Assembly: GCA_027484085.1 (NCBI GenBank)
Contig: JAIXQF010000007.1
Location: 1-43,586, forward strand
Length of the DNA stretch: 43,586 bases
Direction: 5' to 3'
Source: Actinomycetales bacterium
GTDB taxonomy: Bacteria; Actinomycetota; Actinomycetes; S36-B12; UBA5976
In this document: positions 1-43,586 of the stretch, piece by piece
Layout: each line of letters begins with the position of its first letter
Numbering within the stretch: the stretch's first letter is position 1
Position numbers and translations under genes: made by a program
The notes under the pieces: model-generated
Database searches by the model: none
What the model was told of the DNA's origin: nothing
What the model saw: the letters and a program-made list of their open reading frames with translations, nothing else

Positions 1-110
1 AATAAATAATTAGAATCGGTTTGATGTTGGAAGTAGAGATTAAACGAGCACTTTCAAGATAAGATGCACCTAGTACAAATTTTGAAGTTGTATTTCAGGG
101 AGAAATAACA

Positions 111-491
111 ATGAAACGATATGTGGCGCTGTTATTGGTTGCTGCCGCCTCAGTTGCTGTTGCCGCGGGGAGTGCGCCCGGCTATGTTTCTGTTTATATT
201 TCGGATAACCGTGCGGTTGGCATGTCGATCAGCCCAAACAATCAGCAAGAAGCCGACGATATTGCCGGTTCGAGTTGCGTGGAATATGCAGAGGCCGACG
301 ATAAAACTACGTGCGTAAAGGCGATTGAAGGCGTAGCAAAGTGCGTGGCCGTGGCTCGAAGCGAAGAGGGTGCCTGGGCTGCTGCAATGGGCGAAACCAC
401 AAAAAAAGCCAGTGACCTGGCCGTCAAGACATGTAAGAAATACACGAAAAATAAATGCGTGGTCGATAAGGCAGCGAAGCTTTGCCTCTAA
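111..491 (+). CDS. Secreted DUF4189 family protein
   Basis: A 126-residue protein with a cleavable signal peptide: MKR, a run of Leu/Val/Ala, then an Ala-rich cleavage region around residue 19. The mature part has the layout I associate with DUF4189, with six Cys spread as pairs (SSCVEY, KTTCVKA, AKCVAVA, VKTCKKY, NKCVVD, KLCL) and a central segment resembling the 'WAAAMGETTKKASDLAVKTC' block of that family. It is probably periplasmic with disulphides; no activity is known for the family. The start is supported by GGGAGA eight bases upstream of the ATG. It stands alone and looks like ordinary chromosome left of the island boundary. Confidence 0.75.
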   Translation: MKRYVALLLVAAASVAVAAGSAPGYVSVYISDNRAVGMSISPNNQQEADDIAGSSCVEYAEADDKTTCVKAIEGVAKCVAVARSEEGAWAAAMGETTKKASDLAVKTCKKYTKNKCVVDKAAKLCL

Positions 492-528
492 ATACAAGTG
501 TTTGCCGAAGTCGTCGAGTTTGATATGA

Positions 529-731
529 GCGACGATAGTCATCTCGACGCTGCTTCGATTCCAGGCTTTCTATTCCCATGTTGAACTGGCTGTACTCACG
601 AATCTGGCGCAGCTTGTGCTTGGTATTGAAAACAAGCTGCGTATTAATCGACAGTCCGTGCAGACACCCCGGAAGCCCGACTTGATAATGCCGCGATTAT
701 CTTGCTCTTTGAGCGACGCGAGTCTGAATTG
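529..731 (+). pseudogene. Possible decayed reading frame upstream of the SulP gene
   Basis: The frame opened by the TGA at 526-528 has no start codon of its own but reads like coding sequence, for example 'FYSHVELAVLTNLAQ' from 568. It ends at the TGA ending at 733. A second frame, open from 648 just after a TAA, reads 'DTPEARLDNAAIILLFERR' and runs straight into the SulP gene. The two look like one amphipathic coding stretch broken by a frameshift near 640-660. It may be a decayed small gene or a lost N-terminal extension of the transporter. Evidence is only by eye. Confidence 0.2.
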
Positions 732-2954
732 ATGCGGGTGCATGCTGGCGATATCTGGGGCGGACTCGCTGCGACTGTCGTGGCCTTGCCAGCCGCGATT
801 GGTTTTGGTGTGGCCGTCTACGAACCACTGGGCCAGAGTTACAACGCTCAAGGCGTCATGGCCGGAATGGTCGGTGCCACCTTGCTTGGCGTGCTCGCCG
901 CGAGATTTGGCGGTTGTCAGCGACTGATTTCCTCGCCTTGTGCGCCCGCTGCAGCGGTACTCTCCGCATTCGCTATTCATTTTACGCAGAGCGGCATGCC
1001 TGCACAGCAGGTACTGCTTTCGCTGTTGCTGATCGGCGCGATGTCAGGATTACTGCAGATCATATTTGGTTTGTCCAAACTCGGTGGGCTGATTAAGTAC
1101 ATGCCGTACCCGGTGGTCAGTGGCTATCTTTCGGGCGTGGGACTGATCATCATTGCGTCGCAGATACCCAAATTGCTGGGCGTATACGGCAATAGCGGCC
1201 TCTGGATTGCGTTGACGTCGCCGGAACAATGGCGTGCACCGAGCCTGATTGTTGGTGCAGTCGCCATGATGCTGATGTGGATGGGCCCGCGCATTACCCC
1301 CCGTGTACCTGCTGTCGTGATTGCCATGGTGGGGAGTACGGTTACTTACTGGATGCTTGGTCTTTGGGATCCTGCGCTGCGCACAATCGAGGGTAATAAC
1401 CTTGTTGTGGGACCCTTGGGTGGAACGAGTGCTAGCGGTGGCTCAGTCGATGCACTCGGTGGTCTTTCGAATTTTTTCTCCAGCCTGCTGTTGCCCTGGC
1501 ACGCAATCGCTGACGCTCATCTACCTTCGCTTTCTAATCTGCTGTATCCCGCATTGACGTTGGCCGTACTGCTATCGATCGACACACTGAAAACGTGCGT
1601 GGTATTGGACACGCTCACTCGATCTCAACACGATTCCAATCGCGAGCTGATTGGGCAGGGCATTGGTAACCTTGCCTCCGCGCTCTGCTCGGGGATGCCC
1701 GGTGCCGGTACGATGGGCGCAACGCTGGTTAACATCTCTAGCGGCGCACGCAGCAGCACCTCAGGCATGATCGAGGGCGCGATCGTATTGCTGGCCTATC
1801 TGCTATTAGCCCCCTTATTGTCCTGGATACCTTTGGCAGCACTGGCCGCGATACTGATCGTAGTGGGCCTAAGAATGATTGACCGCCATAGTCTTTCTCT
1901 GGCGCGCTCACGCGATACGCAAGTTGATTTCGTCGTCGTGATCGCTGTGGCCTTGGTTGCACAGATATTCAGCCTGATTGCGGCAACAGGTACAGGGCTG
2001 TTGCTGGCCGTGCTGCTATTTTTGCGCAAACAGATTGGCACCCACATCGTGCGCAGAGCCACCTTCGGCAATCAGGTGTTTTCACGTTGCGAACGGCTTG
2101 AACATGAGCGCACACTGTTGGAAGAGAAGGGCAAGCAGACCGTCATCCTTGGATTGCAAGGGCCATTATTCTTTGGTACGGCAAATCAATTGCTTCTTGC
2201 CTCAGAGCCCTACCTTACTGGTTACCGTTATCTAATACTAGATATGAAATGGGTGCAGTCAGTGGATCTTAGCGCCGTCCATGTCCTTGAGCGTATACGA
2301 GACCGGTTGGCCGACAGCGGACACCAACTGATTCTCAGCGATCTGCCCGGTGAGCTTCCCAGTGGCGAAAATCTCCGACAGTACTTCGACCACACAGGCA
2401 TTCTTCAGGAAAAGATGCATATTCAGGTATTTAATGAGCTCGATGATGCGCTGGAGTTTATTGAGGAGCAGTGGCTGACTGAGGCAGGGCTGCGTCCGCG
2501 TCCCGATCAAAGCGTCACCTTGCGCGATTTCGATGTCTTCAGATATCGGAAAGACGACACACTCGCGGATCTCGAGGCTTGCATGGATCGGCGTTCGTTC
2601 GCGCCGGGACAAAAGCTGTTCACAGCGGGTGATCAGAGCGATGAGATTTATTTCATTCTGAAAGGAGAGGTTCGTCTCGACGTCCCGCTCTCGGATGGTC
2701 GCGAGCATCACATTGCATCCCACCATCAGGGAGATTTCATCGGCGAGCTGGGTTTTCTTGATGGTCGTATCAGGGCAGACTCAGCGACCGCAGTAACAGA
2801 GGTTGAGTTGTTTTCTTTATCGCGCGTCCGATTTGATCAAATCGCAGAAAACCACAGGCGTCTTGGCGTTACATTGATCACTGAGATTGCACGTGTACTT
2901 GCTTCGCGATTGCGGCAGACTAACGATGAGTTGCGACTGGTTGAAAGCTTGTAG
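732..2954 (+). CDS. SulP family anion transporter with STAS and cyclic-nucleotide-binding domains
   Basis: A 740-residue inner-membrane SulP (SLC26-like) transporter. The N-terminal half is about a dozen hydrophobic helices and begins with the family signature 'GGLAATVVALPAAIGFGVAV'. A STAS domain follows (roughly residues 460-570, with 'LILDMKWVQSVDLSAVHVL'). The C-terminal 130 residues are a CRP-like cyclic-nucleotide-binding domain ('FAPGQKLFTAGDQSDEIYFI', then 'GDFIGELGFLDG'). Substrate could be sulfate, bicarbonate or a dicarboxylate and cannot be told from sequence. I chose ATG 732 because homologues begin close to this motif; TTG 702 in the same frame is an alternative and neither has a convincing ribosome site. 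It is followed by a strong terminator hairpin at 3097. Confidence 0.9.
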   Translation: MRVHAGDIWGGLAATVVALPAAIGFGVAVYEPLGQSYNAQGVMAGMVGATLLGVLAARFGGCQRLISSPCAPAAAVLSAFAIHFTQSGMPAQQVLLSLLLIGAMSGLLQIIFGLSKLGGLIKYMPYPVVSGYLSGVGLIIIASQIPKLLGVYGNSGLWIALTSPEQWRAPSLIVGAVAMMLMWMGPRITPRVPAVVIAMVGSTVTYWMLGLWDPALRTIEGNNLVVGPLGGTSASGGSVDALGGLSNFFSSLLLPWHAIADAHLPSLSNLLYPALTLAVLLSIDTLKTCVVLDTLTRSQHDSNRELIGQGIGNLASALCSGMPGAGTMGATLVNISSGARSSTSGMIEGAIVLLAYLLLAPLLSWIPLAALAAILIVVGLRMIDRHSLSLARSRDTQVDFVVVIAVALVAQIFSLIAATGTGLLLAVLLFLRKQIGTHIVRRATFGNQVFSRCERLEHERTLLEEKGKQTVILGLQGPLFFGTANQLLLASEPYLTGYRYLILDMKWVQSVDLSAVHVLERIRDRLADSGHQLILSDLPGELPSGENLRQYFDHTGILQEKMHIQVFNELDDALEFIEEQWLTEAGLRPRPDQSVTLRDFDVFRYRKDDTLADLEACMDRRSFAPGQKLFTAGDQSDEIYFILKGEVRLDVPLSDGREHHIASHHQGDFIGELGFLDGRIRADSATAVTEVELFSLSRVRFDQIAENHRRLGVTLITEIARVLASRLRQTNDELRLVESL

Positions 2955-3096
2955 TTGGTGGAGGCGGCGGGAATCTCCCGGTCTTCGCGCTTGCAAGCGC
3001 GAATCCGCTCGCAGGCACGCCGCGTGCGGCGTGAATTCCCTGTTCGCCCCGCGTCCCGCGGGTTCGGTTCTCGCAAACGTCGATCAAAATTAAAAA

Positions 3097-3125
3097 GCCA
3101 CCCAAAAACCGGGTGGCATTTTAAT
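3097..3125 (+). terminator. Rho-independent terminator after SulP gene
   Basis: GCCACCC (3097-3103), a 7-base loop, GGGTGGC (3111-3117), then ATTTTAATTTT. It lies 143 bases after the SulP stop codon, inside repeat copy 1. The A-run before the stem makes it potentially bidirectional. Confidence 0.75.
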
Positions 3126-3268
3126 TTTGGTGGAGGCGGCGGGAATCTCCCGGTCTTCGCGCTTGCAAGCGCGAATCCGCTCGCAGGCACGCCGCATGCG
3201 GCGTGAATTCCCTGCTCGCCCCGCGTCCCGCGGGCTCGGTTCTCGCAAACGTCGATCAAAATTAAAAA

Positions 3269-3300
3269 GCCACCCTAAAAACCGGGTGGCATTTTAATTT
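3269..3300 (+). terminator. Second copy of the same terminator
   Basis: GCCACCC (3269-3275), an 8-base loop, GGGTGGC (3284-3290), then ATTTTAATTTT. It is the equivalent position in repeat copy 2, with one extra base in the loop. Confidence 0.7.
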
Positions 3301-3313
3301 TGGTGGTGGGAAT

Positions 3314-3335
3314 GGACCCGGGTTCGATTCCCGTC
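3314..3335 (+). other. T-arm-like fragment, possible attachment-site remnant
   Basis: GGACCCGGGTTCGATTCCCGTC has a CGGG-TTCGATT-CCCG T-stem and loop, as in a tRNA or tmRNA 3' portion. No D-arm or anticodon arm lies upstream, because repeat copy 2 ends directly before it, so this is not an intact RNA gene. It sits exactly where the chromosome-like genes stop and the accessory genes begin, so an integration core is plausible. Confidence 0.35.
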
Positions 3336-3542
3336 TGAGAGAGCCTCGCTAACGGATGCTATCTAACTACGATTGCATCGAACCATTGCGGAACTCTGGA
3401 CCATTCGCCGCTCAGGCCGCAATCTTTCGCAGGCCTCCGATCCTTCCAACGGCCAAAAAATTTTCCCTAAAACTTCCGGTCAGTTGACTTCCATCTTAAA
3501 CGAAGCGTTCATCAACGCATGTCAACGCTACCGGAAATCCCG

Positions 3543-3743
3543 ATGGAAATCATACACCTAAATCAAAAACAATTAGCCCATCGTTGGTCGATCAGTGAAG
3601 CAACACTGGAACGATGGAGGTCAGAGGGAGTTGGTCCAACTTTTTTGAAATTGCGGGGGCAAGTGCGGTATCGACTTATTGATATCGAATCGTTTGAGGA
3701 AATTTGTCTAGCTTCGTCAACTAAATCAGTATTGCGGGGCTGA
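3543..3743 (+). CDS. Small AlpA/excisionase-like helix-turn-helix protein
   Basis: A 66-residue HTH_17-type DNA-binding protein. 'LNQKQLAHRWSISEATLERW' is the helix-turn-helix, and 'FLKLRGQVRYRLIDIESFE' is the wing and following helix typical of excisionase and AlpA-like proteins. An in-frame ATG at 3519 would add eight residues; the internal ATG at 3543 places the HTH at the usual distance from the start. Position next to the repeat/T-arm boundary fits a recombination directionality factor, or an activator of island genes, of an integrated element. No integrase is in the window. Confidence 0.7.
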   Translation: MEIIHLNQKQLAHRWSISEATLERWRSEGVGPTFLKLRGQVRYRLIDIESFEEICLASSTKSVLRG

Positions 3744-4015
3744 GACCTCTAGTGCTTAGCTACCTTTGGCCCAACCATTGGTATTGGTTCAATTGTAATA
3801 GGAGGCCAGCCTACATCCCATTTCTCTGAGTAAACTTTCTCTTATCCTCCCTTTCATTCCCAGTCTGAAATACTTGGCTGAGTTTTTTTGCTGAACGACC
3901 GTATTTCCTTGCATCTAGGGGGCAATCGAGAACGAGACAGTTGACTACTGGGTAGTGGAAAGTGAATCACTATCGAAACTCAAGGCATCACCGAGGTAAA
4001 ACAGTAGCAGACACA
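3744..4015. other. Intergenic, no gene seen
   Basis: About 270 bases between the small HTH gene and the convergent zinc-ribbon gene. I see no credible reading frame, RNA gene, terminator with a T-run or copy of the island operator here. Confidence 0.6.
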
Positions 4016-4891
4016 CTAGAAATGGGGATTCTTCCCAGCTGCTAGAAGCCAACCACGCAATTTCATCAATGTATCGTCACTGGTAATTTCTATTTTTTCT
4101 ATAACGACTCCTTTATATATCGCAATAAAGTAGGCCTCAATCGGGATGGATCTCCCGCTCCAAATAGCTACATCTCGCAGCGTTTGAAGTTGATTTTTTG
4201 GTAGGTCTAAATTTTTTGCTCGTTGCTTTAAATAACTTACAAGCATTTTATCAACAGCCGCTAAAAATTTTATTTTGGAAAAATCAATTTCTTTTTCTTT
4301 TTCTTTTGTTTGGCGACTAATATCCTGATTTTTTTTATTAGCCAATTTATCGGAAGTATGACTTACCGTCTTATCTTTTGTGGCGTCAAATTTTTCCACA
4401 ATGTTTGAATTTTGGATTTGCGTATCTTCTTCATTATTTTCCTTCGCTTTTACTATTTCTGTTCGCAAATGCCAGCCGTTACCATGAGGGCATACATAGG
4501 CTGTTTGAAAATTGCGACTCGCTGTATCTCGATCAATTGAGAAAAGTATTGCGGCTTCCTTCGAACTAAAAATCCTTTTTCTTTGTCCGGCTTTACTTTT
4601 GCATCGCGGACAAGTTTGGTGGGCAGTGATCCATTCTCTACATTTGTCTATAAATTCCCACTGTGCATCTGTAAGTTTAGAAATGGGTGGGGGCTCTATT
4701 CCTCGAGGTAACTTGGAGTACATACCCAGTTCGCGGCATAAAAGAAAACCAATTTCTTCTCTGAAGTTGTATTTAAGACGTATGCGGTTCGAAATTGAAA
4801 GAATCTCAACATCCATTACGTTATCGGTTTTGGCTAACTCACGTAGAAATTCAATTTCCTCGCGAGAAAGAGATGTGTTTGAAGGATCCAC
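4016..4891 (-). CDS. Uncharacterised zinc-ribbon protein
   Basis: A 291-residue protein I cannot assign. The N-terminal third is helical. Around residues 93-140 there is a zinc-ribbon-like block, 'CPRCKSKAGQRKR' followed 35 residues later by 'YVCPHGNGWHL', resembling small C-x2-C...C-P-x-x-x-GWHL modules of phage and island proteins, though the last Cys is replaced by His. Next comes a Lys/Glu/Asn-rich low-complexity linker (about 145-200) and a compact C-terminal domain (about 200-291). It starts 23 bases after the Sel1-repeat gene on the same strand, so the two are probably cotranscribed. Base composition is AT-rich compared with the BREX genes. Confidence 0.6.
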   Translation of the reverse strand: MDPSNTSLSREEIEFLRELAKTDNVMDVEILSISNRIRLKYNFREEIGFLLCRELGMYSKLPRGIEPPPISKLTDAQWEFIDKCREWITAHQTCPRCKSKAGQRKRIFSSKEAAILFSIDRDTASRNFQTAYVCPHGNGWHLRTEIVKAKENNEEDTQIQNSNIVEKFDATKDKTVSHTSDKLANKKNQDISRQTKEKEKEIDFSKIKFLAAVDKMLVSYLKQRAKNLDLPKNQLQTLRDVAIWSGRSIPIEAYFIAIYKGVVIEKIEITSDDTLMKLRGWLLAAGKNPHF

Positions 4892-4914
4892 TACTTAGTT
4901 TTCCTTATGCAGTG

Positions 4915-6543
4915 CTAGTGAATATGTGGAGTAGAATTTTCTGGCATGACAAGATCTGCTCGTTTTTTCCCCTCTAGCAGACTGTGCTCATCCAGTGATT
5001 CATTGCAGTATCTAATAAGAGATTCTGCTCGATCATCGCCATTTATTTTCCCAAGAATGACCCATTTAAAACCTTCAGAACAATCCTTTTCAACTCCGAA
5101 CCCCTCTAAGTAGGAGATGGCTAAATCAATTTGAGCTGGACCAAATCCTTGAGATGCAGCTTCTTTTAGCCAATAGGTAGATTGCTCAGCTTGAGCTGGC
5201 ACCCCCATTTTTCCCTTCAGCAGTAATGCTAAATTGTATTGGGAGTAAACCTCACCTTGTTCCGCGCTTATCTGTATGTGATGCAAGGCTTTCTCCGGAT
5301 CTTTATCGATTCCCATGCCACTCAAATACATTTGACCAATTGCGCCGTGTGCCTTGATGTTTCCTGATTCTGCCGCCAGCTTTAGCCAGTGCAATGCTTT
5401 TTTATGGTTTGGGATTCCATCAATTCCTCGTTGATACAGCAAAGCTAAATTGAGCTGGGCAGACGAATGGCCTTTCTGAGCCGCGCGCTCCAAGTAGTGT
5501 TCGCATAGATGTTGATCGACTGGAACACCTTCACCGTGTTCATAAAAAACTCCAAGGTTATACTCGGCAATGACATCACCCAGGTCAGCAGCTTTTTGGT
5601 ACAAGCGTACAGCCAGTTCAGTGTTTTGTTGGACTCCACCAAGCCCTGCCTCATACATTTGACCAAGGCCACGAATTCCATCGGCTAGTTCTTGCTCTGC
5701 CGCCAATGCATACCATTGAAGGGCTTGTTCGTAATCTTGTTCTATGCCAAGTCCGTAGTGATAACTCCATGCTAAATTGAATTGCGCTTGTGCCGCGCCT
5801 TGTTCGGCGGCGATACGGAAAAATTCGTTAGCTTTCTTTGGATTCTTTTCGCAGCCAAATCCATTTAAAAAATTCATACCAAGACCTATAAGTCCTTCTG
5901 AATCTCCGGAATCTGCGGCATCTTTAAATAGACTAAATGATTCATCATAGTTTTTTTCGACAATGGTGCCTTCGATATAAAAGCGAGCTAATGTGGTTTT
6001 TGATTTTATAAATCCGCCATCTGAAGATTTTCGTAATAAGTCTATAGCTTCATCCGTTTTTCTCTTATCGGTAGATTCTAATAAATGTGCTGCATAGTTG
6101 AATTGGCCTGCAGCGCTTCCAAGTTCAGCAGCTTTTTTGTAAAGCGCCAAACTTTTTTCTTTGTCCTCATCAAAAAATAAGCCAGCACCATACATGTTTC
6201 CAAGATCATTCAATGCTATCGAGTTTCCTTGTGCCGCGGCCTTTTCAAACCAATATGCAGCTTTTTTATAGTCTCGCTCTTCGTCATTTCCTAGGGCATA
6301 AAAACCGCCAACGCGCGCTTGAGCGTCCGGTTGGCCAGCTTCCGCAGCCCTGAAATACAGTTCTCTAGCACGTTCTAAATTTTCAATTGTGCCGAGCCCA
6401 TCTTCAAGCATTGCTGCAGCAAAGTACATTGCATCTGAGTTGCCCATACCTGCTGCCATTTCAAACAAAATGAAAGCATCCTCATGTCTATCGGCCGCTG
6501 CCATAGAAAATGCTTTTTTTATAATTTCGTCAGGCTTCTTCAT
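4915..6543 (-). CDS. Sel1-like (SLR) repeat protein
   Basis: A 542-residue protein made almost entirely of Sel1-like helical repeats, about a dozen units of 36 residues with the pattern A...A...G....AQ..LG..Y..G.GV..D...A..W...AA. Examples are 'AQFNLAWSYHYGLGIEQDYE' and 'AYNLGVFYEHGEGVPVDQ'-type units. No signal peptide or membrane segment, so it is probably a cytoplasmic scaffold. SLR proteins mediate protein-protein interaction; SLR/TPR scaffolds are common companions of conflict systems. It leads a two-gene minus operon with the zinc-ribbon gene. An island operator (6915-6931) lies 371 bases upstream. Confidence 0.85.
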   Translation of the reverse strand: MKKPDEIIKKAFSMAAADRHEDAFILFEMAAGMGNSDAMYFAAAMLEDGLGTIENLERARELYFRAAEAGQPDAQARVGGFYALGNDEERDYKKAAYWFEKAAAQGNSIALNDLGNMYGAGLFFDEDKEKSLALYKKAAELGSAAGQFNYAAHLLESTDKRKTDEAIDLLRKSSDGGFIKSKTTLARFYIEGTIVEKNYDESFSLFKDAADSGDSEGLIGLGMNFLNGFGCEKNPKKANEFFRIAAEQGAAQAQFNLAWSYHYGLGIEQDYEQALQWYALAAEQELADGIRGLGQMYEAGLGGVQQNTELAVRLYQKAADLGDVIAEYNLGVFYEHGEGVPVDQHLCEHYLERAAQKGHSSAQLNLALLYQRGIDGIPNHKKALHWLKLAAESGNIKAHGAIGQMYLSGMGIDKDPEKALHHIQISAEQGEVYSQYNLALLLKGKMGVPAQAEQSTYWLKEAASQGFGPAQIDLAISYLEGFGVEKDCSEGFKWVILGKINGDDRAESLIRYCNESLDEHSLLEGKKRADLVMPENSTPHIH

Positions 6544-6901
6544 TTTTCAGTAACCTTGTTAAACGATTTAAATTCATAAGAATTTTTTTAAATCTATACG
6601 CAGTCGCGTATGATTTTTTATCCAGTTCTCTCGATGCGGAATCAGGCTGTCAGCAAGTTCTATCCAGCATAAGATTGCCTGTAGCCGAAATTGATCATCT
6701 CATGCATTTCGGAAGAGAAAAACTGAATGTCGCGCCAATTAAATCTACCGATATTTTTTGACTGCGGATCTATTTGATTACCCCCGCAGAATACGACGGA
6801 TCAAGAAAAACTAGGTCTTTAACCGAAATACAGCTGAGGCCGTCCTCGCGCTAATCACACTCTTTGGTGACGCACCTAATCTTTGATAGTCAGAAACGAT
6901 T
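6544..6901. other. Intergenic upstream of the Sel1-repeat gene
   Basis: 358 bases with stop codons in all frames and no recognisable gene. It presumably holds the promoter of the minus-strand Sel1-repeat operon. I see no clear hairpin terminator. The island operator lies just beyond it at 6915. Confidence 0.5.
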
Positions 6902-7171
6902 TTATCGTTTTGTAGGCTCAATAAATGAGCCCGCTGTTTCTTTCAAATACCTATCGATAGCGACCCCTAACTCTTGAAGTCTTGATTGTTTGATGCACGC
7001 GCGGAATTTCACATGAAGCTCGTCAGGGTTTTTTGCAGTCAGAAGCTGCGTTTTTACAGTTAGCTCCACCATGCCTGGCTGAGCCTCGATTTTATTTACG
7101 GTCAAAGTTTCTATAAAGCTATCAGACTTACTTAAAAAGCTTGTAAAGGCTTCATTTTTATTTGACGACAT
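6902..7171 (-). CDS. Small uncharacterised protein
   Basis: An 89-residue soluble protein with no family I recognise. The start is well supported: AAGGAG six bases before the ATG. The middle ('VNKIEAQPGMVELTVKTQLL') looks like a beta strand pair and the rest is helical. The last codons overlap an island operator palindrome (6915-6931), so the gene's end and the regulatory site share sequence. It lies downstream of the DUF3293 gene on the same strand, 100 bases away. Confidence 0.5.
   Translation of the reverse strand: MSSNKNEAFTSFLSKSDSFIETLTVNKIEAQPGMVELTVKTQLLTAKNPDELHVKFRACIKQSRLQELGVAIDRYLKETAGSFIEPTKR
6915..6931. promoter_or_regulatory. Island operator, perfect copy
   Basis: GGCTCA-ATAAA-TGAGCC, both arms perfect. 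It overlaps the 3' end of the small gene 6902-7171 and is the only operator upstream of the minus-strand Sel1-repeat operon (371 bases before its start). It could double as a weak hairpin at the end of the small gene's transcript. Confidence 0.65.
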
Positions 7172-7271
7172 TTGATTCTCCTTTTTAGCCGCTTTGACGA
7201 TATGTCGGGGGCGGCAATTTGGATTAAATCCCCCCAGTCTTTTGGTTTTAATGGTCAGACCAAATCATTAC

Positions 7272-7700
7272 TTATCTCAATAGGATTAATTCGGGCAGGC
7301 CATCTGCACCGCACCAGACTATGGCGTTTTGTCCAAAATGCTCCCCCAGCTTTTTTGCGGCCTGTAGATTTAGGCCCAAAACCAGAAAGCTTTCTTCGCC
7401 AGGCCAGTTGTTCGAGGAGTGTTGTCCAATCCCAGGTAGATACTTGAGGCCACGCCTGCCTAATTCGTTTTCAAGTTGAAGCTGACGAGTATTGTTTTCA
7501 GTCTCGCTCACTATCTGGCTGAAGGGATTCCACGCGGTTAGAAAAGCACTGCACTCCACCCGATATAAATTATGGATGGCCAAAAGGGCATCGTTTAATG
7601 TCCCAATTTGCAAGGTGAATGGCGTATCGCTTTGAACACGATATTCTGTGTCTTGATAAGCCTTGATCGTAGCGGCGTCGATGACTGATTTTAAAAACAA
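7272..7700 (-). CDS. DUF3293 domain protein
   Basis: A 142-residue protein matching the DUF3293 layout: 'AYQDTEYRV' near the N terminus, the signature 'FLTAWNPFSQIVSETENN', then 'WPGEESFLVLGLN' and 'FGQNAIVWCG' at the C terminus. Function unknown. The start is a TTG at 7700-7698 placed four bases after GGAGGG. That ribosome site is itself the 3' arm of a terminator hairpin, so folding would both end transcription and hide the ribosome site. No in-frame ATG exists near the conserved N terminus, so this unusual start is probably real. Expression is likely controlled by the structured leader at 7719-7826. Confidence 0.75.
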   Translation of the reverse strand: MFLKSVIDAATIKAYQDTEYRVQSDTPFTLQIGTLNDALLAIHNLYRVECSAFLTAWNPFSQIVSETENNTRQLQLENELGRRGLKYLPGIGQHSSNNWPGEESFLVLGLNLQAAKKLGEHFGQNAIVWCGADGLPELILLR

Positions 7701-7722
7701 AAAACCCTCCGGTTTGGAGGGT
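7699..7722 (-). terminator. Attenuator-type terminator at the DUF3293 start
   Basis: On the minus strand ACCCTCC-AAACC-GGAGGGT is followed by six T, a textbook intrinsic terminator. The 3' arm GGAGGG is also the only ribosome site for the TTG start. The 5' arm (7716-7722) overlaps the 3' strand of the leader's outer stem (7719-7728), so the two pairings exclude each other. Confidence 0.75.
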
Positions 7723-7826
7723 CGACGCGTCCCGCTTGGTTGCTCATCTTAGAGCCACATTTGCTTTCGCAGTCCACCTTGCCCGGGTAGGCAGGTTGGC
7801 GTGGGCGTCGACCCAACTCAAAATGT
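7719..7826 (-). ncRNA. Structured leader RNA upstream of DUF3293, candidate riboswitch or attenuator
   Basis: The leader transcript begins near 7826, just downstream of a good promoter, and closes with a perfect 10-bp outer stem: GGGTCGACGC (7814-7805) with GCGTCGACCC (7728-7719). Inside are at least three small hairpins: CCTGCC/GGGC-AAGG, TGC-GAAA-GCA with a GNRA loop, and GCTC-TAAGAT-GAGC. The outer stem's 3' strand overlaps the terminator's 5' arm, the hallmark of a switch. I could not match it from memory to TPP, FMN, cobalamin, glycine, SAM, c-di-GMP, ZTP or guanidine classes. It could also be a free small RNA ending at the terminator. Confidence 0.6.
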
Positions 7827-7832
7827 CCATTT

Positions 7833-7861
7833 AATATACCAGAACTGAGGTCGTTATTCAA
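7833..7861 (-). promoter_or_regulatory. Sigma70 promoter for the DUF3293 leader
   Basis: On the minus strand TTGAAT (7861-7856), exactly 17 bases, then TATATT (7838-7833). Transcription would start near 7826, about a dozen bases before the leader's outer stem. Confidence 0.65.
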
Positions 7862-7873
7862 AATGGGAAAACA

Positions 7874-8422
7874 GTGATTAACTCAATTTATTATCTCCCA
7901 GGGCATGGCGGTAGGCTCACTACAGGCCTCGGGGAGGCGCTATCGCAGCGAGGCCTAGCCATCGTTGGCCGAGAGACGGCTGGTGACTTTCTTGGTTTGC
8001 CTTTCTTGGAGCAGGTGGCATTAGTTGCTGCTGATTTGCGGGCCAATTTTTGGTCGCCTAATGCGCTTGTCATTGCAAATTCGTTTGGCGCATATTTATT
8101 TCTTCATGCCCAAGCTTCAATCTCGCCTTATCCGGGCCGGGTATTGATCCTATCTCCCATCATTGGGGACTTTCAGAATGAAGGCATCGGAGCGTTTTTT
8201 AGCCCCCCGTATCCAAATTTACTAGGCGAGCTTGCAAAAGCCAAAGTCTTTCCAAGTCCTTTGAATGCGCAAATCCACGTCGGCGCGGAAGATTGGCAAA
8301 GTGACCCTAAACAAGTACAACGATTCGCCGAGCTAACAAAAATACCGGTCACCGTAGTTCCTGATGCTGGGCACATGCTTCCAAAATCCTACGTCGCCAA
8401 TCTATTAGATGAGTGGTTGTAA
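7874..8422 (+). CDS. Small alpha/beta hydrolase
   Basis: A 182-residue alpha/beta hydrolase fold protein. It begins with 'YYLPGHGGR' (oxyanion-type strand-turn). The nucleophile elbow is 'IANSFGAYL' with Ser70; the first elbow position is Asn rather than the usual Gly. The acid is probably Asp140 in 'HVGAEDWQSDP', and the catalytic His is His167 in 'DAGHMLPK'. It is soluble, with no signal peptide. The start is GTG at 7874, only 13 bases upstream of the divergent DUF3293 promoter. Substrate unknown; the size recalls RBBP9/YdeN-like or small esterase proteins. Confidence 0.75.
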   Translation: MINSIYYLPGHGGRLTTGLGEALSQRGLAIVGRETAGDFLGLPFLEQVALVAADLRANFWSPNALVIANSFGAYLFLHAQASISPYPGRVLILSPIIGDFQNEGIGAFFSPPYPNLLGELAKAKVFPSPLNAQIHVGAEDWQSDPKQVQRFAELTKIPVTVVPDAGHMLPKSYVANLLDEWL

Positions 8423-8643
8423 GACGAAGCAGGTACCAGCTTTAGAAAGTACGTGCGTAACCCGGCGAAATTGATTTGTATGTACATCTGTCACTCCCGA
8501 TGCTGCTGTAGCCAGATGATTACTGCAACTTGCCTTCCGAGCAAAGCCCTGCACGAGGCTAATCCGTAGTTTCAGATCGAAGGCTATTCCCTCGCGGTTC
8601 AATGTATTTACAGCAGCCCATCTCGGCATTTGGCTTTACTTAG
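8423..8643. other. Intergenic, no gene supported
   Basis: A minus-strand frame runs through this stretch (to 8629) but lacks a ribosome site, has an unnatural composition and overlaps the end of the hydrolase gene, so I do not call it. No terminator with a T-run is visible. Confidence 0.5.
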
Positions 8644-8660
8644 GGCTCATTATTTGAGCC
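8644..8660. promoter_or_regulatory. Island operator, perfect copy
   Basis: GGCTCA-TTATT-TGAGCC. It is the only copy upstream of the 8862-14201 operon, about 140 bases before its visible promoter. Confidence 0.65.
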
Positions 8661-8797
8661 AGCCAGCCACCATAATCAAATCAAACTCACCAATTACTGA
8701 CCGCCACCCATCAGGGTCACCAATCCAAGGCATTTGGTGCTACGTGAGTAATTAATTAACAACAAATAGCTGCCACAAAAATATTTACACTGGCATA

Positions 8798-8835
8798 TTG
8801 ACAGTGTCTTTTAGTGCTGTAATAATGACAGTGTC
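8798..8835 (+). promoter_or_regulatory. Promoter with duplicated TGACAGTGTC box
   Basis: TTGACA (8798-8803), then a -10 of TAATAA (8820-8825, spacer 16) or AATAAT (8821-8826, spacer 17). The 10-mer TGACAGTGTC overlaps the -35 at 8799-8808 and recurs just after the -10 at 8826-8835. This arrangement looks like a binding site for the MerR-like protein encoded 26 bases downstream. Confidence 0.55.
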
Positions 8836-8861
8836 AATGTTGACTATCTTCACGGAAACCT

Positions 8862-9632
8862 ATGGACACCTTCCACAAATATCGCAACTTCACGGGCAGC
8901 GCAGCTGAGCTCGCAGAAGCCGTTATCGATTGTGCCAACGCCGTCGGATTGGATATCGATACCGACAAAACTAACGAGCGACTAATCCGTTACTACCAAA
9001 CCGAGGGTGTGCTCGATCGGCCGGAGCGTTATGGTCGAGATTCGGCCTATCACTTTCGTCATCTAATCCAAGTGCTCAACGCACGACGGCTCGTGACCAA
9101 TGGCTTGCCGCTGGCGCTTGCCATTCAATACAACAGCACATTAAGTACCGATGAGCTGGAGACAAGTTTGACGGCGCCACTACCCAATGCGGCCGAATTA
9201 CTCATATCAAAATTTAAGGAAATGGATCCGGCGGCTGGTTCGATGTCTTCACGCCAGAAACATTCACTGCCCCGAACGCCGATGGCTGTTGTCGATGTGC
9301 TCGACGAAGTAAAGGCAGTAAAAAAAGACTTGATTCACGAGATTCAAGCATTAATGCATTTGAAAGACGAAGTTAATAGTTTGCGCGATGCGCTTGTCCA
9401 TCGGCAAAAAATTGATCAAGAGGGATATTACAAAATGGAACAATTACTTGAACACATACATATGACAAGCCGTAAATTTGAAGACTTGTTTAGAGAATCA
9501 ATGGATCGGCAGAGACGGCAGGAAGAGAACCTCTTTAAAGAGAGTCGTGTACTCCTTGAAAAGATTTTTATTGGACAGGAACTGCTTGCTGAACGAATTG
9601 CACTTCTTGAAAAAAAAATATCAAGTATTTAG
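8862..9632 (+). CDS. MerR-like regulator with long C-terminal coiled coil
   Basis: A 256-residue protein. Residues 10-100 form a MerR-type winged helix: 'TNERLIRYYQTEGVLDRPER' matches the RYY.....L..P.R core of the family, and 'YHFRHLIQVLNARRLVTNGL' its second HTH helix. The rest (about 145-256) is heptad-rich coiled coil in place of a ligand domain. It is the first gene of a four-gene plus-strand operon (VWA, DUF2130 and NYN proteins follow; 33 bases to the next). It probably controls its own promoter through the duplicated box upstream. A coiled coil with no effector domain suggests it senses a protein partner, which is inference. Confidence 0.8.
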   Translation: MDTFHKYRNFTGSAAELAEAVIDCANAVGLDIDTDKTNERLIRYYQTEGVLDRPERYGRDSAYHFRHLIQVLNARRLVTNGLPLALAIQYNSTLSTDELETSLTAPLPNAAELLISKFKEMDPAAGSMSSRQKHSLPRTPMAVVDVLDEVKAVKKDLIHEIQALMHLKDEVNSLRDALVHRQKIDQEGYYKMEQLLEHIHMTSRKFEDLFRESMDRQRRQEENLFKESRVLLEKIFIGQELLAERIALLEKKISSI

Positions 9633-9665
9633 TCAACCAGCCAGTCATATTATTGGGAGCAAATC

Positions 9666-10997
9666 ATGCAAGCAGAGCAGCTCAACATCACTATCACACC
9701 GCTAAAACCTATTCTTACGAACTCAGCAAAAAAAGAATTACAAGTGCTTGTTCGCGTCGCTGCTAAAGGCGGAGTAAGTGAGAGTCATACTCCCCTTTCG
9801 GTGGCTTTGGTGCTCGATCGATCTGGCTCAATGCGTGGTGCCCGCCTTGAAGCGGCAAAGGCAGCTGCAATACATTTTATCGATCAGCTTAATCCGAACG
9901 ATGAAGTCTGCTTGGTGACCTATGACGAACAAGTGACCGTTACACTTCCGCTCACCAAAGTCAGCGGTTTTCGCCCACTATTGCCTGAAATTTTATCGTC
10001 TATAAGTTCAGGCGGCTCAACCAACCTTCACGCTGGATGGTTAGAGGGGGCGCAGCAACTAGCACCGCAAAGCGGGGGCTCTAGAATGTGCCGAGTCGTC
10101 TTGCTTTCTGACGGAAAGGCGAACGCCGGTTTACAAGACGTTCGAACAATATGCGATCAGGTATCCCAACTTGCTGCGGCTGGTATTACCACAACAACAG
10201 TCGGGATCGGGCTCGATTTTAATGAGTACTTGATGACAGAAGTAGCTATCGCTGGGCAAGGAGCTGCGATGTACGGTGATCGTGCCGAGGATCTGATTGA
10301 ACCTCTTGAAGCAGAAGTCGGACTGCTGAAGAATTTAGTCTGGCGTGAAATGTCACTACAAATACATGGCGAGTTCGGACATTGGACTGTGCATAATCCT
10401 TACGCAGCCATTGAGCCTGGACAATGGCGATTGCCATCCCTTGCAAACCAATCAGAAGCATGGATAGCGCTATCGATTCCCATGCCAGAAGCGATCACTG
10501 CACAATCAGATTTATCTAACAATAGTGCATTGCAAATCTCGATAAGAGCAAAGAATGCTGATGGCGATGTTCACGTGGTCCGCGCCTCATTGCCACATCT
10601 TCCGGTAGTCAGCCTCCAAGAATTTAATGATCATTCCGAGGATGAACTAGTCGGTCGTCGTTTTATCGAGATCGAAGCAGCAGAAATAAAGCGGCAGGCC
10701 TATCGCGCTGCTGGGATGCGTCAATGGGCGCGGCTTTCTCAATTACTAGACAAGCTTGAGGCAAAAGCAAACGATAACCCCTGGCTATCAGAAACCGTAG
10801 TCGTGTTGCGTCGATTGTTGGAGGCGCGTGATCAAGCACGACTTGAAAAAGAACTGATGTATGCATCCCACAGCCTATCTTCGCGGTTGACGGAGTTGGA
10901 CGAGGGTATAAGTTTTAGTCAGCGCGGCGAACTCGACAAGGCGGCTTTTTTAAGGCGTAAAACCCAACAAGGACGGCGTTCGGGAAGTGATATGTAA
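9666..10997 (+). CDS. VWA domain protein with intact MIDAS
   Basis: A 443-residue cytoplasmic protein of the YfbK/chloride-channel-like VWA type, without signal peptide or membrane helix. The metal-binding MIDAS residues are all present: Asp51-x-Ser53-x-Ser55 in 'LVLDRSGSMRG', Thr119 in 'SGGSTNLHAGW' and Asp149 in 'VVLLSDGKANAGL'. Beta-rich sequence follows (about 210-330) and then a helical tail. ATG 9666 is preceded by GGGAGC. VWA domains of this kind bind a partner through a metal ion and recur as scaffolds in bacterial conflict systems. Here the likely partners are the neighbouring DUF2130 and NYN proteins. Confidence 0.85.
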   Translation: MQAEQLNITITPLKPILTNSAKKELQVLVRVAAKGGVSESHTPLSVALVLDRSGSMRGARLEAAKAAAIHFIDQLNPNDEVCLVTYDEQVTVTLPLTKVSGFRPLLPEILSSISSGGSTNLHAGWLEGAQQLAPQSGGSRMCRVVLLSDGKANAGLQDVRTICDQVSQLAAAGITTTTVGIGLDFNEYLMTEVAIAGQGAAMYGDRAEDLIEPLEAEVGLLKNLVWREMSLQIHGEFGHWTVHNPYAAIEPGQWRLPSLANQSEAWIALSIPMPEAITAQSDLSNNSALQISIRAKNADGDVHVVRASLPHLPVVSLQEFNDHSEDELVGRRFIEIEAAEIKRQAYRAAGMRQWARLSQLLDKLEAKANDNPWLSETVVVLRRLLEARDQARLEKELMYASHSLSSRLTELDEGISFSQRGELDKAAFLRRKTQQGRRSGSDM

Positions 10998-11097
10998 TTT
11001 TTGAGCGGTCAGCATTGAGAAAATTAACAACTCCGCAAAAAATGACATTGGCAGTGCTGAAAAAAATCAAACTATAAAAATAAACTCAAGGTAAAAA

Positions 11098-12267
11098 ATG
11101 AACGATATAACTTGTCCAAGTTGTGAAAAGTCCTTCAAACTCGACGAGGCCGGCTATGCGGATATCGTCAATCAGATCCGTGATCGAGAATTCGAAGCAG
11201 AGCTTCGGGAAAGACAGCAATTATTCGAAAACGAAAAGAAAACAGCAATCGAATTAGCAGAGCTAAAAATCTCTTCTGAGAAAGATCAAATCATTACTCG
11301 GCTTAACGCGAGTCTAGATCAAGCTGATAAATCAAAGCAGCATGCGCTGTCTGAGGCTGTTCGTGCAATCGAAAAGGAGCGAGATGATCTCAAGCATCAA
11401 TACTCCCAGCAAGAATTGAAAAGCCAACTGTCAGAAGAAGCATTAAAAAAGACATACGAACTTCAACTCAGGGATCGCGACGAGGAAATCAAGCGTATGC
11501 AAGAGATGAAGGCTCGCCTATCAACCAAAATGATTGGCGAGACGCTTGAGCAACACTGCGAAACGCAGTTCAATTTAATTCGATCTACAGCATTTCCGAA
11601 CGCGTATTTTGAAAAAGATAATGATGCAAAAACAGGTAGCAAAGGTGACTATATCTTCAAAGATCTTGACGAATCAGGAACAGAAATAGTTTCAATAATG
11701 TTTGAGATGAAAAATGAAGATGATCGAACATCCAACAAAAATAAAAATGAAGACTTTTTGAAAGAATTAGATAAAGATAGAAATGAAAAAGGCTGTGAGT
11801 ATGCAGTCCTTGTTTCACTACTAGAGTCGGATAGCGAGCTTTATAACGCAGGAATAGTCGACGTTTTTCATCGATATCCAAAGATGTATGTTATTCGACC
11901 GCAGTTTTTCATTCCCATCATTACGTTACTTCGAAACGCAGCACTGAATGCACTCAAGTACAAGGCCGAGCTTGCATTGATCAAAGCCCAGAGCATTGAT
12001 GTAACAAAATTTGAATCTGAGCTTGACGCATTCAAAACTGCCTTTGGCCGTAACTACGAACTCGCGTCGAAACATTTTCAAACAGCAATCGCTGAAATAG
12101 ATAAATCTATCGATCATCTTCAAAAGACAAAGGATGCACTTCTAGGAACCGACCGAAATCTTCGTTTGGCTAATGATAAGGCTCAGGAAGTTACAATCAA
12201 GAAACTAACGCGTGGTAATTCGACAATGAAAGAAAAATTTGCGCAACTAACGCGTGATCCAGAATAA
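11098..12267 (+). CDS. DUF2130 protein, probable PD-(D/E)XK nuclease fold
   Basis: A 389-residue protein with the full DUF2130 architecture: an N-terminal half-zinc-finger (Cys6, Cys9 in '[10 protein letters not shown]'), a long charged coiled coil (about 28-140), and the conserved core from '[17 protein letters not shown]' on. In the core, 'GSKGDYIF' (Asp184) followed by 'IMFEMKNE' (Glu203, Lys205) fits a D...ExK active site of the PD-(D/E)XK superfamily. Activity on DNA is inference. The ribosome site AAGG precedes the ATG at 11098. It is third in the MerR-VWA-DUF2130-NYN operon, 100 bases after the VWA gene. Confidence 0.85.
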
Positions 12268-12338
12268 GAAACAGTTCAAGCTTTCAAAGAAATAAATGAG
12301 ATTGCACAAGCTCCAAACCTACAAAAAATAGGAGCCCT

Positions 12339-14201
12339 ATGAAAATCGATGGTATAGAAATTCCAGAGTATGTGATAACTGCCTGGCTGACTCAAATTCA
12401 ATATTTGCAGCCGGATAGCCTTCGTTTGCTAGCGGTTGGTCGTCCATCGCTAATGCAAGGCTTTCGTCCGGATTCATTCAAAGTGGCGATTATTCGAGAC
12501 CGACTAAAGTCAATCTTAAATACTTCGAACGAATTACCCATCGATATTCGAGACCAATTGCGCAACAATGGTCTTGCAACATCGTTACTGATTGTTTTTT
12601 CAGAAAGAGCGCTTCAGGAAATAGCAGAACCTATAGCTGATTTTTTTGGTTATGAAGAGACAGTTGCCGCGCTACTGTTAGATGATCGCCAGCCTGTTCG
12701 AGCTATAGGACTATTACTGATTGCTAAGCGCGAAGGAGCGGAGCCCACTCAAACTAAAGAAGAAGCTGCCGTTAGTATTGTTTCAGCAGTCCGTCCTTTT
12801 CTCACTCACATACAACTGCTTTTGCAGTACCAAGACCACATTACGTTAGGTACTACATCTGAAACAGCTCAAGCTACTGGCTCGAATGCCACCGGTGTTG
12901 CAAAAGCATTACCAAGAGCGCCACGACCTCGTCGAGAGGCCGAGTTGGTGACCGTTCTTCGTAAAAAAAGGCAAGAGGCCAACCGTTTAAATAAAGAAAA
13001 TAGTGTTCTTAACTCTCGACTGAATGCATCTACTACCGAGGCAACTTCCACGTTAATCAGCCTCGCAGAGACAAGGAACCAACTGGCATCCACATTGAAG
13101 GAGCTTAACGAGCTAAGGACTCAATTTGACGCCAAAGTTGACGATGCGATCGGCAAACGCTTGGATAGCAAGCTATTTCCTTGGCTCGAGCCAGCTGAGG
13201 CAATAGAGCAGGCATCACATTCACTTGGAGTTTTTGCGTATCAAAAAGGCCTTACTACAAACGTTGTGGAAGGCTCTTTAGAATCAGAGCAAATCCGTGT
13301 AGCTGAAACGTTGCTAGTCCGTCAGAGGGAATCAGATAGGCGGTACGGTCTGCGAAGTGCGCTCCAAGCTGAAGGCGCCCGTTGTGTATCGCTATTAGAG
13401 TCTCTCCGCGAGGCACAGCGTGACTCCTTTCGGCCTCTGCCGGAGCTGGCCGATGGAATCAAGGCACTTGAAGGGCGTATTTCTAAGATTAATGAGGCGC
13501 TAGGAATAAATCCAAGCGAGCCTGTCAGAGCAAGCAATAATCTTTTGAGTATAGAGGCTGCTATTGTACAAGCCGACTCGTTGGAAAAGTTGTCGGCTTT
13601 GCGTCAGCGATTGATAGCAAGTGAACCTCTTGGCCTGCTTAATGATGAAGAGCTTGACCAAGCTTATTATCTACTTGGTCAGGCCACATCAATCGCATAC
13701 GCGCGCGCCGGAGTAGGACGCGGGTGGTCGGTGGGCAGAGAGGATTTGGTCGACTTGCCGCTTTACGCGCTGCAGGCAAGTTTGAGCCAGGGTGACCAGT
13801 GTGTATTGGTTGTTGACGGACATAACGTGCTTTGGAAGGTGCCTACACTTTTCCGTACGGAGTTTGAGCATGGACAGCCAGGAGCGAAAGCGCGCAAAGT
13901 ACTTGAGAAAGCCTTGTTGGGGCTTTCGAAACGATATCCAAGTTTGAATATTGAATTGTGGTTTGACAGTAATGATGCGGAAGATTGGACCATCGCTGAA
14001 AACTTTCGTGTTCACTTCTCTGGTGGTAGGGGGGCTAACCGCGCTGACAAGCAAATACTCGCTTATCTCTCCCATATGAAAATATCAGGTGGTGGGCTAG
14101 TCCGCTCGGTAGCAACCGCCGATATGGGCATTGCGACAATTGCTCAGGCTTCGGAGGCATTCGTCATAACGCCTCATGAGCTTGCAATCTTGCTGGCCTG
14201 A
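12339..14201 (+). CDS. Coiled-coil protein with C-terminal NYN (YacP-like) nuclease domain
   Basis: A 620-residue protein. The N-terminal 170 residues are helical and unrecognised, a coiled coil covers about 200-275, and a second helical region reaches 450. Residues 488-620 look like a NYN/YacP (PIN-fold) RNase. They carry 'VLVVDGHNVLW' (Asp493), 'IELWFDSND' (Asp543), 'GANRADKQI' (Asp570) and 'VATADMGI' (Asp595), the acidic set expected for metal-dependent RNA cleavage. AGGAG precedes the ATG. As the last gene of the VWA-DUF2130 operon it is the natural candidate for the toxic effector, with the N-terminal parts doing sensing or assembly (inference). Confidence 0.8.
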   Translation: MKIDGIEIPEYVITAWLTQIQYLQPDSLRLLAVGRPSLMQGFRPDSFKVAIIRDRLKSILNTSNELPIDIRDQLRNNGLATSLLIVFSERALQEIAEPIADFFGYEETVAALLLDDRQPVRAIGLLLIAKREGAEPTQTKEEAAVSIVSAVRPFLTHIQLLLQYQDHITLGTTSETAQATGSNATGVAKALPRAPRPRREAELVTVLRKKRQEANRLNKENSVLNSRLNASTTEATSTLISLAETRNQLASTLKELNELRTQFDAKVDDAIGKRLDSKLFPWLEPAEAIEQASHSLGVFAYQKGLTTNVVEGSLESEQIRVAETLLVRQRESDRRYGLRSALQAEGARCVSLLESLREAQRDSFRPLPELADGIKALEGRISKINEALGINPSEPVRASNNLLSIEAAIVQADSLEKLSALRQRLIASEPLGLLNDEELDQAYYLLGQATSIAYARAGVGRGWSVGREDLVDLPLYALQASLSQGDQCVLVVDGHNVLWKVPTLFRTEFEHGQPGAKARKVLEKALLGLSKRYPSLNIELWFDSNDAEDWTIAENFRVHFSGGRGANRADKQILAYLSHMKISGGGLVRSVATADMGIATIAQASEAFVITPHELAILLA

Positions 14202-14301
14202 TTCCTTCTCGTAAAATTTGTAATTTCCTTATTCTCCGGCTGCTATCTTGAAAAAATATGCGTAACGTGCGATGGCCTACGCAAAGAGGTCAATTGACCT
14301 A

Positions 14302-14721
14302 TTACTTGCTTGGTAGGTCTTGTAAGCTAGGCTCCTCATAAAGATTATAAATGCCGATCATGTCGAGAAATTCGTACATTTCCCCATTCTGGGCAAAACC
14401 AAATTCATGACCGTAATCCTCGGAATATTCATTACATAGATCAGACCACTCCCGCAATCCTGAAGAGTTCAATTTAAAATTACCCCTCCAATCCATGCGC
14501 CATGTGTGAGCTTTTTCCTCGTTAAAATATAGAGAATGCCACGTCTCAACTTTACCCCCAGAGTACTCAAGAAAATCTTCTAAATCAATAATCTCTGTTT
14601 CCTGAAGAACCTTGACGCGTTCAGACGCTTCTAAATCTTTCCAAGCTTTATGCAAGACATCAAATTGCCTTTCTTTGTAAAGATTTATTAAAGCCTGAAG
14701 CTTTTCACTTGCCTTCGACAT
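14302..14721 (-). CDS. Small acidic uncharacterised protein
   Basis: A 139-residue acidic soluble protein rich in Glu, Asp, Trp and Tyr, with no family I recognise. AAGGAG sits five bases before the ATG, so the start is solid. It is convergent with the NYN gene and last of a minus-strand run of five small genes led from the operator region at 17219-17248. An acidic, aromatic-rich composition is typical of immunity-type or anti-restriction-type proteins, but nothing more specific can be said. Confidence 0.55.
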   Translation of the reverse strand: MSKASEKLQALINLYKERQFDVLHKAWKDLEASERVKVLQETEIIDLEDFLEYSGGKVETWHSLYFNEEKAHTWRMDWRGNFKLNSSGLREWSDLCNEYSEDYGHEFGFAQNGEMYEFLDMIGIYNLYEEPSLQDLPSK

Positions 14722-14802
14722 TTTTCTCCTTTTTTAATATTTCTGATTGGAGGCATGGATAGATCTTATTGCGTAGAGCTATAAAAAATTATCCAAATAA
14801 AT

Positions 14803-15228
14803 TTAACTATCATTTAAGGCTTTCATCTTAACGAGTGCATTGGTCATCGATTTGATAAATGCATTTAGTTGATCCTTTGCTTGCTGAAGGTTATATCCAT
14901 CCGCTAGAAATATGAGGTATCCGCTTCCACCACCGGGCCCCTGATTAGGTGGGCAGTCGATTTTGATATCTATCGCAGGCAACTCGTCCATCAACTCAAA
15001 TAACGGAATTTTAGGTTTAACAAAAAAGTCTGTCTCTATCGAATTCAAGGTTACCTTGACTGGCAGCTCATTCTCGAGGAGCCAAATTTGTTCTTCGAAA
15101 TCACGAATAAAGCTAGAGCTGAGAGCATCAGTTGCTTCGGATAGTGATACGAAGTCATGATCATCAAATTGATAACCAAGAATTCCTGGCAATTCTTCGA
15201 CTGGTGTGTCTGACTCAAATTCGTTCAT
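14803..15228 (-). CDS. Uncharacterised acidic protein
   Basis: A 141-residue soluble acidic protein, no recognised family. A Gly-rich turn 'PPNQGPGGGSGYLIFLADGY' sits in the C-terminal half and is followed by a helix. The start at 15228 is preferred over an in-frame ATG at 15246 because GGAG lies eight bases before it. It is 81 bases upstream of the next gene in the same minus-strand run. Confidence 0.5.
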   Translation of the reverse strand: MNEFESDTPVEELPGILGYQFDDHDFVSLSEATDALSSSFIRDFEEQIWLLENELPVKVTLNSIETDFFVKPKIPLFELMDELPAIDIKIDCPPNQGPGGGSGYLIFLADGYNLQQAKDQLNAFIKSMTNALVKMKALNDS

Positions 15229-15351
15229 TAATGCTTCTCCATTCAACGACGAAAATAATTACTCAAATAAATGAAGCCTTCTGTATTTGGATTTGCGAAA
15301 TGTGCTACTCACAAAAAAATGGTTCGGACAATCCGATCAATTTTCTCCCGA

Positions 15352-16074
15352 TTACATTCGGTAACGAATCAATGCCGGTTGCTTCTCTTGAATCAACTTC
15401 GAAATCAATTTGCTCGTGACGCCAGTGTCTTGCTTGTTAACTGTCGAGATCATTTTTTCTGCTTCAGTAAAGCGCTGTTGTTCTCTATATAATTCGGCAA
15501 GATTTATGTTGTACCAAGAACGTGAGTTATTGTACCAATCAAGTAATATTTCGCAGAGGCGGTCCATATTCTGTAATTGCTCATCGGATGGTTCAAATTC
15601 CGGAACAGTAAATCGCGTTGCTTCCGTCATCGCGTAGGTTGATGCTTTGCGGCCTCGTAATTTATCCCACCATGTTCTGCGATCTGGGTTTTGTGCTTCC
15701 CATTCAGCTTTGTTGTCGGCTTCTTCGGCATCACGGTGAATGCGATAGCGTTCTCTGTACGCATGGTTCAATTCGCGCCAGTATTCGAGCCTAGCTGCAA
15801 CTTCAAGGTCTTCGTTTTCAGAGCTGGCTATGCATACTGGCAGAAGTTCAGGGGACACTCTTTTTATAATAGGAAGATCGCTAGTCTCGGCAGAGTCAAA
15901 TTCGACCAAATCTTTAAAAAGAATAAATTTTCCGCAGCTGCACTGACGCAAGCCCTCGCCATTTGGCATTAGAGAATGCTCTCTCCAGCCGTCAGTCCAA
16001 AATGCGTATGCTGAAAAATTCATTGATAAGTAGCGAGGTGCAGAAAATCTAGCGCCACAACATGGGGCAGCCAT
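15352..16074 (-). CDS. Uncharacterised protein with N-terminal zinc-binding module
   Basis: A 240-residue protein. The N terminus reads 'MAAPCCGARF', followed by Trp/Gly-rich sequence and 'GLRQCSCGKFILF', so four Cys in two CC-G / C-x-C-G pairs about 40 residues apart probably bind zinc. The middle is helical and basic ('DRRTWWDKLRGRK'). The last 80 residues look like a TPR-type helical pair ('NINLAELYREQQRFTEAEKM'). GAGGGG eight bases before the ATG at 16074 makes this the likely start, not ATG 16101. The fold suggests a sensor or adaptor; no family name is available to me. Confidence 0.55.
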   Translation of the reverse strand: MAAPCCGARFSAPRYLSMNFSAYAFWTDGWREHSLMPNGEGLRQCSCGKFILFKDLVEFDSAETSDLPIIKRVSPELLPVCIASSENEDLEVAARLEYWRELNHAYRERYRIHRDAEEADNKAEWEAQNPDRRTWWDKLRGRKASTYAMTEATRFTVPEFEPSDEQLQNMDRLCEILLDWYNNSRSWYNINLAELYREQQRFTEAEKMISTVNKQDTGVTSKLISKLIQEKQPALIRYRM

Positions 16075-16144
16075 GATTCTTACCCCTCTAGTCATTGTCA
16101 TGCGATCGTAGTCCTATGGTCGTGGTTAATCTTGAGATGGAAAA

Positions 16145-16723
16145 TCAAACTGCAGCTTGATTTGCAAGCTGCTTCATTCTTGCTACAGTGTCCGCAAGAG
16201 GTTTTGCAATCGGTGTCCCTCGCTCTGTAAAAATTTCCGACAAAGTCTCGTAATACCAAATTGTCTGATCTGGCGTCGCAGTAAATCGATCAAAAACAGA
16301 ATGGCCAATATTGAGTAAATCTTCGACGATTGCTCGGGCATTGTGAAGTTTGTCTGATCCACTAACTAAAAGCACATCATCCGAAGATTGCCGTAAGTGT
16401 GCGATGTATCTTTCCTTGCGAAGAAGCCATGGTTCCTTGATCCCATTTTCATTTGGCACGCCGTCAGTACAACCCTGTACGATGTTTGCTACTCTTTCGC
16501 CAAACTGGTCGCGAATAATTTTTGCAAAGTGTTGGCCGCCATCTTCGACGGCGTCGTGCAGTAACGCTGCCATCGCCTGATCTTCATCTGCGCCATGATC
16601 TAAAGCAATCGAGGCAACGCCCATCGGGTGTGCAATGTAGGGTATCTCTGTACCTTTTCTTTTTTGACCATAATGTGCCTCGATGGCGAGAGCTAGTGCA
16701 TGTGTAATTCGTTCCGTTAGCAT
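16145..16723 (-). CDS. HD-domain hydrolase, SpoT/MESH1-like
   Basis: A 192-residue single HD domain. The metal ligands are in order: His32 in 'PYIAHPMGVA', His56-Asp57 in 'ALLHDAVED', and Asp124 in 'SGSDKLHNAR'. This is the pattern of (p)ppGpp hydrolases of the SpoT and small alarmone hydrolase (MESH1) type; no synthetase, TGS or ACT domain is present. It may hydrolyse ppGpp or another modified nucleotide or NADPH-like substrate. Within an accessory island it could act as an antitoxin to an alarmone synthetase, but no synthetase is visible here. It lies 42 bases after the preceding gene and is cotranscribed with other minus-strand small genes. Confidence 0.8.
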   Translation of the reverse strand: MLTERITHALALAIEAHYGQKRKGTEIPYIAHPMGVASIALDHGADEDQAMAALLHDAVEDGGQHFAKIIRDQFGERVANIVQGCTDGVPNENGIKEPWLLRKERYIAHLRQSSDDVLLVSGSDKLHNARAIVEDLLNIGHSVFDRFTATPDQTIWYYETLSEIFTERGTPIAKPLADTVARMKQLANQAAV

Positions 16724-16765
16724 GGGGACCTTTAATTTATTCTGCTGTTAATTTATTTCTTTATT

Positions 16766-17161
16766 CTACGAAGCATCTTTTATCCAATGAGGTGCCGGAC
16801 AATCTCCCTCGGCTGCTGATTTCAATCCTTCCGAATGCAGCCATTCCAGATGAGATTCCCAAGAAGGTGTTGGTGACACTGCTTTGCCTCCCAGACTCAC
16901 CCTTGGACAAGTTGGCTCAATACGTGTGATGTAACTAAGCACGTCGTCCATTGTTTCGAATTCGTCGGTACGCACTGCAGGCAGACTATGTGTATTACGG
17001 TAGGTGATCAGTAAGACTGCACCTTCGAGATCCCGGAGCCTACCCTGGCTTATTGACGCATTAATCACCCCATCATTCGATTTCTGAAAGTTTGATGATA
17101 TTCGCATCACATACATACGGTCGTCCCTGTATTCATTGGGCATTGGAGTTGTATTTCTCAT
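16766..17161 (-). CDS. Uncharacterised protein heading a minus-strand operon
   Basis: A 131-residue soluble protein without recognised family. An N-terminal beta-rich part ('RMYVMRISSNFQKS', then 'GAVLLITYRN') precedes a Pro/Trp-rich C-terminal part. Internal ATGs near the N terminus leave the exact start open. It is the first gene after the divergent operator region at 17219-17248, so it leads the run down to 14302. Confidence 0.45.
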   Translation of the reverse strand: MRNTTPMPNEYRDDRMYVMRISSNFQKSNDGVINASISQGRLRDLEGAVLLITYRNTHSLPAVRTDEFETMDDVLSYITRIEPTCPRVSLGGKAVSPTPSWESHLEWLHSEGLKSAAEGDCPAPHWIKDAS

Positions 17162-17218
17162 AAGTCGATTTATCCCATCGGCTGTTAATAGCCAAATAAT
17201 TTTCGATAGCTATTATTT

Positions 17219-17248
17219 TGAGCCACCTACAGGCTCAATATCTGAGCT
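17219..17248. promoter_or_regulatory. Island operator with an extra half-site
   Basis: GGCTCA-ATATC-TGAGCT (17232-17248, one arm mismatch). An additional TGAGCC half-site stands at 17219-17224, making a TGAGCC-N7-GGCTCA arrangement with the left arm. It sits between divergent genes 17161 (minus) and 17290 (plus) and could control both. Confidence 0.65.
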
Positions 17249-17289
17249 AGCCATAGCGAAATAATCTCCTTTTGACGACAGGGGGCGCG

Positions 17290-17949
17290 ATGAGGCTGAT
17301 TTTCTGTGTGCGAGATCACACATTCGATGAAATCTGCATGGGGCACCAGCTGGGATTTCCTGCAATCCGTGGTGTGGATGCTATTTCCGCAACAGCCAAT
17401 GCCCGGGGATTTACCCCGCTAACAGCGATTGCAAGGACCTTCAGTTGGCAGCGTGATGTCCTAGAGGCCGCTGCCGCTGAATGCAATCAGCGCCGTGAGG
17501 TTGCAGTCCTCAATACCTTGACACCCAATTTACTGCTTGTCCCAAAGACGCGAGGGGATGGTGGCTGGCTACCGGATGTGGATCACCTGCTAACGGACCT
17601 GATTGCAGCAGTTAATCATCTACAGGTCAGGTCTTTGCATTTCACTCACTTCGGATTTGTGCAGGGCCGGCCGCCCGAGATGGAGATGCGAAGAATTTTA
17701 GAACTATGGCTCAGTCCGTTACAAGAATCCACGCTCGACGTGCTTTATTGGGATGTCGATCGGCGGGGCCTAAATACACTGACTAACCTATATGCGGTGG
17801 TGGCTTGTCAGTATCGTCTCAAGTGCACTCAGCCAGAAATTTATGTCGCGCCAAGTTTTACATGGCAAGAGGTTGATTCAACGCCGCGAGGTAATTCAGT
17901 ACACCTATTTACTGAAGGCAGAGACGATCATTTCCCCAGATTTCATTAA
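17290..17949 (+). CDS. Uncharacterised protein preceding dnaB
   Basis: A 219-residue soluble alpha/beta protein. GGGGG just upstream of ATG 17290 decides the start over a TTG at 17272. The order of strands ('MRLIFCVRD', 'REVAVLNTLTPNLLLVP', 'VRSLHFTHFGFVQGRPPEME', 'LDVLYWDVD', 'PEIYVAP') faintly recalls a macro domain, but the nucleotide-binding loops are not clear and I do not claim it. The stop is 42 bases before the dnaB start, so the two are likely one operon under the operator at 17232. Confidence 0.5.
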   Translation: MRLIFCVRDHTFDEICMGHQLGFPAIRGVDAISATANARGFTPLTAIARTFSWQRDVLEAAAAECNQRREVAVLNTLTPNLLLVPKTRGDGGWLPDVDHLLTDLIAAVNHLQVRSLHFTHFGFVQGRPPEMEMRRILELWLSPLQESTLDVLYWDVDRRGLNTLTNLYAVVACQYRLKCTQPEIYVAPSFTWQEVDSTPRGNSVHLFTEGRDDHFPRFH

Positions 17950-17991
17950 ATCTATGTGCAATCAAAACAACAAATAAAAAAGAAGAAGAAT

Positions 17992-19371
17992 ATGTCAGCA
18001 AGCCGTGATCCTGAATTTGAGTCATTAAAACTTCCACCGCACTCCCTTGAAGCTGAACAGTCTGTATTGGGTGGCTTGTTGTTAGACAACGCAGCATGGG
18101 ACAGGATTGTCGATATCTTGAAAGAGTCCGATATCTATCGAGAAGATCATCGACTGATCTTTCGGCACATCGGTCAATTAGTGTCTGCAGGTAAACCAGC
18201 GGATGTCATTACGGTATTTGAGTCGCTCCAGTCTGTCCATAAAGCCGCGGATATTGGTGGAGTTGGCTATTTGAATTCGCTTGCCCAGAATGTACCTTCC
18301 GCTGCCAATATTAGGCGCTATGCCGAATTAGTGCGAGATCGAGGGATTCTAAGAAAGCTGATCGGCATCGCTGACGAAATTTCCAGCTCCGCATTCAATA
18401 CCAAGGGTAAGCCAATAAACGAATTGTTGGACGAAGCTGAGGCAAAGATATTTTCCATTGCCGAAGAGGGGTCACGAGGCACAAAGGGGTTTGCAGACAT
18501 CCAATCCTTAATGACTGGGGTCGTTGAGCGTATCGATGAGCTCTACAGCAGGGAGGGTGACAACGAGGTCACGGGGGTTCCTACTGGTTTCGCAGACCTG
18601 GATAAAATGACTTCTGGTTTGCAGGAGGGCGATCTAATCATTGTTGCCGGCCGCCCATCCATGGGAAAGACCGCTTTCTCAATCAATATTGGCGAGCATG
18701 TTGCGATGGATACGGGTTTGCCTGTGTTGGTCTTCTCCATGGAAATGGGGGGATCGCAATTAGCCATGCGTATGCTGGGTTCAGTGGGGCGGTTGGATCA
18801 AAATCGACTTCGGACCGGACGTCTCAATGATGAGGATTGGCCACGTCTTACCCATGCCATTCAAAAACTCAACGAAACACAAATCTACATCGATGAGACA
18901 CCGGCATTGACTCCAGTAGAGTTAAGGGCAAGAGCCCGAAGGCAGGCACGTCAATGTGGCAAGTTAGGATTGATTATTGTCGACTACTTACAGTTGATGT
19001 CATCGAACTCGCATGGCGAAAATAGAGCGACCGAGATCTCCGAGATCTCTAGAAATCTTAAAGGATTGGCGAAAGAGCTCAATTGCCCTGTGATTGCGTT
19101 ATCGCAGTTGAATCGCTCTCTTGAACAACGACCAAACAAGCGTCCCATCATGTCGGACCTGCGTGAATCGGGTGCTATTGAGCAAGATGCGGACTTGATT
19201 CTCTTTATCTATCGCGATGAGGTCTACAACCCGGACTCAGCAGATATAGGAACAGCAGAAATCATTGTTGGTAAGCAGAGGAATGGACCAATTGGGCATT
19301 GTCGTTTGACGTTTATTGGGCAATTCACAAAGTTCGAGAATTTCGTCAGCAGTGGGCCTACTTACAATTAA
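17992..19371 (+). CDS. dnaB: Replicative DNA helicase DnaB, stand-alone copy
   Basis: A full-length 459-residue DnaB. The N-terminal domain begins 'LKLPPHSLEAEQSVLGGLLL', followed by the linker and a RecA-like domain with Walker A 'GRPSMGKT' (220-227), 'VFSMEMG', Walker B 'LIIVDYLQLM' and the arginine-finger region 'SDLRESGAIEQDAD'. All catalytic motifs are intact. ATG 17992 follows an AG-rich stretch; an upstream ATG (17956) gives a Lys-rich tail absent from homologues. It is not in the usual rpsF-rpsR-rplI-dnaB neighbourhood, so it is probably a second copy carried by the island, perhaps for element replication or as a spare for a helicase targeted by phage. Confidence 0.95.
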   Translation: MSASRDPEFESLKLPPHSLEAEQSVLGGLLLDNAAWDRIVDILKESDIYREDHRLIFRHIGQLVSAGKPADVITVFESLQSVHKAADIGGVGYLNSLAQNVPSAANIRRYAELVRDRGILRKLIGIADEISSSAFNTKGKPINELLDEAEAKIFSIAEEGSRGTKGFADIQSLMTGVVERIDELYSREGDNEVTGVPTGFADLDKMTSGLQEGDLIIVAGRPSMGKTAFSINIGEHVAMDTGLPVLVFSMEMGGSQLAMRMLGSVGRLDQNRLRTGRLNDEDWPRLTHAIQKLNETQIYIDETPALTPVELRARARRQARQCGKLGLIIVDYLQLMSSNSHGENRATEISEISRNLKGLAKELNCPVIALSQLNRSLEQRPNKRPIMSDLRESGAIEQDADLILFIYRDEVYNPDSADIGTAEIIVGKQRNGPIGHCRLTFIGQFTKFENFVSSGPTYN

Positions 19372-19383
19372 AAAAGTAGAGTG

Positions 19384-19572
19384 CTAATCATCCAGTGAGA
19401 AGCTATGTACTTGGGCGAATTTTTCTTCCTCGCGACGTACACGTTTTTCTGTTAAACAAAACAGCATCAAAAATACGACAAGAAACACAACGCTGAAGTT
19501 TTTCTTGGTTTGTCGGTGTAATAGAATCGACGTCCCAAATGCGAGTGAAACGATAAGAATAAAAGCTGCCAT
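19384..19572 (-). CDS. Small two-helix membrane protein
   Basis: A 62-residue protein with two hydrophobic stretches (about 2-18 and 26-42) and a charged C-terminal tail ('RRREEEKF'-like region). No ribosome site is obvious before ATG 19572. It follows the exonuclease gene by 22 bases on the same strand and would be its operon mate. It is a low-certainty small gene. Confidence 0.4.
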   Translation of the reverse strand: MAAFILIVSLAFGTSILLHRQTKKNFSVVFLVVFLMLFCLTEKRVRREEEKFAQVHSFSLDD

Positions 19573-19594
19573 TTTTTTGTATTGTAAGGTCAGC

Positions 19595-20260
19595 TTAGTT
19601 TGCGTATTTTAAAAATGCACTACGTACGAATGGGTCGGTATTGGGCTGGTCCAGTAACCATCTTGCGTAATCTCTAGGCACCTCAGCGATTGGTGTGCCT
19701 TTGTGCTTCCCAAAGGGCATGTGCGTCGGTGTGCGAGCATCTTCCGATTTTTGCCAAAGCACTTCGATCGAATCGATGTCCCGTTCTTTGCAGATATGGT
19801 CGAGTATTGTTGCGCAAATTCGAACGTCTACGCCTGCAGAGTGAGCATTCCGTAGACGCTGTTTAGCGTTCTTCCTATCCAAAAAATAAAGGATGGCGCT
19901 TTGGCTATGGGATTCGAGTTCAGGCCAAACGGCTCTAGCCAAATTGAGTGTGCAAACCCGCCGCACATTGGGTGATCCAATAACAGCCCAGTCAAAATCG
20001 ACGTTGTGCCCGATTAGGTATTGAACGCCTTCAGGTAGATTAAATGAAGACGAGGGCGGACAATCAGTCAGCTCTTCGTCAAGGATATGATGAGTAGCCA
20101 AGGCCGCCAAGCCGATTGATTTACTGGGTTTGTATCGGTGTTCAAAACACTCGCCAAAGATAAGAGGCGAAAGGGAGCGAAGTTCCAACCAGGCGGCTTC
20201 GATGATTTCTGGGGCATCAAGCCCCGTAGTTTCGGTATCAAATATGATTGCTTTAGACAT
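19595..20260 (-). CDS. DEDDh 3'-5' exonuclease with DUF3820 tail
   Basis: A 221-residue protein. Residues 1-150 are an ExoX/DnaQ-type exonuclease: Asp8 and Glu10 in 'IIFDTETTGL', Asp in 'GHNVDFDWA', then His140 and Asp145 in 'AHSAGVDV', giving a complete DEDDh site. Residues 175-215 are a DUF3820 module ('MPFGKHKGTPIAEVPRDYARW'-like), a pairing seen in the 'quorum-sensing-regulated virulence factor' annotation and in ExoX-like proteins. It probably trims single-stranded DNA or RNA. It begins 8 bases after the YbjN-like gene on the minus strand. Confidence 0.85.
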   Translation of the reverse strand: MSKAIIFDTETTGLDAPEIIEAAWLELRSLSPLIFGECFEHRYKPSKSIGLAALATHHILDEELTDCPPSSSFNLPEGVQYLIGHNVDFDWAVIGSPNVRRVCTLNLARAVWPELESHSQSAILYFLDRKNAKQRLRNAHSAGVDVRICATILDHICKERDIDSIEVLWQKSEDARTPTHMPFGKHKGTPIAEVPRDYARWLLDQPNTDPFVRSAFLKYAN

Positions 20261-20268
20261 GGACTAAA

Positions 20269-20778
20269 TTATTCTGACTTGGGGAAAATTCGCTCATTTG
20301 ATTTGTGCTCTTCATAGAACCCTTTGAGCGTATCAACAAACTTTCGGATGCAAAAAATAAGATTGGGCATGTTCAGGCCAAAGGGGTAGTAAATGACATG
20401 ATTACCGATCAGTCCGACATCGCCGTCATCCCATCGATGGGCGACGTATCGCACCATGAATCCTCGATAGTTTGCGTCAGCTGATATTTTCTGTATTTCT
20501 TCATCAGTGAGTTCGCTATTCAATGTCAAATGACCTCTGATCATCATCGATGCATAGTCTGGATAAAGGATGATGCGAAGGTTGATCCAAGTTCCCAAGA
20601 CATACAGATCGCCGTCCTCCTCGAGTTTTGTTTCGTAACCAGCCTCCTCAAACCTGGCCTTCAATAGTTCACTGGTGACGTTTTCACGTGCGATTTCACG
20701 GGCCATCTCAAGCTCCAATGGGATGTGCTTTTGCAGTGGCTGGGTTGGCAATTGCAGCACTTTGAATTTGTCGGTCAT
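20269..20778 (-). CDS. YbjN-like protein
   Basis: A 169-residue soluble protein whose layout resembles the YbjN / type III chaperone-like fold: 'KARFEEAGYETKLEEDGDLYV' then 'LRIILYPDYASMMIRGHLTL', a helix of acidic residues, 'VRYVAHRWDDGDVGLIGNHV' and a long last helix. The family assignment is by pattern only. AGGA is close to the ATG. It sits between the secreted GPGGG-repeat gene and the exonuclease gene on the minus strand. Confidence 0.5.
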   Translation of the reverse strand: MTDKFKVLQLPTQPLQKHIPLELEMAREIARENVTSELLKARFEEAGYETKLEEDGDLYVLGTWINLRIILYPDYASMMIRGHLTLNSELTDEEIQKISADANYRGFMVRYVAHRWDDGDVGLIGNHVIYYPFGLNMPNLIFCIRKFVDTLKGFYEEHKSNERIFPKSE

Positions 20779-20793
20779 GGCTTCCTATCATTG

Positions 20794-21126
20794 TTATCGG
20801 CGCGGCCAACGCTCTGAAGGCGGAAAAGGACGCATCGTTCGGGGATCAAGCCCCCGCGAGCGATCTCTGTCGATCGCAAGACCGCCGTCTGGGCCGATGG
20901 ATAATCCACCGCCTGGACCGATCGATTGACCGCCACCTGGGCCAATCGACTGGCCGCCGCCTGGACCGATCGACTGTCCTCCTCCGGGGCCTATAGATTG
21001 ACCACCGCCCGGACCGATCGAATCACAACCGCCAGGGCCGATGGAGCCTGGGATGCAGTCGCGCCAAGCTTGGGCATGTGCTGATCCTAGGGTGAACAAA
21101 GCAAGCGTAATCAAGATGGTTTTCAT
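20794..21126 (-). CDS. Secreted Gly-Pro-Gly repeat protein
   Basis: A 110-residue protein beginning 'MKTILITLALFTLGSAHAQA', a clear signal peptide with cleavage after AHA-Q/A. It is followed by seven tandem octapeptides SIGPGG(G/C)(Q/D/L) (residues 28-83) and a basic tail 'DRDRSRGLDPRTMRPFPP'. I place the start here rather than at ATG 21183 because only this one gives a signal peptide. The mature protein would be disordered and exported; function unknown. It is first in the minus-strand group leaving the operator at 21200. Confidence 0.6.
   Translation of the reverse strand: MKTILITLALFTLGSAHAQAWRDCIPGSIGPGGCDSIGPGGGQSIGPGGGQSIGPGGGQSIGPGGGQSIGPGGGLSIGPDGGLAIDRDRSRGLDPRTMRPFPPSERWPRR
20878..21045. 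repeat. 24-bp tandem repeat encoding SIGPGGGQ
   Basis: Seven consecutive 24-bp units inside the secreted repeat gene. Third-codon positions vary between units while the peptide is kept, so the repeat is under coding selection or old. Confidence 0.85.
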
Positions 21127-21199
21127 GGATAGGTAGCGTGCGTTTTTAAAATTGCAATATTGAGCGTGCAGTAAACAAATCACAGTTTGACCTCTGCGA

Positions 21200-21216
21200 G
21201 GCTCATTTACTGAGCC
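21200..21216. promoter_or_regulatory. Island operator, perfect copy, upstream of WYL regulator 1
   Basis: GGCTCA-TTTAC-TGAGCC, between the minus-strand repeat-protein gene (start 21126) and WYL gene 1 (start 21286). A TTGACC hexamer at 21187-21192 lies just upstream on the plus strand, so the operator would cover the spacer region of a promoter for the WYL gene. This predicts autoregulation. Confidence 0.7.
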
Positions 21217-21285
21217 AGGTAACCTAGATAATCAAATCTAACTATTTGATAACAATGACGGGTTTGTTTATTTCAGGGGGAATTC

Positions 21286-22257
21286 ATGGGCCGTACCGAG
21301 CGCCTGTATAAAATTCAGCGCTTGCTCAATAGCGGGCAGGCAGTCGCTATGGCTCGCTTCCTTGAGGCGCTAGAGATCTCTAAAGCGACATTCAAGCGCG
21401 ATCTGGAATACCTGAGAGATCGGTTAGGTGCTCCCATCGTTTGGGATTCAGAGGCCAGCGGCTACCGGCTAGAGATTTCTGCTAACGAGCGCATCCATCC
21501 GCTACCAGGCCTTTGGCTCAATGAGCCTGAGATCTATGCGCTTCTAACGGGTATTGAATTGCTGGGAAATTTGGAGCCTGCACCGCTAATAGGGCGGCAG
21601 ATCAGACCACTTAGAGAGCGACTTGAAAAAATCTTGGAGCTCGGTCAATTCTCGACAGAGGACATCCGACGCCGGATTCGCCTCGTGCCCATGGGAGCGC
21701 GTCAGCCTAGTAGCGAGCATTTTCAGGCGATTGCTCATGCGCTTCTGTCTCGCAAGCGTTTGAAACTTCGCCACTTCGGTAGGCTTGATGCTACGGTCAC
21801 TGAGAGGGAAGTGTCGCCGCAGAGGCTAGTTTATTACCGCGATAATTGGTACCTGGATGCGTTTTGCCATCTGAGAGACGATATAAGATCGTTTTCAGTC
21901 GATGCGATTGAAGAGGCGAGTCCAATTGATAAAAGTGCTGTATCTGTGGACGATGTCGTACTCGCGACCGAGTTAGATGCTGGGTATGGCATATTTTCCG
22001 GCGGGACGACAAAAGTCGCCAAACTTAAATTTTCGCCATTCAAGGCGAGGTGGGTGGCCCGTGAATACTGGCATAAAAATCAAAAAGGTGAGATTTTGGA
22101 CGATGGTAGCTACTTGCTCGACGTGCCATATTTCGATGATCGAGAGCTCATCAACGATATATTGCGACATGGGAGTCAAGTTGAAGTACTCGGCCCAGAA
22201 GAGCTAAAAACTCGGTTGAAGCAGGAAGCGCAGCTGATATTAGCAAAGCTTCAGTGA
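21286..22257 (+). CDS. WYL domain transcriptional regulator 1
   Basis: A 323-residue protein of the HTH-WYL-WCX type. The N-terminal winged helix spans residues 3-65, with recognition helix 'SKATFKRDLEYLRDR' (32-46). The WYL domain holds 'YYRDNWYLDAFCHLRD' with the W-Y-L signature at 188-190 and 'SVDAI', and a WCX-type C terminus ends at 323. WYL domains bind nucleic-acid-type ligands, and family members (BrxR, CapW) repress defence operons. GGGGG precedes the ATG. It is a clear paralogue of the gene at 34252-35229. The downstream membrane-protein gene starts within its stop codon (GTGA). Confidence 0.9.
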   Translation: MGRTERLYKIQRLLNSGQAVAMARFLEALEISKATFKRDLEYLRDRLGAPIVWDSEASGYRLEISANERIHPLPGLWLNEPEIYALLTGIELLGNLEPAPLIGRQIRPLRERLEKILELGQFSTEDIRRRIRLVPMGARQPSSEHFQAIAHALLSRKRLKLRHFGRLDATVTEREVSPQRLVYYRDNWYLDAFCHLRDDIRSFSVDAIEEASPIDKSAVSVDDVVLATELDAGYGIFSGGTTKVAKLKFSPFKARWVAREYWHKNQKGEILDDGSYLLDVPYFDDRELINDILRHGSQVEVLGPEELKTRLKQEAQLILAKLQ

Positions 22258-22730
22258 TATTGAATCATCACCAAATAAAAAGAAAACTTATGCTGCTTAG
22301 AATAATTGCCTACGTCGCCAGCATCACTACAACCTGGCATCTAGTCGAATACGTATTCACACGGAACCAAATGGCTGGAATCTATCCGCCAGAGGCCGAT
22401 AGCATCTCTATTCCGATCATCACAAACCAAGCACTGCTATTGGCGCTCGTAGTTTTGATTCTTCCTACTGCAATGTTAGGAAGTGCTTGGGTGATGAAAA
22501 AATTAAGTAGTTTCAGAACGATTTTACAAATGATAGTTTTGATACCATGCGCCGGGATTTATGGGATCTCGATATTGATTTGCTTAAGTATGGCTCTTTC
22601 GTCTGCAGACAGCGCTCATATTGAAATAGGAATGAGCTACGCTGTGATGTTAGTGTTGATCACTGCAGCCCTTATATTTGATGTGATAAGTCTTTATCGC
22701 CGGTTGTTTAAACAACAAAATCCTGAATAA
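22254..22730 (+). CDS. Small four-helix membrane protein
   Basis: A 158-residue protein with four hydrophobic segments (roughly residues 14-32, 60-78, 90-112 and 125-147) and a short basic C terminus. The GTG at 22254 overlaps the stop of WYL gene 1, giving translational coupling; an ATG at 22290 is the alternative and leaves the helices intact. No family recognised. Coupling to the regulator suggests a membrane sensor or an effector of the same unit. Confidence 0.6.
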   Translation: MILNHHQIKRKLMLLRIIAYVASITTTWHLVEYVFTRNQMAGIYPPEADSISIPIITNQALLLALVVLILPTAMLGSAWVMKKLSSFRTILQMIVLIPCAGIYGISILICLSMALSSADSAHIEIGMSYAVMLVLITAALIFDVISLYRRLFKQQNPE

Positions 22731-22846
22731 AAGTTTTTTCACTAATAATACTCTTGTCTAAATTATGATAAAGGTCGTCAGTTAGGGTAATAATTAATAT
22801 CTAAAAACCTATCCAACATCTAAATCTTACTCAAGTCGGGCTGAAA

Positions 22847-24142
22847 ATGAAAATAAGCAAAAATAATGAAATTTCTCCGCAAAAATATGTCGAGATTTTT
22901 TACAAAAAAATGGGAATAAACTCGACTGTAAAGCCAGAACATTTTTGGAGGCAGCTCACAAAAAAATTTGGAAAGATTGCAGATGAATTTGGTGATTGCG
23001 TAGAGGCCCGAGAGAAGGGTGAAAATGTAAATCCTTATATCTTGAAAAATAGCAGCATGGAATTTGCGAATGCAATTGCCTCACAATTTGATTCGGCAAA
23101 AATAAAAGAAATTTTCACATGGTTTATTAATCAAAATTTTGACTGGAAAGAAAAGAAAATCATCGAAATTGGATGCGACAATGGAATATTGCTGTGTCTT
23201 TTTGCATCAATTTTTCATGAGTCACAATTCATTGGTATTGATCCATGTGAGCAGGCAATTCTTCTTGCAAAAGAAAGAGCAAAATTATTAGATTTAAAAA
23301 ACATTGAATTTCACGTTAGCTCCGCAGATAAAATAAATCAAGAGCATCGAAATGCTAAATTTGATTTCATCTTAGCTTTCACTGTTTTTCATGAAATTTT
23401 GGGTGATGGGTTTATTGCAAAAAATAGCACATTGATGAATGGTGATGATGATACATTCTCAATTACGGATGTTGATAAAAGTTTTAATCAAATTATTAGG
23501 CGTGATGAAAGTTTGGTTGCGATTAAAGAATCCTTAACACAAGAAGGAAAATTTATTTCTGTTGACAGGTGGGTCGACCAAAATCAGCTACTCAAGTGGA
23601 TCAGGCTAAATGAAAAGATTGGCTTGAATTTTTCTTTAACGGAAAGCGTAATACTACAAATTAAGCAGCCAGATAGTACGGTCGACTTGCTGCCTTTAAG
23701 CGTGCTTTCTACGATAGAAAAACCGCCTCTGCGAGCCTGTGATATTTTGTCTTTTCGTTCTTATCCGACCTACCTTCAAGCGAAGGCTTTACAAAAAATT
23801 TCAGACCAAGTGATGGCTGAATTATTGTATGAATCCTTTGATAAAACTGAGTTTTATTTCCACAAAATCACGTATAACAACGGATCTGGGACCTTGCATA
23901 CTCACATGGGTGTGGCACAGGGGATTGGTTATATTTATACTACAACTAATACAAATTTTCGTGAACTTATTATCATTCCCTCTGCATTAATTTCTGAGAA
24001 AATATCAGAAGTAGTAGAGGCAAGAATCAATGCTGAATCGTATGCATCAGTTGAATATAAAACCTCAATTAATGATGTATTTTCTACACTCTCGATAAAT
24101 ATTGAATCCTTTGATTCAGCACCACAAAAAATAAATAAATAA
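22847..24142 (+). CDS. Class I SAM-dependent methyltransferase
   Basis: A 431-residue protein. Residues 103-180 form a Rossmann methyltransferase core with motif I 'KIIEIGCDNGILLCLFASIF', the acidic loop 'FIGIDPCEQAILLAKERAK', 'IEFHVSSADKIN' and 'FDFILAFTVFHEI'. The N-terminal helical part and the large C-terminal beta-rich half are unrecognised. The gene is visibly far more AT-rich than its neighbours, with many Lys/Ile/Asn codons, so it was probably acquired separately. No adenine- or cytosine-specific DNA methylase motif (NPPY, PCQ) is seen, so a small-molecule, tRNA or protein substrate is as likely as DNA. Confidence 0.8.
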   Translation: MKISKNNEISPQKYVEIFYKKMGINSTVKPEHFWRQLTKKFGKIADEFGDCVEAREKGENVNPYILKNSSMEFANAIASQFDSAKIKEIFTWFINQNFDWKEKKIIEIGCDNGILLCLFASIFHESQFIGIDPCEQAILLAKERAKLLDLKNIEFHVSSADKINQEHRNAKFDFILAFTVFHEILGDGFIAKNSTLMNGDDDTFSITDVDKSFNQIIRRDESLVAIKESLTQEGKFISVDRWVDQNQLLKWIRLNEKIGLNFSLTESVILQIKQPDSTVDLLPLSVLSTIEKPPLRACDILSFRSYPTYLQAKALQKISDQVMAELLYESFDKTEFYFHKITYNNGSGTLHTHMGVAQGIGYIYTTTNTNFRELIIIPSALISEKISEVVEARINAESYASVEYKTSINDVFSTLSINIESFDSAPQKINK

Positions 24143-24233
24143 TTTTTAAAATACGTCAAGAATTTTTATTTTGGTTCTATAAAGATAGATGTTTTTCTTT
24201 TTTGTTCTTGCTATTCGATTAGTTTGAGCTTTA

Positions 24234-27200
24234 ATGCAAAAAATTGAACAAAATATAATTTTTTCCGCCTCGGATCTTGTGCACTTCATGGAGTGTGAGC
24301 ACCTAAGCATATTAGATCGCCTGCACTTGGATACGCCTATGGAAAAGGCGAAAGATAGTGAAGAAGCTGAGCTGATTCAGAATCGAGGATTTGCCCATGA
24401 AAGAGCCTATCTAGAGAAAGCTAAAAGTACCGCCAAAAGCTATATAGACATTGCAAAAGCGGGTGAGTCACGTGATGCGAGAGTTGCCGCGACTGTTGTG
24501 GCAATGAAAGAAGGCGTAGATCTTATCTATCAAGCGGCTTTTTACCAGGCGCCGATGATTGGATATGCAGATTTCTTGAAGCGGGTGGACAAGCCGTCAA
24601 ATCTTGGTCGCCATAGCTACGAAATTATTGATACAAAATTATCCAAAAAATCACGAGCGAAATTTATCATTCAGCTAGCGTTCTACGCAGATCTTTTGGA
24701 AGGGGTGCAGGGAATTGCGCCAGATTGCGTGTCCGTAGTTCTAGGCGACGGTTTTGAAGAAAAATTTCAGCTTTCCGACTACCGCTACTATTATCAGTCA
24801 TTGAAGCAGCGCTTTTTACAATTCCTAGCGAAATCTCAGGAGCAGGGGGTAGCTGAATTTGCTGCATCATCAGACCCATTCCCGTGTGATAAGTGCGATC
24901 TTTGCCATTGGCGGGATCGATGTAATAACTGGTGGGATAAAACTGACCATCTGACGCAAGTAGCAAATATCTTAAAAACACATATCCATAAACTTAATGC
25001 CGTTGGCATAAATACGGTTGAACAATTGGCTAATGTGCCACCGAGCGCTCGAATTCCAAAAATTCCTGATCCAGTATTACAAAGGCTAAGGCATCAGGCC
25101 CAACTTCAGCATAAGGCAAAGACAACCGGAGAACGATTTGTCGAGTTAATTACGGTTGATCCTGAGCAGACAGCCGAGCCGGGACCGCGAGGATTTGGCA
25201 GGCTCCCTAGGCCGTCACCACATGACCTTTTTTTTGATATGGAGGGATTTCCCCATGTTGAAGATGGTCTGGAATATTTGTTTGGGCTGTATTACATCGA
25301 TGGATCTAATCGAGGTGTCTTTAAACCCTTCTGGGGACACGATCGCATAGAAGAAAAGCGAGCCTTTGAAGCTTGGGTAGATTTTGTTATTGGCCATCTT
25401 GATCAGCATCCAGAGGCACGTATTTACCATTATGCTGCCTACGAAAAAACAGCTTTACGTAAGTTGATGCGCCTTCACGGGACGCGAGAAAAAGAGATTG
25501 ATCGCTTACTGAGAGAAAACAAGCTGGTGGATCTATATCAGGTTGTGCGAGAGGCTATTCGGATTTCGGAGCGGTCATACTCAATCAAGTATGTTGAAAG
25601 ATTTTATCGCGCTTGTCGTAATTCTGAAGTGAAATCAGCAGGCTCGAGCATCGTTGCGTATCAAAAGTGGCGCGACAGTGATCCTAAAGAGCAAGTGATT
25701 CTCGATGAGATTGAAAAATACAATGAAGAAGATGTCATTTCCACCTATGAGCTCTTGAGATGGCTTCAAAAGCAGAAGCCCACGGGCTTACCTTGGTACG
25801 GCGAACATCTTGATGAAGCCTCGGGTGAGCTCAACGGGGGGCGATCTGAAAAAGCGCTTGCATTTGAAAAACGACTAGCGACTCTATATGCCCAGTTAAG
25901 CCACCACATTCCTGAAGATATATCAGTACGAAACGCTACGCAAACTCATGCGTCTGTCGTTCGAGACCTACTAGATTTTCATCGACGCACTACCAAGCCA
26001 CAGTGGTGGGCTGTATTTGATCGTCAAGCAAAGAGTTATGAAGAGCGTGTAGAGGAAGTGGATTGCATCGCAGGTGCTTGGCCATTGGAAAATTGTCCAC
26101 CAGTGCCGGAAAAGCAGTCCCTACGTTATACCTATCAATATCCTGCACAAGAGATCAAGCTAAAGACAGGTGACAACGTTGTGTTGGTAGATAGCCTAAT
26201 GGGCTTATCCGACTTCATGGTGGATCCAGAGCAAAGAATTGTGACTTTCAAGCTAGGTAAAAAGCGCGAATTTACGCCTGGACCTATCGACATTGGCGCT
26301 GGCACGCCTATCGATCAAGGGGTTCTCCAAAATGCGCTATTTCGCTACGCTGAGAGCCTGATACAAGCGCTTAATGCCGCAGCAGCCAGTAGTTACCCCG
26401 CCATTGATGCGTTACTCCGCCGTGAGTTTCCCTTAGTTTCAGGCATTGAGTCCGGAGCGCCACTCCTCCCTGAGAACGCGGAGGTCAGCGATATTGCCTC
26501 GGTTATTGGTCGAATGGATCACAGCGTGATCTTCATTCAGGGGCCGCCGGGGGCAGGGAAGACCTACACCGCCTCGCATGTGATACTGGATTTACTGAAA
26601 GCGGGTAAACGCATAGGGGTATCTTCAAACAGCCATAAGGCTATCGTCAACTTGCTGGAGGCCGTAGAGAAGGAAGCCAAAGATTCTGGTTTCACGTTCA
26701 GTGGCGTGAAAAAATCTGACCCGCAAGACGCCTCTCAGTGCGTTAACGGCGAGTCCATCAAAGATATAAAAGACAAAGAAGGAATCATCGCGGCTGATGC
26801 TCAGCTCGTTGCCGGGACAGCGTGGCTTTTTGCCGACCAAGAATTTGATCAACAGTTTGATTATCTGTTTGTCGATGAGGCCGGCCAAGTCGCCCTAGGG
26901 ATGCTAATTCCTATGGCCACTTCAACAAAAAATATCGTACTGCTTGGCGATCAGATGCAGTTATCCCAGCCAGTAGAAGGGGTGCATCCGGGAAGTTCGG
27001 GGGACTCGGTGCTGGATTATTTATTACAAGGTGAATCCACGATCTCTTCGAATAGAGGTATCTTCCTCGAGAAAACTTGGCGTATGCATCCTGAGGTATG
27101 TCATTTCATTTCTGAAGCAGTCTACAACGGAAGATTAGCTTCTCACCCAAAAACAAAAGAACGCGTGATCATTTGCAATGAAGCAGCAGATCCGGCGTTG

Positions 27201-27692
27201 AAATCATCTGGCATTGTGTTTGAGCCATTGAACCACGAAGGCTGTTCACAAGACAGTGAGGAAGAAGCGGTCCGAGTCAAAGCAATCTACGATAGCTTGT
27301 TAGAGCAAAGTTATGTCGATGATAAAGGAGCTCGTCACCAGATCACGCCTGAAAACATTTTGGTAGTTTCACCCTACAACATGCAAGTCAATCTTTTAAA
27401 GCAGTATCTTGGCAGTGACGCCAGAGTAGGGACGGTTGATAAGTTCCAAGGACAAGAGGCAGAAGCGGTCATTATCTCCATGGCCACATCAAGCGGAGAG
27501 GATTTGCCGCGTAATATCGATTTCTTGTTTAGCAAGAATCGTCTAAACGTGGCCATATCCCGTGCAAAATGTCTGGTTGTCCTGGTGGCATCTACCAAAC
27601 TACTCGAGGTGAATTGTCGAACACCAGAGCAGATCGCTTTGGTGAATACCTTGTGTTGGGTACATCACGATTTTATAAATATTGATTTCTAA
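24234..27692 (+). CDS. TM0106-type RecB/Cas4-like nuclease fused to RNase H-like and SF1 helicase domains
   Basis: A 1152-residue three-part enzyme. Residues 1-235 are a Cas4/RecB-like nuclease: Asp113, Asp133-x-Lys135, Gln147...Tyr151, with Fe-S cysteines Cys21 and the cluster 'CDKCDLCHWRDRC' (218-230). Residues 330-520 are an RNase H-like (YprB-type) domain with 'DLFFDMEGF' (Asp335, Glu337) and 'YNEEDVISTYELL'. The C-terminal 450 residues are an Upf1-like SF1 helicase with Walker A 'GPPGAGKT' (about 769), 'FVDEAGQ' (about 879), 'VDKFQGQEA' and 'NVAISRAK'. It unwinds and cuts nucleic acid, and helicase-nuclease fusions of this sort are frequent in defence islands. Confidence 0.9.
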   Translation: MQKIEQNIIFSASDLVHFMECEHLSILDRLHLDTPMEKAKDSEEAELIQNRGFAHERAYLEKAKSTAKSYIDIAKAGESRDARVAATVVAMKEGVDLIYQAAFYQAPMIGYADFLKRVDKPSNLGRHSYEIIDTKLSKKSRAKFIIQLAFYADLLEGVQGIAPDCVSVVLGDGFEEKFQLSDYRYYYQSLKQRFLQFLAKSQEQGVAEFAASSDPFPCDKCDLCHWRDRCNNWWDKTDHLTQVANILKTHIHKLNAVGINTVEQLANVPPSARIPKIPDPVLQRLRHQAQLQHKAKTTGERFVELITVDPEQTAEPGPRGFGRLPRPSPHDLFFDMEGFPHVEDGLEYLFGLYYIDGSNRGVFKPFWGHDRIEEKRAFEAWVDFVIGHLDQHPEARIYHYAAYEKTALRKLMRLHGTREKEIDRLLRENKLVDLYQVVREAIRISERSYSIKYVERFYRACRNSEVKSAGSSIVAYQKWRDSDPKEQVILDEIEKYNEEDVISTYELLRWLQKQKPTGLPWYGEHLDEASGELNGGRSEKALAFEKRLATLYAQLSHHIPEDISVRNATQTHASVVRDLLDFHRRTTKPQWWAVFDRQAKSYEERVEEVDCIAGAWPLENCPPVPEKQSLRYTYQYPAQEIKLKTGDNVVLVDSLMGLSDFMVDPEQRIVTFKLGKKREFTPGPIDIGAGTPIDQGVLQNALFRYAESLIQALNAAAASSYPAIDALLRREFPLVSGIESGAPLLPENAEVSDIASVIGRMDHSVIFIQGPPGAGKTYTASHVILDLLKAGKRIGVSSNSHKAIVNLLEAVEKEAKDSGFTFSGVKKSDPQDASQCVNGESIKDIKDKEGIIAADAQLVAGTAWLFADQEFDQQFDYLFVDEAGQVALGMLIPMATSTKNIVLLGDQMQLSQPVEGVHPGSSGDSVLDYLLQGESTISSNRGIFLEKTWRMHPEVCHFISEAVYNGRLASHPKTKERVIICNEAADPALKSSGIVFEPLNHEGCSQDSEEEAVRVKAIYDSLLEQSYVDDKGARHQITPENILVVSPYNMQVNLLKQYLGSDARVGTVDKFQGQEAEAVIISMATSSGEDLPRNIDFLFSKNRLNVAISRAKCLVVLVASTKLLEVNCRTPEQIALVNTLCWVHHDFINIDF

Positions 27693-27702
27693 GAGAGATT
27701 TT

Positions 27703-28095
27703 ATGCTTTTACGTGATTTATATTTAGCTGAACTTGATGCGCTATATCGATTTTCAAGATCTGTAAATTTAGATTTTTTTTTGAACTACGCAAAAAATCC
27801 TGAGCAAGCTCACGAGATGAATGATGCATTCAAAAAAATTAGAGTTGAGACAAAAGGAGTTTTGCCGCCCTCTGGTGGGGGTGGTTTTTTTGATGAAGAT
27901 TTTCCGGATGGGAGCTTGGGTCTTGATGTTGGATTAACCCGAGATGAGTCAGTTGCGTTGGCAGTTTTTTCAAGAAAAATTGACTTGGAATCTTTAACTG
28001 ATCATTTTAATAATAAAACTCTTGCCAAGCATGCGATGCGATCTATGTGGGCAATCCGTGATTCGTTGCATTGGGAAGGTACAAATATTCGCTAA
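27703..28095 (+). CDS. Small uncharacterised protein
   Basis: A 130-residue soluble protein, no recognised family. A Gly-rich turn 'PPSGGGGFFDEDF' splits two helical parts; the C terminus ends 'SMWAIRDSLHWEG'. The start at ATG 27703 is chosen over an upstream TTG because AGAGAG lies before it. It begins 10 bases after the helicase-nuclease stop, so it is likely a partner or accessory of that enzyme. It converges on the gene at 28113. Confidence 0.55.
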   Translation: MLLRDLYLAELDALYRFSRSVNLDFFLNYAKNPEQAHEMNDAFKKIRVETKGVLPPSGGGGFFDEDFPDGSLGLDVGLTRDESVALAVFSRKIDLESLTDHFNNKTLAKHAMRSMWAIRDSLHWEGTNIR

Positions 28096-28112
28096 AAAAA
28101 CTTACAAAAGAG

Positions 28113-28589
28113 TTACATATCCTTTCGGTAAACCAAAACAGATTTTTTCAAAATTTCCTGGTGCTCATCGAAGCGCTTCTTCTGATTTTGCTTGGCCAGC
28201 AATATCGCTTCCATGGTTGCTGTTCTAACGGGGATTCCATCAATGCTGCCAGCCTTTGAAAGTACCATCAAATCGTCAATCAAATCTGAGCCAGCAAAAG
28301 ATAGATGTAAGGTGACGCCCTCAAGGTTGGGGACATCATTCGATGGTTTTCGAAATGCAAAGGCATCTGAATCCATGATCAGATCTTTTGCATGGTTCTT
28401 ATTGATGACAATTAATGCTTCCGGGTGATTGTCTGGCGTACTGGCACTCAGTAAGTCTTGGGGGATACTGTTAGGTTTTTCTTTCAGCATAAAAATATTT
28501 TCGCTGACAACGACGAAATCCCCTTGCTTAAAACTCGCAAGGCAGCGCTTTACTTCGCTAAAGCCGACCACATAAGATTCGATTAGCAT
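28113..28589 (-). CDS. Uncharacterised protein after the transglutaminase gene
   Basis: A 158-residue soluble protein. Beta-rich N-terminal half ('GDFVVVSENIFMLKE', 'PEALIVINKNHAK') and a C-terminal helix rich in Gln/Lys. No signal peptide and no known family. Only 9 bases separate it from the end of the DUF3857-transglutaminase gene, so it is the last gene of that operon. Confidence 0.5.
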   Translation of the reverse strand: MLIESYVVGFSEVKRCLASFKQGDFVVVSENIFMLKEKPNSIPQDLLSASTPDNHPEALIVINKNHAKDLIMDSDAFAFRKPSNDVPNLEGVTLHLSFAGSDLIDDLMVLSKAGSIDGIPVRTATMEAILLAKQNQKKRFDEHQEILKKSVLVYRKDM

Positions 28590-28598
28590 GTCATTGCC

Positions 28599-30467
28599 CT
28601 AGTTCGATTGGTTTGTCGAGAATACTACCGACGTACGGTGGTCTGCCCGTATGCTGCGAATAGCCTCAAGTAGCTCCGGATACATGTCAGGTGTGCACTT
28701 ACGACTCGGATATTGAAATACTAATTTTCTGGTGATTTCTAATGACTGTCCATCCAAGTGGTATTCGGAGGTGTATAGAATGTGCTTGGATTCATAACTA
28801 GCGTTTGCCGGCAAGGATTCGATGCTGATATGGTCTGGTAGTTGAATCGAGTACTTGTCTTCGGTGGTGTTGGAATCGCAGACATAAGGAAACACTTTAG
28901 TATCGAGAGGTTTGTAGATAGTCATGGATGCGATATGACCCGGGGATACGCCGACAGGTGGGATGAACGCCCCTTTTTTTCTAAAATCAGTAATTGAATC
29001 AAGCTTGAATGTCGATTGCCACGTAAATGGCGTCTCAATATTCTTAGGCGATGTGTAGCTGATATTTCCTGAACCAATTTCATTAAATCGATACAGCATA
29101 TCGTTGACCGTCTTCTCCATTGATTCTGTCATTTCCGAAAATCTCGCTAATCGATAATTGATCTCCATGGTTCCTGTAAGCACAGACTCATTTTTTCCAT
29201 CTACGCTTCCATCAGAATGAATCTTCATATGCGTGTGGGACGTCAGCTTGTTTTCATCAGCAAACATCTTCGGCGTCCTACCGTAACGATTTAGCGCCAC
29301 AAGGACAGTTGGCTTATCAATGACTTGATCGTCGAGTTTGCCGAATGGGACAAATTGGGCTGTAGAGTCGAGATATAAGTCTAGTGACGGTATGTAGGTG
29401 AGTACGTGATTGATTGGGCTGTGGCCAGCAGGACCTTCTGGTAATTCGAAGGCATCGCCAAGGTTGATCAGTGCAGCCATACTCTCAATGCCGACCGCCC
29501 TAAGCATTGCTTCTAGAAGCACCACGTGATCTTTGCAGTCTCCGAATCGGCGATTGAAGATGTAAGCAGAGTCACGAGGTACGAGTCCGCCGTCATCAAC
29601 GGTCGTTGAAATATAGCGAATGTTTTTTGAAACCCAAGTATAAAGCGCCTTTGCTTTCTCTTGATCTGTAATTGAATTAGCAGTTAAATCATTGGCTAAC
29701 TTCGAAATCTCGGGAGTAACTCGAACTTTTTTATTCGAAGCCTTTTGATATTGACGGCCGATATCGAGATAGTCTCTTGCTTGAGTAATGATGACAAAGG
29801 GTGAATGGTCCGAGCTATCAACGCTGCCGTCTTCCCTTTTTTGTGCAACTGCTTGCTGTATTTGGAAATGATAGGTGATGTACTTTTTTGATTCCGAAAC
29901 TATACCTCCAGTAAAACCCCGATGATTCAGCATCAAGTTTAATGATTTTGGCGCCTTGATCGTAAGTTGAGCGTCTTCATACACCAGGTGTGGTGACAAG
30001 CCAAATTTCAGATCGAATTCACCTTGCTTTTCTGGCTTGAAATGTCTCATGCGGTATTTGCTGCGCAGGCGACTACCAATTTCTACTTGCGGAAACACAA
30101 TGGTGGTCGTGGTTTTATCGTCAAAGTGCCGCCCGTTCCTCTGTTCACCTTCTGACCGCTTGATCCAATCCGGAGCAAGATGAATAGACTTCCCGTTTGG
30201 TAGCAAGCTGCTTGCTAAAAGAATCTTGAAAGATTCTTGTGTGGCTTTTGTTTCAAAGACATGATTTGCAAGAAAATCAACGCCATACTCTGAAACAATA
30301 CGTGTCACACGCTCAACTGTTTCAGAATATCTCCCGCGCTCATCAATATCGATATAGCGATGTACTTTTTCATGAACAATAGGCGGATCGTAAGGTACTG
30401 CCAATACAGCCGGTGCTGCTGCGATTCCTGCAATGATCAAAAATAACTTGGCGTATATTCGGGTCAT
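28599..30467 (-). CDS. Exported DUF3857-transglutaminase protein
   Basis: A 622-residue protein with a signal peptide ('LFLIIAGIAAAPAVLAV', cleavage near 23), a DUF3857 beta domain (about 35-240), a transglutaminase-like domain, and a beta-rich C terminus. The Cys-His-Asp triad is visible: Cys311 in 'RRFGDCKDHVVLL', His354 in 'INHVLTY' and Asp367 in 'LYLDSTAQF'. This DUF3857-TGase pairing is common in Proteobacteria and Bacteroidetes and acts in the envelope; substrate unknown. It follows the VIT-VWA gene by 185 bases on the same strand and may be part of its transcript. Confidence 0.85.
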   Translation of the reverse strand: MTRIYAKLFLIIAGIAAAPAVLAVPYDPPIVHEKVHRYIDIDERGRYSETVERVTRIVSEYGVDFLANHVFETKATQESFKILLASSLLPNGKSIHLAPDWIKRSEGEQRNGRHFDDKTTTTIVFPQVEIGSRLRSKYRMRHFKPEKQGEFDLKFGLSPHLVYEDAQLTIKAPKSLNLMLNHRGFTGGIVSESKKYITYHFQIQQAVAQKREDGSVDSSDHSPFVIITQARDYLDIGRQYQKASNKKVRVTPEISKLANDLTANSITDQEKAKALYTWVSKNIRYISTTVDDGGLVPRDSAYIFNRRFGDCKDHVVLLEAMLRAVGIESMAALINLGDAFELPEGPAGHSPINHVLTYIPSLDLYLDSTAQFVPFGKLDDQVIDKPTVLVALNRYGRTPKMFADENKLTSHTHMKIHSDGSVDGKNESVLTGTMEINYRLARFSEMTESMEKTVNDMLYRFNEIGSGNISYTSPKNIETPFTWQSTFKLDSITDFRKKGAFIPPVGVSPGHIASMTIYKPLDTKVFPYVCDSNTTEDKYSIQLPDHISIESLPANASYESKHILYTSEYHLDGQSLEITRKLVFQYPSRKCTPDMYPELLEAIRSIRADHRTSVVFSTNQSN

Positions 30468-30581
30468 AGGTTCTTCATTTTTCTTTTGATGACTTTGATC
30501 AATTGGTCGCTATACACATGCCAGAAGCGACCTAGATTATTTGTATATTCGTACATCATTTGAGCGATTTGGGATTGCTGA

Positions 30582-30608
30582 GGCATGGGCGTACTACTTG
30601 CCCATGCC
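30582..30608. other. Perfect inverted repeat between two minus-strand genes
   Basis: GGCATGGGC (30582-30590), a 9-base loop, GCCCATGCC (30600-30608). No T-run follows on either strand, so it is not a standard terminator. A weaker GGTCGC/GCGACC pair lies nearby at 30505-30532. It may be an RNA processing structure or a binding site upstream of the transglutaminase gene. Confidence 0.5.
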
Positions 30609-30652
30609 AACAGGCGATGATCGTTAAATCACTTCGAACTTTCTTGGCGAAT

Positions 30653-32962
30653 TTAGAGGTTTTGCCTAATAATCAATTCGTTAAAGTCTAGTGTCTTAGG
30701 ATCGTCTTCCAGTGTGCCCCAGCGATCTTCATGAACCTCTGGCAAGCAGGTACTCAGGCGATCATGGATTTCGTCTTTTACGTCGTCCTGAACCACAGAA
30801 AGAGTATGGTCTAACAGCCGCTTGACCTGCCGAGGGGCGACCTTTGTCTGGTCCAAGGCGCCGACGAGCCAGTCTAGGAATACAGCCCATGCGAGAACGC
30901 GATCATTGAGCTCGGTAGAAATTACACCGATCAGCTCTTCAATCTCCGATGGCAAACCGCAATTCAAAAAGCGGGTGATGGCATCTTCAAAGTCAGTGTA
31001 CGTTAGTGCCACATCCTCAAGGATAGACAATAAGGCCATTGGCTCAATGCCGAACATATCGGGCTCAGCTCGCCGCCGCATATAGCTGGGAGTCTCGGAG
31101 CTTGGAAGGAATTGAGCCATTTTGGACGATCGTAGTGGGGCAGAATATGCCATCGAATACAACACCCTGCTAGCTGATATCTGCACTGGCCGGACCGATC
31201 CCAATCCATGCCAACCGGCGGCCACCATTTGCTGTATTTGGTGCGGTTCTGGTAAGCCTAGTGCTTTGTCATCCGAGTCACGTTGAACCACCATGAAGAG
31301 GTTGGAGTGCTCGGTAACGAGCTGATATTTTATTGCTATCTGACTTGCCGCTTCGGTGTCGGCAGCATCACGCAACAGTTTGGCGCCCACGATTCGTGTG
31401 AGTGTGGATGTTGTCGGGGCTAAATCTAATACGGCCCGAGGGGCTGCTGCGCCGTCGGTAGTTGGCGACAAGATGAGGTTGATTGCAGCAGCAGTAACTA
31501 TCGGCACTTGGCTGGGCTTGTCTTCAAGAATTGCAGCTAGATGGATCATCTCTCCTGGGTAGACGACTTTCGGGACTGGGGAGTGCCAGACAACTGACGT
31601 ATGCCAATTTACAGATAGTCCGGCCACGATGCCTTGGCGCATTCGGTTAACCATGCGCTGCATAGCCGCGGCCATGTCCTCATTCGGTGATACAAACTCG
31701 CAAGCGCCATCACTATGTTCAGTAATCTCGCGCAGCAGACTTTCAGCTGGTGAGCTACCTACGCCAATCGCAAAGATTCTATGATTGGATTCCCTGGCAG
31801 ACTGAATGATATTTTCAATATCCCAGACCTCGCCATCCGTAATCAGCAGCACATTGACCGGCCGCTCTCTGCTCTCACTCGTGATGTTGAAGGTGTCCGT
31901 CAGTGCATCATGCATCTCCGTGCCACCGAGATCGGCGGAGGTTTTATCAATGGCAGGCTCCAGAGATTTTGCCTTAAACTCAGTCGTTGCTGATGTGAGT
32001 TTCCCAACCACGCGACGGGGCTGGCTGCCAAACAGGCTGTAAGAGACTTTATCTGCAGAGCTCAACAATGGCATAAGCGTCCTCAAGCCATTGCGTGCAA
32101 GCTCAATACTGTCACCTTCCATCGATCCCGAGCAGTCAACCAAGATCTTCAACTCAATTTCGGAAGATAGTTTATTGGCCTCTGCATTGAATACAGGAGT
32201 AAAACTTAATAGTGCTGGATACTCATCACCGTCCTTTGCCAGGGAAAAAACACCTTGGCTTTGAACGTCATCAATGACAATGACCAGATCACGATCGAGA
32301 TAGCCCTCACGACTCAAGCTGACTACGGACTGATCATTGTCGTTGCGAACACTGGTTTGATGGCTCGGGCAGCTGATCGCACCTTTTGCAAGGTCTCCGC
32401 CAATAGTAAGTTGCAAGGACAATGGATAAGAAGCTGCGAGACTCGCATCGACTGAAGCAGGTTTTTTCAATTTGCCTGTTTTGATGGGATCTCCATAACG
32501 AGGTGCGATAGTTGTTGGGATAGACAGACGCACCTGGCCTTGTTCGATTCTCAGCAATTGCGCGTATTCGATCTCAATCATGGCCTCTTCATCAGGCTTT
32601 AAGTTACCCATGTGAGCCGTGTATAGACCTTCGCCGGATTTCTCGACCATGATCGGCGTGTCGCCTTCTTTAATAGCCTTCTCGTAATTTTCTTCGGCTT
32701 CAGCTTTCGGTAGAACAGTACCTTGCCAGGTTTTTCCTGCCATCGTAGCGGTCAGACCCAGTAGCGTACATTCCCAAGCCAACGGAAAGGTATAAATCGT
32801 CTCGATATTCTTCTTTGTCGTGTTCTTATAAAACTGACGTGCCTTAACTGTAAAAAGTAGGCCATCAACGCTTGCTTCGATGTCGACCTTTTGCAGCAGT
32901 ACAGGCTGACCTTTCGTTCCTTCAAGTATGGCTTTTTGAATTGTTTCGGTGGATGCAGACAT
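30653..32962 (-). CDS. VIT-VWA domain protein
   Basis: A 769-residue protein with no signal peptide. Residues 15-155 are a VIT domain ('YTFPLAWECTLLGLTATM', then 'YTAHMGNLKPDEEAMIEI'). Residues 268-440 are a VWA domain with full MIDAS: Asp276-x-Ser278-x-Ser280 in 'ILVDCSGSMEG', Thr348 in 'LGGTEMHDAL' and Asp376 in 'LLITDGEVW'. The C-terminal 200 residues are helical and unrecognised. The family resembles inter-alpha-trypsin-inhibitor heavy chains; bacterial members are poorly known. GAGG six bases before the ATG supports the start. It is the second VWA protein in the island, next to the exported transglutaminase. Confidence 0.9.
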   Translation of the reverse strand: MSASTETIQKAILEGTKGQPVLLQKVDIEASVDGLLFTVKARQFYKNTTKKNIETIYTFPLAWECTLLGLTATMAGKTWQGTVLPKAEAEENYEKAIKEGDTPIMVEKSGEGLYTAHMGNLKPDEEAMIEIEYAQLLRIEQGQVRLSIPTTIAPRYGDPIKTGKLKKPASVDASLAASYPLSLQLTIGGDLAKGAISCPSHQTSVRNDNDQSVVSLSREGYLDRDLVIVIDDVQSQGVFSLAKDGDEYPALLSFTPVFNAEANKLSSEIELKILVDCSGSMEGDSIELARNGLRTLMPLLSSADKVSYSLFGSQPRRVVGKLTSATTEFKAKSLEPAIDKTSADLGGTEMHDALTDTFNITSESRERPVNVLLITDGEVWDIENIIQSARESNHRIFAIGVGSSPAESLLREITEHSDGACEFVSPNEDMAAAMQRMVNRMRQGIVAGLSVNWHTSVVWHSPVPKVVYPGEMIHLAAILEDKPSQVPIVTAAAINLILSPTTDGAAAPRAVLDLAPTTSTLTRIVGAKLLRDAADTEAASQIAIKYQLVTEHSNLFMVVQRDSDDKALGLPEPHQIQQMVAAGWHGLGSVRPVQISASRVLYSMAYSAPLRSSKMAQFLPSSETPSYMRRRAEPDMFGIEPMALLSILEDVALTYTDFEDAITRFLNCGLPSEIEELIGVISTELNDRVLAWAVFLDWLVGALDQTKVAPRQVKRLLDHTLSVVQDDVKDEIHDRLSTCLPEVHEDRWGTLEDDPKTLDFNELIIRQNL

Positions 32963-33074
32963 TTTTACCTCACAAGTAAGTGGGATACATCAATCAGATT
33001 AATAACAGGATCAAGCACTGCCTTAAAGTAGGTAGTGCGAGTGTTGCAAGGTGTGATTCGCGACCTACATAAAA

Positions 33075-33464
33075 TTATTGATTGAACATTGCCGGTTCGC
33101 GACCGACGACGTGTGAGCCTGGATCATCAATATGTGCAACGGAGGAGGGTCCATTGGGGATGAGCCAAGCACAGGGAAGAGTGAGTCCGCCGAACATGGA
33201 TTCGTACACACAAAAATCTACCCAGCACATTTCTCCGCCTACTTGCGCGCGACCCGTTAATCCTAGTCGTGTCCATTGATCTACCAGTGCTGCGATACCA
33301 GAAGGGCCCATAGCGCCGTCACGCAGCAAATACTGGTCATGCCACACTCGTCCTCCAATCAAATGCGCATGGTCTTTCAAACAACGATCCCAACCGCCGG
33401 GATATTTGGCGCGTATTGCGCTGATATTGACGATGAAGTCGATGAATTCGGTCTGAATCGCCAT
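33075..33464 (-). CDS. Small uncharacterised protein heading the VIT-VWA operon
   Basis: A 129-residue soluble protein with many Trp, Cys and Gly ('VWHDQYLLRDGAMGPSGIAA', 'EMCWVDFCVYESMFGG'). No family recognised. GAGG lies six bases before the ATG. It is the first minus-strand gene leaving the tandem operators at 33543-33603 and precedes the VIT-VWA gene by 112 bases. Confidence 0.6.
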   Translation of the reverse strand: MAIQTEFIDFIVNISAIRAKYPGGWDRCLKDHAHLIGGRVWHDQYLLRDGAMGPSGIAALVDQWTRLGLTGRAQVGGEMCWVDFCVYESMFGGLTLPCAWLIPNGPSSVAHIDDPGSHVVGREPAMFNQ

Positions 33465-33542
33465 GGCTAGCCTCGGTCAGTTATGGGTTTGTAAATAAAC
33501 ACACATCATCTTGCGCGTTAAGAATCGTTATACCGACCATCA

Positions 33543-33559
33543 GGCTCAAAGACTGAGCT
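33543..33559. promoter_or_regulatory. Island operator, distal of a tandem pair
   Basis: GGCTCA-AAGAC-TGAGCT, one arm mismatch. It lies 79 bases from the minus-strand gene start (33464) and 44 bases (about four helical turns) from the next operator. Confidence 0.65.
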
Positions 33560-33586
33560 AGCAAATTTTCACAAAAATATTTTTCT

Positions 33587-33619
33587 GGCTCATCTAATGA
33601 GCCTGGTGATTTTTATACT
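33587..33619. promoter_or_regulatory. Island operator (perfect) overlapping a promoter for the SprT-like gene
   Basis: GGCTCA-TCTAA-TGAGCC at 33587-33603, followed by a -10 TATACT at 33614-33619. The -35 position for a 16-18 bp spacer falls inside the operator and lacks a good hexamer, so a bound protein would directly block, or replace, -35 contact. Confidence 0.65.
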
Positions 33620-33667
33620 GCTTCTAGAAACAAAGTTTAAAAAAACTATCAATTTTCGAGGTCTTGA

Positions 33668-34255
33668 ATGGCGATAAAACCCACAACCCGGGAGTCTTGG
33701 CTGGAAGCTGCGGTTCAGGAATTAATACCGATCTTTGTAAAAGCTGGCTTCGCGGTCCCTTTGTGTAGGGTGTCCTGTGGATTTGCAAGCACTGGGGCAA
33801 GGAGCGGCCATATTGGCCAGTGCTGGAGTACGAAAGCGAGTAAAGACGGGATAAATCAGATCTTTGTGTCACCTGCATTGGAGGAAGCCATTGAGGTGCT
33901 CGATACTTTGGTCCACGAACTAGTTCATGCCGTGGACGATTGCCAGCATAAGCATGGCAAAGAGTTTAAAAAAATAGCAATTAAATTAGGAATGACTGGG
34001 CCAATGCGCAGCGCAGGCGCTGGGCCCATATTGAAAGAGAAACTAAAGGAGGTGGCGGGCAGGCTTGGGGCTTATCCGCATGCCAGGCTATCCGTACCCA
34101 TGAAGACCGTGACCAGATCGCCGCGGCCACGAGCAAAGTGCCGAAAATGTGGATTCACAGTCCCAATGCTAAAAGACTTTTTGCATTATGGGCCGCCAAT
34201 ATGCCCGAAAGACCGGGTTGAGATGGAAGCAATCGGCGATTGGGAAATAGCTTAG
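33668..34255 (+). CDS. SprT-like zinc metalloprotease
   Basis: A 195-residue protein with the SprT/Spartan-type zinc motif 'LVHELVHAVDDCQHKHG' (His83-Glu84...His87, third ligand His94 or His96) and a C-terminal zinc ribbon ('CRKCGF' then 'PPICPKD'). Spartan-family proteases cleave DNA-protein crosslinks; short bacterial and phage SprT-like proteins are little studied. GAGG precedes the ATG. Its last four bases overlap the end of the convergent WYL gene 2. Confidence 0.85.
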   Translation: MAIKPTTRESWLEAAVQELIPIFVKAGFAVPLCRVSCGFASTGARSGHIGQCWSTKASKDGINQIFVSPALEEAIEVLDTLVHELVHAVDDCQHKHGKEFKKIAIKLGMTGPMRSAGAGPILKEKLKEVAGRLGAYPHARLSVPMKTVTRSPRPRAKCRKCGFTVPMLKDFLHYGPPICPKDRVEMEAIGDWEIA

Positions 34256-35229
34256 CGTTCGTATTGCCGGGAGGCGGATTCATGCTCCCGGTGTACCTTG
34301 TCACGCAGGGCTTTGGGAGAAAGGACCTTAACTGCAGCACCATGTTTGGCAATATCAAGCAGGAGTTCGCGGTCGTCAGAATAGGGGAATTCAAGAATAT
34401 AAGCGCCAGACTCATCAAATGAGCCCCTTTGGTCAGGATGCCAAAGCTCAGCAGCTACCCAGCGGGCGCGCTCAGGGGTAAATTTCAGTTTTGCAGTATG
34501 TTTGGATTTACCTGCAAAGATGCCGTAGCTGACAGCAAGATATTGGTCGAGAGACTTGATGGATACATCGATAGCTTTTTTATTAACAGGGTTTATAGCT
34601 CGGATGCCATCCAGAGAAAATCCGCGTAGTCCGTCTCTTAGGTGACACCATGCATCTAAGTACCAGTTATCTCGATAGTGAATTAAACGCTGAGGGGAGA
34701 TTTCGCGGAGGGTGATTTCGTTACTTGCTCGAGCGTAGTATTGGATTTCGATGCGTTGTCGCTTGAAAAGGGCAACCCCAACTTCGGAGAAAAAATGACT
34801 ACCTTGAACGCGACGGCCCATATCAACTAGCTTGATGCGCTTGCGAATTTCTTTTGACGAGGATTCACCCTCGCCAATGACTGCATCGAGACGCGAAAGA
34901 AAGGGTTGGATGTGTGGCCCGATGATGCTGCCTTGATCGAGGTTCTCGAGCAGCTGCTGCATGGTGATCAGCGCAAAGATCTCTTGCTCGGAGAACCAAA
35001 GACCGGGAAGCGAAAACTTGTTCTTGCTGTTGGTGGTGCTCTCGTAGCGATATCCCCGAAGGTCATTGTCGTAGACCACCGGAGCGTTAAAGCGATCGCG
35101 CATGTATTCAAGGTCGCGCTTGAAGGTGGCAAGCGACACTTCAAGAATCGAAAGAAAAGTGTCTCGACTGACGATTTTTCGATCTTGAAGAACTTGATCG
35201 ATTTTATAGAAGCGTTCAAGACGGTTCAT
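34252..35229 (-). CDS. WYL domain transcriptional regulator 2
   Basis: A 325-residue paralogue of the regulator at 21286, aligning end to end by eye. Its recognition region 'SLATFKRDLEYMRDR' (32-46) matches the other at 13 of 15 positions, and the WYL motif is 'YRDNWYLDAWCHLRD'. GAGG lies eight bases before the ATG. It is downstream of the Hsp70-like gene (222-base AT-rich gap carrying only a GGCTCA half-site at 35442-35447). It also contains a near-operator (GACTCA-TCAAA-TGAGCC, 34409-34425) in its own coding sequence. Related WYL proteins (BrxR) repress BREX; here it lies three genes from BREX. Confidence 0.9.
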   Translation of the reverse strand: MNRLERFYKIDQVLQDRKIVSRDTFLSILEVSLATFKRDLEYMRDRFNAPVVYDNDLRGYRYESTTNSKNKFSLPGLWFSEQEIFALITMQQLLENLDQGSIIGPHIQPFLSRLDAVIGEGESSSKEIRKRIKLVDMGRRVQGSHFFSEVGVALFKRQRIEIQYYARASNEITLREISPQRLIHYRDNWYLDAWCHLRDGLRGFSLDGIRAINPVNKKAIDVSIKSLDQYLAVSYGIFAGKSKHTAKLKFTPERARWVAAELWHPDQRGSFDESGAYILEFPYSDDRELLLDIAKHGAAVKVLSPKALRDKVHREHESASRQYER

Positions 35230-35451
35230 AAAATTTTCCTCATATTTAAACTATCAGCCTAGGATCACTCCATGGTTAACGAGGTTAAAGACCCTTTATA
35301 AAAAAATATGACCACTATTTTTTTGTTTGAAGAGGCAAATAAAAAAATGAACTGTTTTTCAATTTAACCTATGTAGCGAATACATCTTGCTACATAATTA
35401 GTTTACCTTTGGATAACCTTTCAAAATTCGTGCAAAAAAGAGGCTCAATAA

Positions 35452-36774
35452 CTACCGGAAAGGTGATGAAAGCGACCGTATGATGGGCTGCTGCATCTCA
35501 GTTCTTGGCCAGTCCGCAGCAGGAGTGGTACCACCTAATGCAACTGCCATACGAGCACGTGATGCATCAACCTCAAAACCTCTTGGTGTAGTCACCTCTG
35601 TCTGTGATGAAGTTAACTTTGCATCCCCCATAGCGACAATGCCACCGATAATTTTTCTTAAGAACTGAAGATTTGCGCCACCGCCTGCGAAAACTACATC
35701 GAGATGAGAAATGCCGTGGTTTGAAGCGTGAAGTTGTGCTTTAAAGCGGGAGCCCGCGTCCTCTAGCATTTCCATGATTGCAGTTTTTAAACCACTTGCC
35801 ATTTTTTGGAGTTTGTCTGTTCGTACGAGTTCTTCTCGCGAAACTTGTACCTTTCGGAAAACCAGATTGCCGGTCTCGAATAGCGTTTCTTTGGAGCGGC
35901 GAATATCATTTTTCAGTGCTGCAAGGTCAATACCGCTATTTGGACCGAGCCTTTCTGCAACTAATTTTATTAGAGCGTCGTCGATTTCATCTCCTGCACC
36001 GAACAAGCTACGTGCAGGTGTCATTGGAATAAGCTTCCGGGTTACCTTCGAATATTCATCTGGTAAAACAGAGACAAATAGACCTAAGTCGATGGTGCCC
36101 GCCCCGACGTCCACGACTAAAGTTGCGCTACGATTGTTTGGGGAAGGATCTTGAAGTAACTCAAGCGCCGCAGCAACAGGTTCTTCAACCTCAACATCGA
36201 AGGATGGTTTTTTTGATGCTTGACTTGCTTTTTTATACCAGAGGTTAAACTGATCAGTACTCATTTCCTGCATTATCGCTGACCCAGTAGTGCTGAATGC
36301 GATATGACTGAGCTGATCGTAAACAACGGCTATTTTTTGTCGATCCGATGTACTCCAGACGGGGTGACTTATGCGATATGAGAGAGCGCTGGTTTTTAAC
36401 TTAAAAATATTTTTGCCTGCAACTATTGAGTCTTTTACTGCCAGCGCTAGTAAACCAGCGATTAGTTGAAATCGGGAAAATGGTGCGCTACTTACTTCCG
36501 ACTGATGTACCTGAGAGATGTTTGTTGGACTGAGCCAGGATTTCGGGCTTGATTCAAAAAGCAATCGTGGCTGGGCAGAGAGACCTGCCTCAAGTGCTTT
36601 GTCACCAAAGAAAATCTTATCGCCAGCAATTGGAATAAAGATAGCGCTAGGAATAGATGCATTATCAATTTGACTTCTCGGTGCAATTGCAAGCGGATGC
36701 GATACCGAATCCTTTTGTTTTCGTATTGCGGCTCTAATAGAACTGGTCCCGAAATCAATGCAAAGAGTGTCCAC
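35452..36774 (-). CDS. Hsp70-like ATPase lacking the substrate-binding domain
   Basis: A 440-residue actin-fold ATPase of the Hsp70/HscC type. Phosphate 1 is 'LCIDFGTSSIRAA' (4-16), the connector 'VEEPVAAALELLQD' (about 196-209) matches the Hsp70 EPTAAALAYG block, phosphate 2 is 'LVVDVGAGTIDLGLF' (219-233), 'FGAGDEIDDAL' matches GG-DFD, and the adenosine motif is 'VVFAGGGANLQFL' (360-372). It ends there: no beta-sandwich substrate domain or lid. The start is GTG with AAGGTG upstream. It lies 11 bases after a gene with a GrpE-like tail, suggesting a dedicated ATPase/exchange-factor pair. Confidence 0.85.
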   Translation of the reverse strand: MDTLCIDFGTSSIRAAIRKQKDSVSHPLAIAPRSQIDNASIPSAIFIPIAGDKIFFGDKALEAGLSAQPRLLFESSPKSWLSPTNISQVHQSEVSSAPFSRFQLIAGLLALAVKDSIVAGKNIFKLKTSALSYRISHPVWSTSDRQKIAVVYDQLSHIAFSTTGSAIMQEMSTDQFNLWYKKASQASKKPSFDVEVEEPVAAALELLQDPSPNNRSATLVVDVGAGTIDLGLFVSVLPDEYSKVTRKLIPMTPARSLFGAGDEIDDALIKLVAERLGPNSGIDLAALKNDIRRSKETLFETGNLVFRKVQVSREELVRTDKLQKMASGLKTAIMEMLEDAGSRFKAQLHASNHGISHLDVVFAGGGANLQFLRKIIGGIVAMGDAKLTSSQTEVTTPRGFEVDASRARMAVALGGTTPAADWPRTEMQQPIIRSLSSPFR

Positions 36775-36785
36775 AAAATCACCTT

Positions 36786-38135
36786 TCAGTTCACTGGGAA
36801 GACCAATGCACGAGTCAGAATTCTTTGGGAGTTATCGCTTCTCAACAGTCGAACGCCAGGTATTTCAATGCGAACGTTAGTTGGTGGTTGTGCGCTGCTA
36901 TCTCCAAGAAAATGTTGAAGCGGCTGATACTGAACTAAATCTCCCTTTGAACCATACATTTCTATTTTTGCCTTGCTCGCAACTAGATTAACTAAAGTGC
37001 TCACTTCATTTGCGACAGACGGATCGGGAAGATCGGAGCAGTACCGATACCAAGAAATCAAAAGGGCCGCTATTTGTTCCTGAATTCCTGAATGAGCGGA
37101 TAGTTCATCGCTGCCTTCAATCGCAGGATCTTTAGTCGGCGAGAGGATGGCTTTAACTAGCTCTCTATCTGTGATGAATCTTGCCGAAATTTTTTCTATT
37201 GGTAAGCAATGGGAGGCAAATGCTAATAGCTGTCTGACCTCGACAGTATTATTCATGCCATACATCTTTACGTGCTGAAGCACAGTGCTTACTATTCGCG
37301 AGCTTAAAGGGTTAAGATTTTTTTGTAGTGTTTTCGGTAAACCGCCTGGCTGCTTCGAAAGGATTGTCAGGCCTTGAAGTGTTTTTTCACTAAGCAGTAT
37401 CGTCGGCTCGCGAGCGCTTATCGTTTCCAAAATTCCGAGCGTAGATTTTTGAATTTCAAGAATAGCTTTCGAAGAAGAGTGATTTTTTTGACTAAGGTCG
37501 ACTACCGCCGAAGCTAAAATAGAAAACTCCTCTCCAAAATAACCACCTGATTCGATTTCACGCGATGGCAAAAACTTAGCTACTAATTTAAGTACTTGAT
37601 TAACGTGATCAAGATCGTTGGCGTGCGCCGTCTGAATTATGCTCGACAGTTCCTTTACTAAATCAGCATACGTAGTGCTTGAAGTGATTGCTAATTTTGC
37701 GAGTTCGTTGGCAAGTGCTTTGCTTGTTTGTGTATTTATTGCTTCTTTCAGGGCATAAGAAATCTTCCAGCTTGCCTTTAATGGTCCCAAAAGTTTGATA
37801 GAACCAATCCGCTCGTCATCGTTAGCCAAGGTGTTCAAAGCGGGTGGAGCAGTATCAATCCACCGTAGCGGTCGGATTTTTTGCTTGGCTGCCGACTTAC
37901 TACCTTTAACGATCGCCAATCCAATAAGCCCGAGACACTGATACGCAAGTACTTCATCGGATTCTTTTTGAAGTTTTATTGCAAGCAGATTCACCTTCCG
38001 ATCGATATCGTCAGAGAACTTCTCATCAATCTTTTTTTTGTTCAGTGGTAGCAGCGATCGCAATACAGCAACAATTTCAGCGGTATCGGCTTCGTTGCTG
38101 GCAGGTGAATTCGAAGGTGGGGTGGATGTAGTCAT
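36786..38135 (-). CDS. Helical protein with GrpE-like C-terminal wing, partner of the Hsp70-like ATPase
   Basis: A 449-residue protein whose first 385 residues are helical and unrecognised. The last 60 residues ('GDLVQYQPLQHFLGDSS', 'TNVRIEIPGVRLLRSDNSQ', 'LTRALVFPV') follow the GrpE beta-wing pattern G..FDP..HE......PGTVV.V...GY.L.DRVLRPA.V, position by position. GrpE is the nucleotide exchange factor of Hsp70. Here the usual long N-terminal coiled coil is replaced by a large helical region that may bind the client. It is first of the minus-strand operon divergent from BREX, with no clear ribosome site before ATG 38135. Confidence 0.6.
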   Translation of the reverse strand: MTTSTPPSNSPASNEADTAEIVAVLRSLLPLNKKKIDEKFSDDIDRKVNLLAIKLQKESDEVLAYQCLGLIGLAIVKGSKSAAKQKIRPLRWIDTAPPALNTLANDDERIGSIKLLGPLKASWKISYALKEAINTQTSKALANELAKLAITSSTTYADLVKELSSIIQTAHANDLDHVNQVLKLVAKFLPSREIESGGYFGEEFSILASAVVDLSQKNHSSSKAILEIQKSTLGILETISAREPTILLSEKTLQGLTILSKQPGGLPKTLQKNLNPLSSRIVSTVLQHVKMYGMNNTVEVRQLLAFASHCLPIEKISARFITDRELVKAILSPTKDPAIEGSDELSAHSGIQEQIAALLISWYRYCSDLPDPSVANEVSTLVNLVASKAKIEMYGSKGDLVQYQPLQHFLGDSSAQPPTNVRIEIPGVRLLRSDNSQRILTRALVFPVN

Positions 38136-38282
38136 TTTATTATCGTTTTGTATGCCGTAACCTCATCATTATCCCTATAAAACTAAGTCTCAGCGAACCA
38201 TTTTGTTTTTAAAAAAATAATATATTTAATCGTCGTAAAAATTTGACGCTGCTGAGAACTAGAACAATTCTTACCCTCGACA

Positions 38283-38299
38283 AGCTCACCCAGTGAGCC
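38283..38299. promoter_or_regulatory. Island operator, distal copy in the BREX divergent region
   Basis: AGCTCA-CCCAG-TGAGCC, one arm mismatch. It is 148 bases from the minus-strand gene start and 51 bases (about five helical turns) from the next copy. Confidence 0.65.
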
Positions 38300-38333
38300 T
38301 GTCGAGCGGAATCATCATCAGATCGTCGTCCCA

Positions 38334-38380
38334 AGCTCACTTGGTGAGCCTATTGACAAGCAATATTTACGACTTAAAGA
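38334..38380 (+). promoter_or_regulatory. Island operator abutting the BREX promoter
   Basis: AGCTCA-CTTGG-TGAGCC (38334-38350). Two bases later begins a consensus -35 TTGACA (38353-38358). The best -10 is the weak TAAAGA (38375-38380, spacer 16). A protein on the operator would touch RNA polymerase at -35, compatible with repression or with class II-type activation of a weak promoter. Confidence 0.65.
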
Positions 38381-38438
38381 CTTAAAATTGAAAATTTTGC
38401 ACTATTATGGTCTTGTTTTCTATCAACTTGCATTAACT

Positions 38439-38672
38439 ATGTCTACAAGCGCAGGCGAAGGTGGAATCCTCACGATCAGGGAAGTCGCGGTTTACTTGAA
38501 GGTGACTGAGCGAACGATCTACAGGCTCGCGGCAGCTAAACAGATGCCCGCGTTTAAGATCGGCGGTAGTTGGCGATTCTCGCGCTTGGATATCGACAGT
38601 TGGATCAAGCAACAGTCAATGGAGGGGCTTGATGATCGTATAAACAAAGAAATTGAGCCCCTGAAGCGATGA
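38439..38672 (+). CDS. Excisionase-type HTH protein, first gene of the BREX operon
   Basis: A 77-residue HTH_17 protein: 'ILTIREVAVYLKVTERTIYR' then 'MPAFKIGGSWRFSRLDIDSW', the typical helix-turn-helix plus wing. I prefer ATG 38439 to the TTG at 38388, which would add 17 hydrophobic, uncharacteristic residues. Its stop overlaps the brxA start (ATGA), so it is translated with BREX. Small HTH proteins of this kind precede DUF1819 genes in many BREX loci; a role in BREX regulation or targeting is not established. It resembles the HTH gene at 3543 in type. Confidence 0.8.
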   Translation: MSTSAGEGGILTIREVAVYLKVTERTIYRLAAAKQMPAFKIGGSWRFSRLDIDSWIKQQSMEGLDDRINKEIEPLKR

Positions 38673-39466
38673 CAAAACTTGATAAAAACAAACATCTAGA
38701 ACGCTTCGGGTTTAGCTACGAGCGTGGTGGAGTTCATACCGCAAGAACAATGATGCTCGTTGAATTACGGGCTTTGCTGTCGTTCGTCGACAATACGGAT
38801 GCACCCAAAAGTGAATATCTAGACGCCATTCAAACAGCAAACTGCCTTGGCAAGCGATCTGGCAAAACGCGTGTTTTGACCTTCAGGCACTTAGCTGATC
38901 TTTATTCGCTTGATCCCAAACTACCCTTGTTCCGCGCACTGCGCTTTTTTTGGCAGCGCGATGTAGACGGTCAGCCACTTATAGCGGCAATAAGCGCTTA
39001 TGCGCGCGACCCGCTTTTCCGTATTACCGCACCATTCATCCTTAATTTTCATGAGGGTGCGACTATTTCACGAATAGCACTTGAGGAGTTTATAGAGCAC
39101 CAGGAGCCCGGCCGATTCAGCAAAGCGACTTTGAAATCAACTGCTCAAAACATCAATTCGTCATGGACCCAGTCGGGGCATCTTTCAGGCAGAGCACGCA
39201 AGATTCGTGAGCGTACGATCGCTACGCCTGGTTCTGTTTCATTAGCGTTGCTAATGGGTTACCTCAGCGGCCTACGTGGAGAGTCACTTTTCAATAGTGA
39301 CTTCACCCGTTTACTTGACTGTTCATTTGATAAGACGATCGAATTGGCAGAGGACGCTTCACGGCGTGGATGGATCTCGCTAAAACGAGTTGGTCAGGTG
39401 ATCGAAGTCCTTTTTCCAAACTTGATCACCATACAAGAAATGGAGTGGCTCCGTGAGCAGAATTAA
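38669..39466 (+). CDS. brxA: BREX protein BrxA (DUF1819)
   Basis: A 265-residue DUF1819 protein: 'GFSYERGGVHTARTMMLVEL' at the N terminus and 'LADLYSLDPKLPLFRALRFF' followed by 'LIAAISAYARDPLFRITAPF' are the family's landmarks. BrxA is a helical DNA-binding protein, part of the BREX phage-exclusion system, which marks host DNA by methylation and blocks phage replication. It overlaps the HTH gene upstream by 4 bases and brxB downstream by 14 bases. This tight packing is typical of type 1 BREX. Confidence 0.92.
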   Translation: MTKLDKNKHLERFGFSYERGGVHTARTMMLVELRALLSFVDNTDAPKSEYLDAIQTANCLGKRSGKTRVLTFRHLADLYSLDPKLPLFRALRFFWQRDVDGQPLIAAISAYARDPLFRITAPFILNFHEGATISRIALEEFIEHQEPGRFSKATLKSTAQNINSSWTQSGHLSGRARKIRERTIATPGSVSLALLMGYLSGLRGESLFNSDFTRLLDCSFDKTIELAEDASRRGWISLKRVGQVIEVLFPNLITIQEMEWLREQN

Positions 39467-40004
39467 GCGCTTAATCCAGTCATACAGTAAGTACGTCGCT
39501 GTACCTTGGCGCGATGACGCTGCTGCAGCTCAGCGGGTCATCTTCTGTGTTTACAACGAGACAGAAGAACTGCGCTTGCGCGCAAAAGTAGATGAGTTCG
39601 AAATTGCGACACGTGCTTCAGGCCATGAATGGGCACTTTTTGACTTTACCGATACCTTCCCCAATTGGCTTTCATCACAGAGATATGCAAAGAGCTATTT
39701 TGAAAAGCCAAACCTCTTGTCAACACTGCTACCGAAGTACCTTTCCTTCATTGAAACCGAATTTGCCTCATTCTTGCAAACTAAAGAAGTGAATGGAGAT
39801 TTCGTTATTGCTATCAAAGGTGTTGGATCGCTTTTCGGTTTCTTGAAAGTCAAAGAGGTAGTAGACAAACTCGCCCCGATGGTCGAAGGTCGTCTTCTGG
39901 TGTTTTTTCCTGGCAGCTACGAAGACAACAACTACCGACTGTTAGATGGATACGACGGTTGGAACTACTTGGCTGTACCCATAACTGCCGACAAAGAATT
40001 TTGA
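39453..40004 (+). CDS. brxB: BREX protein BrxB (DUF1788)
   Basis: A 183-residue DUF1788 protein starting at a GTG inside the end of brxA. Landmarks: 'YNETEELRLRAKVDEFEIAT', 'WALFDFTDTFPNWLSSQRYA', 'IAIKGVGSLFGFLKVKEVVD' and 'GRLLVFFPGSYEDNNYRLLD'. It is a required BREX component of unknown biochemical role. The PD-(D/E)XK-type effector site seen in other systems is not evident. It is followed after 15 bases by brxC. Confidence 0.92.
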   Translation: MSRIKRLIQSYSKYVAVPWRDDAAAAQRVIFCVYNETEELRLRAKVDEFEIATRASGHEWALFDFTDTFPNWLSSQRYAKSYFEKPNLLSTLLPKYLSFIETEFASFLQTKEVNGDFVIAIKGVGSLFGFLKVKEVVDKLAPMVEGRLLVFFPGSYEDNNYRLLDGYDGWNYLAVPITADKEF

Positions 40005-40019
40005 TTTAGGGGAACACAA

Positions 40020-43000
40020 ATGCTCAACCGTGAAATTTATCAAAAAGATCCCTCCACTCGAAAATTAGTAAATGAGGGTGTGGCTAGCGTCAACGATGAA
40101 AAAACAAGCCATGCACTTTCAGTTCTTAGATATGAATTGGAAACCTTCGTCTGTGATGGCCAATATGAAAAGGGTCTGGTACATATTCTTGAGACATATC
40201 TGAAAAACATTGAGCAGTCTGAGCAACCTGCTGTTTGGGTGAGTGGCTTCTATGGCTCTGGTAAATCTCACCTGGTTAAGATGCTTCGTACACTTTGGGT
40301 CGACAGCAGCTTTGACGATGGAGCAACTGCTCGAGGCATTGCATCACTTCCCAAAAGTGTGAGTGACCAACTTAAAGAGCTCAGTACTCAAGCCAAGCGA
40401 CACGGTGGTTTGCATGCGGCATCAGGAACGCTTGGATCTAGTTCTCGCGACAAATCTGTTCGAATGGCATTGCTTGGAGTACTTTTTAAATCGGTAGGTC
40501 TGCCAGAGCAATACCCAGTAGCCCGTTTTGTAATGTGGCTCCAACACGAAGGTATTTACGATGCAGTGCACAGCCAAGTAGAGAAAAGTGGCTTTGATTG
40601 GAACGAGGAGTTGGACAACTTTTATGTCGCTGAGGGTTTGCATGAAGCGCTGGTCAAAGCCAAGCCTAATTTATTCACATCCACAGCGTCTTGCGTTGAA
40701 ACCCTGAACAACTTGTACCCCTATGTGCAAGACGTCTCAAGCGGCGATATGCTCAAAGCTATTCGGCAAGCACTAACTAAAGACGGTAAGTTTCCTCTCA
40801 CCTTGGTGGTTTTGGATGAGGTGCAGCAGTACATCGGTGAAGACAGCCAACGATCGATCGACGTTCAAGAAGTTGTTGAGGCCTGTTGCAAGAACATTGG
40901 AGCCAAGATGCTGTTTATGGGCACTGGGCAAACGGCTGTGACAGGAACATCTAATTTGAAAAAGCTCGAAGGCCGCTTTACCGTTCGAGTCGAACTGTCA
41001 GATGCTGACGTGGACGCAGTGATTCGTAAAGTTATTTTGGCGAAAAAACCTGAAGCAAAGGCTTCAGTTGAGAATGTGATGCAAACAAATTTAGGTGAGA
41101 TCTCTCGTCACCTGTCGGGTACAACCATCGGCCATCGCCCAGATGACATTCAATTTTTTCCGCAAGATTACCCCATCCTTCCTGTGCGCCGTCGCTTTTG
41201 GGAAAGCGCCCTTAGAGTGCTCGATCAGACAGGAACGGATAGCCAACTGCGAAACCAGCTGTCCATGATCCATAAGGTCATCCAGACTAATGTGGATGCA
41301 CCAGTTGGCTGCGTAGTGCCTGCGGATTATCTCTATTTTGATGCAGCTGACAAGCTACTTCAATCGCGTATTTTGCCGCGCAAAGTTCATGAGCGCACTA
41401 TGGTCTGGATCAAGGGTACAGATGACCAGAGGCTAATGGCCCGCGCGTGCGGCTTAGTGTTTTTGGTCAACAAGCTCGCTAGTAGCAATAACGAAATCGG
41501 CATTCATGCGACCCTCGATACCTTGGCTGATTTGTTGGTCGAGGACCTCACGCAAGGTTCCAGTGCACTGCGCAGCAAGTTGCCTGACATCTTGGACAAA
41601 TGCGAATTATTGATGAAGGTGGGGGATGAGTATCGGATTCAAACCGAAGAAAGCGCCGCCTGGAACGACGAGTTTTTGAGCCAGCGTAGTAACTTGGCCA
41701 ACGAAGCTCATCGCGTTGACGCTGAGCGCGACGATCGTATTCGCCGAAAATTTGGTGAGTTGGTTCGTAAACTATCACTAGCACAGGGCACATCTAAAGT
41801 AACAAGGGACATGTACCCCGTCTTTGATGCCCAGCTTCCATCTGATGTCAATGAAAAGATATCAATCTGGGTTCGAGACGGATGGAGCATTGATGAGAAC
41901 TCTGTTCGGGCCGATGCGCGACAAATAGGCAACCAGTCGCCAACTGTTTTTGTATTTATTCCAAAGCGATCCGCAGATGATCTTCGACATTACCTGATCG
42001 ACTTTAAAGCGGCCAGCGCCACACTGGATAAGAGGGGCATCCCCAATACGGCAGAAGGCACAGAGGCTTACTCAGCCATGGACACCACGAAGAAAACTGC
42101 AGAAGGCAAGATCAACGAACTTTTGCAAGAAGCATTTTCTGGTGCGCGTGTTTTCCAAGGCGGCGGAAACGAAATTCTTGGCAATGACCTTCAAGCCATG
42201 GTGCTTGAGGCAGCCACCAATTCGTTGCAGCGCCTCTATCCGCAGTTCCACATCGCGGATCATGGTGGTTGGTCCAAGGTCTATGAAAAGGCACAAAAGG
42301 GCGCACCTGATGCATTGAAGAGCGTGGGCGATGACGGTGAGCCTGCGATGAACTCAGTCTGTAAGGCGATTCTGGCCTATATCGCGGGCGGTAAGAAGGG
42401 AATAGACATACGGAAAAACTTTGAAGGAGCCACATACGGTTGGCCTGGTGATGCCGTAGATGGTGGCTTGCAAGTGCTTCTGGTTGCAGGGCTGATCCGC
42501 GCCCAGGACGAGAGGGGCCAGACCATCGATCCGAAGGAGCTGGAGCGCAAAGTTATCGGCAAGACTATGTTTAAGGTTGAGTCGGCCACGGTTTCTGCAG
42601 CGCAGCGTATTCAGATCCGCAAAGTGCTTCAGAAGGTCGGCCTCATTGCCAAGCAAGGCGAAGAGCTAGCCTACGTGCCGCAGTTCTTGGTTAGCGCACA
42701 AGAATTGGCTAATCGCGCAGGTGGTGAAGCTCCTCGGCCAGCACGACCTGCCACTGCCGGTCTGGAAGAAATACGTCTCACAGTAGGTAACGAGCAGCTC
42801 TTGGCTTTGTACAACCAGCGTGACGAGCTAAGTCAAGCAATCGATACCTGGACAGAAGTCGCCGAGCGTATTGAAAACCGTATGCCAACCTGGAACATCT
42901 TGAAGCGTCTTCTGGCTCAGGTCAGTGGCTTATCTGGTGCCGAAGTATTGCTGGCGCAAATTACGCACCTTGAGCAGCAGCGACTTTTGCTTGAGGAGCC

Positions 43001-43460
43001 CGATCCCATCACGCCTCTGGTCGCCAACCTCACGCAGTTGCTGCGTGATGAGCTCAACCGTCTGCAAATCAACTATCAGACCCATCACAAAAATGGCATG
43101 GAGCGACTAGACGGAGACACTAATTGGAAGCAGCTGGAACCTGAGCAGCGCAACACCCTTCTCGCCGCTCAAAAACTCACGCTCGCCGACTCACCTCAAG
43201 TGCAAGTAGCCAACACCGACGAAGTGCTTGCCACGGTTGATCGACTGTCGCTTTCGTCGTTTTCTGATCGTGTGGCAGCCATCGATTCACGTTTTGACGC
43301 AGTACTAGTCGCCTCAGCTGAGTTGATGGAGCCTAAGGCACAGTTCGTTAAGCTGCCAAGCCGCACGATCAAGACCGAAGAAGATATCGATGCCTGGCTA
43401 CTGGACGCAAAACAATCCATCGCACAGGCTTTGATACGCGGCCCTGTCATCCTTCACTGA
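40020..43460 (+). CDS. brxC: BREX P-loop ATPase BrxC
   Basis: A 1146-residue protein of the size expected for BrxC (PglY-related). Walker A is 'GFYGSGKS' at residues 76-83 in 'VWVSGFYGSGKSHLVKML', and Walker B 'LVVLDEVQQYIGED' lies near 265. Long helical C-terminal regions (about 900-1050) look coiled. It is a STAND/AAA-like ATPase thought to form the scaffold of the BREX complex. GGGG precedes the ATG. The gene is intact, with no frameshift seen. Confidence 0.95.
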   Translation: MLNREIYQKDPSTRKLVNEGVASVNDEKTSHALSVLRYELETFVCDGQYEKGLVHILETYLKNIEQSEQPAVWVSGFYGSGKSHLVKMLRTLWVDSSFDDGATARGIASLPKSVSDQLKELSTQAKRHGGLHAASGTLGSSSRDKSVRMALLGVLFKSVGLPEQYPVARFVMWLQHEGIYDAVHSQVEKSGFDWNEELDNFYVAEGLHEALVKAKPNLFTSTASCVETLNNLYPYVQDVSSGDMLKAIRQALTKDGKFPLTLVVLDEVQQYIGEDSQRSIDVQEVVEACCKNIGAKMLFMGTGQTAVTGTSNLKKLEGRFTVRVELSDADVDAVIRKVILAKKPEAKASVENVMQTNLGEISRHLSGTTIGHRPDDIQFFPQDYPILPVRRRFWESALRVLDQTGTDSQLRNQLSMIHKVIQTNVDAPVGCVVPADYLYFDAADKLLQSRILPRKVHERTMVWIKGTDDQRLMARACGLVFLVNKLASSNNEIGIHATLDTLADLLVEDLTQGSSALRSKLPDILDKCELLMKVGDEYRIQTEESAAWNDEFLSQRSNLANEAHRVDAERDDRIRRKFGELVRKLSLAQGTSKVTRDMYPVFDAQLPSDVNEKISIWVRDGWSIDENSVRADARQIGNQSPTVFVFIPKRSADDLRHYLIDFKAASATLDKRGIPNTAEGTEAYSAMDTTKKTAEGKINELLQEAFSGARVFQGGGNEILGNDLQAMVLEAATNSLQRLYPQFHIADHGGWSKVYEKAQKGAPDALKSVGDDGEPAMNSVCKAILAYIAGGKKGIDIRKNFEGATYGWPGDAVDGGLQVLLVAGLIRAQDERGQTIDPKELERKVIGKTMFKVESATVSAAQRIQIRKVLQKVGLIAKQGEELAYVPQFLVSAQELANRAGGEAPRPARPATAGLEEIRLTVGNEQLLALYNQRDELSQAIDTWTEVAERIENRMPTWNILKRLLAQVSGLSGAEVLLAQITHLEQQRLLLEEPDPITPLVANLTQLLRDELNRLQINYQTHHKNGMERLDGDTNWKQLEPEQRNTLLAAQKLTLADSPQVQVANTDEVLATVDRLSLSSFSDRVAAIDSRFDAVLVASAELMEPKAQFVKLPSRTIKTEEDIDAWLLDAKQSIAQALIRGPVILH

Positions 43461-43473
43461 GACCTGATTCACA

Positions 43474-43586
43474 ATGATGCAAGCACTCGAAAAAGACCTG
43501 CGCAGCGCGCTGGAGAAGACCGTCAAAGCGGCCCGCGCGGTAGCCGAAACGGCTGCGTATGCGGCCTTAGACCAACTGGGTGTGGG
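43474..43586 (+). CDS. pglX: BREX methyltransferase PglX, N terminus (cut by window end)
   Basis: Starts 13 bases after brxC. The visible part reads 'MMQALEKDLRSALEKTVKAA', then an Ala-rich helix 'AETAAYAALDQLGV'. This matches the opening helix of type 1 PglX proteins, and pglX directly follows brxC in type 1 BREX. Only 37 residues are inside the window, so no catalytic motif can be checked. Two adjacent ATG codons leave the exact start uncertain. Confidence 0.75.
   Translation, partial: MMQALEKDLRSALEKTVKAARAVAETAAYAALDQLGV

Follow-up and report, generated by a model that had tools for sequence, protein, structure and literature searches.

An Hsp70/actin-superfamily ATPase and its helical partner beside BREX: a short, divergent relative of the PDC-M61 gene pair

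Two adjacent genes, here called A and B, lie back to back with a BREX operon, and they raise the question of what an ATPase with Hsp70-like nucleotide motifs and a helical partner protein are doing at such a locus. The preliminary description proposed a possible new defence or chaperone module in which client binding had moved from the ATPase to a partner with a GrpE-like wing, under an operator shared with BREX. Here, we ask to which family the pair belongs, what its two proteins resemble, and whether it is tied to BREX, working throughout on the window, by which we mean the whole stretch of 43,586 nucleotides that was analysed.

Two conserved genes of the PDC-M61 kind

The genes run on the minus strand in the order A, B and a WYL/WCX regulator, with A upstream of B and 11 bases between the two open reading frames. 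On the other side of A begins a divergent operon in which PADLOC identified brxA, brxB and brxC, confirming that the pair adjoins BREX. Both genes also have copies on L003, a contig of 44 kb from an Oxalobacteraceae MAG, where A, B, a WYL gene and an SprT-like gene keep the same order.

34252..35229, minus strand: BrxR-kind WYL/WCX regulator lying downstream of B (Pfam WYL 1.2e-17, WCX 1.4e-14)
35452..36774, minus strand: gene B, PDC-M61B relative, 440 aa, predicted ATPase (PADLOC PDLC04731; dN/dS 0.22)
36786..38135, minus strand: gene A, PDC-M61A relative, 449 aa (PADLOC PDLC04730; dN/dS 0.20)
36786..36971, minus strand: C-terminal segment of A, residues 389-449, KIEMYG...YQPLQH...VRIEIPG...RILTRALVFPVN, possibly GrpE-wing-like (Smith-Waterman)
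35467..38198, minus strand: mobile cassette of A, B and a 63-bp leader (blastn 88.5% to L003 8577-11308; dS)
38388..38672, plus strand: small HTH_17 DNA-binding protein, encoded at the start of the divergent BREX operon (Pfam 7.9e-17)
38669..39466, plus strand: brxA (PADLOC 8.5e-104)
39453..40004, plus strand: brxB (PADLOC 1.7e-80)
40020..43460, plus strand: brxC, with the rest of BREX beyond the window (PADLOC E=0; NCBIfam BREX_BrxC 1.2e-285)

The two proteins are 85.6 and 87.1% identical in amino acids to their L003 copies. Because they are conserved there with a dN/dS of about 0.2, A and B are true genes, and purifying selection acts on both proteins. The preliminary description had recognised two real reading frames with the right coordinates, but in one line it exchanged those of the ATPase and the partner; the ATPase is 35452-36774.

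In PADLOC-DB, both proteins match models of PDC-M61, a phage-defence candidate (PDLC04727-04731), and as in that family the two matching genes are adjacent, A then B. B matches PDC-M61B (PDLC04731) at 3.8e-35 and 119.7 bits, with the main stretch at positions 323-556 of 588, and A matches PDC-M61A (PDLC04730) at 6.5e-11 and 39.7 bits. The pair is therefore not new as a defence candidate, contrary to the initial proposal, and a literature search found no publication describing PDC-M61. The window pair differs from the family models in that A is significant over positions 50-239 of 482 only, and in having a WYL regulator and an operator attached. B, moreover, starts at about position 125 of its 588-position model, with positions 1-124 missing, and we call it a short variant because it lacks the 120-residue N-terminal extension. 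This extension is present in the B protein of L043, a canonical pair from a genome in the order of the L003 host (A of 506 aa and B of 586 aa, scoring 575 and 772 bits), whose adjacency, strand and A-first order are those of the window and L003. Upstream of the L043 pair are recBCD-type genes with no obvious defence island, and the flank downstream of its B is cut off. By profile comparison, then, the window pair is a short, divergent relative of PDC-M61.

The pair is rare: three genome samples built around the L003 host, itself counted each time, contained it in 3 of 399, 2 of 195 and 1 of 329 genomes. Searches at class and phylum level covered the MAG's own lineage, as indicated by its actinobacterial-looking GrpE, and are silent on the likely host group of the cassette. 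Plasmid, phage and viral-contig searches revealed no A or B homologue; a viral match (L044) was set aside as a ParM-like actin homologue with no solenoid partner, and another candidate (G544/L006) was a chance match with no B present. At a separate locus (L010, 144-4801), a relative of M61B faces a convergent operon that contains a 908-aa unannotated protein and a second Hsp70-like fragment (LFVDVGATTIDASVF).

The ATPase and its helical partner

B carries all five types of Hsp70 nucleotide motif in the order found in the Hsp70/DnaK nucleotide-binding domain (NBD): phosphate-1 (IDFGTS), connect-1 (EEPVAAA), phosphate-2 (VVDVGAGTIDLGLF), adenosine (VFAGGGA) and connect-2 (ASRARMAVALGG). These are largely conserved in an alignment of four family members, among which the L010 copy is cut by a contig end and so is without phosphate-1. 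A counterpart of DnaK Lys70 could not be placed in B, and a motif scan of the window for a J-domain found none. The protein ends only 23 residues after connect-2, its last motif, and therefore has no substrate-binding domain; in contrast to Hsp70/DnaK the linker is likewise missing, and the alignment shows B to be about 30 residues shorter in subdomain IIB. Alignment of relatives indicates that the missing substrate domain is a family-wide trait, which extends to the canonical L043 member. Both halves of the original description of B, an ATPase that retains the Hsp70 nucleotide motifs and stops before the substrate domain, thus hold.

Database matches place B more broadly than the Hsp70 family. 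Pfam HSP70 (PF00012) matched neither B at E 1 nor its relatives at E 10, and single-sequence matches of B were weak: NCBIfam MamK at 7.7e-7 was the best curated one, with DnaK at ~5e-4 and Pfam MreB_Mbl at 0.0013, while Pfam Alp7A_like_C reached 0.021 in one homologue. A PDB search with a profile of four family members gave DnaK NBD structures as the best matches at 2.9e-8, with MreB at 1.3e-4. Since Pfam HSP70 is not reached, "Hsp70-type NBD" is right for the superfamily, whereas "Hsp70" as a family name is not, and on these motifs and matches we classify B as an ATPase of the Hsp70/actin superfamily. Its resemblance to actin-like ATPases such as MamK means that a chaperone-type switch is not the sole reading. 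B might instead polymerise like MreB, MamK or ParM, with A as a filament-binding adaptor, and the MamK, MreB_Mbl and Alp7A_like_C matches are what such an actin-like module would predict. We consider this unlikely: the family profile prefers DnaK over MreB, the PADLOC family has a solenoid as its partner, and neither a filament partner nor a centromere-like repeat was seen nearby.

Protein A divides into a helical solenoid (residues ~1-388) and a beta-rich C-terminal segment (~389-449). An AlphaFold model from two usable sequences had a pLDDT of 53, with residues 121-240 mostly at 70-82, and Foldseek with VIA-align matched this low-confidence model to HEAT/ARM-like helical repeats with Z up to 9.8, values that can also reflect a common arrangement. 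On this modelling, A is probably a HEAT/ARM-like solenoid. What had been announced as a novel 385-residue helical region is indeed helical, but it is homologous to PDC-M61A and therefore has relatives.

The C-terminus of A had been read as a GrpE beta-wing. Its last 61 residues (KIEMYGSKGDLVQYQPLQHFLGDSSAQPPTNVRIEIPGVRLLRSDNSQRILTRALVFPVN; K is residue 390) align collinearly over their full length with GrpE wings, and their mean Smith-Waterman score against GrpE exceeded shuffles with z of 3.7 to 4.3 (p 0.002-0.004; window and L003), the GrpE set being sequences from the MAG's own order and not a diverse sample. The same shuffle test on L043, a distant relative of A, gave p 0.07, single solved GrpEs gave p 0.04-0.7 against the A C-terminus, and other real protein segments match its GrpE score. 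A GrpE HMM scored A inside the shuffle range, Pfam GrpE matched neither A nor its relatives, and PDB sequence searches with A or its C-terminus returned no GrpE match. With hhalign, the C-terminus reached a P of 0.17 against GrpE, which was exceeded by column shuffles; the best alignment was in the expected register. A possible wing motif, [FY]-x-P-x-x-H ... G ... R-x-[LI] ... V, can be traced in A, although its signature residues are degenerate. Within the family, the A proteins of the window and L043 are only 23% identical overall yet share Y-x-P-L-Q-H, VRI and the G after it, marking the C-terminus as a conservation hot spot.

The wing of GrpE is laid out as a helix followed by six short strands. 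AlphaFold predicted this same layout for the isolated A C-terminus, at a pLDDT of 48, and a structure search with that model returned nothing significant, GrpE being absent among the matches listed. The originally proposed GrpE-like wing is weakly supported, by shuffle similarity along its full length, with HMM, hhalign and PDB searches null. We regard a GrpE-like wing on A as possible. The stronger proposal, in which A would be a genuine GrpE-type exchange factor joined to a solenoid that binds the client, seems fairly unlikely to us. It draws on the whole-wing collinear alignment and the predicted helix and strands, but it is opposed by the null HMM, hhalign and PDB results and by the L043 test; in addition, A shows no evident counterpart of the long GrpE dimerisation helix and carries 385 residues of helical repeats and not a coiled coil with a four-helix bundle.

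An exchanged block and a repeated operator-like palindrome

Comparison with L003 separates the pair from its surroundings. DNA identity is 88.5% across 35467-38198 and ~75% or less in the flanks (blastn), and the block is bounded by the B stop on one side and a point 63 bp upstream of A on the other. Between the window and L003, dS is 0.33-0.35 for A and B and 1.44 for WYL; for the SprT-like, second WYL and helicase genes it has reached saturation. Judged by this divergence, the two islands are old relatives, and exchange of the A-B block is recent.

Beyond A, the window has BREX, whereas L003 has a type IIG restriction enzyme together with a PLD-Snf2 helicase, and the genes scanned there include no BREX gene. 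Because the A-B block is shared while BREX is swapped for these enzymes, the pair travels as its own cassette, and because the L003 cassette has no BREX gene among its scanned neighbours, the pair is not a BREX component. The special tie to BREX that was first suggested is therefore not upheld, and joint transfer is the strongest evidence, drawn from sequence comparison, for A and B acting jointly and independently of BREX. The pair could still be imagined as a specific BREX helper, for example in assembling or disassembling BrxC/PglX complexes, which would suit the divergent promoter region held in common with the BREX operon and its two operator copies. With the L003 cassette beside a helicase and a type IIG enzyme, and recBCD-type genes on the readable side of L043, we rate such a role as distinctly unlikely.

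The contig itself (C12, window 1-43586) is most likely mis-binned, or else a recent import. The GrpE genes of the bin look actinobacterial, and its family has genomes of 1-2 Mb. Tetranucleotide patterns of the window correlate with those of six other bin pieces at 0.04-0.37, compared with mostly 0.33-0.69 for the six pieces among themselves, and the second half of the window correlates with the L003 contig at 0.60-0.63. Gene kinship in the window is also unlike the rest of the bin and resembles the Oxalobacteraceae contig.

Further genes of the window were noted in passing. Positions 21286-27692, a stretch syntenic with L070 of the L003 host, hold the second WYL regulator (21286-22257) together with genes for a methyltransferase and for a PD-(D/E)XK/RNase-H-like/AAA helicase of 1152 aa that is weakly MkoA-like. 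A VIT-VWA protein and a DUF3857/transglutaminase protein adjoin the island at 28599-32962, where the DNA is partly ~72% identical to L003, and 4915-6543 encodes a protein of 542 aa that contains ten Sel1 repeats and locally shows a weak match to a PtuA model.

The operator said to be shared between the pair and BREX was confirmed as an operator-like palindrome, and it extends well beyond them.

33544-33558 and 33588-33602: two operator-like palindromes upstream of the SprT-like gene
38284..38298: palindrome GCTCA-N5-TGAGC, operator-like, located in the promoter region between the divergent A and BREX genes, 149 bp upstream of where A starts
38335..38349: second operator-like palindrome of that region, nearer the BREX side

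Eight exact copies of GCTCA-N5-TGAGC occur in the window (at 6916, 8645, 17233, 21201, 33544, 33588, 38284 and 38335), against ~0.04 expected by base count alone, and half-sites with any other spacer from 0 to 11 amount to two sites in all. The whole 1.8-Mb bin contains ten palindromes, eight of which are on the window contig; the L003 host genome also contains ten, four of them on the island contig. In L003, a palindrome at 8477-8491 precedes the A start at 8640 by exactly the same 149 bp, and a palindrome pair again precedes the SprT-like gene. Behind the copy at 8645, positions 8862-14201 encode VWA, DUF2130 and YacP-like NYN proteins that have no PADLOC match and are possibly uncharacterised island genes.

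Published operators of BrxR combine inverted repeats, 10-11 bp long, with spacers of 5 bp (PMC9122601, PMC9122589). The palindromes described here are likewise inverted repeats with a 5-bp spacer upstream of candidate WYL-regulated defence genes; they differ in their half-site, GCTCA, and in number, with eight copies over 43 kb here versus two R-boxes in the pEFER island. The two WYL proteins of the window are 45.8% identical to each other, and we infer a candidate island-wide regulon under one or both of them.

Operator copies also precede genes that do not look like defence genes, and some of the M61B homologues (L011, L043) have ordinary genes as neighbours, both of which would fit a housekeeping chaperone carried as cargo in a hot spot and unrelated to phage defence. 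We think this improbable, as the family was picked out by PADLOC for its candidate role in defence, the two well-flanked loci are restriction or BREX islands with WYL regulators, and the distribution is rare and patchy.

Proposed function and known systems

For this pair we observe conservation, family identity, a missing substrate domain, joint transfer and repeated operator copies. The reading we favour, which we hold as plausible though somewhat short of probable, is a mobile two-gene cassette of the PDC-M61 kind in which B is the switch and A a client or sensor solenoid, repressed via the island operator. B, an Hsp70-type NBD that has no substrate domain, would act as an ATP-driven switch, and the alpha-solenoid of A would hold the client or sensor surface. 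A would bind B, most likely via its C-terminal beta segment, perhaps a GrpE-like wing, so that client binding on A could be coupled to nucleotide exchange on B. A WYL repressor of the BrxR type, presumed to bind the island-wide palindromic operator, would keep the pair off; release would come jointly for the pair and whichever system neighbours it, which is BREX in the window and a Snf2 helicase with a type IIG enzyme elsewhere. The role of the pair would be anti-phage.

A more far-reaching version, which we judge unlikely as a whole, would make the pair a transferable immune co-factor: a substrate-domain-less Hsp70 and a solenoid-plus-GrpE-wing partner for client recognition and exchange, co-regulated with, and exchangeable between, unrelated restriction-type systems. 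If the proposed function is right, bacterial immunity would include a portable layer of chaperone-type ATPases, able to serve alongside different DNA-targeting systems, and an Hsp70 machine could be reassembled so that a separate protein bears its client site. That exactly two genes were transferred jointly points to a minimal unit, and the repeated operator suggests that one kind of regulator switches a whole mosaic island, a wider arrangement than the published two-site BrxR case.

Known conflict systems offer precedents for parts of the favoured switch-and-solenoid cassette. In GAP1-N2 systems, GrpE and a normal HSP70 are accompanied by an HSP70 "sans its peptide-binding domain" (Kaur et al. 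2020, PMC7159879), an earlier case of an exchange factor occurring with an Hsp70 that has no substrate domain; these systems differ in being centred on GTPases and in having a normal HSP70 as well, neither of which was seen among the genes scanned here. CoCoNuT systems have substrate-domain-like parts and McrB/McrC GTPase partners, whereas no McrB-like GTPase or McrC-like partner was found among the genes scanned here. Their CnuD/CnuCD proteins nevertheless join an Hsp70-like ATPase to HEAT-like repeats in a restriction island, sometimes with BREX (PMC11090510), a combination and setting that A and B probably share.
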